A stretch of DNA of 64,000 nt from Imperialibacter roseus (GCF_032999765.1 NZ_CP136051.1:2208417-2272416), one strand, 5' to 3'. Positions 1-64,000 are shown, counted from the stretch's first letter. Notes: a model not told the origin generated them from the sequence alone. Program-made: numbers and translations.

Positions 1-987
1 GATATTTTCATGCTTTTGGCCCTTATCTACGACTCTCAGGCAGTTGAGCTTGTTAAAGAGAATGTCAGTGTAGGTACCAGCGAAAGCGTTACGTTCGCCG
101 TAGAAATGCTCGATATTATCCTCGAGGATGAATTGAAACCCAAGTTGTTCCCCGTTTTCGACGAACTCAAGCCCCACGACAGGCTGGGTCAGCTGAATGA
201 CTTTTACGCTCCTGAGGCTTTTAGCAGTTATGAAGACTTGCTCCTTTCCATAGTCAACAGGGATTACAACCATATAAGCAGGTGGACGAAGGCAGTTGCA
301 TTGTACAGGTTGTCCATGATCGATGAATCCAAGGTGTCGGCGGATCTTATCGCCAATCTTTTCAACCCTGATAGGCTCATACTTCAAACATCTGCCTGGA
401 TCATTTACCAAAAAGACAAGGCGGAGTATCAGCGTCACACCAGAAGGATACGGCCGGGTGTTAAGAAAGACCTGGATAGGGCCATAGTGCCGCCAACATT
501 TGTTGAGACGGAAGAGGATTTGCACATGAAGATGCTGCTCATTGAGAAAGCTGTGTTTGTGAAGGGATTGGATTTATTCAAAACAATCCCTGGCTCGGTG
601 TTAACGGACGTGGTAGACGCCTCCGAAGAAGTAAGAATGAAGGAGGGTGTAACCTTCATTAGCAAAGGAGATAACGGCAATGCACCAATTTACATTATTG
701 TAAAGGGGAGTGTGCTTGAACAAGACGACAATGGGCGCCAGAGAACACTCGGCAGTAGAGATGTGATCGGCTTCAACAAATTAGTTGAGACAGACCAATT
801 TGAATACAACTATACAACGACCAGCGAGGTGATCTTTTTGACTATTTCAATGGAGGCTCTTTTCGATTTGATGAGCAAAAATATTGAGATGGTTGAGGCA
901 ACACTCTTGTCGGTAAAGGATTCTGACCAGATCGAAGCAGAAGATGAAGTGATGGATGAAGAAAGACTGTTGCTTTTTAGTCAATAG
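1..987 (+). CDS. HEAT-like / cyclic nucleotide-binding domain protein, C-terminal part
   Basis: The reading frame is open to the window edge, so this is the last ~328 residues of a longer protein; the first ATG at 10 is probably internal. The N-terminal half is helical and HEAT-like. Roughly residues 190-305 look like a CRP-type cyclic nucleotide-binding beta-barrel, with the pattern L-x-x-V, EGVTFISKG, IYIIVKGSV, a short G-R turn and a final helix. In Bacteroidota such HEAT plus cNMP tails are often found on large MFS-like or nucleotide-translocase-like membrane proteins, but the part that would show this lies outside the window. No DNA-binding helix-turn-helix follows the barrel, so a transcription factor is unlikely. 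The next gene starts 55 bp downstream on the same strand, so co-transcription is possible but not shown. Confidence 0.7.
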   Translation, partial: DIFMLLALIYDSQAVELVKENVSVGTSESVTFAVEMLDIILEDELKPKLFPVFDELKPHDRLGQLNDFYAPEAFSSYEDLLLSIVNRDYNHISRWTKAVALYRLSMIDESKVSADLIANLFNPDRLILQTSAWIIYQKDKAEYQRHTRRIRPGVKKDLDRAIVPPTFVETEEDLHMKMLLIEKAVFVKGLDLFKTIPGSVLTDVVDASEEVRMKEGVTFISKGDNGNAPIYIIVKGSVLEQDDNGRQRTLGSRDVIGFNKLVETDQFEYNYTTTSEVIFLTISMEALFDLMSKNIEMVEATLLSVKDSDQIEAEDEVMDEERLLLFSQ

Positions 988-1042
988 TAAGACAATATTT
1001 ATAGAGTTTTTAAAAGGAATATGAGATTTTGACCTGAAAAAA

Positions 1043-2539
1043 ATGGCAGTTGGAAAAGAAATTCTAATCAGTTTTTCCTCAGAAGATAACCATCCAAGGA
1101 TAGCGGGCGACAGGGGCTGGGTGACAAGCTTTTGTAAGTTCCTTACCACCCTTCTTACACAAATAATGAAGGAGGAACCTCATGTGAGAATGATAGACGA
1201 AAGTCAGCAGGATCCTGGTGAAATTGAGAAAGCAGCTGTTTTGATTGCCATATTGTCAAATAACTTCAAGGCAGACGGCAAACTGGTAAAGGGCATTTCT
1301 CACTTTGGTGTTAAGGCCACCGAAGATAAAAACCTGAGCGTTGCCGGGAAGGCAAGAATGTTTAAGGTATTAAAGCATCCTGTGGAAATTGACAGTGTCC
1401 TGCCCGAGTATGAGGAGATTTTGCCCTACGATCTGTTTCAGATTGATCCAATGACTGGAGAGGCACAGGAGTACACAAGGTATTTTGGATCCGAAGCGGA
1501 GAGAAGCTACTGGCTGAAACTGGTAGATATGTCATACGACATTTTCCAGATTCTTGACAAACTTGGATCAACCAAGAAGGCCACAAAGGACATAGTTCCC
1601 AAAGAGCGTACCGTTTACCTGGCGAGCACTGGTGTTGACATTCTTATTCAACGAGACATTATTAAAAGAGAGTTGTTGCGCCATGGCTACAGGGTGTTGC
1701 CGGAGCAGTCGCTCCCCAAGGAAGCCAAGCTCCTCGAAGCGATGGTAAAGTCAGATTTGGAAAAGTGCCGTTTGTCGATTCACTTGATTGGTGAGGATTA
1801 TGGTTACAAGCCAAAGGGCTCTGACCTTTCGATTGTAGATATACAGAACAAGATAGCATCGGAATATGTGCTGAAGGTAATCGAGCACAACAGTAAAAGT
1901 GCCGACAGAGAGCCTTTTTCGAGGCTGATCTGGCTTTCACCTGACATGGTCAATGTGTCGGAGAGGCAAAAGATTTTTATTGAGGACTTAAAGTCCGATG
2001 CCGCTGCTGTTGAAGAAGCCGAGGTGCTGCAAATTACCCTGCAAGAACTTAAATCCATTGTAAGGGAGGAACTGCTTACGGGGGGAAGGTTCAAAACCAG
2101 AGATCATTACGCCAGAGAGGATGAGGATAGCAAAGGAGGCAAAATGATTTATCTCATTTGCGATAAATCGGATGCTGAGGCAGCTCAGCCCATTGCGAAG
2201 GCACTTACAGCTAAAGGATGCGAGGTGATGACATCGCTTTTTGATGGTGACCTGATTGACTTACGCTATCTGCATCAGGAAAACCTGAGACGCTGTGATG
2301 CATCGCTGATATATTTCGGTAAAGCCAATCACCAATGGATTAAAGCCAAACTTCAGGATCTTTTGAAGGCGCCTGGATTTGGCAGAATTAAGCCTTTGAA
2401 GGCAAAGGCAATTTATGTAGCAGGGGAGGCCAAGGTAAAAGCTGAGGAATTTAAAGAGGAAGGTACCCTGATTTTAACCGGTAACGGCGAATTTAAGGCC
2501 GATTCACTGAAACCATTCCTGGAAAAAATTGAAAAGTAA
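1043..2539 (+). CDS. TIR-like / DUF4062-like three-module protein
   Basis: A 498-residue protein without signal peptide or membrane segment, so probably cytosolic. Three Rossmann-like modules are visible. Residues 5-75 read like a TIR domain (ILISFSSEDN, then GW-x-x-x-F-C and a hydrophobic VLIAILS strand), followed by a conserved-looking linker with PYDLFQIDP and YWLKLVDMSYDI. Residues 189-275 resemble DUF4062 (VYLAST..D....RD, CRLSIHLIGEDYG). Residues 367-440 form a third TIR-like unit (IYLICDKSDAEAA, RRCDASLIYFG, W-I-K-A-K-L). I cannot find a convincing catalytic glutamate of NAD-cleaving TIRs, so it may be a scaffold rather than an enzyme. The stop lies 3 bp before the nSTAND1-WD40 gene, which strongly suggests co-translation and a shared role. 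In other bacteria TIR-like and STAND genes are paired in signalling or defence; function here is inferred. Confidence 0.75.
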   Translation: MAVGKEILISFSSEDNHPRIAGDRGWVTSFCKFLTTLLTQIMKEEPHVRMIDESQQDPGEIEKAAVLIAILSNNFKADGKLVKGISHFGVKATEDKNLSVAGKARMFKVLKHPVEIDSVLPEYEEILPYDLFQIDPMTGEAQEYTRYFGSEAERSYWLKLVDMSYDIFQILDKLGSTKKATKDIVPKERTVYLASTGVDILIQRDIIKRELLRHGYRVLPEQSLPKEAKLLEAMVKSDLEKCRLSIHLIGEDYGYKPKGSDLSIVDIQNKIASEYVLKVIEHNSKSADREPFSRLIWLSPDMVNVSERQKIFIEDLKSDAAAVEEAEVLQITLQELKSIVREELLTGGRFKTRDHYAREDEDSKGGKMIYLICDKSDAEAAQPIAKALTAKGCEVMTSLFDGDLIDLRYLHQENLRRCDASLIYFGKANHQWIKAKLQDLLKAPGFGRIKPLKAKAIYVAGEAKVKAEEFKEEGTLILTGNGEFKADSLKPFLEKIEK

Positions 2540-2542
2540 ATT

Positions 2543-5500
2543 ATGAGTGCTAGCAACCTTACCCCCAATGAGTCCGATGGAAGACCTGAACAGGTTTCCA
2601 CAGGAGCCGTAACGAGAGGCGACACCACAACTCTCTTCAATCCGTTCCCTGGCCTTCGGCCCTTTGGCGTGGAGGAATCTCACCTTTTCTTTGGCCGTGA
2701 AGGCCAGAGTGACGAAGTGCTGGTAAAGCTGGCAGAAAACCGGTTTTCTGCGGTGCTGGGATCTTCAGGAAGCGGTAAATCGTCATTGATGTATTGTGGA
2801 TTGATTCCAACGCTCTATGGCGGATTCATGACACAGGCAGGCTCCAACTGGAAAATTGTGGTGTTGCGACCGGGCGGGGGGCCGATCGACAACCTGGCTG
2901 AGTCGCTGGTAGAAAAGGACGACGAATATGCAGGACTGGAAGAAGAAGAACGGCTGATAAGAAAGACAATCACCGCTACTGTTCTTAGAAGCAGTTCGCT
3001 CGGATTGGTTGAAGCAGTAAAGCAATTGAAAAAATCGGAAGATGAGAATATCCTGATCCTTGTCGATCAGTTTGAGGAACTTTTCCGGTATAAGAAGACT
3101 GAAAGCATGACGTCGTCTCAGGACGAGTCCTCTGCGTTCGTGAACCTTTTGATGGAGGCAGTGCACCAGTTTGATGAGCCCATTTATGTCACCATCACTA
3201 TGCGTTCAGACTTTATCGGTGAATGCGCTGTTTTTCCTGAGTTGACTCAGATGATCAACGACAGCCACTATCTGATTCCTCAAATGACAAGGGACCAGAA
3301 AAGGCTGGCGATTGAAGGCCCGGTGGCCGTGGGCGGGGGCACCATAGCACCTCGTTTGGTACAGCAGCTGTTGAACGACGTGGGAGACAACCCCGATCAG
3401 CTGCCCATCTTGCAGCACTCGTTAATGCGTACCTGGTCATTCTGGGCCGACAATCACAGGGAAGCCGAGGCAATGGACATTAGGCATTATAATGCCATCG
3501 GTACCCTGAAGGAAGCCTTGTCGCAGCATGCCAACGAGGCCTACGACATGCTTTCCAAACGGGAAAAGCAGATTTGCGAAACCATGTTCAAGGCGCTTAC
3601 CGAGCGTGGTTCTGAAAACCAGGGGATAAGAAGGCCAACCAAGCTAAGCGTCATCGCATCCATTGCCGGTGTAACCGAGGATGAGGTGTACCGGGTGGTC
3701 GATAAATTCCGGGAGCCGGGCAGGTCTTTACTGATGCCACCTCATGGCAAACAGCTCGAATCTGAGACTGTAATTGATATTTCGCATGAAAGCTTGATGC
3801 GCATCTGGACGAGGCTGAAGTCATGGCTGGATGAGGAAAGCCGTTCAGCAGAAATGTACCTTAAGCTGTCTGAATCGGCCGGAAGATACCAGGAAGGACG
3901 GGCCGGTCTGTGGAAAATGCCCGACTTGCAACTGGCACTCAACTGGCAGGAGGAGAACAGGCCTACGCTGGTGTGGGGTCAAAGGTATAACACAGCTTAC
4001 GAGCGCACGATTGTGTTCCTTGAGACGAGCAAGCGAGCCTACGAAACCGAGCAAAGAAACAAAGAGCTTCTACAGAAGAGGCAGATACGCCGGTCCAGGA
4101 TCTTTGCACTTGTGCTGGCTGGTGCTGCGCTGGTGTGTATTTTTATGATGATTTATGCGTTTATTTTGGCGGCTGAAGCGACCAAACAGACAGTCATAGC
4201 CGAACAACAGGCTGAGTTAGCACAGAAAAATGCCGATGAGGCTCAAATCCAATCGGAGGCAGCCCAGAAGTCCGCAAAAGAGGCTAACGATCAACGGGAA
4301 AAGGCCGAGATAGCCACGACCCAGGCGATTGAACAAAAAAACGAAGCAGATCAACAAAGAAGAAATGCGGAGGCTGCCACATTACTGGCTGAGGCTGCCA
4401 GAAAGGATGCAGTGATTGCACAAGATGAAGCCGTAAAGCAAGCAGAGATTGCCAACGAGCAAAAGGATCTTGCCACCGCTGCCAGAGTACAAGCGGACGA
4501 AGCGAGGAAAAATGCGGAAGATCTTCGTTACCAGGCCATTGCCCAGTCGATGGCGATTAAAACAGCTCAGGTAAAGGACACCACACTAAAGACATTGATT
4601 GCCATGCAAGCTTTCAACTTCTTTAGAGAGTACAGTGACAAACCTTACAACGGAGACATTTATGAAGGTTTGTACAACGCATGGAAAGGAGAAGAGGGAG
4701 AGAATGTAGTTAAGTGGGCTGGTCATACAGCTGGCGTAAGATCAGTGGTCTTTAGCAAGGACGGAAAAATCATGTATTCTGCAGGTGCCGATGGTAGGGT
4801 TTTGCGATGGGATATGACCAATGATAAAAGGGAGGGGATAGATTTACTTCCCAGGCCCAATTCCTCAGTCAACAGAGTGGTCGCTGTTAGCCCTGATGAA
4901 AGGTACGTGGCCGTGGGCAACGATGCACCCGATAATAATATTCAACTGATTGACCTTCGAAACCCGGATAGCCCCAAATTTTTGAAGGGACACAATGGTA
5001 TCGTGAACGACCTTGTGTTCTTTCCAGACGCCAGTGGTTTTGTTTCGGTGGGAGTTGATGGAAGTATTAAAAAGAGCGATTTTGCTACATTCACTTCAAT
5101 AGCTACACCTGGCGGGAAGATCGAAAAGATAGCAATTAGTCCGGATGGTAAGGTACTTGCTGCTGGCAGCGTTGACGGCAGCATATTGCTCTATGAATTA
5201 TCAAACAACAATTTGCTTGCAACTCTTAACGTAAAAACCGAGTCTCCGGTGACGTCACTTGCCTTTAGTGGAAATGGGCAATACCTGGCTTTTGGCGATT
5301 TGGCGGGTAAAATTACTATTCAGGATATTATTGCAAAGAAAACCCTGGCAGAGTTAAATGGACACGAAAGTAAAGTAGCGGATTTACGCTTCAACAATCT
5401 GAATACATTACTAGCGTCTGCAGGCTGGGATGGTACAGCCAAGCTTTGGGTGATGAAAGACATCTTTGACTTGCCCATTACTTTGAGGGATCACGGGAAA

Positions 5501-5725
5501 TATGTTAACTCTGTTTCATTCTCTCCCGATGGTCACAAATTGGCAACAGCATCCTTTGATAATTTTGTTCGGGTTTGGCCCACCCGACCAGATGAAATAG
5601 CTGACAAGCTTTGCCCTGATGTTGACAGAAATATGAATCAAACGGAGTGGAATCAATATGTAGGCGGTGATATCGAGTACGAGATTACGTGTATAGATTA
5701 TCCAAGTGGGGTTGAAAACAAATAG
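2543..5725 (+). CDS. nSTAND1 ATPase with transmembrane segment, coiled coil and WD40 propeller
   Basis: A 1060-residue STAND-class signalling ATPase. Residues 33-50 carry the typical nSTAND1 entry (NPFPGLRPF...FFGRE). Walker A is GSSGSGKSS at 73-81, Walker B is ILILVDQFEE at 170-179, ITMRSDFIG is at 218-226, and a winged-helix-like end has DISHESLMRIW near 412-422. A basic stretch (KRQIRRSR, 512-519) precedes one hydrophobic helix at about 519-543, then an alanine/glutamate-rich coiled coil (~545-680) and a WD40 beta-propeller (~705-1030). By the positive-inside rule the ATPase is cytosolic and the coiled coil and propeller are periplasmic, so the usual sensor propeller would read the envelope side. 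It follows the TIR-like gene by 3 bp and is followed at 1 bp by an outer-membrane barrel gene. STAND proteins usually oligomerise on ligand binding; the ligand is unknown. Confidence 0.88.
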   Translation: MSASNLTPNESDGRPEQVSTGAVTRGDTTTLFNPFPGLRPFGVEESHLFFGREGQSDEVLVKLAENRFSAVLGSSGSGKSSLMYCGLIPTLYGGFMTQAGSNWKIVVLRPGGGPIDNLAESLVEKDDEYAGLEEEERLIRKTITATVLRSSSLGLVEAVKQLKKSEDENILILVDQFEELFRYKKTESMTSSQDESSAFVNLLMEAVHQFDEPIYVTITMRSDFIGECAVFPELTQMINDSHYLIPQMTRDQKRLAIEGPVAVGGGTIAPRLVQQLLNDVGDNPDQLPILQHSLMRTWSFWADNHREAEAMDIRHYNAIGTLKEALSQHANEAYDMLSKREKQICETMFKALTERGSENQGIRRPTKLSVIASIAGVTEDEVYRVVDKFREPGRSLLMPPHGKQLESETVIDISHESLMRIWTRLKSWLDEESRSAEMYLKLSESAGRYQEGRAGLWKMPDLQLALNWQEENRPTLVWGQRYNTAYERTIVFLETSKRAYETEQRNKELLQKRQIRRSRIFALVLAGAALVCIFMMIYAFILAAEATKQTVIAEQQAELAQKNADEAQIQSEAAQKSAKEANDQREKAEIATTQAIEQKNEADQQRRNAEAATLLAEAARKDAVIAQDEAVKQAEIANEQKDLATAARVQADEARKNAEDLRYQAIAQSMAIKTAQVKDTTLKTLIAMQAFNFFREYSDKPYNGDIYEGLYNAWKGEEGENVVKWAGHTAGVRSVVFSKDGKIMYSAGADGRVLRWDMTNDKREGIDLLPRPNSSVNRVVAVSPDERYVAVGNDAPDNNIQLIDLRNPDSPKFLKGHNGIVNDLVFFPDASGFVSVGVDGSIKKSDFATFTSIATPGGKIEKIAISPDGKVLAAGSVDGSILLYELSNNNLLATLNVKTESPVTSLAFSGNGQYLAFGDLAGKITIQDIIAKKTLAELNGHESKVADLRFNNLNTLLASAGWDGTAKLWVMKDIFDLPITLRDHGKYVNSVSFSPDGHKLATASFDNFVRVWPTRPDEIADKLCPDVDRNMNQTEWNQYVGGDIEYEITCIDYPSGVENK

Positions 5726-5726
5726 T

Positions 5727-6794
5727 ATGAACCGAAAATTTAGTTTTTGCTGTCTATGGGTGACAGTAATGTGTGTCTTTTCAGCTATAACTGATGCAAG
5801 TGCTCAAACAACGGAGTGTACTCAGAAGCTGGCAAATGCGCAAGCGAGGTTTGATATAGGTAATCTACCTGGAATTCCGGAGGATCTAAAAGGTTGTATA
5901 GACTCGAAGAGCTTTTCTCCAGAACAGTCAATTCAAGCTCATAAGTTGATCACTTTGGTATACCTCTATCAGGATGATCAGGAAAGCGCTGACATTTGGA
6001 TGGCTAAGCTCCTGGCCGTCGACCCTGAACATAAGCTCGACCCATCTGCCGACCCCAACGAAATAATCTTACTGAAGGAAAAATTTCTTTATAAACCTAT
6101 TTTCAGGGTCAGTCTATCTATTTCTGGTAATCAGTCGACATATAGGGAGCTTACGAAATTTGGCCCCGGAAATTTGGAGTTCGATAAGGTAACGGCATCT
6201 CCGGGGATCGGTTTGGGAGGTTCAGCGCTGCTGGAGAGAGAGGTGTATCCCGGCGTTGATGTTGGAACAGGTATCTCTTTTCTAAGTCGTAGCTTTTCTA
6301 TTGAGAAAGAGTTGGTTTATGCTATTAATAAAATGACAGTGGAGGAAGCCGAGTCATGGCTTGAATTGCCTTTGTTTTTGAAATATACCTACTATGGGGA
6401 CGGCGACAACAAATGGAATCCATATGTGCTTGCTGGTGGGTCTTTGGGGTATATACTAAGTGGTAAGCTAGGTAGCCCTGAGCGATCCAATGAAGGAGCA
6501 AGCGTGACGGTTGGATCAGTTGATTTGGTTGCTCTTGAGCAAAGGAACAAGTTTAATTACTCGGCCATGATAGGTTTAGGAGCCAAGATTAGGCTAAAGA
6601 CCCATTTTTTTTTCTTGGAAGCCAAATACGTATATGGGCTGTCTAATCTAGTTAACGACGATAACCGATTTGCAGGTAGTTTAGAAACGTTATACTTACT
6701 TGGTTACGTAGACAGCAACTTTAGTCTGAATGGGCTGATGGCCACTTTTGGTTATCAAAGGTCAATTTACAATCCCAGAAAAATAAAAAAATAA
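5727..6794 (+). CDS. outer-membrane beta-barrel protein (PorT-like fold)
   Basis: The ATG at 5727, one base after the upstream stop, is preferred to a GTG at 5706 because it gives a clean signal peptide ending in ASA before QTTE; this makes 355 residues. After a short helical, TPR-like region (~30-115) comes a run of alternating amphipathic strands from ~130 to the end, with aromatic girdle residues and glycine turns (PYVLAGGSLGYIL, FNYSAMIGLGAKIRL). This matches the OMP_b-brl_2/PorT-type barrels of Bacteroidota. It would sit in the outer membrane, facing the predicted periplasmic coiled coil and WD40 propeller of the gene before it. It may be the outer-membrane partner or sensor of the STAND protein; that is inferred from near-overlapping genes only. 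Confidence 0.75.
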   Translation: MNRKFSFCCLWVTVMCVFSAITDASAQTTECTQKLANAQARFDIGNLPGIPEDLKGCIDSKSFSPEQSIQAHKLITLVYLYQDDQESADIWMAKLLAVDPEHKLDPSADPNEIILLKEKFLYKPIFRVSLSISGNQSTYRELTKFGPGNLEFDKVTASPGIGLGGSALLEREVYPGVDVGTGISFLSRSFSIEKELVYAINKMTVEEAESWLELPLFLKYTYYGDGDNKWNPYVLAGGSLGYILSGKLGSPERSNEGASVTVGSVDLVALEQRNKFNYSAMIGLGAKIRLKTHFFFLEAKYVYGLSNLVNDDNRFAGSLETLYLLGYVDSNFSLNGLMATFGYQRSIYNPRKIKK

Positions 6795-6806
6795 GCTGAA
6801 CCACCG

Positions 6807-8108
6807 ATGATGAAGAGAAGATTATTAGACTTGATGTTGTTGGGCGCCTTTACGTTCGGTTGCACTCCAGATCAATCCAGCCTTCCTGAGCCAGATAAGA
6901 TATTTATTAAGTACTATGGAGGTGCAAAGAGCGATGAGGCTGCTGATTTTTTGGTGGATGAGGAGGGAGATCTTCGCTACATCATTTTTGCAGCGAGTAA
7001 CAGCGAAGAAATAGTTGGTGAGAGGGGAGCGAGTAACACTGATTTTGTTTTGATTTTTGCTGACAAGGCAGGTAATCAGATTAATTCCATTAGGTCTTAT
7101 TTTCCAGACACGGGGGGTGAGAGTGTCGTATGTAAGCCAAAAAGAATTATCAAAGCTAACGCAGGTGGCTTTGTGATGGCAGGAACTATTGAGTATGGAG
7201 GACAGAGCGATATGTTTGTTGCGAAGGTGGATGCTGATGGTAATTTGATTGGTACGCCATGGTTCAATAACAGTGCTCAAGTAGAAGTGGCGAATGATAT
7301 TGTGGAGATCAGTGATGGTTTTTTAGTAGTGGGCTCTATTGGAACGGGTAATTCGAAGGATGCTTTGATGGTCAAACTTGGATTGAGTGTGGAAGAGGTG
7401 ATTTGGACAAAGGAAGATGGCTATGCCAATGTTTCTGACGAGGGTATTTCGCTGGTGCCAACCCAAAATGGAAATAGGGCACTGATGATAGTAAATACTA
7501 ACCAAGCTATAGATTCAGAGGGTGGTGTGCCAAATGGGAATTTGGCAGTCTACGACTTTGAAACGAATACTGCACAGGCACCGAATCCCGGGTTGCTTGG
7601 TCTTCTTGGTCTTGAGGAACTCAATGAGGTGGCAGTTCGAGTGAGGAAGATTTCTGATAGGGAGTTTTACATAGTTGGTAACTCAGTAGGCGTTAATTCT
7701 ACGGTAACCAAACCGTTTTTTTTAAGATTTATTAACAGCTCGTCCTCGGCAAATATTGTTACCAATAGCATTTTCGATGAACTGGCCGGAGTAACTGTGG
7801 AAGATGTTTCTCGCACAGCAAAAGGCGATTTCCTGATTGTTGGAAGTGGGGTTGTTAATTTAAGTAATGGGCTCCAAATGCTCCTTTGTAAATTAGATCC
7901 TTTCGGCGTGTTGGACAAAGGGTTTGGTAGTGGCGGGAGCGGTTTTCCGGCATACCAGTTTGGGTCATTGGGTGATGAGAGTGGAGCAGCTGTTTCTGAG
8001 CTTCCTGATGGTGGGATTGGCTTACTCGGCACAATTGCACTTGACAATAATGCTAATACACTTATTGGACTCATCAAAACCAATAGAAATGGAGTATTGA
8101 GAAAATAA
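6807..8108 (+). CDS. predicted lipoprotein with beta-propeller-like repeats
   Basis: A 433-residue protein starting with a charged n-region, a hydrophobic stretch and a lipobox-like GAFTFGC, so lipidation at Cys19 is likely. Two ATGs are adjacent (6807, 6810). The mature part has repeated units with the pattern GG...SDEA.DF...EEGD, GGFVMAGT, DGFLVVGSIG and DGGIGLLGT, spaced about 45-60 residues apart. This is the rhythm of delta-60-type or beta-propeller repeats in Bacteroidota surface proteins. It begins 12 bp after the barrel gene and is probably the last gene of the TIR-STAND-barrel operon; a promoter-like sequence follows before the giant adhesin. No catalytic residues were recognised. 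A role as surface or periplasmic ligand binder is plausible but not shown. Confidence 0.6.
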   Translation: MMKRRLLDLMLLGAFTFGCTPDQSSLPEPDKIFIKYYGGAKSDEAADFLVDEEGDLRYIIFAASNSEEIVGERGASNTDFVLIFADKAGNQINSIRSYFPDTGGESVVCKPKRIIKANAGGFVMAGTIEYGGQSDMFVAKVDADGNLIGTPWFNNSAQVEVANDIVEISDGFLVVGSIGTGNSKDALMVKLGLSVEEVIWTKEDGYANVSDEGISLVPTQNGNRALMIVNTNQAIDSEGGVPNGNLAVYDFETNTAQAPNPGLLGLLGLEELNEVAVRVRKISDREFYIVGNSVGVNSTVTKPFFLRFINSSSSANIVTNSIFDELAGVTVEDVSRTAKGDFLIVGSGVVNLSNGLQMLLCKLDPFGVLDKGFGSGGSGFPAYQFGSLGDESGAAVSELPDGGIGLLGTIALDNNANTLIGLIKTNRNGVLRK

Positions 8109-8124
8109 TTGTACAATTCCATTA

Positions 8125-8151
8125 TTGATTTTCACTTTTTTGCTAGTTTTA
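8125..8151 (+). promoter_or_regulatory. possible Bacteroidota-type promoter of the giant adhesin gene
   Basis: TTG at 8125-8127 and TAGTTTTA at 8144-8151 are separated by 16 bases. They resemble the Bacteroidota -33 TTG and -7 TAnnTTTG boxes, with one mismatch in the last base. The boxes lie 24 bp before the ATG at 8176, in an AT-rich leader. This would let the giant gene be expressed separately from the lipoprotein gene. Confidence 0.35.
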
Positions 8152-8175
8152 TAAAGAGATTTAAACTCATTCATT

Positions 8176-11100
8176 ATGAGAAAGTTATACTTCAACATTA
8201 GCCTGCTATTTTTTATTGGTTTTATTTTTCTCTCCTCATTCAGTATTAGAGCGCAGGCTCCCCTTTTTGTAAGTGCTGTGGTGGAGAACGCTTCGCCCTC
8301 CAACGTCGTGGTTACTTTTGATGATAACATGGTTGAAACTGATGGCGACGGCTGGTCCATTTCTGGGGTGTCGGGCTCGCCTACAATTAATTCTGTTTCT
8401 GCTAGTGGAGTCGATATTACCTTTACACTTTCCGGCCCGGTTGCTGAGGGAGATATTGTGACTATATCTTACGATGATGGCACTGGAGATGCCACAGACG
8501 ACGATCCAACGCCCTTAGCGAGCTTTGGGCCAAGTGGAGTAACAAACAACGTGGACGGAACAGGCCCGGCTTTTTCGAGCGCAGTTGTAGAGAATGCCGC
8601 ACCCGATGAGTTGAAGGTGAGCTTTGACGAGGCAGTTAATTTGACCGTGACAGACGGGTTTTCGATAAGTACGTCTTCATCAGGCGCAGTTATCACAGGA
8701 ATCGGTGGGGGTAATGGCACCACAGAAATCACTTTTACACTTGATATTCCGATTGAAGAGGGAGAGACTGTTACAGTTACTTTTGATGGACTTTCTGGTT
8801 CTCCGGATGCAGCAGATGGTATAGGCAATCCTGTTCAGGACTTTTCTGCTCAGGCCGTAACAAACAACGTGGATGGAACAGGCCCGGCTTTTTCGAGCGC
8901 AGTTGTAGAGAATGCCGCACCCGATGAGTTGAAGGTGAGCTTTGACGAGGCAGTTAATTTGACCGTGACAGACGGGTTTTCGATAAGTACGTCTTCATCA
9001 GGCGCAGTTATCACAGGAGTCGGTGGGGGTAATGGCACCACAGAAATCACTTTTACACTTGATATTCCGATTGAAGAGGGAGAGACTGTTACAGTTACTT
9101 TTGATGGACTTTCTGGTTCTCCGGATGCAGCAGATGGTATAGGCAATCCTGTTCAGGATTTTTCTACTCAGGCCGTAACAAACAACGTGGATGGAACAGG
9201 CCCGGCTTTTTCGAGCGCAGTTGTAGAGAATGCCGCACCCGATGAGTTGAAGGTGAGCTTTGACGAGGCAGTTAATTTGACCGTGACAGACGGGTTTTCG
9301 ATAAGTACGTCTTCATCAGGCGCAGTTATCACAGGAATCGGTGGGGGTAATGGCACCACAGAAATCACTTTTACACTTGATATTCCGATTGAAGAGGGAG
9401 AGACTGTTACAGTTACTTTTGATGGACTTTCTGGTTCTCCGGATGCAGCAGATGGTATCGGCAATCCTGTTCAGGACTTTTCTGCTCAGGCCGTAACAAA
9501 CAACGTGGATGGAACAGCTCCGATGTTTGATAATGCTGTAGTAGAGGATGCTGACCGAGACGCTCTGGTAGTAACCTTCGATGAATCCGTAGTGCTCACT
9601 GATGAGTCTGGGTTTTCTCTGAACTCTGATGGTTCGCCTGTTTCGATAACGGGCGTAAGTGGAAGCGGGACACTCGTTCTGACCTTTTCGCTGGATCGTG
9701 ATATTAACGCTGTAGAAGCATTGACCCTTGGCTATAATGACGCAGCCGGAGATGCTAGGGATGCTGGAGGAAATGCCCTGGTTACATTTGGAGTGCCCGA
9801 AAGTGTTACAAATAATGTTTTAAATTCTGCTCCCGTGCTGGATGCGGGTCAATCACCGGCGCTTTCAAATATTGACGAGGATGATCTAACAAGTGCTGGC
9901 AATACAATAGCTGAAATAATTGTTGATGGATCTATCACCGATCCTGAGGGGGCGGTCGAGGCAATAGCCGTGACCGTTGTAGATAATACTAATGGTGTAT
10001 GGCAGTATTCTTTAGATAATGGCGTATCGTGGAATCTATTCAGCGGAACCACTGGGTCGAGTGTTGACATTACCACCTCGGCAAGACTGCTGGACGGAAC
10101 TTTAGTTGGAGCTGGAACTCACAAGGTAAGATTTGTTCCAGATGCAGACTATAATGGTGATGCGATTTTTACTTTCAAGGCTTGGGATAGAACAGGGGCA
10201 GGTGTGGTGGGAGGCACGATCGATGCAACAACTGGAGGTGGGACGACAGCGTTTTCGACGTTGGATGATGTTGCCACTATAACTATCAACCCGATCAATG
10301 ATGCCCCAGCGTTAACAGGCACAGTGGCTTTCACAACTATTGATGAAGATGATATCAGTAATTCCGGTACATTAATTTCGTCATTGATAACCAGTTTTGC
10401 GGGAAACTACTCTGATTCAGATGCAGGTGCTTTGGAAGGTTTAGCCGTAACAGGAGTAAGCACTACCAATGGCACTTGGGAGTTTACACTTGACGGCATT
10501 GGGTGGACTTCCTTGGCCCCAACCGACGACACAAATGCTGTCTTGCTGGCGTCGGATGGAAACAATGCTATCCGATTTGTCCCGTCGGCTGATTACAATG
10601 GTTCAACCGGAAACACCATTAGTGTAAGGGCATGGGATCAGACTTCTGGCTCAGATGGTGGCACAACCAATGTAAGTGTCAATGGAGGCACAACCGCATT
10701 TAGCTCTGGCATTGCTGCCACAGCGAGTATTACAGTAAATGCCCTCAATGACGCTCCCACATTTAATGTGGCACTTGGGAACCAAAATGTAAACTCTGAT
10801 GCCGGGGCAGTTTCTCTGCCGTTATTTATTGATCCTGCAACACAAGTTGTAACCGGGCCTGCTGACGAAAATACGCAAACCTTAGATGATTTTACCGTAT
10901 CAATATTCAGCGACCCCAGTGGCGTTCTTGTACCTGCTTCTGCGGACATCGACAATTCAGGCACATTGACATATTCTGTTGTTAGTCAAAAACAAGGGGT
11001 GGCCACAATTAACGTGTACATAGTTGATGATGGCCCAACTGGCGGTGGAAACGTGAATACTTCCCAACTTTACCAGTTTACCATTACTGTAACCGATAAT

Positions 11101-14100
11101 CAGCCACCTGTCATTACTAGCCGGACGCCATCGAATGGGGCCTCTGGTCAGGCGGCCCGAAACACTATACAGTTTGTATTTAATGAACAGGTTACTGTCG
11201 GTACCGGGAATATCGAAATCAGAGACAACTCCAATACCAATCTGCTTACAAGCGTTTCGGTCACTGATGCGACCAAAGTTCAGTTGACTGGCGGGAATAC
11301 GGTCGATGTAACTTTTGATAATTACATGCTCAAGAATGGCAAAACCTACTATGTAATTATTGAAAATGGTACATTTTTAGACGTTAATAGCTCCAACTCA
11401 TTTGCCCTGACGAGTCCAACTGGATGGACTTTCACTATGTCAGCTGCAAACAGTTCAGCTCCAAACCTGCTGTACACAATTCCGGCGAATGGGACGCTTG
11501 ATGTAGGAGTGACGCAGGATATAATATTGGTGTTTGACGAGGTCATGCGTAAGAATGCTGGTGCAAGTAGCTATGTTTTTGTAGACAAGGAAACATCTTT
11601 GAGTGGCCCGGTCATAAGTAATGATGTAATTAGAATAAACCCTCGGGCTAATGATGATTCTGATTTTGGGCTAATTGATAATGCGACCACGGGGAGCAAT
11701 AGAGTGGTTATCAACCTTGACCAGAGTCCGGTAGTACTGACTAGCGGAGTAAATGGCACCCTGCCATTTACTTTTGACGAAAATTCGTTTTATAGTATAC
11801 AAGTTGACAATGATGCCTTTGAAGATATTCAAGATGATAATTCGCCTGCGATTCCGAAGTTTTATTTCAAAACAGTAGCTGATGGCACGCCACCAACACT
11901 CGCTGCTGTAAACGGAGGAGCCTCGCCAACCGAACCATTCCAGCCAGTCGATGGCGCTACGAGTGTGTCAGTTGCCACGCCAATAATCTATGCAACGTTC
12001 AATGAGCCTGTAGAAAAGGGAAGTGGGAACATTAAAATCTATGCGGATCTTAGCCCTTCAGATTTGCTTATTTCAGATGTGCCAATCGGCAACGGCGCCT
12101 TCACAGTGAGTGGTCGGCAGTTGGCTATTAACCTTTCTTCCCTTGGAGTTACCCTGTCTGGGGGAATTACTTACTATGTTAATATCGAGAACAGCGCAGT
12201 CAAAGATTTGTTTAATAACTCCTTTGCAGGTATATCCAATAGCACAACCTGGAATTTCACTACGGCCAGCGATGGGGTGGCACCAGTAGTTAGCACCCTG
12301 AGCCCAACTGACAATACTGCGGAGGTTGGCTTGAGTCCAACTTTGACCGTTACGTTTAGTGAGCCGGTCAAGAAGTTTGCCACGCCGGGCACCAAGTATT
12401 TAAGGATTTACTATGGAGCTAACGACAATTTGTTCGCACAGGTTGATGCGAATAGTGTGACAATTGATGCTAATCAAGCAACTTTTTCTGCCGGATCTGC
12501 ATTTCCGGGATTTACTGATTTTTATATCAAGATAGATAACGGGGCATTTTTTGATTACAGTACTCCAGCAAATAATTTTGCTGGAATATCCAGTAAGACA
12601 GTATGGAATTTTAAGACTACTGCTTCCGGCGATGTTACTCCTCCATTGGCTAATTTTGGTAGTGCCACACCGGCGGATGGCAGTACCATAATCACAAATA
12701 CACCTTCGTTTTCCATCAATTTTAATGAAGCGATAACGGAAGGTTCCGGAACGATTTCACTTTTCAATGCTGCTGGTGACGTTCTCACGGATTCCTGGGA
12801 TGTTCTTACAGACGTTAATGTTAGTGGGTCTACAGCGACATTTCAACTAAATATCCCTTCCCTTGCCTACGGTGACAGCTACTACATTCAATGGCCTGCT
12901 GGTACTTTTGAAGACCTGCTGGGTAATTCTGTCGCTGCCAATAGCAATAGCACAAATTGGAACTTTTCGGTGGCAAATTCTACGGTAGTAACGCCAGCTT
13001 CCGTGTTGCTTTGTTCAAATGGAGATTATTCAAGTATTGGTACTATTACTATTGCAGAAGGGTCTGCTGCGGGCTTTTCGGGTGGGGGAACGTACACTAT
13101 ATCTCTCCCTGTTGACTTTGAGTTTGACGTTACTTCGATACCAGATTTTACCGGGGGAACCTACATTGACATTTCAGCTCCAACCGTTGTTAGCTTGACG
13201 AAGAGCGCTTTTACGTTCAGTTATTCTGGATCAAACTCGGCGGCCAGTGATGTTATTAGCATCGATGGGCTTTTGGCTAAGTTTACTGGCATAGCAGACA
13301 TCACTACAGCTGCTTATCGGTCTGCCGGGACGGCGACTCAGACTGGGAATGCAGCAGCTGACTTGCAGAGTAATATTGACCTTCAGGGAGTAGCGGTGGC
13401 CAGCCCAAGTCTAACGTATGCGAGTTATACAGACTATTATGGAGAAAGCTTCACAAATGGTGAAATATATAATATTGTTAACGTAAACGTTTATGACGGC
13501 TATACTTTTAATGCGGTTGACCCGGTAGTGACTTTGAACGGCGCTAATTCTAACGTTCGTTGGTATTCCACTGAAGATTTGGCGACCGAAGTAACATCGC
13601 TTTACCAGAATGTTGCCCCTTCTATGGGAGACCTCGGTTTAGACGACGATGGAGATAGCGGCAACGGGTACTCTCCCAACAATCGTTTTGATTCAGAGTA
13701 TTGGTGGGGAACAAGTGTAGCGCATGATCCGTTTGGCATCCACACCTGGTGGGTAACCAACACAAACGCCAATGGCTGTGAAAGTGATCCCGTTAAGGTA
13801 AGGGTTGTTAGCTGGGAAATTTTTGGATACGGCCCGACTGCTTCCACTCAACTGGATGAAGATCAATATACCTACTATATTTATGATACACCGGCTAATC
13901 ATACTGTAACTTGGTCGGGCCCCGGTCTTGAGTCGCCGATTGCATTCGACAGTGAATATACCGTGTACGGCAGCTACAAGTGGATAAAATTTAGACCGTT
14001 GACAGCCGGATTGGGTGTTCACACTCTTACAGCGACTCTGAAGAATGTATTAACTGGCGAAACATATTCCAGAAATTTTCAGGTTACTGTACTTCCGTCA

Positions 14101-17100
14101 ACTTCGATTTTGACGTCGGGAGATACCGAGCCTTGTCCACCTATTTCGTTCGCCGGAACGGTAGTTAACGGAACGGACGATTATGAAATTAATATCTCTG
14201 ATTTAACTACGCCTAACTATATTTTTCACAAGGTTGAGGTATATAGCAATAATACGTCAACTATTTTATCATCATCCAATGTATATGCAGTTATTGGTAG
14301 TGGTGGTTCTGAAGTTCATATTCCGGCCGATGATATTTTCAATTCGCTCAATCAGCTAGGGGATTATTATGACCCAAATTTAGGAGCATATTCATCGGTA
14401 TATGGGAATATTACCAAGTGGCGAATTGACAAGACTGGGCTTACCTCGGGTTATTACCAAATAAGGAGATATGTCACTGATAAGGGAGACCTCGATCCTG
14501 AAGAGACCTTGATTAATCCATCTAAGATTTTTGGGTCTGAATGGATTTATTTAAACACGGCTCCGACGGTGTCTATCTCTAACCTTAGCACAGATAACTG
14601 TGAAAGTGATTCGCCGATAGACTTGGATGTTGTTGTTGATGGCATATCGTATTCAAATCCAACTGGCAAATTTTACTATCAGGTTCATAATGGTGTTGGG
14701 TTTGGGGCAGAGCAACTGCTTGATGGAGGTGGGGCCACACTTAACTTTGGAACCTTGGGTGCAGGCAGATACAATTTGGTATATGTGTCAAACTCAAGTG
14801 AGCAGGCCGGGACGGGTTGTATTGGCAAGAGTGCCGCAAAGGAGTTTTATATTTACCCCATTCCGGCACTGCCAAGTGTGCAAGCGGGTGCCTCCATTCT
14901 TAATCATGGTGGGTTAGTCAGTGGCGACTACTTGTTTGAGTATTGCAAAGGGGACGTTGTAGACGACGTGGTGGCGCCGCCATTGGGAACTGGATTCTAT
15001 ACTTGGTCGTCGGATCTTGCCGGCAACAATGAATTGGGAACCTCAAGTACGCTAGAAGCCACAACTATTTTTGGGGGAACAAATACCCCAAACACCACCA
15101 GTAGGACTTTTTATTTGCGGGAAACGAGCAGCAACGGGTGCGCCTCATTACCAAGGAAGTTTACAATCAATGTATATGATGTTCCTGGTACACCAATAGT
15201 GATAGAATCTGGCGGGGATCACATTTTTAATCAGGGGGGAGGCTCCTACCTGATTGAGTATTGTGATCTAGAAGATGTAGATGATATAGTTTTGGATGCT
15301 ACATTCCTTCAAACAGGCTTACCAGCAGGTAAGACGTCGTACTTCCAATGGTATGAAGATGATGGGTTTGGAAATGCTGACTATGGCAGCCCGCTGTTAG
15401 TTGGTAATATTTTGACACCAGGAGACATGGGATTAAATGCAACGGGTGGGAACTCAGGAGCGTCCAGCCAAATATTTCATGTCGTTCAGTACAATGATAG
15501 GGACAATACACCTGGTTTCGTAGGTTGTGCCAGTGCTGCTACCAAGGTGACTATAAGCGTTTTCACAACACCAACTGAACCTGTCGCTACGGCCGACAAT
15601 GGATTCAGAATTCAATATTATGCTGTTAAGAACTCCACATCGCTTACTGCCGATGGAGTGACTGGAATCAGCTTTCTTAACACACCGTCTGGAACGTCTG
15701 CGGTATACAGATGGTATCAGGACGATGGCACAGGAAGCGCACCGAGCTCTTTCATCAGCGAAAGCCCAATTCTTACTGTCAGCGATGCATCGCTGAACGG
15801 GCTGAACCTGGCAACACCAGGCACTTACTATTTCTGGGTAAGTCAGGCTACGAGCAAGAACTTTGTGTCATCCTTTCAAGGGTGTGAGAGTGATGCAGTT
15901 AGAGTCGCTATCACTATTTTTGATGCACCTACGACCCCGGCTCTTACCGGTTCGACTCAAACATCTTATAGTTATTGTACCGCAGATGACTACTCGAACG
16001 ATACATATACGATTGACGTTGCTGTTCCTCCTGGCTACCTGGGGTCGCAAGGAGCCCAGGAATACAGGTGGTATCGATCTGATGTCTCGGGAAATAAGAT
16101 CAATCTGAATCCAGTTTTCATTGGTGCCAACCCTACCGCCCAACAGCTTGGGATTACCGGGCTAAGCAGTACCCACACAAGGTATTACATGGCCACGAAT
16201 GTTACCGACATAATTGGTGTTAATGGCGACCAGTTTGCTGGAGGGGAAAGCGCTGGTGTGGTTATCGAGTTTAATTTTTTCAAAACACCGACAGCTATAG
16301 ATATTCCCGTTGCAGCAAGAACCTATTACTATTGTGAGGACGAAGTGGATGATACAACTATCACACTGCTTACGGCCAATAGCAGTACGAATGGTGTGAC
16401 GTTCAAGTGGTATTACGGAGATGACCTTGTTTATCAGGAAGTCGACGAAGATGCCAGTGCAGCCGCTGCCAGTACAGTAAATCCAATTTCTGATTTTGAA
16501 TTATCGCCAGGTGTGCCGGTAATTGACCCAACAGTCGACGGCGTATATGACTTTACTGTCACACAAACAGATGCTGGTTGCGAGAGCGCTATAACCTCAG
16601 CCTCAACCATTCGCATAAATATCTTCGCCAGACCAATTACACCAACTCCGTCTAATGCGAACCCAAGTGTCTGTTTGGGGCAGTTTGACACTCCTTTTGT
16701 TTTAGACGTGACAGGTAAGTTGCCAGGAGCTCAATTGAACTGGTATGATGCTGAAGGCACATTTCTAGCTAATACAGACACATATAGTCCAGATATTAAC
16801 CTTCCAGCAGGAAACTACACGTACAGAGTAACCCAGACGACTAATCGAATAGGTACTGATGGATCAGTTTTCCCAGGATGTGAATCAGAGTCAGCGGAAA
16901 TTACATATCAGGTATTTGACATTGGTGCTGCCCCCGAGGCGACAGGGCTTCTGGTAAATGGCCAGTACATATATGAGTATTGCGTTGGTGATGACATACT
17001 TGATATGGAAATTGTTGCCCCGGATCCTTCGATTACCTATCGGTGGTATAGTGATGAATCCCGTACCACCTTGGTTGGAGATAAGCCAGAATTGGCACCG

Positions 17101-20100
17101 CCTGGCGTCAATAATACCAAAGATTTTGACAGGACTTATTACGTCTTGAAGTCTAGCTCTGATAATGGATGCATTTCGGAGGTTACCGAGGTGCGAGTGA
17201 TAGTGAATGCGTTACCATCTCTAAGCTTCACTCAAAATAACATTGCAGGAAATATAGCTGTTTGCGTTAACGCAGCGCCGGTGGTGCTTAGTGCGCAAGA
17301 TGGTACGGGTACTTTCTTCGGAAATGGCGTAATCGATAATGGGGATGGCACTGCTACTTTTGACCCTCTTGGAGCTATAGACTCACTTGGCATAAGCGAC
17401 CCACAGCTACTTAAGGAGGCTGTGGTAGATACCATTTGGTTGGAACATACCAGCAGCCTTCAATTCGTTTCGGGAGAAGGATGCTACAATTCCGTTTTCA
17501 GGCTTATTACAATCAATCCTCTTCCAGAAGTGAACTTTTTCTCTGATGGTAATTTTGAGTTTGAAGACTACAACTTTACTATTTGCGTTAATGCCGGAAC
17601 TATTTCATTAATAGGCAACCCGAGCGGCGGGGTCTTCACTGGCCCTGGCATTACTGCAACTACTTCTGGAGCACGGTTTGACCCTCTTAGTGCCAGAACA
17701 GAAGACGGAGCGGGATTATATGGCCCCGCTACAACGTACACTATCAAGTATGAGTACACTAATCCGTCAACATTATGTTCAAACAGTGTAGAGAAACAAA
17801 TTACTGTTTTGCCCCAGCCTGAAATAGACTTTAGCATTAATGGCGGTTGCTCGGGAGAGCCTGTGGACTTTGGTGCGTTAGTTAGCAATGAAGTTGACTT
17901 GTCAGGGATTTCAACCCTGATATGGGATTTTGGAGACGAATCGGACAAATATGAATCTACTTCGTCAGCCGACAGGACGGTGACGCACGCTTTCAAAATC
18001 ACCCTTCCCAATGCAACTCAGCAAGATTTCCAGGTGAGTTTAACAGTAGTAAGTGTAGATGGCTGCTCAAGTACTTTCTCCAAAAGTGTATCGATAGGCT
18101 CCAGCCCAACTCCAAGATTTGCCTGGTCAGGAATTATTGAGAACCAACCCACAGTTTTTGAGATTGACGATCCAGGCATAAATATTCAGAATCTCGCAAA
18201 TGTGACTTTCCAGCTTTATAGCGGCGACGAATTGCTGTTTGTTGAGAGCAGAGATAGGAATCCTGCTCTGACCGACGCTGCAGCTCAGCGGGCCTATTTG
18301 CAAGGTAGCATCACAACAACTCTACCAAGTGGCGGCACTTACCGGGGGGTTCTGAGTTTGCGTTCAGTTAACCAGTGTTTCGTTTCTTTGGAAAGGGATG
18401 TTCAGATATTGGATGTTAAAACAGTTACGGCAGATCAACCCTATTTGGCTACTTTCGATTCAGGGCCAGACGGATGGTTCGCTGACAATACCTTTAATGA
18501 TGTGCCTTTGCTTCCTGGAGTGTCGAAATTTGAGTTGGCGTCACGTCCAAACTCCTGGGAGAATGCCGTGCCTGGCGGAAGCATCCTCAACGATGAAGGC
18601 CTGTCAAAAGGATGGGTAACGAACGCTGACGGAAATTACAACACTGAAGAAAAGTCATGGGTTTACAGTCCCGCTTTTGATATATCTGCCCTTCTTCGCC
18701 CAATGGTCAAATTCAATTTGATGTACGACTTTGATAGTAGAAAGGACGGAGTTGTTCTTCAGTACTCAACTGATAACGGTAAAACCTGGCCCACTTTAGG
18801 TCTCTACGACGGAGGAATTGACGAGGCGACTGGTATCAATTGGTATACCCTGGAGGGAATAGTGTCCGACCCAGGGGGCCAAGATGATCAGGGGGGTACC
18901 GATAGAGTTGGCTGGGCTGGTTCAACAGATGAACAAGGCATAAATTATTCAGAGGCAAGGCATAAGTTAGATGAAATTGCAGGGAACCGATCCTCTGTTA
19001 GATTTAGGTTTGCGCTCGGTTCAGACAACTCAGTCGATAGCAAAAGCGACAATCCATTGACTGATGAAGAGGGGTTTGCTTTTGATAATTTTTGGATAGG
19101 AGAAAGAAGTAAACTCGTTTTGTTGGAGAAATTTACGTCAACGACCAGCGAAACAAGCCGCTCAGTTGATGAAAAGATTAAGGGACTTTTGGAAAACCCC
19201 TCTATTAATAACAATGACGTGATAGTTCTTGATTATCACACAGAGTTTAAAAAGACGGCAAGCGATATTGATCCTTTTAATCAGGTGAATAAAGCTGACC
19301 CGGGAGCTAGGGTTCTTTTCTATGGAATCAACAGAGTACCTTTGTCAATAATAGCGGGCAATCTGTCAGAGGGCACTTTTAACGCAAGTACTACCTCCGA
19401 CGTTCCTTATTCGGAGTTAACATTGTCCAAATCTTCCTTGATTGATCCAGAGGTTGCTATTTCGATAGAACAATTGCCATCAGAAGCTAAAGTGCTTTCC
19501 CTAGCCGTTTCATATAGCAAGACGGGTCTTAGATTACCAGAGGATGCAGAGCATAGGCTTTATGTCGCGGTAATAGAACGAACTGAAGAATATCAAGGCA
19601 ATCTTTATTCTAATATTGTAAGAAAGATTCTACCTGATGGAAACGGAATTAGGGTCGAAAACCTACGGACTCTTGATGGAGTTCAGACTATAAATGTCAC
19701 GCCATGGGAAATAAGTGGAAAATTGGTAAAAGATCCTGAAGAGTTGTCGGTTGTCGCTTTTATACAAAGCAACAACAGCAAGCTGGTCTATCAATCTGCA
19801 ATACTCGACATCGTGGGCAAAGAAGCGAATGCCACCGGCGTCGACCTCCCGGGCGAAATAGCCTCATCCTACGCTCTGTACCCGAACCCGGCTAATACAG
19901 AAGTGGGTGTCAGGTTTGATAGTCAGCTGAACAATGACTTTGAATGGAGGCTGATTGATCAGGCGGGAGCTATAATTTCCAATGGCAGAGTGCAGAAGGG
20001 TAGTGAAGGGGTAACACTAGATACAAGGTCTGTGCCCAGTGGCATGTACTTTGTGATCATCAGCAACGAGAATGCGATGTTTGAGCCCAAGAAGCTGTTG

Positions 20101-20112
20101 ATTATTCATTGA
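8176..20112 (+). CDS. giant multi-domain T9SS-exported surface adhesin
   Basis: A single uninterrupted frame of 3978 residues. A signal peptide (~1-27, ending IRAQA) leads into SWM/SwmB-like beta-sandwich repeats (~28-548), of which residues 126-443 are three nearly identical 106-residue copies. Then come cadherin/VCBS-like units with DEDD motifs (~553-860), about five SbsA/Big_5-type Ig-like domains (starting near 977, 1094, 1237, 1369 and 1487), a long series of Ig/PKD-like modules rich in Y-C pairs and RWY-D (~1600-3400), and a jelly-roll-like section (~3428). Near 3647 is an Omp28-like stretch (LEKFTSTTSETSRSVDE). The last ~80 residues form a type A T9SS sorting domain (YPNPA, VPSGMYFVII, KKLLIIH). 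It should be anchored on the cell surface and act in adhesion or gliding. Acidic D-x-D-rich loops suggest calcium binding (inference). Confidence 0.92.
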   Translation: MRKLYFNISLLFFIGFIFLSSFSIRAQAPLFVSAVVENASPSNVVVTFDDNMVETDGDGWSISGVSGSPTINSVSASGVDITFTLSGPVAEGDIVTISYDDGTGDATDDDPTPLASFGPSGVTNNVDGTGPAFSSAVVENAAPDELKVSFDEAVNLTVTDGFSISTSSSGAVITGIGGGNGTTEITFTLDIPIEEGETVTVTFDGLSGSPDAADGIGNPVQDFSAQAVTNNVDGTGPAFSSAVVENAAPDELKVSFDEAVNLTVTDGFSISTSSSGAVITGVGGGNGTTEITFTLDIPIEEGETVTVTFDGLSGSPDAADGIGNPVQDFSTQAVTNNVDGTGPAFSSAVVENAAPDELKVSFDEAVNLTVTDGFSISTSSSGAVITGIGGGNGTTEITFTLDIPIEEGETVTVTFDGLSGSPDAADGIGNPVQDFSAQAVTNNVDGTAPMFDNAVVEDADRDALVVTFDESVVLTDESGFSLNSDGSPVSITGVSGSGTLVLTFSLDRDINAVEALTLGYNDAAGDARDAGGNALVTFGVPESVTNNVLNSAPVLDAGQSPALSNIDEDDLTSAGNTIAEIIVDGSITDPEGAVEAIAVTVVDNTNGVWQYSLDNGVSWNLFSGTTGSSVDITTSARLLDGTLVGAGTHKVRFVPDADYNGDAIFTFKAWDRTGAGVVGGTIDATTGGGTTAFSTLDDVATITINPINDAPALTGTVAFTTIDEDDISNSGTLISSLITSFAGNYSDSDAGALEGLAVTGVSTTNGTWEFTLDGIGWTSLAPTDDTNAVLLASDGNNAIRFVPSADYNGSTGNTISVRAWDQTSGSDGGTTNVSVNGGTTAFSSGIAATASITVNALNDAPTFNVALGNQNVNSDAGAVSLPLFIDPATQVVTGPADENTQTLDDFTVSIFSDPSGVLVPASADIDNSGTLTYSVVSQKQGVATINVYIVDDGPTGGGNVNTSQLYQFTITVTDNQPPVITSRTPSNGASGQAARNTIQFVFNEQVTVGTGNIEIRDNSNTNLLTSVSVTDATKVQLTGGNTVDVTFDNYMLKNGKTYYVIIENGTFLDVNSSNSFALTSPTGWTFTMSAANSSAPNLLYTIPANGTLDVGVTQDIILVFDEVMRKNAGASSYVFVDKETSLSGPVISNDVIRINPRANDDSDFGLIDNATTGSNRVVINLDQSPVVLTSGVNGTLPFTFDENSFYSIQVDNDAFEDIQDDNSPAIPKFYFKTVADGTPPTLAAVNGGASPTEPFQPVDGATSVSVATPIIYATFNEPVEKGSGNIKIYADLSPSDLLISDVPIGNGAFTVSGRQLAINLSSLGVTLSGGITYYVNIENSAVKDLFNNSFAGISNSTTWNFTTASDGVAPVVSTLSPTDNTAEVGLSPTLTVTFSEPVKKFATPGTKYLRIYYGANDNLFAQVDANSVTIDANQATFSAGSAFPGFTDFYIKIDNGAFFDYSTPANNFAGISSKTVWNFKTTASGDVTPPLANFGSATPADGSTIITNTPSFSINFNEAITEGSGTISLFNAAGDVLTDSWDVLTDVNVSGSTATFQLNIPSLAYGDSYYIQWPAGTFEDLLGNSVAANSNSTNWNFSVANSTVVTPASVLLCSNGDYSSIGTITIAEGSAAGFSGGGTYTISLPVDFEFDVTSIPDFTGGTYIDISAPTVVSLTKSAFTFSYSGSNSAASDVISIDGLLAKFTGIADITTAAYRSAGTATQTGNAAADLQSNIDLQGVAVASPSLTYASYTDYYGESFTNGEIYNIVNVNVYDGYTFNAVDPVVTLNGANSNVRWYSTEDLATEVTSLYQNVAPSMGDLGLDDDGDSGNGYSPNNRFDSEYWWGTSVAHDPFGIHTWWVTNTNANGCESDPVKVRVVSWEIFGYGPTASTQLDEDQYTYYIYDTPANHTVTWSGPGLESPIAFDSEYTVYGSYKWIKFRPLTAGLGVHTLTATLKNVLTGETYSRNFQVTVLPSTSILTSGDTEPCPPISFAGTVVNGTDDYEINISDLTTPNYIFHKVEVYSNNTSTILSSSNVYAVIGSGGSEVHIPADDIFNSLNQLGDYYDPNLGAYSSVYGNITKWRIDKTGLTSGYYQIRRYVTDKGDLDPEETLINPSKIFGSEWIYLNTAPTVSISNLSTDNCESDSPIDLDVVVDGISYSNPTGKFYYQVHNGVGFGAEQLLDGGGATLNFGTLGAGRYNLVYVSNSSEQAGTGCIGKSAAKEFYIYPIPALPSVQAGASILNHGGLVSGDYLFEYCKGDVVDDVVAPPLGTGFYTWSSDLAGNNELGTSSTLEATTIFGGTNTPNTTSRTFYLRETSSNGCASLPRKFTINVYDVPGTPIVIESGGDHIFNQGGGSYLIEYCDLEDVDDIVLDATFLQTGLPAGKTSYFQWYEDDGFGNADYGSPLLVGNILTPGDMGLNATGGNSGASSQIFHVVQYNDRDNTPGFVGCASAATKVTISVFTTPTEPVATADNGFRIQYYAVKNSTSLTADGVTGISFLNTPSGTSAVYRWYQDDGTGSAPSSFISESPILTVSDASLNGLNLATPGTYYFWVSQATSKNFVSSFQGCESDAVRVAITIFDAPTTPALTGSTQTSYSYCTADDYSNDTYTIDVAVPPGYLGSQGAQEYRWYRSDVSGNKINLNPVFIGANPTAQQLGITGLSSTHTRYYMATNVTDIIGVNGDQFAGGESAGVVIEFNFFKTPTAIDIPVAARTYYYCEDEVDDTTITLLTANSSTNGVTFKWYYGDDLVYQEVDEDASAAAASTVNPISDFELSPGVPVIDPTVDGVYDFTVTQTDAGCESAITSASTIRINIFARPITPTPSNANPSVCLGQFDTPFVLDVTGKLPGAQLNWYDAEGTFLANTDTYSPDINLPAGNYTYRVTQTTNRIGTDGSVFPGCESESAEITYQVFDIGAAPEATGLLVNGQYIYEYCVGDDILDMEIVAPDPSITYRWYSDESRTTLVGDKPELAPPGVNNTKDFDRTYYVLKSSSDNGCISEVTEVRVIVNALPSLSFTQNNIAGNIAVCVNAAPVVLSAQDGTGTFFGNGVIDNGDGTATFDPLGAIDSLGISDPQLLKEAVVDTIWLEHTSSLQFVSGEGCYNSVFRLITINPLPEVNFFSDGNFEFEDYNFTICVNAGTISLIGNPSGGVFTGPGITATTSGARFDPLSARTEDGAGLYGPATTYTIKYEYTNPSTLCSNSVEKQITVLPQPEIDFSINGGCSGEPVDFGALVSNEVDLSGISTLIWDFGDESDKYESTSSADRTVTHAFKITLPNATQQDFQVSLTVVSVDGCSSTFSKSVSIGSSPTPRFAWSGIIENQPTVFEIDDPGINIQNLANVTFQLYSGDELLFVESRDRNPALTDAAAQRAYLQGSITTTLPSGGTYRGVLSLRSVNQCFVSLERDVQILDVKTVTADQPYLATFDSGPDGWFADNTFNDVPLLPGVSKFELASRPNSWENAVPGGSILNDEGLSKGWVTNADGNYNTEEKSWVYSPAFDISALLRPMVKFNLMYDFDSRKDGVVLQYSTDNGKTWPTLGLYDGGIDEATGINWYTLEGIVSDPGGQDDQGGTDRVGWAGSTDEQGINYSEARHKLDEIAGNRSSVRFRFALGSDNSVDSKSDNPLTDEEGFAFDNFWIGERSKLVLLEKFTSTTSETSRSVDEKIKGLLENPSINNNDVIVLDYHTEFKKTASDIDPFNQVNKADPGARVLFYGINRVPLSIIAGNLSEGTFNASTTSDVPYSELTLSKSSLIDPEVAISIEQLPSEAKVLSLAVSYSKTGLRLPEDAEHRLYVAVIERTEEYQGNLYSNIVRKILPDGNGIRVENLRTLDGVQTINVTPWEISGKLVKDPEELSVVAFIQSNNSKLVYQSAILDIVGKEANATGVDLPGEIASSYALYPNPANTEVGVRFDSQLNNDFEWRLIDQAGAIISNGRVQKGSEGVTLDTRSVPSGMYFVIISNENAMFEPKKLLIIH
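8551..9504 (+). repeat. three tandem 318-bp near-identical coding repeats
   Basis: Units run 8551-8868, 8869-9186 and 9187-9504, each 106 codons beginning at the V-D-G-T-G-P junction. They differ at only a few positions by eye (for example gac/gat at the first Asp, atc/gtc near the middle, gct/act near the end). More divergent units flank them on both sides. Such identity between neighbours suggests recent duplication or gene conversion. Confidence 0.95.
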
Positions 20113-20131
20113 TCCGTAGCGATCCAGTCAC

Positions 20132-20168
20132 AAAAAAGGCTGTGCTTCCATGAAGCACAGCCTTTTTT
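20132..20168. terminator. bidirectional intrinsic terminator
   Basis: A perfect 11-bp stem (GGCTGTGCTTC with GAAGCACAGCC) around a CAT loop, flanked by six A on the left and six T on the right. It lies between the convergent giant adhesin gene and the HPt gene and can serve both strands. Confidence 0.93.
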
Positions 20169-20189
20169 GCTTTACATACAATAGGGTCG

Positions 20190-20537
20190 CTAGAATGTCT
20201 TTAGCAGTTCACTCAATTCAGCAATGGCTTGAGTGGTGGTGCCATCTACTTTGTTGACAAGTACCTTTATTTCGGCAGGCTTTTTCCCCTCTTTGGCTAG
20301 CGCTTCCAGCTCAAGCACATTAGCTTTTAGCTCCTCTATGCCCATAAATGCGATGGACGGCTTCATTTTATGGACGATTCGTGCTAGCAGAGGCCAGTCA
20401 GCAGCATCGTGAGCACTTTGCATTTCAGTCAAATTCTCTGGAATAGTATCGATAAATGCCTCGATCATTTCTTTCATGAATTCAGTATCTCCTTCGCAAA
20501 CTTTTTCCAAATAAGATAAATCTATTATGTTGGCCAT
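20190..20537 (-). CDS. stand-alone HPt phosphotransfer protein
   Basis: A 115-residue all-helical protein with a histidine phosphotransfer motif at RIVHKMKPS, where His56 is the predicted phosphate acceptor and the following Lys and Ser fit the H-x-x-K-x-x-S pattern. The N-terminus (YLEKVCEGDTEFMKEMIEAFIDTIP) is typical of the first HPt helix. It would pass phosphate between receiver domains of hybrid kinases and response regulators in the cytosol. No hybrid kinase lies in the window; the closest receiver is the single-domain regulator at 21762-22172. It has its own gene, convergent with the giant adhesin and divergent from the gene at 20695. Confidence 0.85.
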   Translation of the reverse strand: MANIIDLSYLEKVCEGDTEFMKEMIEAFIDTIPENLTEMQSAHDAADWPLLARIVHKMKPSIAFMGIEELKANVLELEALAKEGKKPAEIKVLVNKVDGTTTQAIAELSELLKTF

Positions 20538-20694
20538 GTTTTCTTTTTAGCTTTCCAAGTCTTTAAATTTAACTAAAACATTAGAAATACGGTGAGGTTT
20601 AAATGTTTGTTCGTAAAAGTGATGACTCATCGCTTTCAGTAACGCAATTTTTGATATTTTCGCATAAGACATTCATTTCAACAAACGATATCTA

Positions 20695-21162
20695 ATGATA
20701 CCTGAATTTGAGAAGCTTCGTGACGATGAAGTAGAAATTTTGCTGAAGGCGCCTGCCTATGTATCGGTGCTTATTGCCGGCGCAGACGATAATATTGACA
20801 AATCAGAAATCCAGAAAGCTATTCAACTGGCTAAGGTGAAGCAGCAAAAGGCCAGGGAGTCGCTGCTTGGCTACTATAAGGCAGTAGGAGAGAGGTTTGA
20901 GAACGATTTCATGACCATGATAGAAGAGTTGCCTCATAAAGCAGCCGAGAGGGGACCGGCCATCAACAGAGAACTGAAAAAGCTGAACCTCATTCTGCCT
21001 AAACTAAATAAAACTTTCTCTACAGAGTTTTATGCCAGTCTGAAGGATATTGCCAAGAAGATTGCGGAATCGTCTGGTGGCATTCTAGGGTATTTGTCAG
21101 TTAGTTATGAGGAGGCCAAACTGATGGAGTTGACGATGATCAACGACCCGGCAAAGAAGTAA
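20695..21162 (+). CDS. conserved-looking helical protein of unknown function
   Basis: A 155-residue soluble protein without signal peptide. It is helical throughout, with the segment LIAGADDNIDKSEIQKAIQL near residues 28-47, which recalls the acidic metal-binding loop of TerB/tellurite-resistance-like helical bundles. That likeness is weak and I do not assign a function. The remainder (KQQKARESLLGYY, EELPHKAAERGPAINREL, SGGILGYLSVSYEEAKL) suggests a compact four- or five-helix fold. An intrinsic terminator follows 21 bp after the stop, so it looks monocistronic. Confidence 0.7.
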   Translation: MIPEFEKLRDDEVEILLKAPAYVSVLIAGADDNIDKSEIQKAIQLAKVKQQKARESLLGYYKAVGERFENDFMTMIEELPHKAAERGPAINRELKKLNLILPKLNKTFSTEFYASLKDIAKKIAESSGGILGYLSVSYEEAKLMELTMINDPAKK

Positions 21163-21183
21163 AAATATATTTACAATGAACAG

Positions 21184-21207
21184 CCCAGGCAGTCCCTGGG
21201 TTTTTTT
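21184..21207 (+). terminator. terminator hairpin directly abutting the rhomboid start codon
   Basis: CCCAGG (21184-21189) pairs with CCTGGG (21195-21200) around a 5-base loop and is followed by seven T; the next bases are the ATG at 21208. It would end transcription of the gene at 20695. It also occupies exactly the place where a ribosome binding site for the rhomboid gene would be expected. Confidence 0.8.
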
Positions 21208-21765
21208 ATGCTTAACGGAAAATACATTCTCCCGCCCCTTAGGCTTGTCTTCTTGATGTGGGCTTTCTTCGCCGTGGAGAACTATCTGTCGATTGACCTT
21301 GGTTTTCTAGGCATTTACCCAAGAACTCTCCACGGATTAATTGGCATACTTACCGGCCCGATGATCCACGGCAGCTGGATGCACATCACATCCAATACGC
21401 TTCCTTTGCTTTTTTTGGGAGGGGCTCTCTATTATTTTTATGACAAGATTGCCACTCGGGTATTTCTCCAGTGTTACCTTTTCACGGGGATATTTGTCTG
21501 GTTGTTTGGCAGGTCTTTCTACCATATTGGCGCTAGCGGCCTTATCTATGGGTTGGCTTTCTTTCTTATTTCTTTCGGCATTTTCCGAAAAGATTTTCGA
21601 TCTATGTTCATTTCCATAGTGGTGGTCGCTTTGTACGGCGGTATCATCTATGGGATTTTCCCTTCGCAGCCTGGTGTGAGTTGGGAGTCGCACCTGATGG
21701 GTGCTATTGTGGGTGTGACGACGGCGTTTACTTTATCGAAAGAAAGATCAGTTTCCTCGTCCTAA
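21208..21765 (+). CDS. rhomboid family intramembrane serine protease
   Basis: A 185-residue polytopic protein with about six hydrophobic helices. The catalytic serine is Ser110 in HIGASGLIYG and the partner histidine is His162 in SWESHLMG. The H59-x-x-x-N63 pattern (WMHITSN) of the oxyanion helix is also present, so all key rhomboid residues are intact. It would cut single-pass membrane substrates in the inner membrane. The start is unusual: the ATG at 21208 follows the T-tract of a terminator with no Shine-Dalgarno sequence, but the next in-frame ATG (21256) would cut into the first membrane helix. The 3' end overlaps the convergent response regulator gene by 4 bp. Confidence 0.9.
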   Translation: MLNGKYILPPLRLVFLMWAFFAVENYLSIDLGFLGIYPRTLHGLIGILTGPMIHGSWMHITSNTLPLLFLGGALYYFYDKIATRVFLQCYLFTGIFVWLFGRSFYHIGASGLIYGLAFFLISFGIFRKDFRSMFISIVVVALYGGIIYGIFPSQPGVSWESHLMGAIVGVTTAFTLSKERSVSSS

Positions 21766-22172
21766 ACGTGGTCAAGCGACTGCATGATTGAGGTCACCTG
21801 CTCAAGGGTGATTGGCTTAGAAAAAAAACCTTTTACAATATCGATTTCCTTTGCTCTTGCTCTGTCTGAATTCAGAAGTGAGGAGCTGATAACAAACACA
21901 GGTATTTTTTTAGCCAGAGACACCTGAAGGTCTACGAAACCTTCCAGAAACTCCCAGCCATTTAGTGTTGGAAAGTTCAAGTCAAGAAGGATTACGTCCG
22001 GCAAATTCTCCGCACTTTTTTTGTGCAGCATGATTTGCCTTAAGGCATCGTAAATATCCTCGAAGTCTTCTATCCGGCCAATCGAGGGTTCCTTCTCACA
22101 CAATTTTTTTGTTATGAAACGAAAAGATGGATCATCGTCTACAATGAAAACATGAAATTTTTTAGCTGCCAT
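21762..22172 (-). CDS. single-domain response regulator (CheY-like receiver)
   Basis: A 136-residue receiver with no output domain. Acidic pocket residues are in VDDDPS (11-14), the phosphoacceptor is Asp64 in ILLDLNFP, the switch serine is in VISSS (~95-98), and the conserved lysine is Lys119 in FFSKP. Family members of this kind (Rcp1-like) pass phosphate or bind a partner instead of binding DNA. No kinase is adjacent; the stand-alone HPt protein 1.2 kb away on the same strand is a possible phosphate donor (inference). It overlaps the convergent rhomboid gene by 4 bp at its 3' end. Confidence 0.9.
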   Translation of the reverse strand: MAAKKFHVFIVDDDPSFRFITKKLCEKEPSIGRIEDFEDIYDALRQIMLHKKSAENLPDVILLDLNFPTLNGWEFLEGFVDLQVSLAKKIPVFVISSSLLNSDRARAKEIDIVKGFFSKPITLEQVTSIMQSLDHV

Positions 22173-22216
22173 CCCCGGTCGATTATTTCTGGCTCAGTGT
22201 TCAGAACAAATTGGCT

Positions 22217-22245
22217 AAAAAAAAGCCCTATCGCAAGACAGGGCT
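22217..22245 (-). terminator. intrinsic terminator of the citrate synthase gene
   Basis: On the minus strand AGCCCT and AGGGCT form a 6-bp stem around a 10-base loop, followed by a run of eight T. It lies 25 bp beyond the citrate synthase stop codon. Confidence 0.85.
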
Positions 22246-22269
22246 AAGTTATTTTGATGAAAAACAATC

Positions 22270-23556
22270 TTATCTTTTACTAATTGGGACGTAGTTTCTT
22301 TCTACCTCGCCTACATACACCTGTCTTGGTCTGCCGATAGGCTCACTATTCGCTCTCATTTCCTTCCATTGGGCAATCCAGCCCGGAAGCCTTCCCAGCG
22401 CAAACATCACAGTGAACATTTCAGTAGGTATGCCAATGGCTCTGTAAATGATACCGCTATAGAAATCTACGTTGGGGTAGAGCTTTCTTTCTACGAAATA
22501 AGGGTCTTTCAATGCAGCTTCTTCCAACTCTTTGGCAATATCAAGCACGGGATCATTCACACCCATTTTCGCCAAAACGTCGTCAGCAGCTTTCTTGATA
22601 ATTTTCGCTCTTGGGTCAAAGTTCTTGTATACTCTGTGGCCAAATCCCATCAAACGGAAAGGATCATCTTTGTCCTTCGCTTTTTCCAACCACTTTTTAC
22701 TGTTGCCACCATCTTCTTTAATGGCTTCCAGCATTTCGATAACCGCCTGATTGGCACCACCATGGAGCGGGCCCCACAATGCATTGATCCCTGCAGACAC
22801 TGAAGAGTAGAGACTTGCCTGAGACGAGCCTACAATTCGAACAGTTGATGTGGAGCAGTTTTGTTCATGATCCGCATGGAGGATGAGCAGTTTGTCCAAA
22901 GCGCTGGCAACTACCGGGTCAGCTTCATATTGATCTGCCGGAAGAGCAAACATCATCTTCAGGAAGTTGCCGCAGTAGTCGAGGTTATTGTCAGGGTAGA
23001 TGACAGGATGCCCCATTTCGTTTTTATATGCCCAGGCGGCAAAAGTTGGCATTTTGGCGATCAGCCTGATGATGCCAAGATTCACTTTGTCCCATGACCT
23101 GTTGGGGTCAAGAGACTCTGGGTAAAAAGCGGTAAGCGAGCAAACCAACGAAGAGAGTACGCCCATTGGGTGGGCATTGCTTGGAAACCCTTCCAGTATT
23201 TTCTTGATGTCCTCATGCACAAGCGTATGGTGCGTGACGTCCTTTTTGAAACTCTCGAACGTGTCCTTTTTAGGTAGCTCTCCGTAAATAAGCAGGTAGG
23301 CCACTTCGAGGAAGGTCGATTTTTCGGCAAGTTCCTCAATTGGATAACCACGGTATCTTAGAATGCCCAATTCTCCATCGAGAAAAGTGATGGCTGACGT
23401 AGTAGAGCCCGTGTTTTTGAAGCCCTGATCAATGGTGATCAATCCGCTTTTTGCTCTGAGGCTACTAATGTCGATTGCTTTTTCATTTTCTGAACCCTCA
23501 ATCACAGGCATTTCGTAAACCTGGCCGTCGTAATGTATTTCAGCAACTTTAGACAT
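22270..23556 (-). CDS. gltA: citrate synthase
   Basis: A 428-residue type II, hexameric-type citrate synthase of normal length. It condenses acetyl-CoA and oxaloacetate to citrate in the TCA cycle. Catalytic residues are His265 (GPLHGGANQ), His307 (GFGHRVYKNFDPR) and Asp364 (NVDFYSG). The substrate-binding H-E-Q-N-x-S-T segment (residues 230-236) is intact. An N-terminal beta-rich extension (VAEIHYDGQVYEMPVIEG) is usual for this type. It stands alone with its own terminator and starts 78 bp downstream of the prohibitin-like gene on the same strand. Confidence 0.97.
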   Translation of the reverse strand: MSKVAEIHYDGQVYEMPVIEGSENEKAIDISSLRAKSGLITIDQGFKNTGSTTSAITFLDGELGILRYRGYPIEELAEKSTFLEVAYLLIYGELPKKDTFESFKKDVTHHTLVHEDIKKILEGFPSNAHPMGVLSSLVCSLTAFYPESLDPNRSWDKVNLGIIRLIAKMPTFAAWAYKNEMGHPVIYPDNNLDYCGNFLKMMFALPADQYEADPVVASALDKLLILHADHEQNCSTSTVRIVGSSQASLYSSVSAGINALWGPLHGGANQAVIEMLEAIKEDGGNSKKWLEKAKDKDDPFRLMGFGHRVYKNFDPRAKIIKKAADDVLAKMGVNDPVLDIAKELEEAALKDPYFVERKLYPNVDFYSGIIYRAIGIPTEMFTVMFALGRLPGWIAQWKEMRANSEPIGRPRQVYVGEVERNYVPISKR

Positions 23557-23634
23557 TGATTCGAATAAATTTATATGTTACTAACGATAAATAATACTGC
23601 CCTAAAATATGTAAAATTATTGGATCAGGAAAGA

Positions 23635-24459
23635 TCAATTATTTCCCAAAATAAGAGGGAGTCCGTCTTTTGCGCTGCCAATAACTACAATTTTTGCGTT
23701 AGGCGAGTTGGCTAATTGCTGAGTGGCTTCAATGCCTCTCATCTTGAGCAGTTCGTCGGTCAAACTACTGTTGATAATTTTGTTAGCGGCGGCCTCACCT
23801 TCTGCACCGATACGCTTACGCTCTGCCTCACTTTTTTCTCTGTCGAGTCTGAACTGATAGGCAAGTGCCTCCTGCTCTTGTTTTAGTTTATTTTCAATGG
23901 CGAGCCCTATTTGCTCCGGCAGTTTGATCGACCGGATAAGAAGTGCTCTCATTTGAATGTAGTTTCCTTCAGCACCTAATACCGCTTCTGTTTCACTTTT
24001 AATAGCGCCTTCAACCTCAGGCCTTTTGGTTGAGTATATTTCTTCGGCCGAGAACCTGCCCATTACCTGACGAACGGTAGACCGCACCTCCGGCACAACC
24101 AGCCTGTTCACATAGTCTTGCTGGAAAGTCTCTTGTATGTAGCCGATCTTGTCGAACATTGGGTGAAACCTCACTGAGACATCGACGCTGATAGACAAAC
24201 CGTTTCTGTCAAGCACATCGAGTGTTTCCTCCACTTGATTTTCGGTTACGTCATATACGAACAGCTCATTGTAGGGTGCTTTCACGTGGAATCCGGGCAT
24301 TTGAATGTTTTCCTTGTCCATTCCTTTTCCAAATTTGTAGAAAAGAACTGCTCTTTCTCCAGGGCGTATTGTATAAAAAATACTGGATGAAAGATAGATG
24401 AGAAGAATGACTGCGATAAGTAAGACAACGATGACGGGGACAAAACGACGATTTTCCAT
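23635..24459 (-). CDS. prohibitin-like SPFH/Band 7 membrane protein
   Basis: A 274-residue protein with one N-terminal membrane helix (~9-28) followed by an SPFH domain (~30-200: IRPGERAVLFYKFG, SVDVSVRFHP, VVPEVRSTVRQVMGRFSAEEIYSTKRPEV). Next is a charged alanine/glutamate coiled coil (EKSEAERKRIGAEGEAAANKI) and a short hydrophobic tail. This is the prohibitin layout. Such proteins form large ring scaffolds at the inner membrane and often modulate proteases like FtsH; no protease gene is next to it here. It is divergent from the GH16-fold gene across a 305-bp spacer. Confidence 0.9.
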   Translation of the reverse strand: MENRRFVPVIVVLLIAVILLIYLSSSIFYTIRPGERAVLFYKFGKGMDKENIQMPGFHVKAPYNELFVYDVTENQVEETLDVLDRNGLSISVDVSVRFHPMFDKIGYIQETFQQDYVNRLVVPEVRSTVRQVMGRFSAEEIYSTKRPEVEGAIKSETEAVLGAEGNYIQMRALLIRSIKLPEQIGLAIENKLKQEQEALAYQFRLDREKSEAERKRIGAEGEAAANKIINSSLTDELLKMRGIEATQQLANSPNAKIVVIGSAKDGLPLILGNN

Positions 24460-24764
24460 GGTTTGTGATACTCTTTAAATGTTATGCTTGATGAATTTTA
24501 CCGAAAGGTAGGCAACTATATATCAATACACGTTTTATTACAATAAAATTCTGTTTGCTTCAAATAATTTGAGTAACCGTAAAAGATCATTCTGGATAAA
24601 CTGAAAAATGCGCTTGCTTGAGGCACTCTTTCATAATGTCAAACCTCGGTTGAATTACGGAAAAGATAGCTGTAATACCTGACATTGAAAATGATAGTTG
24701 TTCGTTTTAGTTAACTTTCAATTACATTTAATGTTTGTAGAAAATCATCAAAGCATTTTTTTGG
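24460..24764. other. 305-bp divergent intergenic region
   Basis: This AT-rich spacer lies between the divergent prohibitin-like and GH16-fold genes and must hold both promoters. I see a small inverted repeat (TTTTAT at 24533-24538 with ATAAAA at 24543-24548) and a TAATGTTTG element about 35 bp before the GH16 start that is one base longer than the TAnnTTTG box. No ORF or RNA gene was recognised. Confidence 0.5.
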
Positions 24765-25616
24765 ATGAAGAGTAAATGGAGGTTGACAGTTGGTGCGGCT
24801 GTAATTGCCGTTAGTTTGGTTGGATATTGTGCCAATGCGCAGCGGTACAGGCTTGCATGGTCTGACGAATTCGACTACAAGGGGTTGCCAGACAGTACCA
24901 AGTGGACCTATGACGTTGGAGATGGTTGCCCGGTGTTTTGTGGCTGGGGTGGCAATGAAGAGCAATACTACACTTTCAAGCGAACCAACAACGCCAGAGT
25001 TGAATCGGGCTACCTGGTTATTGAAGCTCATCAGGAAAAATTTGGAGATGCTGATTACACCTCGGCCAGGGTAGTTACCCGTGGGAAGAATGAATGGCTA
25101 TACGGGAAGATTGAGGTGAGGGCCCGGCTTCCAGCTGGCTCTGGTACTAGCCCTGCTATATGGATGCTTCCCTACTTCGACGACCGGCCTGTGAAGCTAC
25201 CTGAGGATGGACAGTTGGATATCATGGTTCATTCAGGCGCTGAAGTGGACGTGATCCATGGCATGGTGCATACGTCAGCTTATAATTTGGCTCTTGGTAC
25301 CGAAAGGATGGGGCATATACAGCTGAGCGCCGTCGATAAAAGGTTTCATACTTTCTCTATAGAGTGGACTCCCACGAAGATTGAATGGTTTGTGGATGGA
25401 AAGAAGTATCACAAAGTGGTGGATGATGGCACGGGAAAAGATGGCTGGCCATTTTTTAACCCATTTTACCTCATTCTCAACGTCTCGGTGAGGCAAGGGC
25501 AGGGGTTGGAGTCTACCGACTGGCCCCAGCGAATGGAAATAGATTTTGTTAGGGTATATCAGCGAAAGCCTAAAAAGCGACCTCAAGGGGAGGAATTTAT
25601 GGATGAAGGCTTTTGA
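24765..25616 (+). CDS. secreted GH16-fold protein lacking both catalytic glutamates
   Basis: A 283-residue protein with a signal peptide (~1-25, ending ANA-Q) and a full GH16 beta-jelly-roll: LAWSDEFDY near 30, WGGNEEQYYT at 61-70, TRGKNEWLYGKIEVRARLP and the downstream WTP-x-x-I-x-WFVDG region. Active GH16 enzymes carry E-x-D-x-x-E, with the nucleophile and acid/base glutamates. Here the segment reads G-Q150-L-D152-I-M-V155-H: the aspartate is kept but both glutamates are replaced (codons cag at 25212 and gtt at 25227). The rest of the fold, including the WGGNEEQYYT face and VHGMVHT-like strand, looks intact. Hydrolysis is therefore unlikely; binding of beta-glucan or agar-like glycans is a reasonable guess. 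It has no T9SS sorting domain, so it should be periplasmic or released. Confidence 0.88.
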   Translation: MKSKWRLTVGAAVIAVSLVGYCANAQRYRLAWSDEFDYKGLPDSTKWTYDVGDGCPVFCGWGGNEEQYYTFKRTNNARVESGYLVIEAHQEKFGDADYTSARVVTRGKNEWLYGKIEVRARLPAGSGTSPAIWMLPYFDDRPVKLPEDGQLDIMVHSGAEVDVIHGMVHTSAYNLALGTERMGHIQLSAVDKRFHTFSIEWTPTKIEWFVDGKKYHKVVDDGTGKDGWPFFNPFYLILNVSVRQGQGLESTDWPQRMEIDFVRVYQRKPKKRPQGEEFMDEGF

Positions 25617-25811
25617 TAACTTTTAGGGAAAAGTACCACTAAGAGGGAAAACTTACATTCAGTTATTCTTTACTGAATGCCATATTGGGCATAAAGGCCT
25701 GTTTTTATTCGTGTCTATCCAGTTTTCTTACTCGGGTTATAAATTACGGAAGATGAGTCAGCTATAAGGTTTTTATGGGAGCACCTTTGTATAGGTTTAA
25801 ATTATACTCTC

Positions 25812-26552
25812 ATGACTCGATTCTATCTACTGTTTGTTATTTGCTTGCTTACGGCCAAAAGTTATGGTCAGCAAGTCATTGTTACTGACGATGACAGCTA
25901 TACCGGGGCTTCGTCGGCCATGTTGGATGTTAAATCCTCTACCAAGGGTTTCCTGCCTCCCCGGCTAACAACCAGCCAGCGAACATCTATTTCCTCTCCG
26001 GCCGAAGGGCTTTTAGTATTTGACTCCGATTTTTCTGAATTGATGATTTTCAGGAGTGGCGAATGGCATGAGGTATGGGATGCTGGTAATTTGCGAAGAC
26101 CCAGCTATGGAGAAATTCACCTCACGTCAAATTTGTCGTCGGTTTTGCCAAGCAAAACATGGATTGGCTTCGTAAGCGGTTCTGCCAGCCAAGCCGCCGG
26201 AGGCGATGAACTGACCATTACAGAAGGCTCTTCTGTAAGCATACCCGATAAAATAGTGATTGGCTCTGAAGGCGGTGGTATTTACATGGTACAAATTTAT
26301 TTAGCCTTTACAATGTCAGGTATTCAAGCAGACCGTGAAGTATGGGCTGAGGTACACAAAAATGGGGTAACTGCCACTAATCTTACCGCAAAAAAGACCA
26401 TGAAAACTGGCACGACTGACGTTGGCAACTTCAGCGGATTGATATCGCTTGCTGCCGGCGACTATCTGGAGCTTTGGTTTTATGTGAACCATATAAGCAG
26501 TACCACCTTTGACGCCTCTTCCATGAATTTCATGGTTTACAGAATTAACTAG
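25812..26552 (+). CDS. secreted head-domain protein with C1q/TNF-like C-terminus
   Basis: A 246-residue protein with a signal peptide (ending SYGQ). Residues ~25-95 form a head motif common in Bacteroidota surface proteins: SAMLDVKSSTKGFLPPRLT, TSQR, EGLLVFDSD and a W-x-x-V-W strand. The same motif opens the 1204-residue S74 protein at 38280. The C-terminal ~140 residues (GGIYMVQIYLAFTMSG, VWAEVHKNGV, LISLAAGDYLELWFYV) have the strand pattern of a C1q/TNF-like jelly roll, which usually trimerises. The gene ends 8 bp before a T9SS cargo gene, and the pair is probably co-transcribed and assembled together (inference). No sorting domain is seen in this protein itself. Confidence 0.7.
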   Translation: MTRFYLLFVICLLTAKSYGQQVIVTDDDSYTGASSAMLDVKSSTKGFLPPRLTTSQRTSISSPAEGLLVFDSDFSELMIFRSGEWHEVWDAGNLRRPSYGEIHLTSNLSSVLPSKTWIGFVSGSASQAAGGDELTITEGSSVSIPDKIVIGSEGGGIYMVQIYLAFTMSGIQADREVWAEVHKNGVTATNLTAKKTMKTGTTDVGNFSGLISLAAGDYLELWFYVNHISSTTFDASSMNFMVYRIN

Positions 26553-26560
26553 TGTATGCC

Positions 26561-28048
26561 ATGAAGATTAGAACACTCGTATTGCTTTTGACGGCTTACA
26601 TAATAAACGTAGATGTACTCAGCGCACAGTCTGCTGGTGTTTTGAATAATGGCGCAACAATTGTTGTTAAAAGCGGAGCGTTTTTGAAGGTGCTCGGTGG
26701 CTCTGACGCTTCGGTAAGCATCGCTGACGAAGGTGTTTTGCAAGGTGATATTGTATTGGAAGGAACGATTTACCTCGAGGGAAATTGGGCCAATAACAGC
26801 AGCGCCATCAATGTGCTCGAAAACGCCACAGGCACAGTTGTCTTTGCGGGAGCGACGCCTGTCATAAGAGGAAACTCAAAGACTCACTTTAAGAATGTTG
26901 CGGCTACCAACGATTTAACCCTCGAGAAAGACGTGAACTTAAGAGGCGGCCTAAGCATGGGTAGCGCAAGCATTATTTTAGGTGACAATGATTTGACAAT
27001 AAGTGATGGAGGTACCATCGGCTTTACCAACGGATGGGTGAAAACCACCGGAGCGGGAACCTTAACGATGCCTGTAGCTAATGACAATACGCCTGTTATT
27101 TTTCCTGTTGGCCAAGCTACTTTTACGCCTATAGCTGTTACGCAGTCGGCAACAGGGTCTGCTGGCAACTTTTCCGTGAGGGTACATGACAACGTATTGG
27201 AAAATGGGGTGATGGGCGACCCGGTTTCGCTGCCACGGGTAAATAAGACGTGGCAGGTTAGCAGCGACGCTTCAGTAATCGATGTGTCATTTACAATGTA
27301 CTGGAATACGGGGGATGAATCTGCCTCCTTCGACAGAGACCGTTCTTACGTTAGTCACTATACGGGCGGTGCATGGGATGCTAACTCGGCAGCTTCGGCA
27401 AGTGGGCTGGGGCCTTTCTTTACCACCCGATCAGGTATTACTTCACTGAGTCCCTTTTCTGTATTGGGAGAGGAAGAGGTACTTCCTGTTGAGTTTATTG
27501 ACGTTTGGATTGAGGAAAAGGGCCAAAAGACAGTGCTGAACTGGAGTACAGCCTGGGAAGAGAATAATGACTATTTCAGCGTCGAAGAAAGTACTGACGG
27601 TGTTCACTTCTATACTATCTCAAAATTGGACGGAAGTGGATCAACTCAAGTGGTTAACAGGTACAGCAGCCCGCTCAATCCGAAAGCTGGATTATCCACC
27701 TACTACCGGGTCAGGCAGGTTGACTTTGATGGCAAATACAGCTTTTCTAAGACTGTACGCTATAATAATGCTGATTTGCATCAGGCTGAATTGAAAGTGC
27801 ACAATGTTAGCTTCGACAAGCAAGGCCGAAGCCTAATCTTTGACGTATTTGCTGCTGATAGTGACCAGGCTTATTTAACCCTTTTCGAAGCGGGAGGAAA
27901 TGTGCTTACCGAAAGTGGCATTTATTTGCACGAGGGGCAGCAACATATCACGTTACCGATCTCAACTGACCTGATATCAGCTACTATGTATATTCTGAAA
28001 ATATTCGATGGTCGTGCTGAAAAAACAGTGAAATTTATACTCAAATAG
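26561..28048 (+). CDS. beta-solenoid T9SS cargo protein with FN3-like domain
   Basis: The ATG at 26561 is chosen over a GTG at 26552 that overlaps the upstream stop, since it gives a signal peptide ending in LSAQS (495 residues). Residues ~25-150 show short repeated strands typical of a beta-solenoid (ADEGVLQGDIVLEGTIYLEGNW, FKNVAATNDLTLEKDVNLRGGL). The middle section includes FPVGQATFTPI. An FN3-like segment (~315-400: LPVEFIDVWIEE, LNWSTAWEENNDYFSVEES, YYRVRQVDFDG) leads to a type A-like T9SS sorting domain at the end (LTLFEAGG, LISATMYILKIFDG, KTVKFILK). It resembles the cargo at 37075-38277 in its solenoid layout and likewise follows a head-domain gene. Confidence 0.8.
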   Translation: MKIRTLVLLLTAYIINVDVLSAQSAGVLNNGATIVVKSGAFLKVLGGSDASVSIADEGVLQGDIVLEGTIYLEGNWANNSSAINVLENATGTVVFAGATPVIRGNSKTHFKNVAATNDLTLEKDVNLRGGLSMGSASIILGDNDLTISDGGTIGFTNGWVKTTGAGTLTMPVANDNTPVIFPVGQATFTPIAVTQSATGSAGNFSVRVHDNVLENGVMGDPVSLPRVNKTWQVSSDASVIDVSFTMYWNTGDESASFDRDRSYVSHYTGGAWDANSAASASGLGPFFTTRSGITSLSPFSVLGEEEVLPVEFIDVWIEEKGQKTVLNWSTAWEENNDYFSVEESTDGVHFYTISKLDGSGSTQVVNRYSSPLNPKAGLSTYYRVRQVDFDGKYSFSKTVRYNNADLHQAELKVHNVSFDKQGRSLIFDVFAADSDQAYLTLFEAGGNVLTESGIYLHEGQQHITLPISTDLISATMYILKIFDGRAEKTVKFILK

Positions 28049-28205
28049 ACGAACTGCCACTGCCCTTGCTTTGTACTTCTTCTGCTCGTAGGCATATTAA
28101 TTGATCTGTGCCCCCAACGCAACACTAAGTTCAAAGACGCAGGTTCTCTGTTCCCTGGCTTTTCGTTTAAATGCTCACCAGAAAAAGCGAAAAAGGAAAG
28201 AGTTA

Positions 28206-28799
28206 CTACTCTCTTGGTGGACTAAGCATGATATGTGCCCTGTGAGTGCCAGGGTTCATGATCCATGGCTGCCCTGCAAATTCTGGTTTTGTAGGAAGGC
28301 CGGTTGACTCAGAAGTTTCAAAAGGGACATACACCACATATCTTAAGTAGCCGTTAACCACTTCACCGGAAGCCCAGGTAACATCGCCGTCTTCTGCGTT
28401 GTAAACATATAGTGTACTGCCTTTAGGGATATTTATTTTACCTGCCTTTGTTTCCGTTTCTCTGATGTCGAATATTTCCTGCGATGTTTTGCCTTCCTTT
28501 TTCAATTCTCTGCCTCTTGCCATAAACGGATCGAGATCTTTTTGGTAGCAGGCCACATTGAAGCCCTTAGAGTTGGGATCATCGGCGAGGCATATTAGCC
28601 CGTTTGACCCCTCACGAAGCGTGGTGAACTCTCCTGCACTATTGTAGCCATAAACCTTGGCGCCGTCCTTAAGCTCCGTAGGTGCGGCAAGCAAGGCTGT
28701 CTTTATCTGAATGTCTGATGAGGGAACATTCTGACTATAGCCATTGGCGTGAACAGTAATCAAAAGACCGATAAGTATAATCGCTTTCATAAGTTTCAT
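28206..28799 (-). CDS. secreted protein of unknown function
   Basis: A 197-residue protein with a signal peptide ending in GYSQ; the start may be Met1 or Met4. The mature part opens with ALLAAPTELKDGAKVYGY and has two cysteines (LICLADDP and VACYQKD) that may form a disulphide. It closes with a proline/histidine-rich tail (PWIMNPGTHRAHIMLSPPRE). The histidines and conserved-looking PGTHRAH motif might bind a metal, but I recognise no family with a known role. It is isolated, facing away from the histidine kinase gene across a 302-bp spacer. Confidence 0.7.
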   Translation of the reverse strand: MKLMKAIILIGLLITVHANGYSQNVPSSDIQIKTALLAAPTELKDGAKVYGYNSAGEFTTLREGSNGLICLADDPNSKGFNVACYQKDLDPFMARGRELKKEGKTSQEIFDIRETETKAGKINIPKGSTLYVYNAEDGDVTWASGEVVNGYLRYVVYVPFETSESTGLPTKPEFAGQPWIMNPGTHRAHIMLSPPRE

Positions 28800-29101
28800 T
28801 TTAGAGGTTGCAGAGTGTTGAAATGATCAGGCACACGTGACATCGTGCCCGCCGTCCCTGACATTAGTTAAGTGAATTTAGGAAAACTTAAGTTAATATT
28901 GCTCTACAGCGAAGCATTGTTTGTCGAAACACGATTATCTGAAAGGGCCGTACGCAATCGTGTGAGGTAATTTGCGTTTTCATTTATCGAATTTGACATT
29001 GGTACACACATCCGTTGCACTCCCTATTCGTTAACTTCGTTAGACAATTAGCTCCATCCATCAATTTGAGTATTGTTTTTTTGTAGCATTAAATATGTCG
29101 C
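28800..29101. other. 302-bp divergent intergenic region
   Basis: The spacer between the divergent secreted-protein gene and histidine kinase gene must contain both promoters. It holds a perfect 10-bp palindrome, AACTTAAGTT at 28885-28894, about 85 bp from the secreted-protein start, and a short inverted repeat GGCAC...GTGCC near 28830. Either could be an operator, but nothing shows it. No ORF or structured RNA was recognised. Confidence 0.45.
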
Positions 29102-30469
29102 ATGAATTTTTGGTCAAGATATAGGGAGCTGATAGCGTCAAACCTGTCAAAGGAAACTGTCCCCGAAATAAAAGGAGTAGATTACTGGCGTGACAAGCTG
29201 TTTTACGTCATAGTTGTTTACACGTTGCCTGTGTGCATGATTGCCTATATTCCCGCAATGGCAATATGCTATTACCTTGATCAAACTGCGATAGCGTTTT
29301 ACGATAGCCTGGCGATAGTGTTGATAGTGTTGGTTACCTTCTCAAAAAGACTAAGCCTGCGTTGTCGAAAGCTTATATATGTATTCACGCTATACTTGTT
29401 GTCTGTGAGCTTGTTGTATTACATGGGAGCTTACGGCCCTGGTCTTTTGTATCTCCTGTCCACGGTCATCTTCGTCAGTCTTATCTACTCCAGCAAATTG
29501 GCCTACTGGTGTATTCTTATCAATACAGTTATTTGCCTGTTGTTCGCTCTGGGTATGCAACTGCAAGTGATGGACTCGGCCATGGTTACCATTTACACAC
29601 CTGAGGCCTGGCTGGCAGTAGCCTCAAATCAGGTGTTGTTAAGTATTTTGTTTGCAGCGTCCATACAGATGCTAACTTCCGGGTTTACTCAAACGCTGGA
29701 GAAGGAAAGCTCACTCAAAGAAAATATAAAGAATGAGGTTATTGAGTCTGCCAGGCTTGTTAAAGAGTTAAAAATAAAAAATGAGGAGATGGAGCAGTTT
29801 ACCTATATAGCTTCACACGATCTTCAAGAGCCGCTTAATACTATTCTGGGAATCACCGAGGTACTGAAGCTTCCGAGCGCAAGGAACGCAGCCAGAGATT
29901 TCGAAAAAGGCCTGGATTACATTTCTTTTTCCGTCGAACGATTGAAGATGTTAATTAAAGGTCTTTTAGACTATTCCCGCATTGGCAGGCAATTGGCATT
30001 TGAAGAAGTTAGATGCGAAGAAGTGATAAGAAATGTTGCCAGCGATTTGCGCTCAGCCGTTTCGGAAAGTGGTGCAAAACTTATAATTGATGAATCGGTC
30101 AGGGATATGGACCGTGTAGCTGTTTTTCCGCTGGATTTCAATCAGTTGTTTCAAAACCTGATCAGCAATGCCATTAAATTTAGGAGCCCGACCGTGAAAC
30201 CAGTCATAGAAGTGTCAGTTAAAGAGCGAAGTGATTTTTATGAATTTTTAATCAAGGACAATGGCATTGGGATAGATAAGGATAACCTTGACAAGATATT
30301 CATCATTTTTAAAAGAGCGCATAGTGACACCGCTTATCAGGGCACTGGAATAGGATTAGCATTCTGCAAAAAGATAGTTGAACTCCATGGAGGAAAGATT
30401 TGGGTAGAGTCAAAGGCAGGCAGTGGAAGTAGTTTTTATTTCACTATCTCCAGGCACCTCGCAAAATAA
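29102..30469 (+). CDS. membrane sensor histidine kinase
   Basis: A 455-residue kinase. Six or so hydrophobic helices (~33-195) form a membrane sensor with hardly any periplasmic loop, so it may sense a membrane-linked or intracellular cue. A coiled linker (~197-235) leads to a HisKA domain with the phosphoacceptor His239 in SHDLQEPLN, followed by HATPase_c motifs: N-box (LFQNLISNAIKFR), G1 (DNGIGID) and G2 (GTGIGLAFCKKIVELHGG). There is no receiver domain and no partner regulator next to it, so it is an orphan kinase. Its target might be the distant receiver at 21762, but nothing in the sequence proves that. Confidence 0.93.
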   Translation: MNFWSRYRELIASNLSKETVPEIKGVDYWRDKLFYVIVVYTLPVCMIAYIPAMAICYYLDQTAIAFYDSLAIVLIVLVTFSKRLSLRCRKLIYVFTLYLLSVSLLYYMGAYGPGLLYLLSTVIFVSLIYSSKLAYWCILINTVICLLFALGMQLQVMDSAMVTIYTPEAWLAVASNQVLLSILFAASIQMLTSGFTQTLEKESSLKENIKNEVIESARLVKELKIKNEEMEQFTYIASHDLQEPLNTILGITEVLKLPSARNAARDFEKGLDYISFSVERLKMLIKGLLDYSRIGRQLAFEEVRCEEVIRNVASDLRSAVSESGAKLIIDESVRDMDRVAVFPLDFNQLFQNLISNAIKFRSPTVKPVIEVSVKERSDFYEFLIKDNGIGIDKDNLDKIFIIFKRAHSDTAYQGTGIGLAFCKKIVELHGGKIWVESKAGSGSSFYFTISRHLAK

Positions 30470-30573
30470 TAGCCCCACTGCATAAAAGTTATTTATTGCA
30501 GTAATTCTCATCGGGATCGATGTAACGAAGACCGCCCATCCTTTTCATATAAATATTTGAAGGAAAATTTATG

Positions 30574-30601
30574 TTTTGCTAATCCGCAACTGCTAGTTTC
30601 G
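30574..30601 (+). promoter_or_regulatory. possible promoter of the TPR-CHAT gene
   Basis: TTTTG at 30574-30578 and TAGTTTCG at 30594-30601 resemble the Bacteroidota -33 and -7 boxes (one mismatch in TAnnTTTG, and a spacer of 15 bases that is a little short). They lie 25 bp before the ATG at 30627. Confidence 0.3.
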
Positions 30602-30626
30602 TGCGTATATAGGATTGAATCCTATT

Positions 30627-33548
30627 ATGAATAAACTACTTTTCCATCTTTTCTGGTTTGCATTTTTTTTAACTCCAACGCTGGTCCTTTCTCAAAATTG
30701 CCTGGAACAGTTGGATAGCGCTAACTACTACTCAAAAACAGATAGGGTCAGGTCTTTGTACTTTGCCGATCAACTCATCTCAAAGCTCGATTCGGGGCTT
30801 TGTCAGAGGGAGGTGGGGTACGCAGAGGCATACAATAATATTGGGCTTATATACCTGGGCTTTGCAGAACACAACAGAGCTATCAGAGCCATTCAAAATA
30901 GCTTGAAGGAAGAGGTAGCGCAATATGATAGCCTGAGTCCGGGGCTTATCAAAATTTGTTTGAACCTTTCGGTGGCTTATCAGAACAACAGCGACTACCT
31001 GGCAGCTGAATCGTATTTGCTTTGGGCCGATTCGCTTGTGCGAAAGAACTATTCCGAACAGAGCCCTATTTACCTCGACGCTACCTATAAAAATGGACTT
31101 TTCTATATGGAGGTAGGTCAGTATGAAAAGAGCCGAAGTCAGTTTGAGCGGGCACTTAGGTTGACCTCCCAGTATTTTTCAGAAAATGATTCCATAAAGG
31201 GAGCCTTGCTGACTGAGTATGGTACGCTGCTGAGGGACATGGGTGACTATGAGGAAGGCGAAGTTGCCCTGAACCAGGCGATAGAAGCCCTAAAGGGAAA
31301 GAATGAGGTTATGCATTTGCGGGCACTTGACAGGCTGGCGGCGATAAAACTTGATCAAGGAGAGTTTTCTGCCTCGGAAAACCAGCTGCTAAGTAATTTG
31401 CAATTGAAAAAGGAGCGCTATCCCTCAGACTCGCTGCTGAGAATAGAGACACTTAATAGCCTTGCTGTATTGTACTTTAGGATCAATGACCTGGTTACCT
31501 CAGAGGCATATTTTGAGGATTTGCTGCACTATGCAGGCAGTAGGATTGAAATATCGCCCTATGTGACCAACAACATTGGTGCTATCTATTCGAAGAAAAG
31601 AGACTACAGAAAGGCTTTCGTTATGTTTCAGGAGAGTGCTGCGGCTATGCGGGAGCTGTATGGGGGCGTTCACCCCGACTATGCTAATGTGCTGAGCAAC
31701 CTGGCCAATGTACAGAAAAGCCTGGGAGACATCAATAGCGCCCTTAATATCTATATGAGGGTGCTTGATTTGGATAAAACCATTTATGGGCCGGAAAACC
31801 CCCGATATGCCACAACACTTAACAATATAGCACTGATTTATCAGGCGTTTGGGTATGTGGAGTTGTCGGAGAAGCTTTTGCTGCAAGCACTGAAGATCAG
31901 GAAGGAAAAGCTGGGAGAGAAACACCCGATGTATGCGAAGAGTCTCAACGACCTCGGCGTTCACTTTTTGAATAAAGGCGACACACTTCAGGCTCTCGAG
32001 CATTTCGACGAAGCACTGAAAGCAGAAATTCACCACATGCAATCGGTGTTTCCTGTACTCACCGATCAGCAAAGGCAGCTATTTTTTGAAGACATTAAGT
32101 TTAACCTGGAGCGGTTTGCGAGTATTTCCTTCGGGAAAAGATATTTTGAAACTGAGTGGACTGAAAAGGTTTATAACTACTATTTGAACACAAAATCAGT
32201 ATTGTTTTATGCGGCCGACAAGATGCGCACTACCATGCTGGAAAATCCTGATCCGGTCGTCAAGAACAGCTTTGTTAAGTGGAGAGAAGCAAAGTACATG
32301 CTGGCTCAAAGCTATCTTCTCTCTGAACATGAACTGACTTTGAGAGGAATCAACATTGCAAGCCTGGAAGAGCAGTGCAACAACCTGGAAAAAAAGATGG
32401 CGCTCCTGTCATCTACATTCTCCTCTCAGAGTGAGCTCTCTTTCTACAGCTGGCAGGATGTGGAGAAGAATATTGCCGATAGCGCTGTTTTAGTAGAGGT
32501 GATTGAGTTTAGGAACTACTCATTCAAGCTGGGTAAGTTGGGAGCCGAGCAGGGGTTTGATGACCGGAGCAGCTACGTGGTGTTCATTCTGCAGGGAGGC
32601 TCTAACCAGCTAAAAAGGATCAAGCTTGATGGCAGTGAGCAGCTGGTGGATCAATATACTTTCTATAAAAATTCCCTCAGATACGGCCTTGAAGATGCGT
32701 CTTCATATAATGTATTCTGGAAAAAAATTGACAATGAACTTAAAACAGACAGGAAGGTCTATTACGCTCCGGATGGCATCTATCACAAGTTAAACCCGGC
32801 CATATTGTATGATTCGGCTACAGAGCAATACGTGTCAGACAAATATAAGCTAGTGCACATCACCAGTGGCAAAGACTTTATTCAGGGAGGCAAGGAAGCC
32901 GCTAATAAGCTGAATACGGCGGCTATTTTTGGTAATCCTGACTTTACAACCCTGACTTTGACTTCACCACTCAACCCACTGCCAGAAGCGGAAAGGGAGG
33001 CTGATGATGTAACCGATATTCTACAGGGAGGAAAGTGGAAGGTTTCGGACTTCTATTATCTGAGTGCCACAGAGAGCAACCTTAAACTTAATCAGGATCC
33101 TGGCATACTTCACCTGGCAACTCATGGCTATTTTGAGGAAGACAGCAAGCGGCAAAGTGCGTTGCTCAACTCGGGCGTTTATCTGGCCAAAGATAAGAGT
33201 ACCGAGGACGATGGAATTTTGACTGCCTATGAAGCAATGAACCTTAAGCTTGATCAAACCAGGCTTGTCGTCCTGTCGGCTTGCGAAACGGCACTTGGAA
33301 CAGTTAAGAATGGAGAGGGTGTTTACGGCTTACAGCGGGCTTTTTTGGTGGCGGGGGCAAGCAATCTTATTATTTCTCTGGTAAAGGTGAACGACACCGC
33401 TACAAAAAACTTCATGAATATGTTTTATTCAGAATTTGTGAAAGAACATTCCATAGAAGACTCTTTTTTCACAGCAAGACAGCGTTTTAAACAACAATAC
33501 CCGGATCCCTTTACATGGGGAGCCTTTATTCTTGTATCGAAGAAGTAA
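30627..33548 (+). CDS. exported TPR-CHAT caspase-like protease
   Basis: The ATG at 30627 is preferred to an upstream TTG at 30615; it gives a signal peptide ending in VLSQ and 973 residues. Residues ~25-480 hold about ten TPR repeats (NNIGLIYLGFAEHNRAI, NIALIYQAFGYVELSEKLL, LNDLGVHFLNKGDTLQALEHF). A helical linker follows, then a CHAT domain (~690-973). The caspase-type dyad is intact: His833 in LHLATHGYF and Cys886 in VVLSACETALG, with the downstream EGVYGLQRAFLVAGA loop. CHAT proteases are usually cytosolic and linked to cell-death or defence pathways; the signal peptide here puts it in the periplasm, a layout seen in other Bacteroidota. It ends back-to-back (no gap) with the convergent PorE-like gene. 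Substrate unknown. Confidence 0.9.
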   Translation: MNKLLFHLFWFAFFLTPTLVLSQNCLEQLDSANYYSKTDRVRSLYFADQLISKLDSGLCQREVGYAEAYNNIGLIYLGFAEHNRAIRAIQNSLKEEVAQYDSLSPGLIKICLNLSVAYQNNSDYLAAESYLLWADSLVRKNYSEQSPIYLDATYKNGLFYMEVGQYEKSRSQFERALRLTSQYFSENDSIKGALLTEYGTLLRDMGDYEEGEVALNQAIEALKGKNEVMHLRALDRLAAIKLDQGEFSASENQLLSNLQLKKERYPSDSLLRIETLNSLAVLYFRINDLVTSEAYFEDLLHYAGSRIEISPYVTNNIGAIYSKKRDYRKAFVMFQESAAAMRELYGGVHPDYANVLSNLANVQKSLGDINSALNIYMRVLDLDKTIYGPENPRYATTLNNIALIYQAFGYVELSEKLLLQALKIRKEKLGEKHPMYAKSLNDLGVHFLNKGDTLQALEHFDEALKAEIHHMQSVFPVLTDQQRQLFFEDIKFNLERFASISFGKRYFETEWTEKVYNYYLNTKSVLFYAADKMRTTMLENPDPVVKNSFVKWREAKYMLAQSYLLSEHELTLRGINIASLEEQCNNLEKKMALLSSTFSSQSELSFYSWQDVEKNIADSAVLVEVIEFRNYSFKLGKLGAEQGFDDRSSYVVFILQGGSNQLKRIKLDGSEQLVDQYTFYKNSLRYGLEDASSYNVFWKKIDNELKTDRKVYYAPDGIYHKLNPAILYDSATEQYVSDKYKLVHITSGKDFIQGGKEAANKLNTAAIFGNPDFTTLTLTSPLNPLPEAEREADDVTDILQGGKWKVSDFYYLSATESNLKLNQDPGILHLATHGYFEEDSKRQSALLNSGVYLAKDKSTEDDGILTAYEAMNLKLDQTRLVVLSACETALGTVKNGEGVYGLQRAFLVAGASNLIISLVKVNDTATKNFMNMFYSEFVKEHSIEDSFFTARQRFKQQYPDPFTWGAFILVSKK

Positions 33549-35879
33549 TTACAACATCACTATTATTTCGTCCCCGGGCTTTAACTCTTCTTCGAGTTGA
33601 TTTATTTCGTATATAAGCTCTTCAATGGTTTTGAACTTTCTGGCAATAGATTCTAGTGATTCGCCTGGTTTTACTGTGTACAGGAAAAAATTATCATCAA
33701 TATCTTTTTGATTGATGAGGTTGCGCATGCTTGGCGTTTTGTGCCCGGCATCAAATACTCTCAGCGTATGGCCTTCCGTCAGGTCACGATTGTCGATGCC
33801 ATTCCATTCTTTGAGCTTGTTTGGTGCAATGCCCAAATTTTGCGCTGCTGACTTAAGGTCCAGCGATCTCATTACCAGAAACGTTTCTGGCTTATTATAA
33901 GCGACCTGAGTTTCTGTATGGATGATAATTTGAGCCCGTCGGTTAAAGAACCGTGCATACCAGGAGTCATTTTCAGAAATGGGCTCCTCTTCCCCGAAAG
34001 CGAACACCCTCATTTTGGCTTCGGGTATCCCTTTCGATAACAGGTATTTCATGATGGAAACGCCCCTTTTTTCACTCAGTGCCCTATTGTAATCTTTGTC
34101 GCCTCTGCTATCGGCATGCGTTTGAATGTCAATCAGGGCAATATTGCTTTCTTCAAACTGCCTCACCAGGTCATCGAGTGCCACAAAAGTTTCACTTCTT
34201 AAATACGAGCTCCCGTAGTTGAAATAGACTTTTTCGTAAGCATACTCATAAAAGCTCCCCGCAGTATCTACTTCATTCACCACGGCCTGTAGCTTGCTTG
34301 GTGTGTTGATGGTGTATTTATTCGAGAGGCTGTCAGGAGACAGCAGATACGCAAAATGGCCAGACGGGTTGGCCAGCGTCAGAATATCAGTCCGTGAGTC
34401 TATAGTCAGCCTGACAAGCTCCCCAGGCGTTACACCAGCACCATGTATATTGATAAGCTCAGTTGTTGTATTGAAAGTTGGCGGGGCGGATTCTCTCCCT
34501 GTTGGAAAAAAGATGTCGTAGCCCTGGTAGTCGTCCATCCGGAAGGTGTAAAGGTCTAATGAAGAGGCTGTATAATACTGAAAGTCGATAATGGCATCGT
34601 TTGTCATGATGTATTCAAAAAACTCCTTAAGGCTTCCATACGGAAATGCCATGACATCCAGCCTGTTCCCATCTCTGTTGGATGATAAGTAGCCGCTTTT
34701 TCCCAGGAAAAGGTAGGTGTCGTCCAGCGTGCTATTAAAGGGCACCCCCAGGTTATATACTTTGGGTTCGAAAAAGGACAGCTGCTTGGCCAGGTACAGA
34801 TCGAAACCACCGTAACCAGCCAACCCGTTGGAGGCGAACGTCAGGCAGCTATAGGCAGGGGAGTAGAAAGGCGTTATTTCGTCGCCCTGCGTATTGATTC
34901 TTTCTCCCAGATTGATAGCTGTTGTCCACCTGCTGCTGTCAATCCGAAGGCTCATCCAAATGTCGAGCCCGCCCTGACCTCCGGGTCTGTTGGAGGAGAA
35001 AAAGAGGGTGTCGGCACTTGCTGTTACAAACGGATGCTTTACATCAGTACCAGGCATGTTAATAGTAGTGTCAAGCTGGGCAGGCTCCGTCCAGTTTTTT
35101 CCGTCCCAGGTGGTGACAAGCACTTTGCAGGTACTTTCTTTGTTGCAATCACTATAGTAAAACGAACGGCCATCACCGGTAAATGAGCCTGTGCCCTGCG
35201 ACCATCGGGTGTTGAGTTTTTTGAAAAATGCGGTTTCCTTCCATTTGTTATTATTGGCTTTGCCGTACGATATAAGGCTGGGCAGATAGTCGCCAAACTT
35301 AGGGTCATAATATTGGAGAGAGTGTACTTTTCGGGTCGTAGACATCACGAGGTTGCCATTAACCGGCCACTCGATCACCCCAAGGTCGTTTTGATCTGAA
35401 TTAACGTCTGTCAGAGAAGTGAGTTTATACTTGGGCTTCGCTCGCTGGAGCCGCATGCCCAGCTCACAACCTGCCTTCTGAAATTTAACCAGCGACAAAA
35501 GTTTTTCCTGGCTAGCTGGTTCGAGCTGGAGGAAAGTGCTAAAGATGGAGTCCGCAGCTTTAAAGTCTCCCTTGATCTTTGTCAGAAACCCGTGGTAGTA
35601 AATGGAGGACGGTTGATGAGGGCCGGAAATCACGCTCAATGCACTGAATTTCTCCTCCGCTGTGTTGTAGTTGGTACTTTTTAAGTAACTAAACGCCTGC
35701 CTGTATCTCGACTCAAGGTCGCCGGGAGAAAGAGAGATCACCTTTTCGTAAAACTCCGCTGCCTCAAGGTACCTTTCCGCATCGTAGTATTCGTCGGCCA
35801 CCTTCTTCAGTTTTTCAACAGACTGACCGGAGACATGCAATGAAAAAGCAAGCAGCAACGCAGACCAAAAAAATTTCAT
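33549..35879 (-). CDS. PorE-like TPR/PD40/OmpA-family protein with C-terminal LysM domains
   Basis: A 776-residue protein with a signal peptide (ending VSGQ). In order: TPR region (~20-130, EYYDAERYLEAAEFYEKVI), PD40/TolB-like propeller (~160-400, with PFVTASADTLFFSSNRPGGQGGLDIW), a small beta-sandwich that may be a carboxypeptidase-regulatory-like domain (~460-530), and an OmpA peptidoglycan-binding domain (~545-660, with THADSRGDKDYNRALSEKRG). This order matches PorE of the T9SS, which tethers the system to peptidoglycan. Two LysM-like units follow (~670-725 and ~730-776: FLYTVKPGESLESIARKF), which I do not know from classical PorE and would give further glycan binding. It lies 155 bp downstream of the PorP/SprF gene on the same strand, probably in the same functional cluster. 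Confidence 0.85.
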   Translation of the reverse strand: MKFFWSALLLAFSLHVSGQSVEKLKKVADEYYDAERYLEAAEFYEKVISLSPGDLESRYRQAFSYLKSTNYNTAEEKFSALSVISGPHQPSSIYYHGFLTKIKGDFKAADSIFSTFLQLEPASQEKLLSLVKFQKAGCELGMRLQRAKPKYKLTSLTDVNSDQNDLGVIEWPVNGNLVMSTTRKVHSLQYYDPKFGDYLPSLISYGKANNNKWKETAFFKKLNTRWSQGTGSFTGDGRSFYYSDCNKESTCKVLVTTWDGKNWTEPAQLDTTINMPGTDVKHPFVTASADTLFFSSNRPGGQGGLDIWMSLRIDSSRWTTAINLGERINTQGDEITPFYSPAYSCLTFASNGLAGYGGFDLYLAKQLSFFEPKVYNLGVPFNSTLDDTYLFLGKSGYLSSNRDGNRLDVMAFPYGSLKEFFEYIMTNDAIIDFQYYTASSLDLYTFRMDDYQGYDIFFPTGRESAPPTFNTTTELINIHGAGVTPGELVRLTIDSRTDILTLANPSGHFAYLLSPDSLSNKYTINTPSKLQAVVNEVDTAGSFYEYAYEKVYFNYGSSYLRSETFVALDDLVRQFEESNIALIDIQTHADSRGDKDYNRALSEKRGVSIMKYLLSKGIPEAKMRVFAFGEEEPISENDSWYARFFNRRAQIIIHTETQVAYNKPETFLVMRSLDLKSAAQNLGIAPNKLKEWNGIDNRDLTEGHTLRVFDAGHKTPSMRNLINQKDIDDNFFLYTVKPGESLESIARKFKTIEELIYEINQLEEELKPGDEIIVML

Positions 35880-35911
35880 CTGTATAAAATTTGTTTTTCA
35901 GCGGCCACCGG

Positions 35912-35937
35912 TTCGCCGGAGCGATCGGTCCGCCGAA
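35912..35937. repeat. GC-rich imperfect inverted repeat
   Basis: TTCGCCGGA (35912-35920) and TCCGCCGAA (35929-35937) pair with a single C:C mismatch around an 8-base loop. It lies in the 155-bp spacer between the PorP/SprF gene and the PorE-like gene, about 33 bp before the latter's start. No T-tract follows on the minus strand, so it is not an ordinary terminator; it may be an operator or a leader hairpin. Confidence 0.5.
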
Positions 35938-36034
35938 GCGGGAATAGCTCAAATCGCTTTGAAATGAAAGTTACTTGCTCTACGATTTTATTCATTTCCG
36001 ATGTTTATCGCTCTCCTTATGGCTATTTCATGTC

Positions 36035-37078
36035 TTAGAATATTGGGCTATTAACCTTGAATGGGTTATTGCGGAAGTTGAAGTCATATCCCAAAGATAC
36101 TTCAAATGATGGTGCAATTTGACCATAAATCTCATTGTTACGATAAGTATTCGAATTGAGGTCGTAACTAATGCCTGCACTAAAGTCGTTGATTTTGAAA
36201 CCGCCTAGTACAATGAATGAATCAAACAACCGGTACCATGTGCCTACTTGCAGCGTCAAAGCAACATCGGACATGGTGCTGTTGATCTGATGTGAAAGGT
36301 AGGTGCCAAGGTTCACCTGATAGCTTTGTGATGAGTATGCCACCAATAGGGAAGGGTGCACATATGTTTTTGGCGTAACAATAAACTTGGCGTTTGATAC
36401 CAGTTTGAACAGTATAGGGTTGTCGGTGAGGTATAGGCCACCAAACCGGCTTTTTGGTGTGTTGAGATTGTCGGCAGAGAGCCCAATGGTAAACGACCGA
36501 TCCCTGAACATCGCATTGGGGTTATCGATGGCGGAATACAAAACGCCAAAATTGAAAACAGGATGGTAAGACGACAGCTTGCCAATGTCCTCCGGATTTT
36601 GTGTATTGTCGAAGCCAATATAGGGGTTGTACTGCGATCCCCATTGTAATCCATTCAGAGATATTCTTGTTTGTGTAACGCCTCCCTGTAATCCAAAGAT
36701 CAAAGTGTTATTTCGTAACCGCTTCAGCTTGAGTGCATAGGCACCTGTAAGCAATATTTTTTGTGTAGAAAAGGCACCCTGAATGCCCTGGGTTTCCTTA
36801 AAGAAAGTAAGACCCGCTCCACCTACTTGAAATTTCCTGCTGGTATTTTGAAAAACAGGGTAGGAGACGGTGGCCTGGCTGAGATCATGAAGTGATCCGT
36901 CCCCTGCCAGCTTACTTTTATTGAAGTTTATCCTGGCTGAAAGGTACGGATTTGTTCCTGCAAACGCCGGGTTAACAAAAATAGCGCTGGAGTAGAACTG
37001 CGAAAACTGCCCGCCCTGGGCTTTTATCTGTCCAATGAACAGAAGAAGAATAAGGCCGATGAGTGTGCTTCTTTTCAT
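36035..37078 (-). CDS. PorP/SprF family T9SS-associated outer-membrane protein
   Basis: A 347-residue outer-membrane beta-barrel with signal peptide (ending IKAQ). The N-terminal motif GGQFSQFYSSAIFVNPAFAGT is the family signature, followed by a regular series of amphipathic strands (GLQGGVTQTRISLNGLQWG, NFGVLYS, FTIGLSADNLN, GTYLSHQ, PSFEVSLGYDF). PorP/SprF proteins work with particular T9SS cargo carrying type B sorting domains, holding them at the cell surface. That fits here: the gene overlaps by 4 bp the 3' end of a gene for exactly such a cargo. It is the third gene of the minus-strand run that starts at 41894. Confidence 0.95.
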   Translation of the reverse strand: MKRSTLIGLILLLFIGQIKAQGGQFSQFYSSAIFVNPAFAGTNPYLSARINFNKSKLAGDGSLHDLSQATVSYPVFQNTSRKFQVGGAGLTFFKETQGIQGAFSTQKILLTGAYALKLKRLRNNTLIFGLQGGVTQTRISLNGLQWGSQYNPYIGFDNTQNPEDIGKLSSYHPVFNFGVLYSAIDNPNAMFRDRSFTIGLSADNLNTPKSRFGGLYLTDNPILFKLVSNAKFIVTPKTYVHPSLLVAYSSQSYQVNLGTYLSHQINSTMSDVALTLQVGTWYRLFDSFIVLGGFKINDFSAGISYDLNSNTYRNNEIYGQIAPSFEVSLGYDFNFRNNPFKVNSPIF

Positions 37079-38277
37079 CGCAGTAAAATAAATGATCCTT
37101 TTTTACTGAATGACCCCTGTGGCGTAACCACCTGAACTGAATAGTAGTAAACCCCTTCTGAGGCTGCCGCACCACCTTTTGTGGACCCATCCCAACCCAG
37201 CTCATCAAGTACCACATCGGTTTGATTGACGCTGTACATTTCTACATTGTACCCGTCCCAGATGGCCATTGTGAACTTTTCAACAGGGATACCTGCAAGA
37301 AATGGCCTGAAAAGCCTGTTTTCCTCCAGAGAGGCACGGGGCGCAAATATGTTGGGTACGAAAAACGCAGGCCCGGAGCTTAAAGGCATTCTGCCAAGAC
37401 TAACGTACTTGGGCTCGTTTCGCAGTACCAGGGTTTTGGCAGAGGTTAACATGCCGTAAGTCAGCGAGTCGGTGTCGGTGAGTGAACCGATGCCCAGCTG
37501 AAAGTATTTTCCCTCTTCAGCATCTAAATGGGCAATTACCGGCCCGTACCTGTGAGCCCGTATCGTTTGAGTGTTCACCAGAGCATTGAGTTCAAAGCCG
37601 TCGAAATTAACTTCAACGGTGGTGGCAAGGTTCTTCTCACTTTCTTTGGTAACTATCCACTGTGCTTCATCCGACAGGCCGATCAGTGAATCGCCGGGCA
37701 CCAAAAGAGAAGCGTCAGGAATAGCTATTTCCACAGCGATTTTATCTCCCTGAGATGCTTGCAGCAGAGAGAGGCTATTGAAATATCCGTCTATTCCCAT
37801 AGGGTAGTAGAGGGCATTTCCAACGGAGGTTTGGCTTATCTTGCCCTCAATATAGCTTTCCGCCGACCCGCCAGCGATCTGCCCACTACTCACATGCACC
37901 TTTGTAGCTTGTGGGTAGAGGTAGCCTTTGTTCATGTCAAGCATGCCTGATACATCTATTGTATTGGCGAACAAAAACAAGCGACCCTGCTTGAAAAGGA
38001 TAAGGTCTTTGGCCAACAGCTCGCTACCAGTCAGCTTTTGGTCGGCGACTCCTGTAAACTCCATCGAGCCAGCTGAGGTGTTTGCTGCAAAGTCGACATC
38101 TTTACTTAAAATCAGAGTGCCTCTGTTGTCAAGTGAACCTTCAAAATTCACCTCGTTGCTGAAAAACACCTTCGCATTGCCTTCTATATACATAGAGGCA
38201 TTCGGCTGTAGCGTAAACGGCTGGGCCAGGCATTGCACACCTGCAAAAAGGATCGATATGAAGAATAGAAGGCGCAT
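37075..38277 (-). CDS. beta-solenoid protein with type B (gliding-motility) T9SS sorting domain
   Basis: A 400-residue protein with signal peptide (ending CLAQ). Residues ~25-190 are short repeating strands of a beta-solenoid (NASMYIEGNAKVFFSNEVNFEGSL, GSMEFTGVADQKLTG, FANTIDVSGMLDMNKGYL), ending with YYPMGIDGYFNSL. The C-terminal ~95 residues match the gliding-motility-associated type B sorting domain: FFVPNIFAP, F-x-PF, an IWDGYN stretch in place of the usual IFNRWG, then W-D-G, EGVYYYSVQV and SFILLR. It should pass the outer membrane through the T9SS and be retained with the PorP/SprF protein whose gene overlaps its 3' end by 4 bp. It starts 2 bp after the S74 gene, so the two products probably act together. 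The solenoid resembles the cargo at 26561-28048. Confidence 0.85.
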   Translation of the reverse strand: MRLLFFISILFAGVQCLAQPFTLQPNASMYIEGNAKVFFSNEVNFEGSLDNRGTLILSKDVDFAANTSAGSMEFTGVADQKLTGSELLAKDLILFKQGRLFLFANTIDVSGMLDMNKGYLYPQATKVHVSSGQIAGGSAESYIEGKISQTSVGNALYYPMGIDGYFNSLSLLQASQGDKIAVEIAIPDASLLVPGDSLIGLSDEAQWIVTKESEKNLATTVEVNFDGFELNALVNTQTIRAHRYGPVIAHLDAEEGKYFQLGIGSLTDTDSLTYGMLTSAKTLVLRNEPKYVSLGRMPLSSGPAFFVPNIFAPRASLEENRLFRPFLAGIPVEKFTMAIWDGYNVEMYSVNQTDVVLDELGWDGSTKGGAAASEGVYYYSVQVVTPQGSFSKKGSFILLR

Positions 38278-38279
38278 GT

Positions 38280-41200
38280 CTATTCCTGGCTGGAAGCAGG
38301 TGCTTTGGCGGTAGTTGTGGATTGAATAAGAAGATCAAGCTTTGCTTCGAGGGTTTTGAACCGCTCGTCGTTGGAGGATAGTTGAGCCTTCATCTCATCG
38401 ATTTCTTCTTGCAAACCGGAAACTCTGGCGTGTTCTTCTTTGAGGGCTTCGATGAGGATGGGGATGAGGCCCTGGTAGTTGACACTATAATATCCGTTGG
38501 CTCCCATAACAGCCAAGTCTGGAAATAACTCCTGTAGCTCTTGCGCTATGAGGCCGTGGTGAAGAACGCTGTCCTGTTGGTCGATATAATGATAGGTATA
38601 TCCATTTACTTCAACAAGCCTGTCCAGAACCCCTGAGATTTTGCTGATTTCTTTTTTCAACCTAACGTCACTTGCACTGAAGGAGAGTACCCTGCCTTTG
38701 GCATCTACTTGTACCTGAGCCGTAATCAAAGTACTATAAGTTCCTGCAGTTATGACATTTTGCATTTCTAACTGATCAGAAGTTATTTGAAGGCCGGATG
38801 TGCCTGATAAATTGACTGCCAGAGGTGTGCCGGCTCCTCCCGATAAGCCGTTGCCGGCGACAGATGCGTTAATGTCTATTGCAGAGATAGTCCCATTAGT
38901 GATTTCCGCACTCCCTACGACCAGCGGGCTCCAACTTGCCCCAGTTCCGTTGGTTGTCAGGTAATCTCCCACGCCGAACCCAGATTGGTCTGGCAGCACG
39001 CCAAGAGGGCTTAAATCTATGGTATTTTTACCTTGAATGGTTAAGTCGGTGCCTACCAGCGTTAGCGTTTGGAGTTCATTCGTGGGGTTCGAATCCGCAT
39101 CATTGACATTATCAGTTCCAGTATCCCAGTTAGAGCCATCCCACTTAAGAATATCCATTGGATTGGGGGAAGTGGTTGTTAGATTGAAACCAGTTCCTCC
39201 ACTAATGCTCACTGTATTTCCTGAAATAGATATATCCTGCTGGTAGGGGCTGAGGTCAATGTTTGTGGCCGAGCCGTTGTTGGTGATTGCTAGCGTATTC
39301 GCAGTCAGATTCAGGTCTTGAATCTCGTTGGTTGGATTGGCATCTGCATCGTCGACATTAAGGACCAATGTTGAACCCGATGACAAGGTGATATTTCCTG
39401 CTGTTGCGTCGGTGCTGATATCTTGAATTTCGTTGGTTGGATCGGCATCTGCGTCGTCGACATTAAGAGCCAATGTTGAGCCTGATGACAAGGTGATATT
39501 CCCTGACGTTGCGTCGGTGCTGATGTCCTGAATTTCATTGGTTGGGTCAGCATCTGCATCGTCGACATTAAGAGCCAATGTTGAGCCTGATGACAGGGTG
39601 ATATTCCCTGACGTTGCGTCGGTGCTGATGTCCTGAATTTCATTGGTTGGGTCAGCATCTGCATCGTCCACATTAAGGGCCAGTGTTGAGCCTGATGACA
39701 GAGTGATATTTCCTGGCGAGGCATCAGTGCTGATATCCTGGATTTCGTTAGTAATGCTGAAGTCTGCGTCGTTGATGGAAACTGTTCCGCCGCTGTTAGA
39801 AAGTGTAAGGTTACTTCCTGCCAGTGAGAGTGTTTGCAACTCGTTGGAAGCGTCGGCATCTGCGTCGTCCACATTGAGAGTTAAAGACGAGCCACTGGAA
39901 AGCGAGATGTCACCAGCGGTACCGTCTGTGCTAATATCCTGAATTTCGTTTGTATTGTCAGCATCAGCGTCATTTACATTAAGGGCCAATGTCGAACCTG
40001 AGGATAAAGTGATATTTCCTGGCGTGGCATCAGTGCTGATATCCTGGATTTCGTTCGTAATGCTAAAGTCTGCGTCGTTGATGGAAACTGTTCCGCCGCT
40101 GTTAGAAAGTGTAAGGTTACTTCCTGCCAATGATAGTGTTTGCAACTCGTTGGAAGCATCCGCATCTGCGTCGTCCACATTGAGAGTTAAAGACGAGCCA
40201 CTGGAAAGCGAGATGTCACCAGCGGTACCGTCTGTGCTAATATCCTGAATTTCGTTTGTATTGTCAGCATCAGCGTCATTTACATTAAGGGCCAATGTCG
40301 AACCTGAGGATAAAGTGATATTTCCTGGCGTGGCATCAGTGCTGATATCCTGGATTTCGTTCGTAATGCTAAAGTCTGCGTCGTTGATGGAAACTGTTCC
40401 GCCGCTGTTAGAAAGTGTAAGGTTACTTCCTGCCAATGATAGTGTTTGCAATTCGTTGGAAGCGTCGGCATCTGCGTCGTCCACATTGAGAGTTAAAGAC
40501 GAGCCACTGGAAAGCGAGATGTCACCAGCGGTACCGTCTGTGCTAATATCCTGAATTTCGTTTGTATTGTCAGCATCAGCGTCATTTACATTAAGGGCCA
40601 ATGTCGAACCTGAGGATAAAGTGATATTTCCTGGCGTGGCATCAGTGCTGATATCCTGGATTTCGTTCGTAATGCTAAAGTCTGCGTCGTTGATGGAAAC
40701 TGTTCCGCCGCTGTTAGAAAGTGTAAGGTTACTTCCTGCCAGTGATAGTGTTTGCAATTCGTTGGAAGCGTCGGCATCTGCGTCGTCCACATTGAGAGTT
40801 AAAGACGAGCCACTGGAAAGCGAGATGTCACCAGCGGTACCGTCTGTGCTAATATCCTGAATTTCGTTTGTATTGTCAGCATCAGCGTCATTTACATTAA
40901 GGGCCAATGTCGAACCTGAGGATAAAGTGATATTTCCTGGCGTGGCATCAGTGCTGATATCCTGGATTTCGTTCGTAATGCTAAAGTCTGCGTCGTTGAT
41001 GGAAACTGTTCCGCCGCTGTTAGAAAGTGTAAGGTTACTTCCTGCCAATGAGAGTGTTTGCAACTCGTTGGAAGCATCCGCATCTGCGTCGTCCACATTG
41101 AGTGTTAAGGACGAGCCACTGGAAAGCGAGATGTCACCAGCGGTACCGTCTGTGCTAATATCCTGAATCTCATTAGTGGCATCCGCATCCGCATCATCCA

Positions 41201-41894
41201 CATCATCTCCATCCGCAAGGTCGGCGGGTACATTCGAAAGATCTCCAAAATCGCCACTAAAAAGAGTCGGCAGATTGGCAAGGCTGGCATAGTCGCCATC
41301 AAAATCGTCAGTGACATCAGTATCATAATTAGATAAGTCAACCTGAGCCAGGTTTGGATCGTTTGTGAGTGTCAATACACCGCTACTGAACTCCAGCGAT
41401 TGAAGTTCATTTTCAGGGTCGGCGTCGCTGGTGGTAATAAGACTGCTTAAATCAACTGTGTTGCCCCGTTCGATGGATAGGTTGGTGCCTTCAAATGTAA
41501 GGTTCTGTTTGTCAGTGTCAATACCAGCCAGGTCAACTTCGTTAGCTCCCGATACTTTCAGCAGACTGCCGGTGAGAGATAATGTTTGAAGATTTTGCGA
41601 TACAAGCAATTTATCCCATGCCGATCCGTTCCAATAGTAGAATAATCCTTCGGTGTCGTCAAACACCAGCAGCCCTTTTTCTGAGGCTTGCAATTGCATG
41701 GCTAGTCGCTGGGGAGTGGTAAGACGAGGAATAAGAAGCCCCTGGTTATTGTCGGGTGAAACGAGTTGAAGGACTGCATTTGGATTGGGAGTGGCGGTGT
41801 TAATGCCAACAGAATTGCCCTGGCAAAATACGTCAGTAGACAGCGCTATAACAATGAACCCGGCGAGGCCCAAATAGTGACTAAAACGGTACAT
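38280..41894 (-). CDS. repeat-rich surface protein with S74 (endosialidase chaperone) domain
   Basis: A 1204-residue protein with signal peptide (ending VFCQ). The head (~24-95: VGINTATPNPNAVLQL, GLLIPRLTTPQRL, EKGLLVFDDTEG, YYWNGSAW) matches that of the gene at 25812. A long aspartate-rich repeat region follows: five 102-residue units (242-751) and three 35-residue units (752-856), built on N-E-I-Q-D-I-S-T-D and L-x-V-x-D-A-D-A-D motifs that might bind calcium. Near 1075-1135 lies a Peptidase_S74 domain; SDVRLKKEI keeps the Ser and Lys thought to drive self-cleavage in phage tail spikes, and GLIAQELQELFPDLA follows. A coiled coil (~1150-1190) closes the protein. It is probably a trimeric fibre on the cell surface. 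No sorting domain is present, so it may depend on the T9SS cargo gene 2 bp downstream (inference). No phage genes are nearby. Confidence 0.88.
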   Translation of the reverse strand: MYRFSHYLGLAGFIVIALSTDVFCQGNSVGINTATPNPNAVLQLVSPDNNQGLLIPRLTTPQRLAMQLQASEKGLLVFDDTEGLFYYWNGSAWDKLLVSQNLQTLSLTGSLLKVSGANEVDLAGIDTDKQNLTFEGTNLSIERGNTVDLSSLITTSDADPENELQSLEFSSGVLTLTNDPNLAQVDLSNYDTDVTDDFDGDYASLANLPTLFSGDFGDLSNVPADLADGDDVDDADADATNEIQDISTDGTAGDISLSSGSSLTLNVDDADADASNELQTLSLAGSNLTLSNSGGTVSINDADFSITNEIQDISTDATPGNITLSSGSTLALNVNDADADNTNEIQDISTDGTAGDISLSSGSSLTLNVDDADADASNELQTLSLAGSNLTLSNSGGTVSINDADFSITNEIQDISTDATPGNITLSSGSTLALNVNDADADNTNEIQDISTDGTAGDISLSSGSSLTLNVDDADADASNELQTLSLAGSNLTLSNSGGTVSINDADFSITNEIQDISTDATPGNITLSSGSTLALNVNDADADNTNEIQDISTDGTAGDISLSSGSSLTLNVDDADADASNELQTLSLAGSNLTLSNSGGTVSINDADFSITNEIQDISTDATPGNITLSSGSTLALNVNDADADNTNEIQDISTDGTAGDISLSSGSSLTLNVDDADADASNELQTLSLAGSNLTLSNSGGTVSINDADFSITNEIQDISTDASPGNITLSSGSTLALNVDDADADPTNEIQDISTDATSGNITLSSGSTLALNVDDADADPTNEIQDISTDATSGNITLSSGSTLALNVDDADADPTNEIQDISTDATAGNITLSSGSTLVLNVDDADANPTNEIQDLNLTANTLAITNNGSATNIDLSPYQQDISISGNTVSISGGTGFNLTTTSPNPMDILKWDGSNWDTGTDNVNDADSNPTNELQTLTLVGTDLTIQGKNTIDLSPLGVLPDQSGFGVGDYLTTNGTGASWSPLVVGSAEITNGTISAIDINASVAGNGLSGGAGTPLAVNLSGTSGLQITSDQLEMQNVITAGTYSTLITAQVQVDAKGRVLSFSASDVRLKKEISKISGVLDRLVEVNGYTYHYIDQQDSVLHHGLIAQELQELFPDLAVMGANGYYSVNYQGLIPILIEALKEEHARVSGLQEEIDEMKAQLSSNDERFKTLEAKLDLLIQSTTTAKAPASSQE
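39327..39641 (-). repeat. three tandem 105-bp coding repeats
   Basis: Three 35-codon units directly follow the 306-bp array. Each starts at E-I-Q-D-I-S-T-D-A-T and ends at D-A-D-A-(D/N)-P-T-N. They correspond to the last third of the 306-bp unit and differ from each other by a few bases. Confidence 0.9.
39642..41171 (-). repeat. five tandem 306-bp near-identical coding repeats
   Basis: Five units of 102 codons run from 41171 down to 39642, with boundaries at 40865/40866, 40559/40560, 40253/40254 and 39947/39948. Each unit is itself 35 + 32 + 35 residues of related motifs. The central copies look almost identical at the DNA level, with differences such as tgccaa/tgccag and gcatcc/gcgtcg. This points to recent expansion and makes copy number change likely. 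Confidence 0.95.
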
Positions 41895-41913
41895 AAGCTC
41901 AAAGGTTGGTACA

Positions 41914-41921
41914 CAAAACTA
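41914..41921 (-). promoter_or_regulatory. possible -7 box of the S74 gene cluster
   Basis: On the minus strand the bases read TAGTTTTG, an exact match to the Bacteroidota TAnnTTTG box, 19 bp before the start codon at 41894. No clear TTG -33 box was found at the right distance. Confidence 0.3.
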
Positions 41922-42178
41922 TTTCAATGTAACCGAAATTGTGATATTTTAATAGAGCTGGTCTGATAAAGTTGCTGGATGCACACAATCTCAAGAAAAT
42001 GAACCTCTTTTAGATGTTACAAATTATAACATACTTGGACTATTTGAGGATTTAATAAAATGGCTCTGGAAAAGAAGAAGCCCGTTTTTTTCTACATACG
42101 AACTTTTTGGGCTTGATGGATTTGGTCAGGTGTCAATGTTATTTGGCGACTAATATTTTTTTTGCAATTTTTCCAAAA

Positions 42179-42748
42179 TCATTTCGGTTTGAAGACGAAA
42201 TCGATACCATATTGCCTGTTACTTCGCAAAGGTTGATCATTGAAAAAGCATTCCGAATTACCCACTACATTCGACACTTCGAAAAACTCCTTGATCACTA
42301 TCTCTTTCCTGCTTTTGTATTCTATTGGATAAAAGTACTGCAACGGATCCTGTCTGCTTCCAAACCACAGCCGATCTTTTTCGGCCACATAAATGGCCCC
42401 AAGGGTGCTGCTTGTTTGTTCCACAAACTCATAATCACTACAACCCTCACACTTTAAGTACCTCGAGACAAACAGAATTCTACTGTACACGCTATCTTTG
42501 GAAAAGCTTAGCTCCATACTTACTTCAAGACGGCCGTAGTCGCCCGCCTCGTAAGAGTATTCGGGTATGTCCTGACTAAACAGGCAGTCCCAGTTGAACG
42601 TCGACGTGGGCACATCTTCAAAAACATAGTTTTTGGAAACCCAAGTGTGGGCTGAAAGAAGCTCATGGGGTGTAACGAGATTGTCTTCCTTACTGCAGCT
42701 GAGCAAGGGAAACAAGAAAACCATTAGCCAGCGTACGGGTTTGAACAT
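42179..42748 (-). CDS. small predicted lipoprotein of unknown function
   Basis: The start at 42748 (MFKPVRW) is chosen over upstream Met codons because it gives a lipoprotein signal: basic start, hydrophobic core and lipobox LLSC, then SKEDN. This makes 189 residues. The mature part begins like many Bacteroidota lipoproteins with a tight beta-barrel-like domain (HELLSAHTWVSKNYVFED, MELSFSKDSVYS). It has several extra cysteines (WDCLF, KCEGCSDYEF, NSECFFN) that may form disulphides. I recognise no named family. It is isolated on both sides: 284 bp from the S74 gene and about 150 bp from the VOC gene. Confidence 0.65.
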   Translation of the reverse strand: MFKPVRWLMVFLFPLLSCSKEDNLVTPHELLSAHTWVSKNYVFEDVPTSTFNWDCLFSQDIPEYSYEAGDYGRLEVSMELSFSKDSVYSRILFVSRYLKCEGCSDYEFVEQTSSTLGAIYVAEKDRLWFGSRQDPLQYFYPIEYKSRKEIVIKEFFEVSNVVGNSECFFNDQPLRSNRQYGIDFVFKPK

Positions 42749-42895
42749 AGTATATTGAATCTTGTGAGACGAAGCAAAGTAACCCTGGCAGACGTGCATG
42801 TTTGGTGAAAGCCGTGATTCGTTCGATGAAGCACCCAGCTTTTATGGACAAGTGTTGGAGCAAGACATCAGCTTATGCTGTTGCTGGTAGACCCG

Positions 42896-43360
42896 CTATT
42901 TCGTATTCGCATCATTGATCTCCACCCAGTAGCCATCGGGGTCTACGATGTAGATTTGACTGGCGCCATCAATGCGAACATTCGACTCGCCAGACTTGCC
43001 CTGCCAGCTTTCAAATGGGATGCCGACTTCGTTTAAATGTTTCATGTAGGGTTTGATATCTGTTGTATGCAGACAGATGTGCATGTTCTTTTCCATCTGG
43101 ATTTTGCTGTTGTCGCCCTGAATGATGTGAAGTTCTTGTCCATTGCCCAGGTAGAACCAACGGTGTCTGCCGTCTTTGATCGGACAATCCATTTCTTTCA
43201 GACCAAGGGCCTTCATATAAAACTCAGCACTAACGTTCATGTCTTTAACGTAGAGCGCATAGTGATCGAAAGACAGCGACGGCAAGTTCTGAGTGGACTG
43301 GGCAAAGCTGCCAGCGCAGAAAATAAGTGATACTGCAAGGGTGGCGAAAATGTGTTTCAT
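42896..43360 (-). CDS. exported VOC (glyoxalase/dioxygenase superfamily) protein
   Basis: A 154-residue protein with a signal peptide (ending SFAQ) and two beta-alpha-beta-beta-beta units of the VOC fold: FDHYALYVKDMNVSAEFYMKALGLKE with ELHIIQ, and MHICLHTTDIKPYMKHLNEVGIPFE with YIVDPDGYWVEIND. Metal ligands expected in the family are in reach: the first-strand His, Glu in ELHII, His in MHICLH and the final Glu in WVEI. This would allow a glyoxalase I-like or related lyase/epimerase reaction, but the exact substrate cannot be read. Export to the periplasm is unusual for glyoxalase I and favours another role. The gene is monocistronic and divergent from the LytS-like kinase. Confidence 0.85.
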   Translation of the reverse strand: MKHIFATLAVSLIFCAGSFAQSTQNLPSLSFDHYALYVKDMNVSAEFYMKALGLKEMDCPIKDGRHRWFYLGNGQELHIIQGDNSKIQMEKNMHICLHTTDIKPYMKHLNEVGIPFESWQGKSGESNVRIDGASQIYIVDPDGYWVEINDANTK

Positions 43361-43543
43361 TTTAAGTGTTTGTTTAAGGACAGTTTAATTGTGGCGTGTT
43401 CTGCCAGTTTGATAAAGAAATATAAGCCACAATCTGGTAATTCCTTGGGTTCTTTCTTTCTTTAATCAACGGTTCGTTGCCTGACTCAAGCGAATCAATT
43501 TCAGGAGTGACCCGAAGTACAAGCTAGTACTTTTATTGTTTTC

Positions 43544-44617
43544 ATGACAGAAAAGAAGGTTTTAACCGGGCTAATTGTGATTTGCACCCTGCTTGCCTTA
43601 ACGGTACAGTTAGTCGGCGGTATTTCGGGAGATGGAGCAAGAGCCGACTTACCCATTATGTATTGGCCGCTGGGCTTTGGAGCGGTGGCGTTGCTATTAG
43701 TCGTTCCTGTGTACAATACCTGCGAATGGCTAATGCCCTTCAAAGAGAGGGAGAAACTGATGCTGGCTTGTCTTATAAGCATTCTTTACGGTCTCTTATT
43801 GGTTTTGCTGGCGCCGATTGTTGCTATTCTTTTCGAAAGGCTATTTAAGGTCAATGAACACTTCAATTTTTCAAGCCTGTCTTTGGTTTATGCATCGGAT
43901 TGGGTTTTTATTTTGCCATGCACGCTTTTTTATTTCCTGCAGCTGCTTTTTGTGGTGCTACTAAGGCAAAAGGATCAGATAGTGAGAGATAAAGAGAAGG
44001 TCCTGGAATTAGAGAACCAGCTAAAGGAAGGAGCACTGAGCAGCTTGCAATATCAACTAAGGCCGCATTTTCTTTTCAACTCGCTCAACAATGTTGCCAT
44101 GATGGTTAGAAAAGGCGAAAAGGAAGCCTCAGTCGATGCTCTGGTGAGTCTGAGTACTATTTTGTCAAAAGTGATGCGACGGGATAAGGAACAGATGATC
44201 AGGCTTCAGGAAGAACTTGACCTACTTGAGAATTTCATCACAATTGAAAGGCTGAGGGATGATAAAGTATCCATTTCTGTTGATGTGGCGGATGGAGCGA
44301 ATGCTGCAATGGTGCCTGTGCTGCTCCTACAACCCATTGTGGAAAATGCTTTTAGATTTGCCAGGGAAAGTGGAATTGATGAACCTTCGGTGCGCATAAA
44401 TGCAGCAGTAGTCGGGCAATCTGTTCAGCTAAAAGTGTTTAATTCCGGTAAAGGGCTCATAGGTTGGACGCTGATGGACTCGTCGGGTATCGGCCTTATC
44501 AACACTATTCACCGGCTTCGCTATATTTATGGCACCAGCTTCTCGTTTACCACAACGGATTTTCCCGGTGGAGTAGAGATAGTTATTGAAATACCCTCAA
44601 AATTAGAAAGGCATTGA
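43544..44617 (+). CDS. LytS-type sensor histidine kinase
   Basis: A 357-residue kinase with four membrane helices (~8-25, 43-58, 74-98, 118-140) and a short coiled linker. The His_kinase domain has the phosphoacceptor His175 in LRPHFLFNSLNN, and the ATP-binding part has LLLQPIVENAFRFA (N-box) and SGIGLINTIHRLRYIYG (G-box). It lacks a large periplasmic sensor. A short inverted repeat, AAGTAC...GTACTT (43515-43532), lies just before the start. The stop overlaps the TTG start of the LytTR regulator, so the two are translationally coupled; an FtsX-like permease gene follows. A paralogous set lies at 52436-56819 in the opposite direction. Confidence 0.93.
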   Translation: MTEKKVLTGLIVICTLLALTVQLVGGISGDGARADLPIMYWPLGFGAVALLLVVPVYNTCEWLMPFKEREKLMLACLISILYGLLLVLLAPIVAILFERLFKVNEHFNFSSLSLVYASDWVFILPCTLFYFLQLLFVVLLRQKDQIVRDKEKVLELENQLKEGALSSLQYQLRPHFLFNSLNNVAMMVRKGEKEASVDALVSLSTILSKVMRRDKEQMIRLQEELDLLENFITIERLRDDKVSISVDVADGANAAMVPVLLLQPIVENAFRFARESGIDEPSVRINAAVVGQSVQLKVFNSGKGLIGWTLMDSSGIGLINTIHRLRYIYGTSFSFTTTDFPGGVEIVIEIPSKLERH

Positions 44618-45393
44618 AAAGAGTCCGCTGCTTGATAGTTGATGATGAAAAGGAAGCCAGAGAAGGTCTTTTTCTCATGCTGAAGGCTTATGAGCAGCTT
44701 GAGGTTGTTGGAATATGCGCTAATGGGCTTGATGCTATTACGCAAATTGACACGCTACGGCCCGATCTGGTGTTTTTGGATATACAAATGCCCCAGGTAA
44801 ACGGGTTTGAAGTTGTCAACAGCCTTGAACCGCCCTTGCCTGCTTTTGTGTTCATCACGGCCTTCGACGAGTATGCGCTCAAAGCATTTGAAGTGCATGC
44901 GCTGGACTACCTGCTCAAACCATTTACCAAAGAGCGACTTGACGAGGCGGTTGCGCATGTTAGTCTGTTTTTGGATAAGGGGACGGGTGCGCCAAAAGAA
45001 ATACGGCAAATAGCTAAATTATCTACTGACAACGCCAGATCTGACAGTGTGGTCAATAGTGATGGGCTTTCAGGTAAGCTCGTCATCAAGGCTGATGGCA
45101 GGTTGTATTTTATCGAATGGGCTTCCATTATCTGGATACAAGCCTACGACTACTATGTGAAAGTGCACACAAAGGACAAATACTACCTGGTAAGAGAAAG
45201 TATGAAAAAAATAGAAGCCAGGCTACCCGAAACCACTTTCTTGCGGGTGCACAAGTCCAGCATAGTGAATACTTCCTATATTCATTCTATTGAGTCTGTG
45301 GGGAATAACGACCATCTAATAACTCTACAGAGTGGAGTCAAAGTAAAGTCGAGCAGAAGTTATTCAGCTTCCCTTCAAAAGTGGATGAACTAA
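44614..45393 (+). CDS. LytTR-family response regulator
   Basis: A 259-residue regulator with an N-terminal receiver (acidic pocket D10-D11-E12, phosphoacceptor Asp56 in LVFLDIQMP, ITAFDEYA, and Lys in LLKPF) and a C-terminal LytTR DNA-binding domain (~165-259: WASIIWIQAYDYYVKVHT, FLRVHKSSIVNTSYI). It starts with TTG overlapping the kinase stop (aTTGA); the translation fits only this start, since it brings the receiver's first strand in at residue 4 as in its paralogue at 54955. It probably controls the permease gene 74 bp downstream; no binding sites were identified. Confidence 0.92.
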   Translation: MKRVRCLIVDDEKEAREGLFLMLKAYEQLEVVGICANGLDAITQIDTLRPDLVFLDIQMPQVNGFEVVNSLEPPLPAFVFITAFDEYALKAFEVHALDYLLKPFTKERLDEAVAHVSLFLDKGTGAPKEIRQIAKLSTDNARSDSVVNSDGLSGKLVIKADGRLYFIEWASIIWIQAYDYYVKVHTKDKYYLVRESMKKIEARLPETTFLRVHKSSIVNTSYIHSIESVGNNDHLITLQSGVKVKSSRSYSASLQKWMN

Positions 45394-45467
45394 TCGGCTG
45401 ACTGCATGTCCCTTGCGATTTACTGCATTTGTTTTGAGCCAAAACCTTTAACCATTTGATTTGACTC

Positions 45468-47846
45468 ATGATCAAAAACTACCTCACCATTGCTTTTCGG
45501 GTTTTCAAAAGGGACAAGATTTACTCTTTGATGAACCTGCTCGGGCTTACAGTGGGTATTACTGCCTCCCTTTTGCTGTTTGCCTATAGCTACAATGAGT
45601 CACAATACGACCAGTATCACGAAAACAAGGACAGAATCATTCGGATAGTGATGGACGTCAATTTTGGCGACGATACACGGGCGGTGGCTGTGGTGCCGGC
45701 TGCGTTGGGCAACTTTATGAAAGAACATGCCCCTTCGGTAGAGGAATATGCCATGCTGAGGTCGATTCCTCATGCTGGCTTTCAGGTGGTGAAGGGCGAT
45801 GAAGTGGTGGCCGAACATGGGTTGTTCTACGCCAGCCAGGGGGTGCTGGACATGTTTACCTACGATTGGCTTGCTGGAGATAGGGCTACGGCACTTGTGC
45901 CTCACAATACCATCGTGTTGAACCGGTCGCTGGCTGAAAAGTATTTTGGCGAAGTTAACAAAGCAGTCGGTGGGGTTATTTCCAGAGACGACGGTACCCA
46001 ATATAAGGTGACAGGTGTAATTGAAGATGTAAACCAGAAAGGGCACTTTACGCCAAATGCGCTGGTGAGCCTTTGGGATGATTCAAAACCAACCAACTGG
46101 AGAGACTGGAACTGGTGTACTTACCTGCTGTTGTCAAACCCAGGAGAGGACTTCACTCCTGTGTTTCAACAGGCATTTGATGAAAACATGGCCCCGGAGC
46201 TTGAGCAGCAGGGGGGTGGCAAGATCACTTTTTCTACTCAGAAGCTCACGGATATCTATTATACCTCCCGACTTGAGTTTGAAATGCAACCCAACGAAGG
46301 CAACAGGGCATTTATTCAGGGTTTTGCGATTGTTGGGTGCTTTTTGTTGCTGCTGGCTATTATCAATTATGTTAATCTTGTTACGGCCCAGTCACAAAAA
46401 AGAGCCAGAGAGGTTGGTGTGAAAAAGGCCTTTGGAGTAGGCTCCAACGCACTCAGGATGCAGTTTTTCACCGAGGCTTTTGTGTACGTGCTGTTGGCAA
46501 CGATGCTTTCTTCAGCCACACTGGTTGTCATGAACCCTGTTTTTCAGCACTTCACCGGAGACAAGCTACCGGTTGAACTGTTGGTAGGCTGGGAGGCGCC
46601 TTTTTTGGTGTTGTTCTTTATTTTGATCATTACCATTCTCTCAGGTGCTTACCCCGCCATTGTTATTTCCTCTTTCCGACCTGTTCAAGTATTGAAAACC
46701 AACGGCGCTGGTAAGTCGGGAGGTGGATTGTCGTTGAGAAAAGCGCTGATTGTGCTGCAGCTATCTGTTTCCCTGCTGATGATAGTCGGAATCACTGGTG
46801 TGTATACGCAGTTAAGGTTTATTAGCGGCTACAGCCTGGGCTTCGAAAAGGAACAGGTGCTGTTGTTTAATTTGCCCAATGCCGCCGTTGGCAACTATCA
46901 TCCTCTCCGGGAAAGATTGATGACTTACACTCAAATTGGCGGAGTAGCCTCGATGACAGATGCTCTTGGAGAAAAACCACCGGTAAATGACTTTACATAT
47001 GAGACCGACGAGGGAGAGAGAACAGAGATCATACAGCAGTTGTGGGTGGACGAAGGCTTCTTCAAAACCATCAAAGTGTCCCTGCTGGCGGGACGTGATT
47101 TCCGCTATCTGGCAGAGAACGATACTACTCACTCAGGAGTTTTAGTCAACAGGGCCTTTGTAGAGCACGCCGGTTGGAAGATAGCAGATGTTCCCGGCAA
47201 GCGCCTTTGGTCGCATGACTGGAGTGACAGAATTATTGGTGTGGCGGAAGACTTCCATGTGGTTTCACTACACGATAAGCTGGAACCTTTGGTGTTTCGT
47301 TACAATATGCCGTCTCGGAATATGTTGGTGCGCTACAATGGCCCATTTTCTGAAGCGATGGACATCATTCAGGAGGCTTCCTGGGAAGTGGCTGGAGAAG
47401 AGTTGCCTGCCTGGACGTTTCTTGATCGTAAGTTTCAGCTTCAGTATGAAGAAGATGAAAAAAGAGCTAGCCTCCTGGCCGTATTTACAGGCATAGTCAT
47501 CTTCATTGCCTGTTTAGGATTGCTTAGCGTCACAGCCTACGAGGTGAGGCGGCGAAATAAGGAAATCGGCATCAGAAAGATACTCGGAGCCAGTGCTGGC
47601 GGCATTCTCCTGCTTTTCTCACGATCCTACATTGCGCTTGTCGCCTGGGCGGCGTTGCTGTCCATTCCTGTTGCCAACTACCTCCTCACCGAGTGGCTTG
47701 GCAGCTTCGCTTACCGCATTGAGGTCGACTGGTGGATGCTGGTGCTGCCGTTGGTTGTTCTTGCTGGAATCTGTGCAGCGGTTATCAGCATTCAATCGGT
47801 GAAGGCCACGAGGGTGAATCCGGTGGAAGCGCTGAGGTGTGAGTAA
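45468..47846 (+). CDS. MacB/FtsX-like ABC transporter permease
   Basis: A 792-residue permease with the layout usual for Bacteroidota: an N-terminal membrane helix (~20-40), a MacB-type periplasmic core domain (~45-270), three helices with an FtsX domain (~285-400), another helix (~430), a second periplasmic domain (~455-640) and a final three-helix FtsX domain (~670-780). The end carries RRRNKEIGIRKILGAS, and RAREVGVKKAFGVG marks the same cytosolic coupling loop in the first half. Such proteins use ATP hydrolysis on the cytosolic side to drive work in the periplasm, for example lipoprotein or peptide handling. No ATPase gene is next to it, so one must be supplied from elsewhere. It follows the LytS/LytTR pair and is probably its target. 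Confidence 0.9.
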   Translation: MIKNYLTIAFRVFKRDKIYSLMNLLGLTVGITASLLLFAYSYNESQYDQYHENKDRIIRIVMDVNFGDDTRAVAVVPAALGNFMKEHAPSVEEYAMLRSIPHAGFQVVKGDEVVAEHGLFYASQGVLDMFTYDWLAGDRATALVPHNTIVLNRSLAEKYFGEVNKAVGGVISRDDGTQYKVTGVIEDVNQKGHFTPNALVSLWDDSKPTNWRDWNWCTYLLLSNPGEDFTPVFQQAFDENMAPELEQQGGGKITFSTQKLTDIYYTSRLEFEMQPNEGNRAFIQGFAIVGCFLLLLAIINYVNLVTAQSQKRAREVGVKKAFGVGSNALRMQFFTEAFVYVLLATMLSSATLVVMNPVFQHFTGDKLPVELLVGWEAPFLVLFFILIITILSGAYPAIVISSFRPVQVLKTNGAGKSGGGLSLRKALIVLQLSVSLLMIVGITGVYTQLRFISGYSLGFEKEQVLLFNLPNAAVGNYHPLRERLMTYTQIGGVASMTDALGEKPPVNDFTYETDEGERTEIIQQLWVDEGFFKTIKVSLLAGRDFRYLAENDTTHSGVLVNRAFVEHAGWKIADVPGKRLWSHDWSDRIIGVAEDFHVVSLHDKLEPLVFRYNMPSRNMLVRYNGPFSEAMDIIQEASWEVAGEELPAWTFLDRKFQLQYEEDEKRASLLAVFTGIVIFIACLGLLSVTAYEVRRRNKEIGIRKILGASAGGILLLFSRSYIALVAWAALLSIPVANYLLTEWLGSFAYRIEVDWWMLVLPLVVLAGICAAVISIQSVKATRVNPVEALRCE

Positions 47847-47927
47847 GAATTGATCTTGAGATTGTGACTAGTTTAGTGTCGGACTTTTACATTTCAGCTC
47901 TTGATGTTAACTTGAAACAAAAAGTAC

Positions 47928-48203
47928 ATGGAAGCCCTCTGCACACACCTCCAAAACTTTCTGCCCAAACCTTCAGATGTTCACGTCTGCGAAGAATGTG
48001 TTAAAATGGGCGGGAGCTGGGTGCACCTTCGTACATGCCAAACCTGCGGCGTTACTCTCTGCTGCAACTCTTCACCAGGCACCCACATGACGAAGCATTT
48101 TCAGGCTACTGGCCACCCTGTGGTTATTTCAGCTGAGCCTGAGGAGTATTGGGCTTACTGCTACGAGGATGACGCCTTTATGCGTTATCACTTATCAGGC
48201 TGA
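47928..48203 (+). CDS. small UBP-type zinc finger protein
   Basis: A 91-residue protein that consists almost entirely of a zf-UBP fold. Cysteine and histidine ligands are at C5-x-H7, C21-x-x-C24, C37-x-x-C40, C45, and His residues at 53, 57 and 63 (GTHMTKHFQATGHPVV). In eukaryotes this domain binds the C-terminal tail of ubiquitin. Bacterial single-domain versions are known, but their ligand is not established; a C-terminal Gly-Gly-like peptide is a possible target. It lies 81 bp after the permease gene on the same strand and ends 3 bp before the convergent serine hydrolase gene. Confidence 0.9.
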   Translation: MEALCTHLQNFLPKPSDVHVCEECVKMGGSWVHLRTCQTCGVTLCCNSSPGTHMTKHFQATGHPVVISAEPEEYWAYCYEDDAFMRYHLSG

Positions 48204-48206
48204 ACC

Positions 48207-49439
48207 TTATTTCCCCACACTCTTCAACACCCTCTCCACAATCCCGTCCATGCTGCTGCTGTCAATCCAGCGGGCTACGATGACTAAGTCGTTTTCCTGG
48301 TCGACGTAGATCATATTGGCACCAGCACCTAAATGATAAAAGGCAGAGGCCGGAGCACTTGGCAAAGGCTTCTGCTCGGTGTTCAGGAAAAAGTTCATGA
48401 AGCCGTAGGTAGTCTGCACGGGTGTAGGTGTTCTGGCCATGCTCAGCCACTTTTCGGAAATCAGCTGCTGGCCATTCCAGTTACCATTGCGTAGCGTTAG
48501 ATAGCCAAAACGGGCCTGGTCGTAGGCATTGATGAACATGCCGCCGCCCCAATGCGACCCACCGCTGACGGACTGCACAGGCTTGCCGTCCAGCACGATC
48601 CACGAATTTTCGTAGCCCAGCCAACGCCAGGTAGGAGAGGCTCCAATAGGATCCATGATGTTTTCTTTGAGCACTTCTGGTAGTGGCTTTCTCCAAACGT
48701 TGAGAATGCACAATGCTAGCAGGTTCACTCTCGTGTCGTTATATTTGTAAAAGCTGCCCGGCTCGTTTCTTTCTCTCCCAATCCAGCCTTCAGTGTCACG
48801 GGGCGGACGGTCGGCCCAGTCGGGCTTTCCCCAGAGCGTGCCTTCCCAGTCGCTGGTTTGGCGCAGCATGTGGTTCCAGGTGATTTTTCGGTTGTGCTCA
48901 GAGGCAAATAGCTCCAGCACGTCAGGCTCTTCAAACGACTCGGCTTTGTTGAGCGACATCCGGGCTGGCTCGTAGGGAATCACCGGGCCGATGTAAGGAT
49001 ATACCTTGTCATTCACATCTCTGATAAGGCCTTTGTCGTAGGCGAGGCCAACAGTGGTGGAAAGAAAGCTTTTTGCAACGCTAAACGTTTGATCTACCCG
49101 ATCAGGATCGCCCCATTTGGCAATGATGTAGCCATTTTTGATCACCATGCCTGTAGCCGGGCCTCTTTCTTTCAGCGGGCCAACGGCGTCCCCAAAGGGC
49201 TCCTTCCCGAAGCTGAGGTAGTGAGCCTCCTTTAGGTTTCTCGAAGCTTTCGACTCGCTGGCAATAGCGAAATCGACTGCTTCTTGCAGCAATGAGGGAT
49301 CGACGCCCATAGCGGCCGGTGTGCGTTCTTCCCAGCTACCTGCCGGAGGGAAGTATGGCTTGAGTGCTTTGCTTTTTTGACTGAATAATAGGGCAGGAGC
49401 CGTAGTGAAAATGAAAAGAAGGCAAATTTTGAACTTCAT
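48207..49439 (-). CDS. exported beta-lactamase-family serine hydrolase
   Basis: A 410-residue protein with signal peptide (ending LLFSQ). It has the class C/esterase-type fold: catalytic S120-V-A-K123 in FSVAKSFLSTTVGLAYDKG, and a second motif Y233-N-D in FYKYNDTRVNLLAL in place of the usual Y-x-N. The third region (SGGSHWGGGMFINAYDQARFG, YHLGAGANMIYVD) fits the H/K-x-G-like end. Such proteins are mostly esterases or peptidases of cell-wall or D-amino-acid substrates, and a true beta-lactamase function is not implied. It would act in the periplasm. It starts 239 bp from the cyclophilin gene and has no clear operon partner. Confidence 0.88.
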   Translation of the reverse strand: MKFKICLLFIFTTAPALLFSQKSKALKPYFPPAGSWEERTPAAMGVDPSLLQEAVDFAIASESKASRNLKEAHYLSFGKEPFGDAVGPLKERGPATGMVIKNGYIIAKWGDPDRVDQTFSVAKSFLSTTVGLAYDKGLIRDVNDKVYPYIGPVIPYEPARMSLNKAESFEEPDVLELFASEHNRKITWNHMLRQTSDWEGTLWGKPDWADRPPRDTEGWIGRERNEPGSFYKYNDTRVNLLALCILNVWRKPLPEVLKENIMDPIGASPTWRWLGYENSWIVLDGKPVQSVSGGSHWGGGMFINAYDQARFGYLTLRNGNWNGQQLISEKWLSMARTPTPVQTTYGFMNFFLNTEQKPLPSAPASAFYHLGAGANMIYVDQENDLVIVARWIDSSSMDGIVERVLKSVGK

Positions 49440-49677
49440 GATGCTGGATGGACTAAAAATGAAACAGGTGGTCAGTGATTTTTTGTGCAGACCAAATTTA
49501 CTATTCAGTCACAAAAAAACATTAACCACCTGTCACAGAAAGAAATGAGATTTGAGTACTTGTCTACCTCCGACTGCCTCCCAGCCTTTCAGGCGTCTGA
49601 CGATTGCCACCACTGATGCCAGCGCCATCGTACCGACGCCTGCTTCGGTCTTCCGTCTTCCAGCTTCTATCTTCTCC

Positions 49678-50118
49678 CTACTCTTGCTCGACAATCACCA
49701 CTTTCTCCATCACTTCACCCTCTCTGATCGCATCTATCACATCAAGGCCTTCGAACACTTTGCCGAAAACGGTGTGGTTTCTATCAAGGTGGGCTGTGTT
49801 TTTGCGGCTATGGCAAATGAAGAATTGTGAACCGCCAGTGTTTCTGCCAGCGTGCGCCATGCTGAGTACGCCACGGTCGTGGTATTGGTTTTCGCCGTCA
49901 AGTTCGCAGGGAATAGTGTAGCCAGGTCCGCCAGCTCCTGTACCTTTAGGGCAGCCGCCTTGAATAACGAAATCAGGAATAACCCTGTGGAAGGTAAGCC
50001 CGTCGTAGAAATTATGATTGGCTAGTTCTTTAAAGTTGGCTACTGCCTTTGGAGCGTCTTTTTCGAAGAACTTGATCTTCATAACGCCTTTCTTCGTGTG
50101 TATCTCGGCTATTTGCAT
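49678..50118 (-). CDS. cyclophilin-type peptidyl-prolyl cis-trans isomerase
   Basis: A 146-residue compact cyclophilin without signal peptide, so cytosolic. Active-site motifs are present: [13 protein letters not shown] with the catalytic Arg, the following GTGAGGPGY loop, [19 protein letters not shown] and the last His-containing [15 protein letters not shown]. It would speed cis-trans turns at X-Pro bonds during folding. It has the shortened form common in bacteria. It is divergent from the CarboxypepD-regulatory-like gene, with the promoters in the ~95-bp spacer. Confidence 0.96.
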
Positions 50119-50213
50119 GATGTTAGTTGATATTTTAGTGTAAATTAAGCGATGACCGTTTGTTGGTTGTTATACTTATTTCGGCTTGCAAAACACACAA
50201 AAGTAGTATTTGT

Positions 50214-51359
50214 ATGCAACTGATCTCTACATTATTATCAAAACGAATTCTTTTTGCCCTGTTTTTTCTTGTGTGCTCTTTAGCTGTCCTGGGTCAAACT
50301 GGGTCGCTGTCGGGTCGGGTGATAGATGCTGGCACAGAGGAACCATTGCCATTTGCTAATGTTTTTATCAGTAGCACCACCATGGGCTCCACCACTGCGC
50401 TGGATGGCTCGTTTCTGATCGAGCGAATACCTTTTGGTGCGGTTCAGTTGGTGGTTTCATTTGTCGGCTACAAGCACCAAACATTCAATTTTGATTTCAC
50501 TGAAAGCTTCAACCTTAGCACAGCCATATCGCTTGAACCGGCTTTGGAAGAGCTGAGCACCATTGAGGTTACTTCGAAAAAAGACAAGAAGTGGGAAAGA
50601 AATCTATCTAAATTCACCAAAGTGTTTCTTGGTGAGACAGAATTTTCTAAGGGCTGCAAAATATTGAATCCCTGGGTGCTTGAGTTTGCAGAAGACAAGG
50701 ACAACGGGCTGGTGGCAACGGCTAGTCGGCCAGTGGAAATCGAAAACCACGCATTGGGCTACAAGGTATTTTATCATTTGCGGCTTTTCAAGGCCAATTC
50801 GACAAATTTCTTTTTTACTGGGGAAACCAGGTTTGAAGAAATGACTCCCGCAGATGAGAAGCAAAAGAGCCAGTGGATCAAGAATAGAGTCATCGCTTTT
50901 AAAGGGTCGACAAGGCATCTCTTTTTGGCTATACTTTATGAGTATATTCAAAAGGGACAATTGCAGCAGGAAGGCTTTGCCTTGCTTCAGGAGAAGTTCC
51001 CAAGGGAAGGGCCCATTGTGCGGCACCCCGATCTTGCAAAAACAAAAAAAGAAATCCTGATTGACTACCCACTGGAAAACCTGGTGGGAGCCTCTTACCG
51101 GGCAGGGCTTTACAGAATATTGCTCAGCGGCAAAGTAGAGGTGCATTACAAAAGGGAGCAGGGGGTGCCAAAAAACACGATTTACAACGACACACTGGCG
51201 GAGGTGTCGTGGCTGGAGGTGAAGGAAGGCTACGTAGATGTGACTAAAACCGGCCTTAACCAAAAGCCCGACCAGCTGCTGGTTTCAGGCGCCATGAGCC
51301 AGGGTTGGGTGGCCATGATGCTGCCCAACGATTATGACCCCGCCAGCAATAACCCTTAG
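50214..51359 (+). CDS. secreted protein with CarboxypepD-regulatory-like domain
   Basis: The ATG at 50214 gives a normal signal peptide (ending VLGQ) and 381 residues; a TTG at 50160 would add a lipobox-like start and cannot be excluded. Residues ~27-115 form a CarboxypepD-regulatory-like beta-sandwich (GRVIDAGTEEPLPFANVFI, GSTTALDGSFLIERIPFG, VSFVGYKHQ). The rest (~125-381) is a region of uncertain family with WERNLSKFTKVFLGETEFSKGC and ENHALGYKVFYHLRLF, seen in several Bacteroidota envelope proteins. No TonB-dependent barrel follows. It might be a periplasmic or outer-membrane-linked protein; function unknown. Its stop overlaps the convergent ArsC-like gene by 4 bp. Confidence 0.8.
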   Translation: MQLISTLLSKRILFALFFLVCSLAVLGQTGSLSGRVIDAGTEEPLPFANVFISSTTMGSTTALDGSFLIERIPFGAVQLVVSFVGYKHQTFNFDFTESFNLSTAISLEPALEELSTIEVTSKKDKKWERNLSKFTKVFLGETEFSKGCKILNPWVLEFAEDKDNGLVATASRPVEIENHALGYKVFYHLRLFKANSTNFFFTGETRFEEMTPADEKQKSQWIKNRVIAFKGSTRHLFLAILYEYIQKGQLQQEGFALLQEKFPREGPIVRHPDLAKTKKEILIDYPLENLVGASYRAGLYRILLSGKVEVHYKREQGVPKNTIYNDTLAEVSWLEVKEGYVDVTKTGLNQKPDQLLVSGAMSQGWVAMMLPNDYDPASNNP

Positions 51360-51706
51360 GAAATGGCTTCTTTTACCGCCGCCACGTTCTTTGGCGAGTT
51401 CCCAATGAATATTTTTCCATCAATGACAAAGACTGGACGTTTTAGAAAGGTATACTCCTCAAGAATATAATTTCTGTAGTCCTGATCGCTCAATTGTTTG
51501 TCCTTTAACCCAAGGGCTTTGTATTTCATGGCCACTCTCGAAAACAAGGCCTCATAAGACCCTGCCATCGCTTTCATTTCGTCGATTTGTTCGGGGGTAA
51601 TAGCCTCCTTTTTGATGTCCTGATAGATAAACTCTTTGCCGATGCCGAGCTCTTTGATAATGCGCTGGCAAGTGGAACAGGTGGAGAGGTGATACACTTT
51701 CTTCAT
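51356..51706 (-). CDS. ArsC/Spx-like thioredoxin-fold protein
   Basis: The start at 51706 (MKKVYHLSTC) is preferred over an in-frame Met at 51733 since it places the first strand at the normal point; 116 residues. The active site has C10-S-T-C13 in HLSTCSTCQRI, followed by the helix and the KRPVFVIDGKIFIGN strand typical of the ArsC/YffB/Spx family (cis-Pro in RPV). Most relatives with this pattern are glutathione- or thioredoxin-linked reductases; true arsenate reduction needs three arginines that I cannot place with certainty. No ars operon genes surround it, so a general redox role is as likely. It converges on the gene at 50214. Confidence 0.85.
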   Translation of the reverse strand: MKKVYHLSTCSTCQRIIKELGIGKEFIYQDIKKEAITPEQIDEMKAMAGSYEALFSRVAMKYKALGLKDKQLSDQDYRNYILEEYTFLKRPVFVIDGKIFIGNSPKNVAAVKEAIS

Positions 51707-51984
51707 AGGGCAAAGAAAAGAAAATTTGTGCAATTAGACCCTTGATGGACGGCATTTGCAACTAATCATCTATACCCCGTGAGGCAAGCGATTTGATTTC
51801 CTGCTGAAGACACTTCACTTGGGAATGGAGCCAGGCAAATCGAAAACTGCTTAAAATTCTTATTGGTGAACGTTATAACTTCTTGATCCACTGAGTGTAT
51901 CCAGCGGGTAAGATTTATGAAGACCAAAAAATTTGTAAGGACAATCGACTAAGTCAACAAACCTGGTCGTTGCAGACAAGGGAG

Positions 51985-52191
51985 TTAATCTTTGCGAGAG
52001 TTACTGAACAGCCAGATGCTAATGCCAGCCGCTGTGATAAGGGTACCCACAGCAATGGCGAGATTAACGTTGCGCTGGGTACGTCTTGCTTTTGTTAGGT
52101 AGGAAGAGCCAAGCCCCTTTTCTTCAATGAAATGCTCAATACTTTTCAGCCTGCTCTCAATTTCTTCCTTCGCTTTCGTTGCTATGTCCAT
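51985..52191 (-). CDS. small single-pass membrane protein
   Basis: The start at 52191 (MDIATKAKEEI) is preferred over a Met 15 residues upstream in a region unlike coding sequence; this makes 68 residues. A charged amphipathic helix (~3-40: KEEIESRLKSIEHFIEEKGLG) precedes one hydrophobic helix (~44-62: LAIAVGTLITAAGISIWLF) and a short basic end. This resembles small membrane-anchored helical proteins of unknown role. It stands alone between 278-bp and 244-bp spacers, in which I saw no other gene. Confidence 0.6.
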   Translation of the reverse strand: MDIATKAKEEIESRLKSIEHFIEEKGLGSSYLTKARRTQRNVNLAIAVGTLITAAGISIWLFSNSRKD

Positions 52192-52435
52192 AGTTTTACG
52201 GTTTATATTATACAATACACAACGCCTGGGAACCAAAAATAGTTTAGATGCAGAGGATTCCTGTTTCTGTCGCCTCAGTTTGTTTCATCACGAATCAACC
52301 GCTAAATCTGGTCATCGTTGTTAGCCGATTGACTGACTACACATGTGTTCCTTATTCTGTCTTAGCCTCAGATGCCGACCTTTCCAGCAGCAGGATGTGA
52401 AGACATAAATACACCAAAATGGAGCTCGTAGCCTG

Positions 52436-54859
52436 CTACTCTCTCCTTAAACCCTCTACCGGATTAGCCCTTGCCGACCGCAATGATTGGGCTCCAACAG
52501 TCAGAAGCCCAAGTGTAAGTACCAGTACCCCCGGTAGCACAAAGTAGAACCACTGAATAGACATCTGGTAGGCAAACTTGGACGTCCATTCCACGATGAT
52601 GTAGTTAGCCAGTGGTACCGAGATCACAAAAGCGATGAGTATCAGCTTGACATAATCTTTTGAAAATAGCAACACTATGGTGGCCGAGCTGGCCCCCAGC
52701 ACTTTTCTTATGCTGATTTCTTTGGCTTTGCGGCTTGCGGTGAAAGCCGATAAACCGATAAGGCCCAGAATTGATACAATAATACAGATGTAGGACAACG
52801 TTGAAATGAGTTTCAGTTGAATTTGGTCGGCCCGGTATTGTTTGGCAAATTCTTGATCGAGAAAAGTATATTCAAAAGGATGATTGGGATCAAAGCCAGT
52901 CCAAATCTCCTCAATATCGGCAATTGTTGCTTTCATATCTTCTCCTTTGATGCGTATATGAATGCGGCCGCCATCACTTTCATCCAGCACAATGAACAAG
53001 GGTTCAATTTTGTTGTGCAGCGACTCGAAATTAAAGTCTTTCACGACACCAATAACCTCACCAAAGGTTTCGCCATGAAAGTACTTCACTTTTTTGCCCA
53101 CCGCATTATCTCCCCATCCCAATTCTCTGGCACCGGTTTCGTTGACGATGAACTTCATAACATACTCTGCCTCAGAATCTGGATTAAAATCACGTCCGTC
53201 TACTAGTTCTATGCCCATGGTTTCAATGTAGTCCGGCCCCGACCAAATCATGGTCATACTTTGCTGTGCCATAGCGGTATCTCTTTCGACCCACAAAACC
53301 TGCCCGCCGAAACCCATACCGGGTGTGCCGTAGCCTGTGGCAGCACTCAATATGTTAGGATTTTTCCTAAGCTCAGTTCTTATCGCATCCATGTGGTTGG
53401 CCGTAACGGTGTCTTTGACTTCGATCACTAACACGTTGTCTTTCGCAAAGCCGAGCTCCTTGTGTTGCATGTACTCGATTTGTTTGTCCATGAGCACGGT
53501 GCAAATGATAACAAAAAGCGAAATCACAAACTGGAAGACGATGAGGCCTTTTCTTAGGAGAGTGCCCGATTTGTCACCTGTGAAGGTGCCTTTTAAAGCC
53601 TGCACCACTGGCACAGAGGGGATGTACAGGGCAGGGTAGATTCCGGAAAGCACACCCACCAGCAGTGTGATGGTAAACATGCCGATGGTAAGGAATGGAT
53701 TGCTGAGAAAGTTGAGTGACAGGTTCTTATCAATCCATGAATTGAACGGGGTAAGCTCCAGCACGACATACGAAAGCACAATTGCTATCAACATGGCGAT
53801 GAAGGCTATCAGGATGGCTTCCAGCATCACATTACGGAACAGTTCTGCTTTTGAGAATCCGAGCACTTTACGAATGCCCATTTCACCTGTCCTCACCACG
53901 GAGCGGGCTGTGGCCATGTTCATATAGTTGATGCAGGCCAAAATGATGATAAAAATGCCTACTATGGCAAATGTGTAAACATAGTTGATATTACCTACCG
54001 GCTCATCGCCGGAAAGGTCAGAGTTGAAATGAATATCAGCAATGGGCTGTAATTTTGGTGTAACAGTTCCATTGATGCGTTTGGCAAAAAGCCCAAAGGT
54101 TTTGTCAAATATGGGCGGGAATTTGTCGTAGAATGTGTTGGGGTCATAGTCAACGGGCATTAGAAGGTAGGTGTACCCATTAGGGTTCCAGAAACCTTCC
54201 GATTTTCGGGTGGCATCGCCTTCTTCAATCCAATCTCGGGGGGCGATGTGCGACAAAAGGATTTCGTACTTGAGGTGGGTATTGTCCGGAAGATCAGAAA
54301 TGACAGCAGTAACTTTGCGAGTGTCTCCTTCTGGAAAAATCAACAGTTTGCCAACCGCCTCCTCGTCTCCAAAATATTTTTGAGCGATGGTCTTTGTAAT
54401 GACGACCTTGCCAGGGCCTTCCAGGCATGACTTTGGATCACCTTCAAAAAAAGTATGATCAAACATAGAAAACATGTTGCTGTCCGCCCTCCAGATCTTA
54501 TCCTCGTAGAATTGCTTAAGCACACCATCCTGCGTTTTGTACTCTACCATCGACTCGCCATATCCCAGAAAACGCACATACTCCAGCACTTCGGGGAGAT
54601 CGGCTTTGAGGATGGGTGCCAGCTCCCTGGGCGTATTGGCTGTATTGAAATCTGCGCCATCAGCTTTCAGGTGGTTGGTAAAGCGATAAATCTGCTTGTG
54701 TTTGGCAAAATGCTGGTCGTAAGTGAGCTCTCCCTGGAGGAAGAGCAGGAGAATGATGCCTACGGTGATACCAAGCGCCAGCCCGAGGATGTTGAGCACG
54801 GAGTAAACGCTGTCTTTCAGAAATAGCCTGAGGGCAAAGATGAGGTGGTTGCGAAGCAT
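52436..54859 (-). CDS. MacB/FtsX-like ABC transporter permease (second copy)
   Basis: An 807-residue paralogue of the permease at 45468 with the same order of parts: N-terminal helix (YSVLNILGLALGITVGIILLLFL), MacB-type periplasmic domain, FtsX block (GIRKVLGFSKAELFRNVML), a mid helix (~435), second periplasmic domain and last FtsX block (AKEISIRKVLGASSATIVLLFSKDY). The E/V-G-I-R-K-V-L-G coupling-loop motif appears in both halves. No ATP-binding subunit lies nearby. On the minus strand it follows the LytTR gene after 95 bp and the LytS-type kinase, mirroring the set at 43544-47846. A TAnnTTTG-like box (minus strand TATTTTTG at 54885-54892) lies 25 bp before the start, so it may also have its own promoter. 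Confidence 0.9.
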   Translation of the reverse strand: MLRNHLIFALRLFLKDSVYSVLNILGLALGITVGIILLLFLQGELTYDQHFAKHKQIYRFTNHLKADGADFNTANTPRELAPILKADLPEVLEYVRFLGYGESMVEYKTQDGVLKQFYEDKIWRADSNMFSMFDHTFFEGDPKSCLEGPGKVVITKTIAQKYFGDEEAVGKLLIFPEGDTRKVTAVISDLPDNTHLKYEILLSHIAPRDWIEEGDATRKSEGFWNPNGYTYLLMPVDYDPNTFYDKFPPIFDKTFGLFAKRINGTVTPKLQPIADIHFNSDLSGDEPVGNINYVYTFAIVGIFIIILACINYMNMATARSVVRTGEMGIRKVLGFSKAELFRNVMLEAILIAFIAMLIAIVLSYVVLELTPFNSWIDKNLSLNFLSNPFLTIGMFTITLLVGVLSGIYPALYIPSVPVVQALKGTFTGDKSGTLLRKGLIVFQFVISLFVIICTVLMDKQIEYMQHKELGFAKDNVLVIEVKDTVTANHMDAIRTELRKNPNILSAATGYGTPGMGFGGQVLWVERDTAMAQQSMTMIWSGPDYIETMGIELVDGRDFNPDSEAEYVMKFIVNETGARELGWGDNAVGKKVKYFHGETFGEVIGVVKDFNFESLHNKIEPLFIVLDESDGGRIHIRIKGEDMKATIADIEEIWTGFDPNHPFEYTFLDQEFAKQYRADQIQLKLISTLSYICIIVSILGLIGLSAFTASRKAKEISIRKVLGASSATIVLLFSKDYVKLILIAFVISVPLANYIIVEWTSKFAYQMSIQWFYFVLPGVLVLTLGLLTVGAQSLRSARANPVEGLRRE

Positions 54860-54954
54860 GAGCTAGTATTTTGAGTTGTTACACCAAAAATAACGAATGC
54901 TGGCATTCCACGACTGAAGCTTGCAGCAAGAGGTAGGGGGAATGCAGGAACAGG

Positions 54955-55737
54955 CTACGCACCCAGCCTTTCCAGCAAGTGTGCCTTGAAGTTTCGGCTC
55001 ACCTTAAGCTGGGCACCATCTACTAATTCTATTTCATATTCATTGTTCTCCTGCTTGTGCAGCGCCTTAACAGAAGCGTGGTTAACAATGTATGACTTGT
55101 GTATTCGTGTAAAGCCACTGTCGGGCAGGCGCTCTTCCATTTTTTTCATGGTTTCCCTTAGCAGGAAGAAGCGAGCTGCCACATGGATTTTCACATAGTA
55201 GTCAAATGCTTCCACATACCGGATGTCGGCAAGTTCCAGCAAATGAATGCTGCCGTCTACCTTGATCACCAACCTTTGCTGATCACCATCATTTTGAACA
55301 AGTGACGACGTCCCTTTCAAGCTGGCTTTAGTTTGATCTATCAGGTTTTTAACTGCTCTGTTTTCTAATTCCTGGGCCTTTATTTTCGCTTTCGCCCGGT
55401 GTAGCGCCTGGTCGAATCTTTCGTCACTGAAGGGTTTCAATAGATAGTCGACCGCATTGACCTCAAATGCCTTCAGCGCAAATTGATCGTGGGCCGTGAT
55501 GAAAACGACTTGCGGCCAGGGCTTCGGAAGGCTCGCCAATACTTCAAAGCCATTGATGCCCGGCATCTGCACATCCAGAAAGATCAGGTCTGGTTTCAGG
55601 GCCCTTATCTGGTCGATGGCCTCCACTCCATTAGCACAACGTCCTATAAGATCTACCTCTTCGTAGTCTTCCAGCAGTACGGCCAATCCTCGGCGGGCTG
55701 TTTCCTCATCGTCAATCACCAGACACTTAATCTTCAT
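54955..55737 (-). CDS. LytTR-family response regulator (second copy)
   Basis: A 260-residue paralogue of the regulator at 44614: receiver with D9-D10-E11, phosphoacceptor Asp55 in LIFLDVQMPG, ITAHDQFA and Lys in LLKPFSDERF; LytTR domain at ~165-260 (LADIRYVEAFDYYVKIHV, FTRIHKSYIVNHASV). Its ATG overlaps the kinase stop codon by 4 bp (ATGA), so kinase and regulator are translationally coupled. It probably controls the permease gene next in line. Whether it cross-talks with the first copy cannot be told; both receivers keep the residues needed for phosphorylation. Confidence 0.93.
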   Translation of the reverse strand: MKIKCLVIDDEETARRGLAVLLEDYEEVDLIGRCANGVEAIDQIRALKPDLIFLDVQMPGINGFEVLASLPKPWPQVVFITAHDQFALKAFEVNAVDYLLKPFSDERFDQALHRAKAKIKAQELENRAVKNLIDQTKASLKGTSSLVQNDGDQQRLVIKVDGSIHLLELADIRYVEAFDYYVKIHVAARFFLLRETMKKMEERLPDSGFTRIHKSYIVNHASVKALHKQENNEYEIELVDGAQLKVSRNFKAHLLERLGA

Positions 55738-56819
55738 ATCGACCGAAAAGGTAAAGTAATTCTGAACGCAATGCCAGCGCCTGTGGTCATGCTTTGGAAG
55801 CTAAAGTCGGTACCATAGTGACGCCTTAGTCGGTGTATAATATTTGGCAGGCCTATACCTTCCGATCCGTTAGCGGTATCGAATCGTCGCACTTCTTCAG
55901 TAGTGTTGAAGACAGTGAGCACCAGGGAGCCGTTCTCTTTTGTTCCTGTGATGCTGATCTTTTGCTGCCGCAGGCTGTCTTTCACCCCATGTTTGAAGGC
56001 ATTTTCAACCAGTGGTTGTAAAATCATTTGTGGCACGCTGGCCGGGAGTAAGTCTTCGTTGAAATCTTGTGTTACTTCTACCTGGTCGCCAAACCTCACC
56101 TTTTCAATCATCAGGTATTTGTTCAGCAGCTCAATTTCCTCCGAAAGGGGCACCGTTTTTTCTCGTTTCCTTGACAGCACCGACCGCAGAAGATCATTAA
56201 GCGATGCGATCATGGCTACGGCCAGTTTGTTCTCTTTGAGCCTCACCTTCATGGCAATGCTGTTCATAGCATTGAAAAGAAAGTGTGGGTTGAGCTCTGT
56301 TCGCAATACGCTAAGGTCAGACGCAGCCAGCTCTTTTTGAATAGCTTCCGATTTTTGCTTTTCAACGGCTAGTCGCTCTCTGGTTTGTAAGTACAAAAAC
56401 ACGAAGATATAACCCCAATACCAGAGCATCCCATCAAACAAATAGGGCCACGATTGCCGGATATAGCTGCCTGGCTGATAAAAATTATAGTGCTCGGGCA
56501 GTTTAAAAAAGCGTTCCAATAAAATGATGACCAACCCTGTTAGGATAAAATGCAGCATCCCAAAGCCTGCGCTTATTGCCAAATGTTGTTTGATGAAAGC
56601 CCGCCGCCCATTTGTTTCCAGCGATTTGAAGAAATACTGTGCAAAGGGGCTAAGTATCCAAAGGGAAAGGAAGTAGCCGCCAGGCCAAAAAAGGATATTG
56701 TCGGCGATTAACCCAGTAGTCCATGCCTCTCTGGCCCAGACAAAGCCAAAAAGCCCTGACAGCACCAGGGTGTTGTAGGGAGCGAATTGCCTGCTGGTAA
56801 AAGGTTCGTTTGGTGCCAT
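55734..56819 (-). CDS. LytS-type sensor histidine kinase (second copy)
   Basis: A 361-residue kinase with four membrane helices (~15-30, 45-62, 80-102, 124-145) and a coiled linker. The His_kinase domain carries phosphoacceptor His179 in LNPHFLFNAMNSIAM, followed by LLNKYLMIEKVRF and the ATP pocket (MILQPLVENAFKHGV, GSEGIGLPNIIHRLRRHYG). It has the same layout as the kinase at 43544, with an N-P-H-F rather than R-P-H-F motif. It is the first gene of the minus-strand set with regulator and permease. The 230-bp region upstream of it shows no gene. Confidence 0.93.
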   Translation of the reverse strand: MAPNEPFTSRQFAPYNTLVLSGLFGFVWAREAWTTGLIADNILFWPGGYFLSLWILSPFAQYFFKSLETNGRRAFIKQHLAISAGFGMLHFILTGLVIILLERFFKLPEHYNFYQPGSYIRQSWPYLFDGMLWYWGYIFVFLYLQTRERLAVEKQKSEAIQKELAASDLSVLRTELNPHFLFNAMNSIAMKVRLKENKLAVAMIASLNDLLRSVLSRKREKTVPLSEEIELLNKYLMIEKVRFGDQVEVTQDFNEDLLPASVPQMILQPLVENAFKHGVKDSLRQQKISITGTKENGSLVLTVFNTTEEVRRFDTANGSEGIGLPNIIHRLRRHYGTDFSFQSMTTGAGIAFRITLPFRSI

Positions 56820-57049
56820 TGGTTGAATCCCAGGATTTCCAAACGGCGAAATTAGTCAATTGTTGGGTTTCGGAACTATCTGGTCTACAAAACCCCGGGG
56901 TAAACGCTTTCACTTACAACCCTTAAAGAGTTTGTTGTAGTAAGCACAATAGAAGGTCATATCAGGTGCGACTATAAGAAAGTGAACCCTTGAAGGAGTT
57001 CTTACAAAACGTCCTTAAATGGCCTTGCTCTGCGCAAAGCCCAGACCTC

Positions 57050-58951
57050 TCAATTCCTCGGCCCATAAACCGGCATAGCCACTCCCGTCTCTAAAGCCCC
57101 CAAATCGGGGGCCTTGCCCGCAAACCCATCTGTGATATTGGGAATGGCTACACCTGCATCTATCGCCTTACTGCCTTTTCTCAGGGAAAAGTCAACCCCT
57201 TCCACTGCGTAGATATGCCCTCTTTTGTCAGGTACAGTTACATTTTCGAAGACATCGAAATCCAGTTCTACGCCATGAGTCTCAAAGCCCGTGAGTTTGC
57301 TCAATTCTTTTAAGGTAGTAGCTTCCACCCAGGTAAGTTCTTTCTCATCTGCCTGGTTTTGAGCATTGTTGGTAGGGTAACGGAGTCGGTATGGTTTTTC
57401 GGAATTGCTTTTTTTCCGGTAGCCATTAAAGTCCATTGTGGAGTAGGTGGTGAGGGTTGTAGCACTTAGCGCCTGACGACTGTCGGAAGGCCCCATAAAA
57501 ATATTGTTGCGGAAGTGGCCATTGGAAAATACGCTGATGGCCGCCTCGGTAATGAACGTGTTGTTGTAGGTGTAAATACCAGCCGGGCGGATCATGTACT
57601 TCAGCGCCGTGCCCGGGGTGTTATAGCAAATATTGCGGATAAAGTACACAGGGCCACCAAACATGGGCTGAGCACTCAGAGAGGCGTGGTAGGAATTAAA
57701 GCCCCGGTTTTCAAATACCCGGATATTGTGCACGCCGCCATCAGCTTCAATAAAGTCGTCGGCCATGTTGAAGATATCGTTTCTGTAAAAGTCGATCGAC
57801 GCACACTTGGGCTTGCCTTCTTCTGGCAGTCCATGCGTATCAACGCTGACACCATCGTGGAAAAACGAAATGCTGTTGTGGCACACCACGTGCCCCTGAC
57901 CATAAACCTTGATGGCCACGTAGGAGGTAAGCGGGGCAGGTTTTTCGAAGCCATACCAGCCGATAAGTGTGTCGGGCTCATGACGGCCAATGAGGGTGTT
58001 GTCAGCGATATAAAAATTTTTGGAATCGGCACTGTGCGTCATCACAGCCATGCCAATGTCTTCCATTTTACAGTGCGTCACGGTCAGTCCGCTGGCACCC
58101 ATCACTCTTTTTAGTCCGGCATAAAACGCCACCTCTGTATTCCTGATAGTCAGTCCTTCGAAGTAATGGTAGTCGGCGGCCATTACATCGAAAAGCCTGT
58201 AGGCCCCATCTCCATCGAAAATAACCTCACCGTCGCCAGCTGCCTTAATGGTGATAGGTTTTTCCGGTGTGCCTTTTTGTGTCAGCACGTAAGCGCCGTG
58301 AAAATCAAGTGCCAGCTCATGCGCATATTTTCTTCTATCTCCTTTGTAAAGACCAGCGTGAACCAAAATAACATCTCCCGGCTGCACCCTTGGCTCTGGC
58401 ACCATCCACCAATCGCCCTGGTTGCCTTCGCCATAGTAGGCAGCATTCAAACCAGTAAACGCTGGGCTTTCCTTTGGGCCGTCGTAGCCCATGGGGTAGA
58501 CATGGTAGGTTTGCCCACCAACATAGGGCTGTGGCTCTTTCCTGGTTGTGAAGGTGACCAATTTCTCAGAAATGCCTTCCACACCATCAGGGTCGGTCAA
58601 ACTGAACCGCCCCTCGTAGCTGGTGCCGGGCTCCAGGTTAAAAATGCTTCCAGCAAACATATCGGGCACGGTATACACCCAACGCTGGTCGTGACCATAC
58701 ACCTTTTCATCACCAATTCTCAGCAACGGATGCCCTTGCTTCCATTGCGTGTCTCCCTTTTTTCGGTATTCCACCGATACCGTGGCGTTTCGGTTGTCGT
58801 CACCAAAAATTTTCCATTCGAAGCCAGCGCACAACAGGGTAGAGGGTTCGACGATAAACTCGTCTGCCATGGTTTTGTCAGCTACAGAGGCAGGCTGCCA
58901 ATTGATAAAAAGGAAAGAGGCAAGGAGCGCAGTTAGGGTGATTGTCTTCAT
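57050..58951 (-). CDS. secreted right-handed parallel beta-helix protein
   Basis: The start at 58951 (MKTITLTALL) gives a signal peptide (1-~22) and 633 residues; an in-frame Met at 59005 would add an unlikely leader. Residues ~35-140 form an FN3-like N-terminal domain (NATVSVEYRKKGDTQW, LEPGTSYEGRFSLTDPDG). From ~180 comes a long beta-helix (GDVILVHAGLYKG, ITIKAAGDGEVIFDGDGAYRLF, YHYFEGLTIRNTEVAFYAG, GLTVTHCKMEDIGMAVMTH, NDIFNMADDFIEADGG). The fold is that of polysaccharide lyases, pectinases and similar enzymes; the D-D-x-I-E-x-D-G-G stretch is a likely active or metal site. I cannot name the substrate. No T9SS sorting domain is visible. It follows the PQQ dehydrogenase gene on the same strand. 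Confidence 0.85.
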   Translation of the reverse strand: MKTITLTALLASFLFINWQPASVADKTMADEFIVEPSTLLCAGFEWKIFGDDNRNATVSVEYRKKGDTQWKQGHPLLRIGDEKVYGHDQRWVYTVPDMFAGSIFNLEPGTSYEGRFSLTDPDGVEGISEKLVTFTTRKEPQPYVGGQTYHVYPMGYDGPKESPAFTGLNAAYYGEGNQGDWWMVPEPRVQPGDVILVHAGLYKGDRRKYAHELALDFHGAYVLTQKGTPEKPITIKAAGDGEVIFDGDGAYRLFDVMAADYHYFEGLTIRNTEVAFYAGLKRVMGASGLTVTHCKMEDIGMAVMTHSADSKNFYIADNTLIGRHEPDTLIGWYGFEKPAPLTSYVAIKVYGQGHVVCHNSISFFHDGVSVDTHGLPEEGKPKCASIDFYRNDIFNMADDFIEADGGVHNIRVFENRGFNSYHASLSAQPMFGGPVYFIRNICYNTPGTALKYMIRPAGIYTYNNTFITEAAISVFSNGHFRNNIFMGPSDSRQALSATTLTTYSTMDFNGYRKKSNSEKPYRLRYPTNNAQNQADEKELTWVEATTLKELSKLTGFETHGVELDFDVFENVTVPDKRGHIYAVEGVDFSLRKGSKAIDAGVAIPNITDGFAGKAPDLGALETGVAMPVYGPRN

Positions 58952-59060
58952 AAGAAAAAGGTACGGGTATAGATGTCGAAAGGAAACCGAAATAGGAGGA
59001 ACCACCTCTAATCAGTGTTTGCCGGTGTTGCCTCAAAAGCCTTTGTTGCTTCTGCTTCTT

Positions 59061-61169
59061 TTAGGGCAAAGCGAAAACGACCATCCAACCGCCCGGCTTG
59101 TCTCTGTTGCCGGTGACGGCAATTGCTAAATACTGCTTGCCATTTGCCTCGTATATCGCCGGACTGGCGTACCCATTGCCGGGCAAGTCTGCCGTCCATA
59201 TTTCGTCACCTGTCTCTTTGTCAAACGCTCGGATCTTCTTGTCACCGGTAGCTGCTATAAACACCAGCCCTCCGGCCGTTACCACCGGCCCGCCGTAATT
59301 CTCGATACCAGTTAGTGGATCGCCTGGCTGCTGAAGTTCGGGAATATTGCCCAGCGGCACCCGCCAGGCATACTCTCCTGTATTCAGGTTGATGGCGTTC
59401 AATGTACCCCAGGCTGGCTTGATGGCTGGACGTCCTTCCGGGTCTCTAAAATACCCATAAGCCGTCAGATTGAGGTAAACCATGCCGGTGTCAGACTCGT
59501 TCTGGGATTTTTGAGAAATCTTGTCCCTGTTGATCTCCAGCAGGTAAGACAGGATTTCTTCCTCATTGCCTGTCGCCACCTGCCCAAAGGCTGGCATTTT
59601 TCCCTTACCGTTTTTAATCCTGTTAAGGATATCGTTTTTGCTTAGCCGCTTCCCCACGTCGGTAAGGGATGGAATAGAGGGATCGGTTGCCTGTTTGTTA
59701 GTACCGTGACAAGAGGCGCAGTAAGTGTTGTAAAAAGAACGTCCCACATTGTACATGCTTTGATCTCTCGGGCTTTTCCAGGCTACGCCCCGGCTTACTT
59801 TGGCAATTTCGGGCGACTCATTGGCATTGAGGTAGAGCAGGCCTGTTTCCTGATCCCAGGCGGCACCGCCCCATTCCGAACCGCCACGGCTGCCCGGTGT
59901 CAGCAGTGTGCCACTCGTATCGGGCGGGGTATAAATTCCTTCATATCTGAAACGCATGAAGGCGTCAAGCACTTCCTTTTTTGATTCAGAGGTGAAGCCT
60001 GATAAATCATCGTCTGAAAGATGTTGCTTTGAATAAGGCAACGGTATGGTCGGGAATGGTTGTGTGGGCCAGGCTTCCTCTCCGGGAATATTGCTGGCTG
60101 GTACAGGCCGTTCTTCTACAGGAAAAACAGGCTCGCCGGTTTCCCTGTCAAGAACAAATAGAAGCCCGGTTTTTGTTGTTTGAGCAACTGCATCAATTTG
60201 CTTGCCGTTTTTTGTTACGGTGATCAGGTTGGGAGGGGCTGGTAGATCATAGTCCCACAGGTCGTGGTGGGTGGTTTGAAAGTGCCAGATGAGCTTACCG
60301 GTGCCAGCATCCAAAGCCACAAGGCTATTGCCAAACAGGTTCATCCCCTTCCGATCCGACCCATAATAGTCGTAGGCGGGCGAGCCCAGCGGCACATAAA
60401 CAATGCCTCTCTTTTCGTCGAGACTCATACCGCCCCAATTGTTAGCACCGCCTACCTTCTTCCAGGCGTCCGGCGGCCACGTATCGTACCCAACTTCTCC
60501 CGGCCAGGGAATCGTGTGGAAAGTCCATTCCAGCTTCCCCTTGCGCACGTCATACGCCCGGATGTAACCCGGAGCGGCGCCATAGGATTCGGAGACCTCT
60601 GAGCCGAGAATGATAAGATCATTGGAGATGATACCAGGTGAAGTGGGCACTACCCAGGCTTCTTCTCCTGAGAAGTTCTCAATATTCAGATTTACTTTTC
60701 CGTTGTCGCCGAAGCCGGGAATTTGCTTTCCACTGGTTGCGTCTAAAGCGAAAAGGTGGTTTCCGGCAGTGAATAGTATTCTTTTGTCATCCTGCCCTTC
60801 CCAGTATGTCACGCCTCTTTTGATAGCACCCCCTTTTCCATCAAAAGGATCGAATGACCAGATGATTTTGCCCGAAGCCGATTCAAGCGCATACACCACA
60901 TGTCTCGCCGATGTGAGGTACATAACCCCATCAATAATGATTGGATTACACTCGTACTTGACGGCCCTTGCGCCATCCGGGGCGTCATTGGGTTCGAAAA
61001 TCCATGCAACTTCAAGGGTAGCTACATTTTCCCTGTTGATTTGATCAAGCGATGAAAAGCTGCTGCTGGCTGCATCCGATTTGTAAACCGGCCAGTTCTT
61101 ATTTTCTATTTTTTCGGACTGGCAGCCGAAAAGGAAAACCAGAATAATGAAGACGAATGGAGCCCGCAT
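59061..61169 (-). CDS. PQQ-dependent dehydrogenase with inserted cytochrome c domain, lipoprotein
   Basis: The start at 61169 (MRAPFVFIILVFLFGCQ) gives a lipoprotein signal and 702 residues; the Met at 61313 would add a leader of doubtful quality. The protein is an eight-bladed quinoprotein propeller with W-motifs (GKIIWSFDPF, GKLEWTFHT, GKLIWHFQTTHHDLWDYD, GEYAWRVPLG). Near residue 484 is a haem-binding C484-A-S-C487-H, with a small cytochrome c domain to ~545 (KMPAF holds the likely Met ligand), set between blades before the chain ends in the last ones. Such enzymes oxidise sugars or alcohols in the periplasm and pass electrons through the haem to the respiratory chain. The substrate is unknown, though the next genes suggest sugar-type compounds. 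Confidence 0.9.
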   Translation of the reverse strand: MRAPFVFIILVFLFGCQSEKIENKNWPVYKSDAASSSFSSLDQINRENVATLEVAWIFEPNDAPDGARAVKYECNPIIIDGVMYLTSARHVVYALESASGKIIWSFDPFDGKGGAIKRGVTYWEGQDDKRILFTAGNHLFALDATSGKQIPGFGDNGKVNLNIENFSGEEAWVVPTSPGIISNDLIILGSEVSESYGAAPGYIRAYDVRKGKLEWTFHTIPWPGEVGYDTWPPDAWKKVGGANNWGGMSLDEKRGIVYVPLGSPAYDYYGSDRKGMNLFGNSLVALDAGTGKLIWHFQTTHHDLWDYDLPAPPNLITVTKNGKQIDAVAQTTKTGLLFVLDRETGEPVFPVEERPVPASNIPGEEAWPTQPFPTIPLPYSKQHLSDDDLSGFTSESKKEVLDAFMRFRYEGIYTPPDTSGTLLTPGSRGGSEWGGAAWDQETGLLYLNANESPEIAKVSRGVAWKSPRDQSMYNVGRSFYNTYCASCHGTNKQATDPSIPSLTDVGKRLSKNDILNRIKNGKGKMPAFGQVATGNEEEILSYLLEINRDKISQKSQNESDTGMVYLNLTAYGYFRDPEGRPAIKPAWGTLNAINLNTGEYAWRVPLGNIPELQQPGDPLTGIENYGGPVVTAGGLVFIAATGDKKIRAFDKETGDEIWTADLPGNGYASPAIYEANGKQYLAIAVTGNRDKPGGWMVVFALP

Positions 61170-61360
61170 TGAAGCTGCAGGCTGACCTTTACATGTAAGG
61201 AGACTCATGTAGTTTGCTAGTGTAGGTGTCGGTAAAATGGAAGGTAGAGAGAAATCATGAATTATTGAAGGCAAAATTGATGAGGCCATCGACCCGCTCT
61301 TCAATTTTCGCATGATAGTTTAGAGATCATTGCCTAGATTAGAGGGTTGCCAATCTAACT

Positions 61361-62188
61361 ATGAAGAAGACATTTTCCTTTTTTCTATTGCTGAGCTTTG
61401 CTGTTTCTGGCTTTGCTCAAAACGGCCGAATGATAGCCGATATCAAATCCCACACCGATGGCACGGCCGTGTGGTGGGCGGGCCACAATAGCTGGATCAT
61501 TAAGTCCGGAGGGCTCGTGGTGACCACCGACTTGTGGTTGGAAAATGGCAGTCGCATGGCGCCAGCACCGATTACACCGGAGGAGATGGCCTCAGTGATA
61601 GATATTTCCTTTGTCACCCATGCTCACGGTGATCATTTTAACGAATACACATCTAAGGTTTTGCTCGAACAATCGAACTGTATTTTTGTGATGCCCGAAA
61701 GCTGCCTCGCTGTTGCCAAAAAGCTGGGTATTCCTGACCAGCGAATAGTAGTTGCCAAGCCACGGGAACCTTTTGAAGTAAAGGGAATAAAGGTAGAACC
61801 TCTCCGGGCTATTCACGGCAATGCAAATTTTGCCATCTATTATGAAGCCAACCTGCAAGATTGCGGCTATGTACTCAATATTGACGGGAAAAGGTTTTTG
61901 CAGCCTGGCGACAGCTACCTCCTGGAAGACCATTTGTTCGCCAAAGACATTGACGTCCTTTTCTTTTCGCCAACAGAGCACAATATGTATATTGATCGCT
62001 CCACCATCCTCATCAATGCACTGCAGCCCGATTATATCTTTCCCCAGCACCATAGCACGGTGAAAGTCAGCGAGGAGAACCGTTTTTGGGCCAAAGGCTA
62101 CCCTGAAGAAGTGAAAATATGGATTGACGATGAGCTTAAAAATCGGTATCATGTTTTTGAGATTGGGGAAAAGAAGCTGATCAGGTGA
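61361..62188 (+). CDS. exported metallo-beta-lactamase-fold hydrolase
   Basis: A 275-residue protein with a signal peptide (ending SGFAQ) and an MBL fold. The metal motif is T-H87-A-H89-G-D91-H92 in FVTHAHGDHFNEY, preceded by AVWWAGHNSWIIKSGGLVVTTDLWL. Other ligands fit His in AIHGNANFAIYYE, Asp in QPGDSYLLED and His in FPQHHSTVKV. It is closest in layout to UlaG-like hydrolases, but with a signal peptide, so the enzyme would act in the periplasm. It is divergent from the PQQ dehydrogenase and 90 bp upstream of the GMC oxidoreductase gene, with which it may be co-transcribed. Confidence 0.87.
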   Translation: MKKTFSFFLLLSFAVSGFAQNGRMIADIKSHTDGTAVWWAGHNSWIIKSGGLVVTTDLWLENGSRMAPAPITPEEMASVIDISFVTHAHGDHFNEYTSKVLLEQSNCIFVMPESCLAVAKKLGIPDQRIVVAKPREPFEVKGIKVEPLRAIHGNANFAIYYEANLQDCGYVLNIDGKRFLQPGDSYLLEDHLFAKDIDVLFFSPTEHNMYIDRSTILINALQPDYIFPQHHSTVKVSEENRFWAKGYPEEVKIWIDDELKNRYHVFEIGEKKLIR

Positions 62189-62278
62189 GAATTGGAGGTT
62201 GTGTTTGCCGCTGTCCAGTGGCTCGGTAGGCGGATGTCGAGGCTCTCTGGTCTCATGAATACTTAACTAAAAGATGCG

Positions 62279-63973
62279 ATGAGTAAACAACAGAATGAGT
62301 ATGATGCCATCGTGATCGGCTCAGGCATCAGCGGTGGATGGGCTGCCAAAGAGCTTTGCGAGAAAGGAGCTAAGACCCTGGTACTGGAAAGAGGGCGGCC
62401 GGTCAAGCACATTGAAGACTACCCCACAGCCATGAAAGACCCCTGGGACTTCGATTACCGGGGTAGACTCCCGGTGGGAGACGAGGAGAAAAATCCTGTG
62501 GTTAATAGGTGCTATGCCTATGAAGATGCCACAAAGCAATTTTTTGTAAAGGATGAAGAACACCCCTATGTGCAGGAAAAACCGTTCGATTGGATCCGGG
62601 GCTACCAGGAAGGTGGAAAATCGCTGATATGGGCACGGCAAGTGCAGCGGTGGAGCGATTTTGAATTTGAGGGTCCCTTGAAGGAAGGATATGCGGTAGA
62701 TTGGCCCATCCGCTACAAAGATCTAGCCCCCTGGTATTCTCATGTTGAAAAGTTTACTGGCATCAGTGGCAACAGAGACGGCATCCCGCATTTTCCTGAC
62801 AGCGAAGTGCAGAAAGCATTTGAATTTAACTGCGTAGAAGAAGAGATAAAGAAAAAAATCACCGAGAAGTACGCTGATAGGCCGGTGATTATGGGGCGGT
62901 GTGCCCACCTCACCGAGCCACAAGACATCCATAAGGAGCAGGGCAGAGGCCAGTGCCAGGCCCGACATCTCTGCTATCGTGGCTGCCCGTTTGGTGGCTA
63001 TTTCAGCTCCAATTCCGCTACCTTACCCTGGGCAGCCAAAACCGGGAATCTTACCATGCGAACACACGCCGTTGTCGAATCGATCATTTATGACGATAAA
63101 CCAGGCAAAGTAACGGGCGTGAGAGTGATTGACGCCAACACGAAGGAGGTGACGGAATATTTCGCCAAAGTGATTTTTGTCAACGCCGCCTGCCTCAATT
63201 CCAACCTTATTTTGCTCAACTCAAAATCCAATCGTTTTCCCAACGGCCTTGGCAATGACAATGGATTATTAGGAAGGTATGTCGCTTTTCACAACTATAG
63301 GGGCAATATTTCAGCCCAATACGATGGCTTTGAAGATGGTTACTACTATGGCCGCCGACCAACCAGCATTTTTATGCCGTCGTTCCGAAACACGCTCGAA
63401 AGGTTTCCGGCCTTCAAAGGACGATACGTTACCGCCTTCAGCGCCGGGCGATCAGGTTGGAACAGAGGAGAAGCAGAGGTCGGAGCAGCGCTCAAAGAGA
63501 AGCTGCAAAAGCCCGGTATCTGGAATGTTTTTATGATGCTGCAGGGCGAGACGATTCCCAAGTACGACAATCATGTAAGGCTGAGCGACACTGATAAGGA
63601 TGCCTGGGGCATACCTCAGTTGGTCACTTCGATCGATTACGATGAGAACGACGAAAAAATGCTGCAGGACTTTCTTGAGCAAGGCAAAGAAATGCTCGAA
63701 GCAGCAGGATGCGTCAACATCAATGCCTACGATACCAAACAAGCCCCCGGATTAGATATTCATGAGATGGGTGGTGTGCGTATGGGTAGTGACCCTAAAA
63801 CTTCTTTGTTGAACAAGCATAATCAGCTACACTTAGCCAGAAATGTGTACGTAACAGATGGGGCGGCCATGACATCCACAGGTTCTCAAAATCCATCGCT
63901 CACTTTCATGGCGCTGGCGGCAAGGGCAGCTAACCATGCTATTGAAGAAATGAAAGCAGGTAAGCTGAAATAG
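62279..63973 (+). CDS. GMC-family FAD-dependent oxidoreductase
   Basis: A 564-residue member of the glucose-methanol-choline family. The FAD Rossmann motif is G14-S-G16-I-S-G19 in IVIGSGISGGWAAKELCEKG, with VLERG ending the second strand. The catalytic pair is His495 in DIHEMGGVRMG and Asn538 in GSQNPSLTFMAL. A C-x-x-x-C stretch (CYRGCPFGGYFSSNSATLPW) is like that of membrane-linked sugar dehydrogenases such as gluconate 2-dehydrogenase large subunits and fungal-type oxidases. No Tat or Sec signal is seen, so it is either cytosolic or exported with a partner. A typical partner small subunit is not in the window but could follow, since the window ends 27 bp after the stop. Confidence 0.93.
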   Translation: MSKQQNEYDAIVIGSGISGGWAAKELCEKGAKTLVLERGRPVKHIEDYPTAMKDPWDFDYRGRLPVGDEEKNPVVNRCYAYEDATKQFFVKDEEHPYVQEKPFDWIRGYQEGGKSLIWARQVQRWSDFEFEGPLKEGYAVDWPIRYKDLAPWYSHVEKFTGISGNRDGIPHFPDSEVQKAFEFNCVEEEIKKKITEKYADRPVIMGRCAHLTEPQDIHKEQGRGQCQARHLCYRGCPFGGYFSSNSATLPWAAKTGNLTMRTHAVVESIIYDDKPGKVTGVRVIDANTKEVTEYFAKVIFVNAACLNSNLILLNSKSNRFPNGLGNDNGLLGRYVAFHNYRGNISAQYDGFEDGYYYGRRPTSIFMPSFRNTLERFPAFKGRYVTAFSAGRSGWNRGEAEVGAALKEKLQKPGIWNVFMMLQGETIPKYDNHVRLSDTDKDAWGIPQLVTSIDYDENDEKMLQDFLEQGKEMLEAAGCVNINAYDTKQAPGLDIHEMGGVRMGSDPKTSLLNKHNQLHLARNVYVTDGAAMTSTGSQNPSLTFMALAARAANHAIEEMKAGKLK

Positions 63974-64000
63974 TGAGCCGTCATTGTCATTGTGTTAAAA

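What the first reader, a model, noticed from the sequence alone, without database searches (positions are those of the whole stretch)
1043..8108. Four-gene set that appears to span the envelope: TIR-like protein, nSTAND1-WD40 ATPase, OM barrel, lipoprotein
Gaps are 3, 1 and 12 bp, so the four genes are almost certainly one operon. Predicted places are cytosol, inner membrane, outer membrane and lipid-anchored. Together they could carry a signal from the outer surface to a TIR-like output, an arrangement I do not know as a named system. STAND and TIR partners are known in defence and cell-death signalling; the barrel and lipoprotein are the new element. A surface-sensing or anti-phage role is inference.
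Basis: partly seen in the sequence, partly recalled or inferred. Interest (0 to 1): 0.78.

Follow-up and report, generated by a model that had tools for sequence, protein, structure and literature searches.

The report
Envelope-spanning STAND signalling gene module
A conserved block of six genes appears to wire an ATP-driven molecular switch of the animal/plant immunity type straight through the bacterial cell envelope to proteins on the outer surface, an arrangement I did not find described, which probably senses something outside the cell; its TIR 'killer' part looks enzymatically dead here.

Summary
The four ORFs are real, gaps 3, 1 and 12 bp. The unit is larger: upstream an NTT-transporter/HEAT/cNMP-like membrane protein, downstream a 3978-aa T9SS type-A surface protein. 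Of 150 related STAND loci (not independent), 127 have as next gene an outer-membrane protein with one shared ~100-aa TPR-like N-terminal domain ('NDOM'): in 105 a small barrel (8-stranded in the window's model), in 22 a TonB-dependent receptor. So the barrel can be swapped while the periplasmic docking domain stays. The STAND protein has an intact NTPase, one TM helix (positive side inward), a ~170-residue helical linker and a WD40 propeller that should lie in the periplasm. NDOM proteins elsewhere follow Hanks kinases. Best reading: a trans-envelope signalling module, surface protein/lipoprotein/barrel to STAND. An anti-phage role has no support but is not excluded. No functional data exist; complex formation is untested.

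The parts
10..987 (+). C-terminal 325 aa of the 1083-aa NTT-like transporter / HEAT / cNMP-like inner-membrane protein; gene starts 2264 bp upstream of the window (L057:14153-17404)
   Evidence: family profile hits ADP/ATP carrier NTT1 E 9e-17, cGMP-kinase cNMP domain E 1e-28; adjacent to TIR or STAND in most loci
1043..2539 (+). Triple TIR-like protein, 498 aa, predicted cytosolic: TIR1 about aa 1-170, DUF4062 aa 191-265, TIR3 aa 373-452; probable pseudo-enzyme
2543..5725 (+). nSTAND1 NTPase - TM - helical linker - WD40 propeller, 1060 aa
2642..3898 (+). nSTAND1 NTPase domain (aa 34-452), Walker A GSSGSGKS, Walker B LILVDQFEE
4112..4168 (+). Single TM helix (aa 524-542), five K/R and no D/E in the 12 residues before it
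4187..4570 (+). Long helix with Ala every 7th residue (aa 549-676), predicted periplasmic
   Evidence: model confidence low here, about 50 in its first half
4712..5581 (+). Seven-bladed WD40 propeller (aa 724-1013), predicted periplasmic
5727..6794 (+). Outer-membrane protein, 355 aa: signal peptide, NDOM, 8-stranded barrel
   Evidence: (pLDDT 92)
5802..6116 (+). NDOM: TPR-like helical periplasmic domain (aa 26-130) with two conserved Cys, shared with TonB-dependent receptors and kinase-linked proteins
6807..8108 (+). Beta-propeller lipoprotein, 433 aa (invariant Cys19)
8176..20112 (+). Giant secreted surface protein, 3978 aa, Ig-like repeats
   Evidence: a large ORF in this position in most loci
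19876..20103 (+). T9SS type A C-terminal sorting domain (Por_Secre_tail / TIGR04183)
   Evidence: 30.9 bits, cut-off 23

Best explanation
A trans-envelope signalling module. Shown by sequence: conserved linkage, an intact NTPase, a TM helix with a positive-inside bias, a helical linker of conserved length, an NDOM-bearing outer-membrane partner, a lipoprotein, and a T9SS substrate. Inferred: the WD40 propeller is periplasmic and binds the NDOM of the outer-membrane barrel. The giant T9SS protein and the propeller lipoprotein form or modulate the external sensor. Ligand binding or mechanical load on the surface protein is passed through barrel and NDOM to the propeller and down the long helix, and releases the cytosolic STAND NTPase to exchange nucleotide and oligomerise, as in Apaf-1-like switches. 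The triple TIR-like protein, where present, is then a scaffold or adaptor rather than an NADase, and the NTT/HEAT/cNMP-like protein is a membrane co-factor whose cyclic-nucleotide site is degenerate. Output unknown; SpoIIE-type phosphatases beside the module in Bacteroidales suggest phospho-signalling.
For: Gene order in Cytophagales and Bacteroidales, gaps. Partner swap on a conserved N-domain: the NDOM profile finds TonB-dependent-receptor-sized proteins of 850-908 aa, 19 of 19 in a locus with STAND (Plug/TBDR domains confirmed for three of three scanned). Control: six genomes of other phyla with this STAND but no outer-membrane partner have no NDOM at all, while the two Acidobacteriota that have NDOM have it on receptor-sized proteins. 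Co-occurrence in 291 order genomes. TM + positive-inside (TM in nearly all); linker 156-191 aa. NDOM proteins directly after Hanks kinases with PP2C neighbours, or after a divergent nSTAND1-TM-WD40, in distant lineages. SpoIIE and class III cyclase neighbours. Giants: 24/27 complete ORFs after the lipoprotein end in a YPNP-type sorting domain; SprA present. Loss of TIR catalytic motif and cNMP Arg.
Against: No experiment and no complex model. The long-helix part of the model has low confidence. WD40 domains are usually cytosolic. The TM and ~175-residue linker also occur in STAND relatives without an outer-membrane partner, so linker length is ancestral and not proof of bridging. In one MAG family (f15) STAND lies apart from barrel-lipoprotein-giant. 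Direction of signal is not shown by anatomy. Loci are mostly MAGs and partly redundant.
Confidence: 0.5

Rival explanations
1. Inside-out control: the STAND ATPase uses ATP to move the linker and propeller and so controls assembly, display or release of the giant T9SS surface protein through barrel and lipoprotein.
For: The giant and lipoprotein are in the conserved unit; Walker motifs are intact; barrel-lipoprotein-giant stay together even where STAND has moved.
Against: The receptor (TBDR) versions lack the lipoprotein, and STAND NTPases are known as switches, not motors (family knowledge). NDOM next to Hanks kinases fits sensing better.
Confidence: 0.2
2. Anti-phage or cell-suicide system that detects attack at the outer membrane and fires a TIR/DUF4062 NADase.
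For: DUF4062 proteins are NADases in Swarozyc defence (PMC13174449); TIR1 catalytic motif intact in Sediminibacterium and Mucilaginibacter receptor-type versions; TonB-dependent receptors are common phage receptors (general knowledge).
Against: Catalytic motif absent from 72/72 barrel-type TIR genes; TIR gene absent in 33/105; no PADLOC family; stable chromosomal context within the family.
Confidence: 0.12
3. Structural or assembly module: a physical inner-to-outer-membrane tether, or a helper for secretion of the giant.
For: Long helical linker and outer-membrane partner; T9SS substrate in the unit; weak sub-cut-off resemblance of NDOM to TssQ, a T6SSiii membrane-complex part (PMC10781749).
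Against: A tether does not need an NTPase with intact Walker motifs or a transporter-like partner; the modelled barrel is a small 8-stranded one, not a translocon; occurrence is patchy.
Confidence: 0.12

Closest known systems
Apaf-1 / TEP1-type STAND-WD40 switches (TEP1 has DUF4062 next to NACHT and WD40)
   Same: STAND NTPase plus WD40 sensor; DUF4062 next to the NTPase; full-length Apaf-1 is the best multi-domain structural match
   Different: Here DUF4062/TIR is a separate protein without the canonical catalytic motif, and the sensor is predicted across a membrane and paired with an outer-membrane protein
Swarozyc (DUF4062 NADase defence; PMC13174449)
   Same: DUF4062 domain above Pfam cut-off
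   Different: Swarozyc is a DUF4062 protein with its own phage-portal-binding auxiliary domain and needs Glu97; here D/Q in the stretch where Glu is expected, a STAND partner, and envelope parts
nSTAND1 conflict-system NTPases (term from PMC8195603)
   Same: nSTAND1 domain, E 4e-98
   Different: The passages found in the two held papers that use the term mention no outer-membrane or periplasmic partner for nSTAND1
TonB-dependent transducers (FecA-FecR-FecI cell-surface signalling)
   Same: Outer-membrane receptor with an N-terminal periplasmic domain next to an inner-membrane signalling protein (general knowledge)
   Different: NDOM is TPR-like, not STN; partner is a STAND NTPase, not an anti-sigma factor
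OmpA/OmpX/OmpW-type small barrels and PorT/SprT
   Same: 8-stranded barrel fold; weak PorT/SprT hit below cut-off
   Different: TPR-like N-domain, tied to STAND
Bacteroidota T6SSiii TssQ
   Same: Weak profile resemblance of NDOM (E 0.002, below cut-off)
   Different: TssQ is anchored in the inner membrane (PMC10781749); no T6SS gene was recognised beside the module

Membership tests
nSTAND1 NTPase | nSTAND1 profile match above curated cut-off | tested here: met
   329.9 bits vs 27.1
nSTAND1 NTPase | Walker A and Walker B intact | tested here: met
   Walker A in 147/148 and D[QR][FWL]E in 148/148 family members
DUF4062 NADase / Swarozyc | DUF4062 domain | tested here: met
   28.7 bits vs 24.7
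DUF4062 NADase / Swarozyc | Catalytic Glu in the DUF4062 domain | tested here: inconclusive
   SIVDIQN in the window where TE.E-type motifs are expected; correspondence to KpSwz E97 rests on a recalled motif, not on an alignment to KpSwz
DUF4062 NADase / Swarozyc | Defence-island or known-defence neighbourhood | tested here: not met
   No convincing PADLOC family in five module proteins; own neighbours OmpH, rhomboid-like, HDAC-like; OmpH/185-aa neighbours recur in 12-14 family loci
TIR NADase | SxWCxxE motif in a TIR domain | tested here: not met
   0/72 barrel-type TIR genes; present in L149, L154, L158, L159, L160, L163
Cyclic-nucleotide receptor | Phosphate-binding cassette GE..R[ST]A | tested here: not met
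   0/98 NTT-HEAT-cNMP proteins, although the fold profile matches
T9SS substrate (giant protein) | Type A sorting domain at the C-terminus, T9SS in the genome | tested here: met
   TIGR04183 30.9 vs 23; SprA_N 542 bits in own genome
TonB-dependent transducer signalling | STN domain on receptor and FecR/sigma partners | tested here: not met
   No STN domain reported on three receptors scanned; the neighbour is STAND
Trans-envelope signalling module (proposed) | Periplasmic WD40 bound to NDOM | not testable with these tools
   Topology inferred from TM and charge bias; no complex model possible

The most novel reading that the evidence does not exclude
A STAND NTPase that senses across the whole Gram-negative envelope: its WD40 sensor sits in the periplasm and is docked to a dedicated TPR-like domain of an outer-membrane barrel or TonB-dependent receptor. 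This would be a new class of outer-membrane-to-cytosol signalling, using a docking domain that Hanks-kinase systems also use in other lineages, with an ancestral NADase TIR output kept in some receptor-type versions and lost in the barrel-type versions.
Probability: 0.5. Interest if true: 0.85.

Novelty: new variant of a known kind. Interest (0 to 1): 0.72.

Why it matters
STAND switches (Apaf-1, plant NLRs, bacterial Avs) are known as cytosolic sensors. A STAND protein wired through the periplasm to an outer-membrane protein would mean that this switch class also reads the cell surface, would give Bacteroidota a further route beside TonB transducers, and would define NDOM as a portable docking domain shared by STAND and Ser/Thr-kinase systems. 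It also shows a TIR/DUF4062 partner apparently demoted from enzyme to scaffold, or lost. Cultivated strains carry the set, so it can be tested directly.

Tried and rejected
(1) 'Linker length is diagnostic of an outer-membrane partner': rejected, solo STANDs outside Bacteroidota have 169-201 residues too (one exception, 34); only Ala-heptad regularity differs (116/127 vs 1/7), and that contrast is confounded by ancestry. (2) 'Barrel is a PorP/SprF-like T9SS partner': rejected, 8-stranded OmpA/OmpW-like. (3) 'cNMP domain means cAMP control': not supported, cassette Arg motif missing in 98/98, although one locus has a class III cyclase next door. (4) 'TIR NADase output': rejected for the barrel clade on motif grounds. 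(5) Promoter evidence: no Bacteroidota -33/-7 match in L057 and only chance-level matches in the window, so the transcript start is not placed. (6) PDB profile search with the TIR alignment gave only weak hits; with NDOM none. (7) Literature: no held paper was found that links nSTAND1 with an outer-membrane partner; C. hutchinsonii papers with CHU_10xx genes did not touch this cluster.

Full report
OBSERVATION. The four ORFs are exactly where stated, on the + strand with gaps of 3, 1 and 12 bp. Pfam gives DUF4062 plus a sub-threshold TIR_2 in gene 1, nSTAND1 and WD40 in gene 2, OMP_b-brl_2 in gene 3 and nothing above cut-off in gene 4. The window lies in a complete 6.75-Mb genome; a contig of one genome of the same family (G235) has the length of a Chryseotalea sanaruensis contig and a matching STAND protein, so the host is a Cytophagales bacterium (inference). 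The STAND gene has no full-length paralogue in its genome.

THE UNIT IS LARGER. A search of 291 genomes of the order with the barrel protein, retrieval of 20-kb regions and gene-order analysis give a recurrent order: NTT/HEAT/cNMP-like protein, triple TIR-like protein, nSTAND1-WD40, barrel, lipoprotein, large secreted protein. The first gene ends at window 987 and starts 2264 bp before the window. Median gaps: TIR-STAND 5 bp (82/89 at most 60 bp), STAND-barrel 5 bp (95/103), barrel-lipoprotein 1 bp (93/96), lipoprotein to next large ORF 55 bp. The 46 aligned lipoproteins have an N-terminal Cys in lipobox position and most a F[IV]K.[YF]G motif behind it. Of 27 complete ORFs of 800 aa or more after the lipoprotein, 24 end in a YPNP-type sorting domain; the window's own passes TIGR04183 and SprA is in the genome.

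DISTRIBUTION. In the order, 80 of 291 genomes have the STAND family, and 62 of the 63 genomes with a strong full-length small barrel are among them (my tally). Of 150 STAND proteins in fetched loci, 105 have the small barrel next, 22 a TonB-dependent receptor, 16 neither, 7 lie at a contig edge; these loci come from two sampling routes, overlap in part and are not independent. In one MAG family the STAND gene lies apart from the barrel-lipoprotein-giant genes. In a draw of 395 phylum genomes the STAND family is in 14 and NDOM in 21: clade-concentrated, not universal. Within the family, OmpH and a 185-aa gene upstream recur in 12-14 loci, which fits vertical inheritance there.

NDOM, THE DOCKING DOMAIN. 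The barrel's first ~105 mature residues form a TPR-like helical domain with two conserved Cys, modelled with the barrel at mean pLDDT 92 as helices plus eight strands; the barrel resembles OmpA/OprG/OmpW. A profile of this domain alone finds the N-termini of 19 proteins of 850-908 aa, each in a locus with a STAND gene; three of three scanned are TonB-dependent receptors by Plug or barrel domains, one of them from an Acidobacteriota MAG. So two unrelated outer-membrane barrels carry the same periplasmic domain next to the same STAND. In six genomes of Nostocales, Verrucomicrobia, Planctomycetes and others that have this STAND without an outer-membrane partner, NDOM is absent; in the two Acidobacteriota genomes that have NDOM it is on receptor-sized proteins. 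In more distant genomes of the phylum, NDOM proteins lie directly after Hanks-type kinases (kinase, TM, then repeats that read as PEGA, by eye), often with a PP2C gene before them, or after a divergent nSTAND1-TM-WD40. NDOM is therefore best read as the envelope partner of inner-membrane signalling enzymes.

THE STAND PROTEIN. Walker A is intact in 147/148 and Walker B in 148/148. All 33 aligned members have one strong TM segment with K/R excess before it. After it comes a helical linker with Ala at every seventh position; the TM-to-WD40 span is 156-191 aa in barrel types, median 190 in receptor types. The AlphaFold model gives a confident NTPase and seven-bladed propeller, with a low-confidence long helix 549-676; the best multi-domain match is Apaf-1. 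Inference: NTPase in the cytosol, propeller in the periplasm. Caution: the same span exists in solo relatives, so length alone does not prove bridging.

THE TIR-LIKE PROTEIN. It holds three TIR-like domains. TIR1 keeps SxWCxxE in Nostocales, Acidobacteriota, Proteobacteria, Sediminibacterium and Mucilaginibacter relatives, but in none of 72 barrel-type TIR genes (window: FKADGKLVKGI); the DUF4062 domain has Asp and Gln in the stretch where Glu is expected; TIR3 has Lys at the Glu position in nearly all rows. DUF4062 was recently reported to be a TIR-like NADase in antiphage defence and in TEP1, where it sits beside a NACHT NTPase and WD40 repeats (preprint PMC13174449). That makes the ancestral pair plausible as an NADase switch, but the version in the window looks catalytically dead, and 33/105 barrel loci lack the gene. 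A STAND tree separates barrel-type from receptor-type/solo proteins on a branch with 100% local support (FastTree); the direction of change is inferred, not rooted.

THE TRANSPORTER-LIKE PROTEIN. The family profile matches plastid/bacterial ADP/ATP carriers (E 9e-17, 2e-15), HEAT arrays and cNMP domains, but the phosphate-binding Arg motif is absent in 98/98. Nucleotide transport is untested.

MECHANISM. Best-supported: outside-in signalling, from surface giant and propeller lipoprotein to barrel, NDOM, periplasmic WD40, STAND oligomerisation and TIR scaffold. Shown: linkage, partner swap, domain integrity. Inferred: topology, contacts, direction, output. Rivals are inside-out control of the surface protein, defence, and a tether or secretion helper; see the Rival explanations section.

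NOVELTY. The parts are of known kinds. Their arrangement, a STAND switch paired with an outer-membrane protein through a dedicated domain, was not found in the papers searched; most subscription papers are not held, so absence there is not proof. I rate it a new variant of a known kind, with the stronger reading given in the novel case.

Noticed in passing
window 8539-9517: Three near-identical 318-bp tandem copies (98% match) inside the giant surface-protein gene, a likely site of copy-number change.
   Followed up: partly
window 33549-41894 (- strand): A 1204-aa protein with several near-identical ~65-aa repeats and a C-terminus that looks like a tail-fibre chaperone (S74-like, by eye), followed by a small secreted protein, a PorP/SprF-like protein and an OmpA/PD40-like protein: a second surface system.
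   Followed up: no
window 30615-33548: 977-aa TPR protein whose C-terminus looks like a CHAT protease (by eye).
   Followed up: no
L197, L198, L199, L200, L205, L209: NDOM proteins directly after Hanks-type kinases, in several with PP2C phosphatases before them, in distant genomes of the phylum: a parallel envelope-signalling gene pair.
   Followed up: partly
L111:6581-8584, L143:5342-8554: SpoIIE-type phosphatases (with HAMP, or with a two-component-regulator propeller) inserted in the module between the transporter-like and TIR genes.
   Followed up: partly
L211:8509-10167: A 552-aa TM-coil-WD40 protein without the STAND NTPase, next to an NDOM receptor; either a broken gene or a reduced version.
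   Followed up: no
G019, G064, G078, G144, G173, G235, G274, G280: Genomes with two copies of the STAND gene; where both loci were read, one copy has and one lacks the TIR gene.
   Followed up: partly
L167: One STAND gene flanked by two pairs of barrel genes and two pairs of oppositely oriented lipoprotein genes, with a GAF/class III cyclase gene beside it.
   Followed up: no
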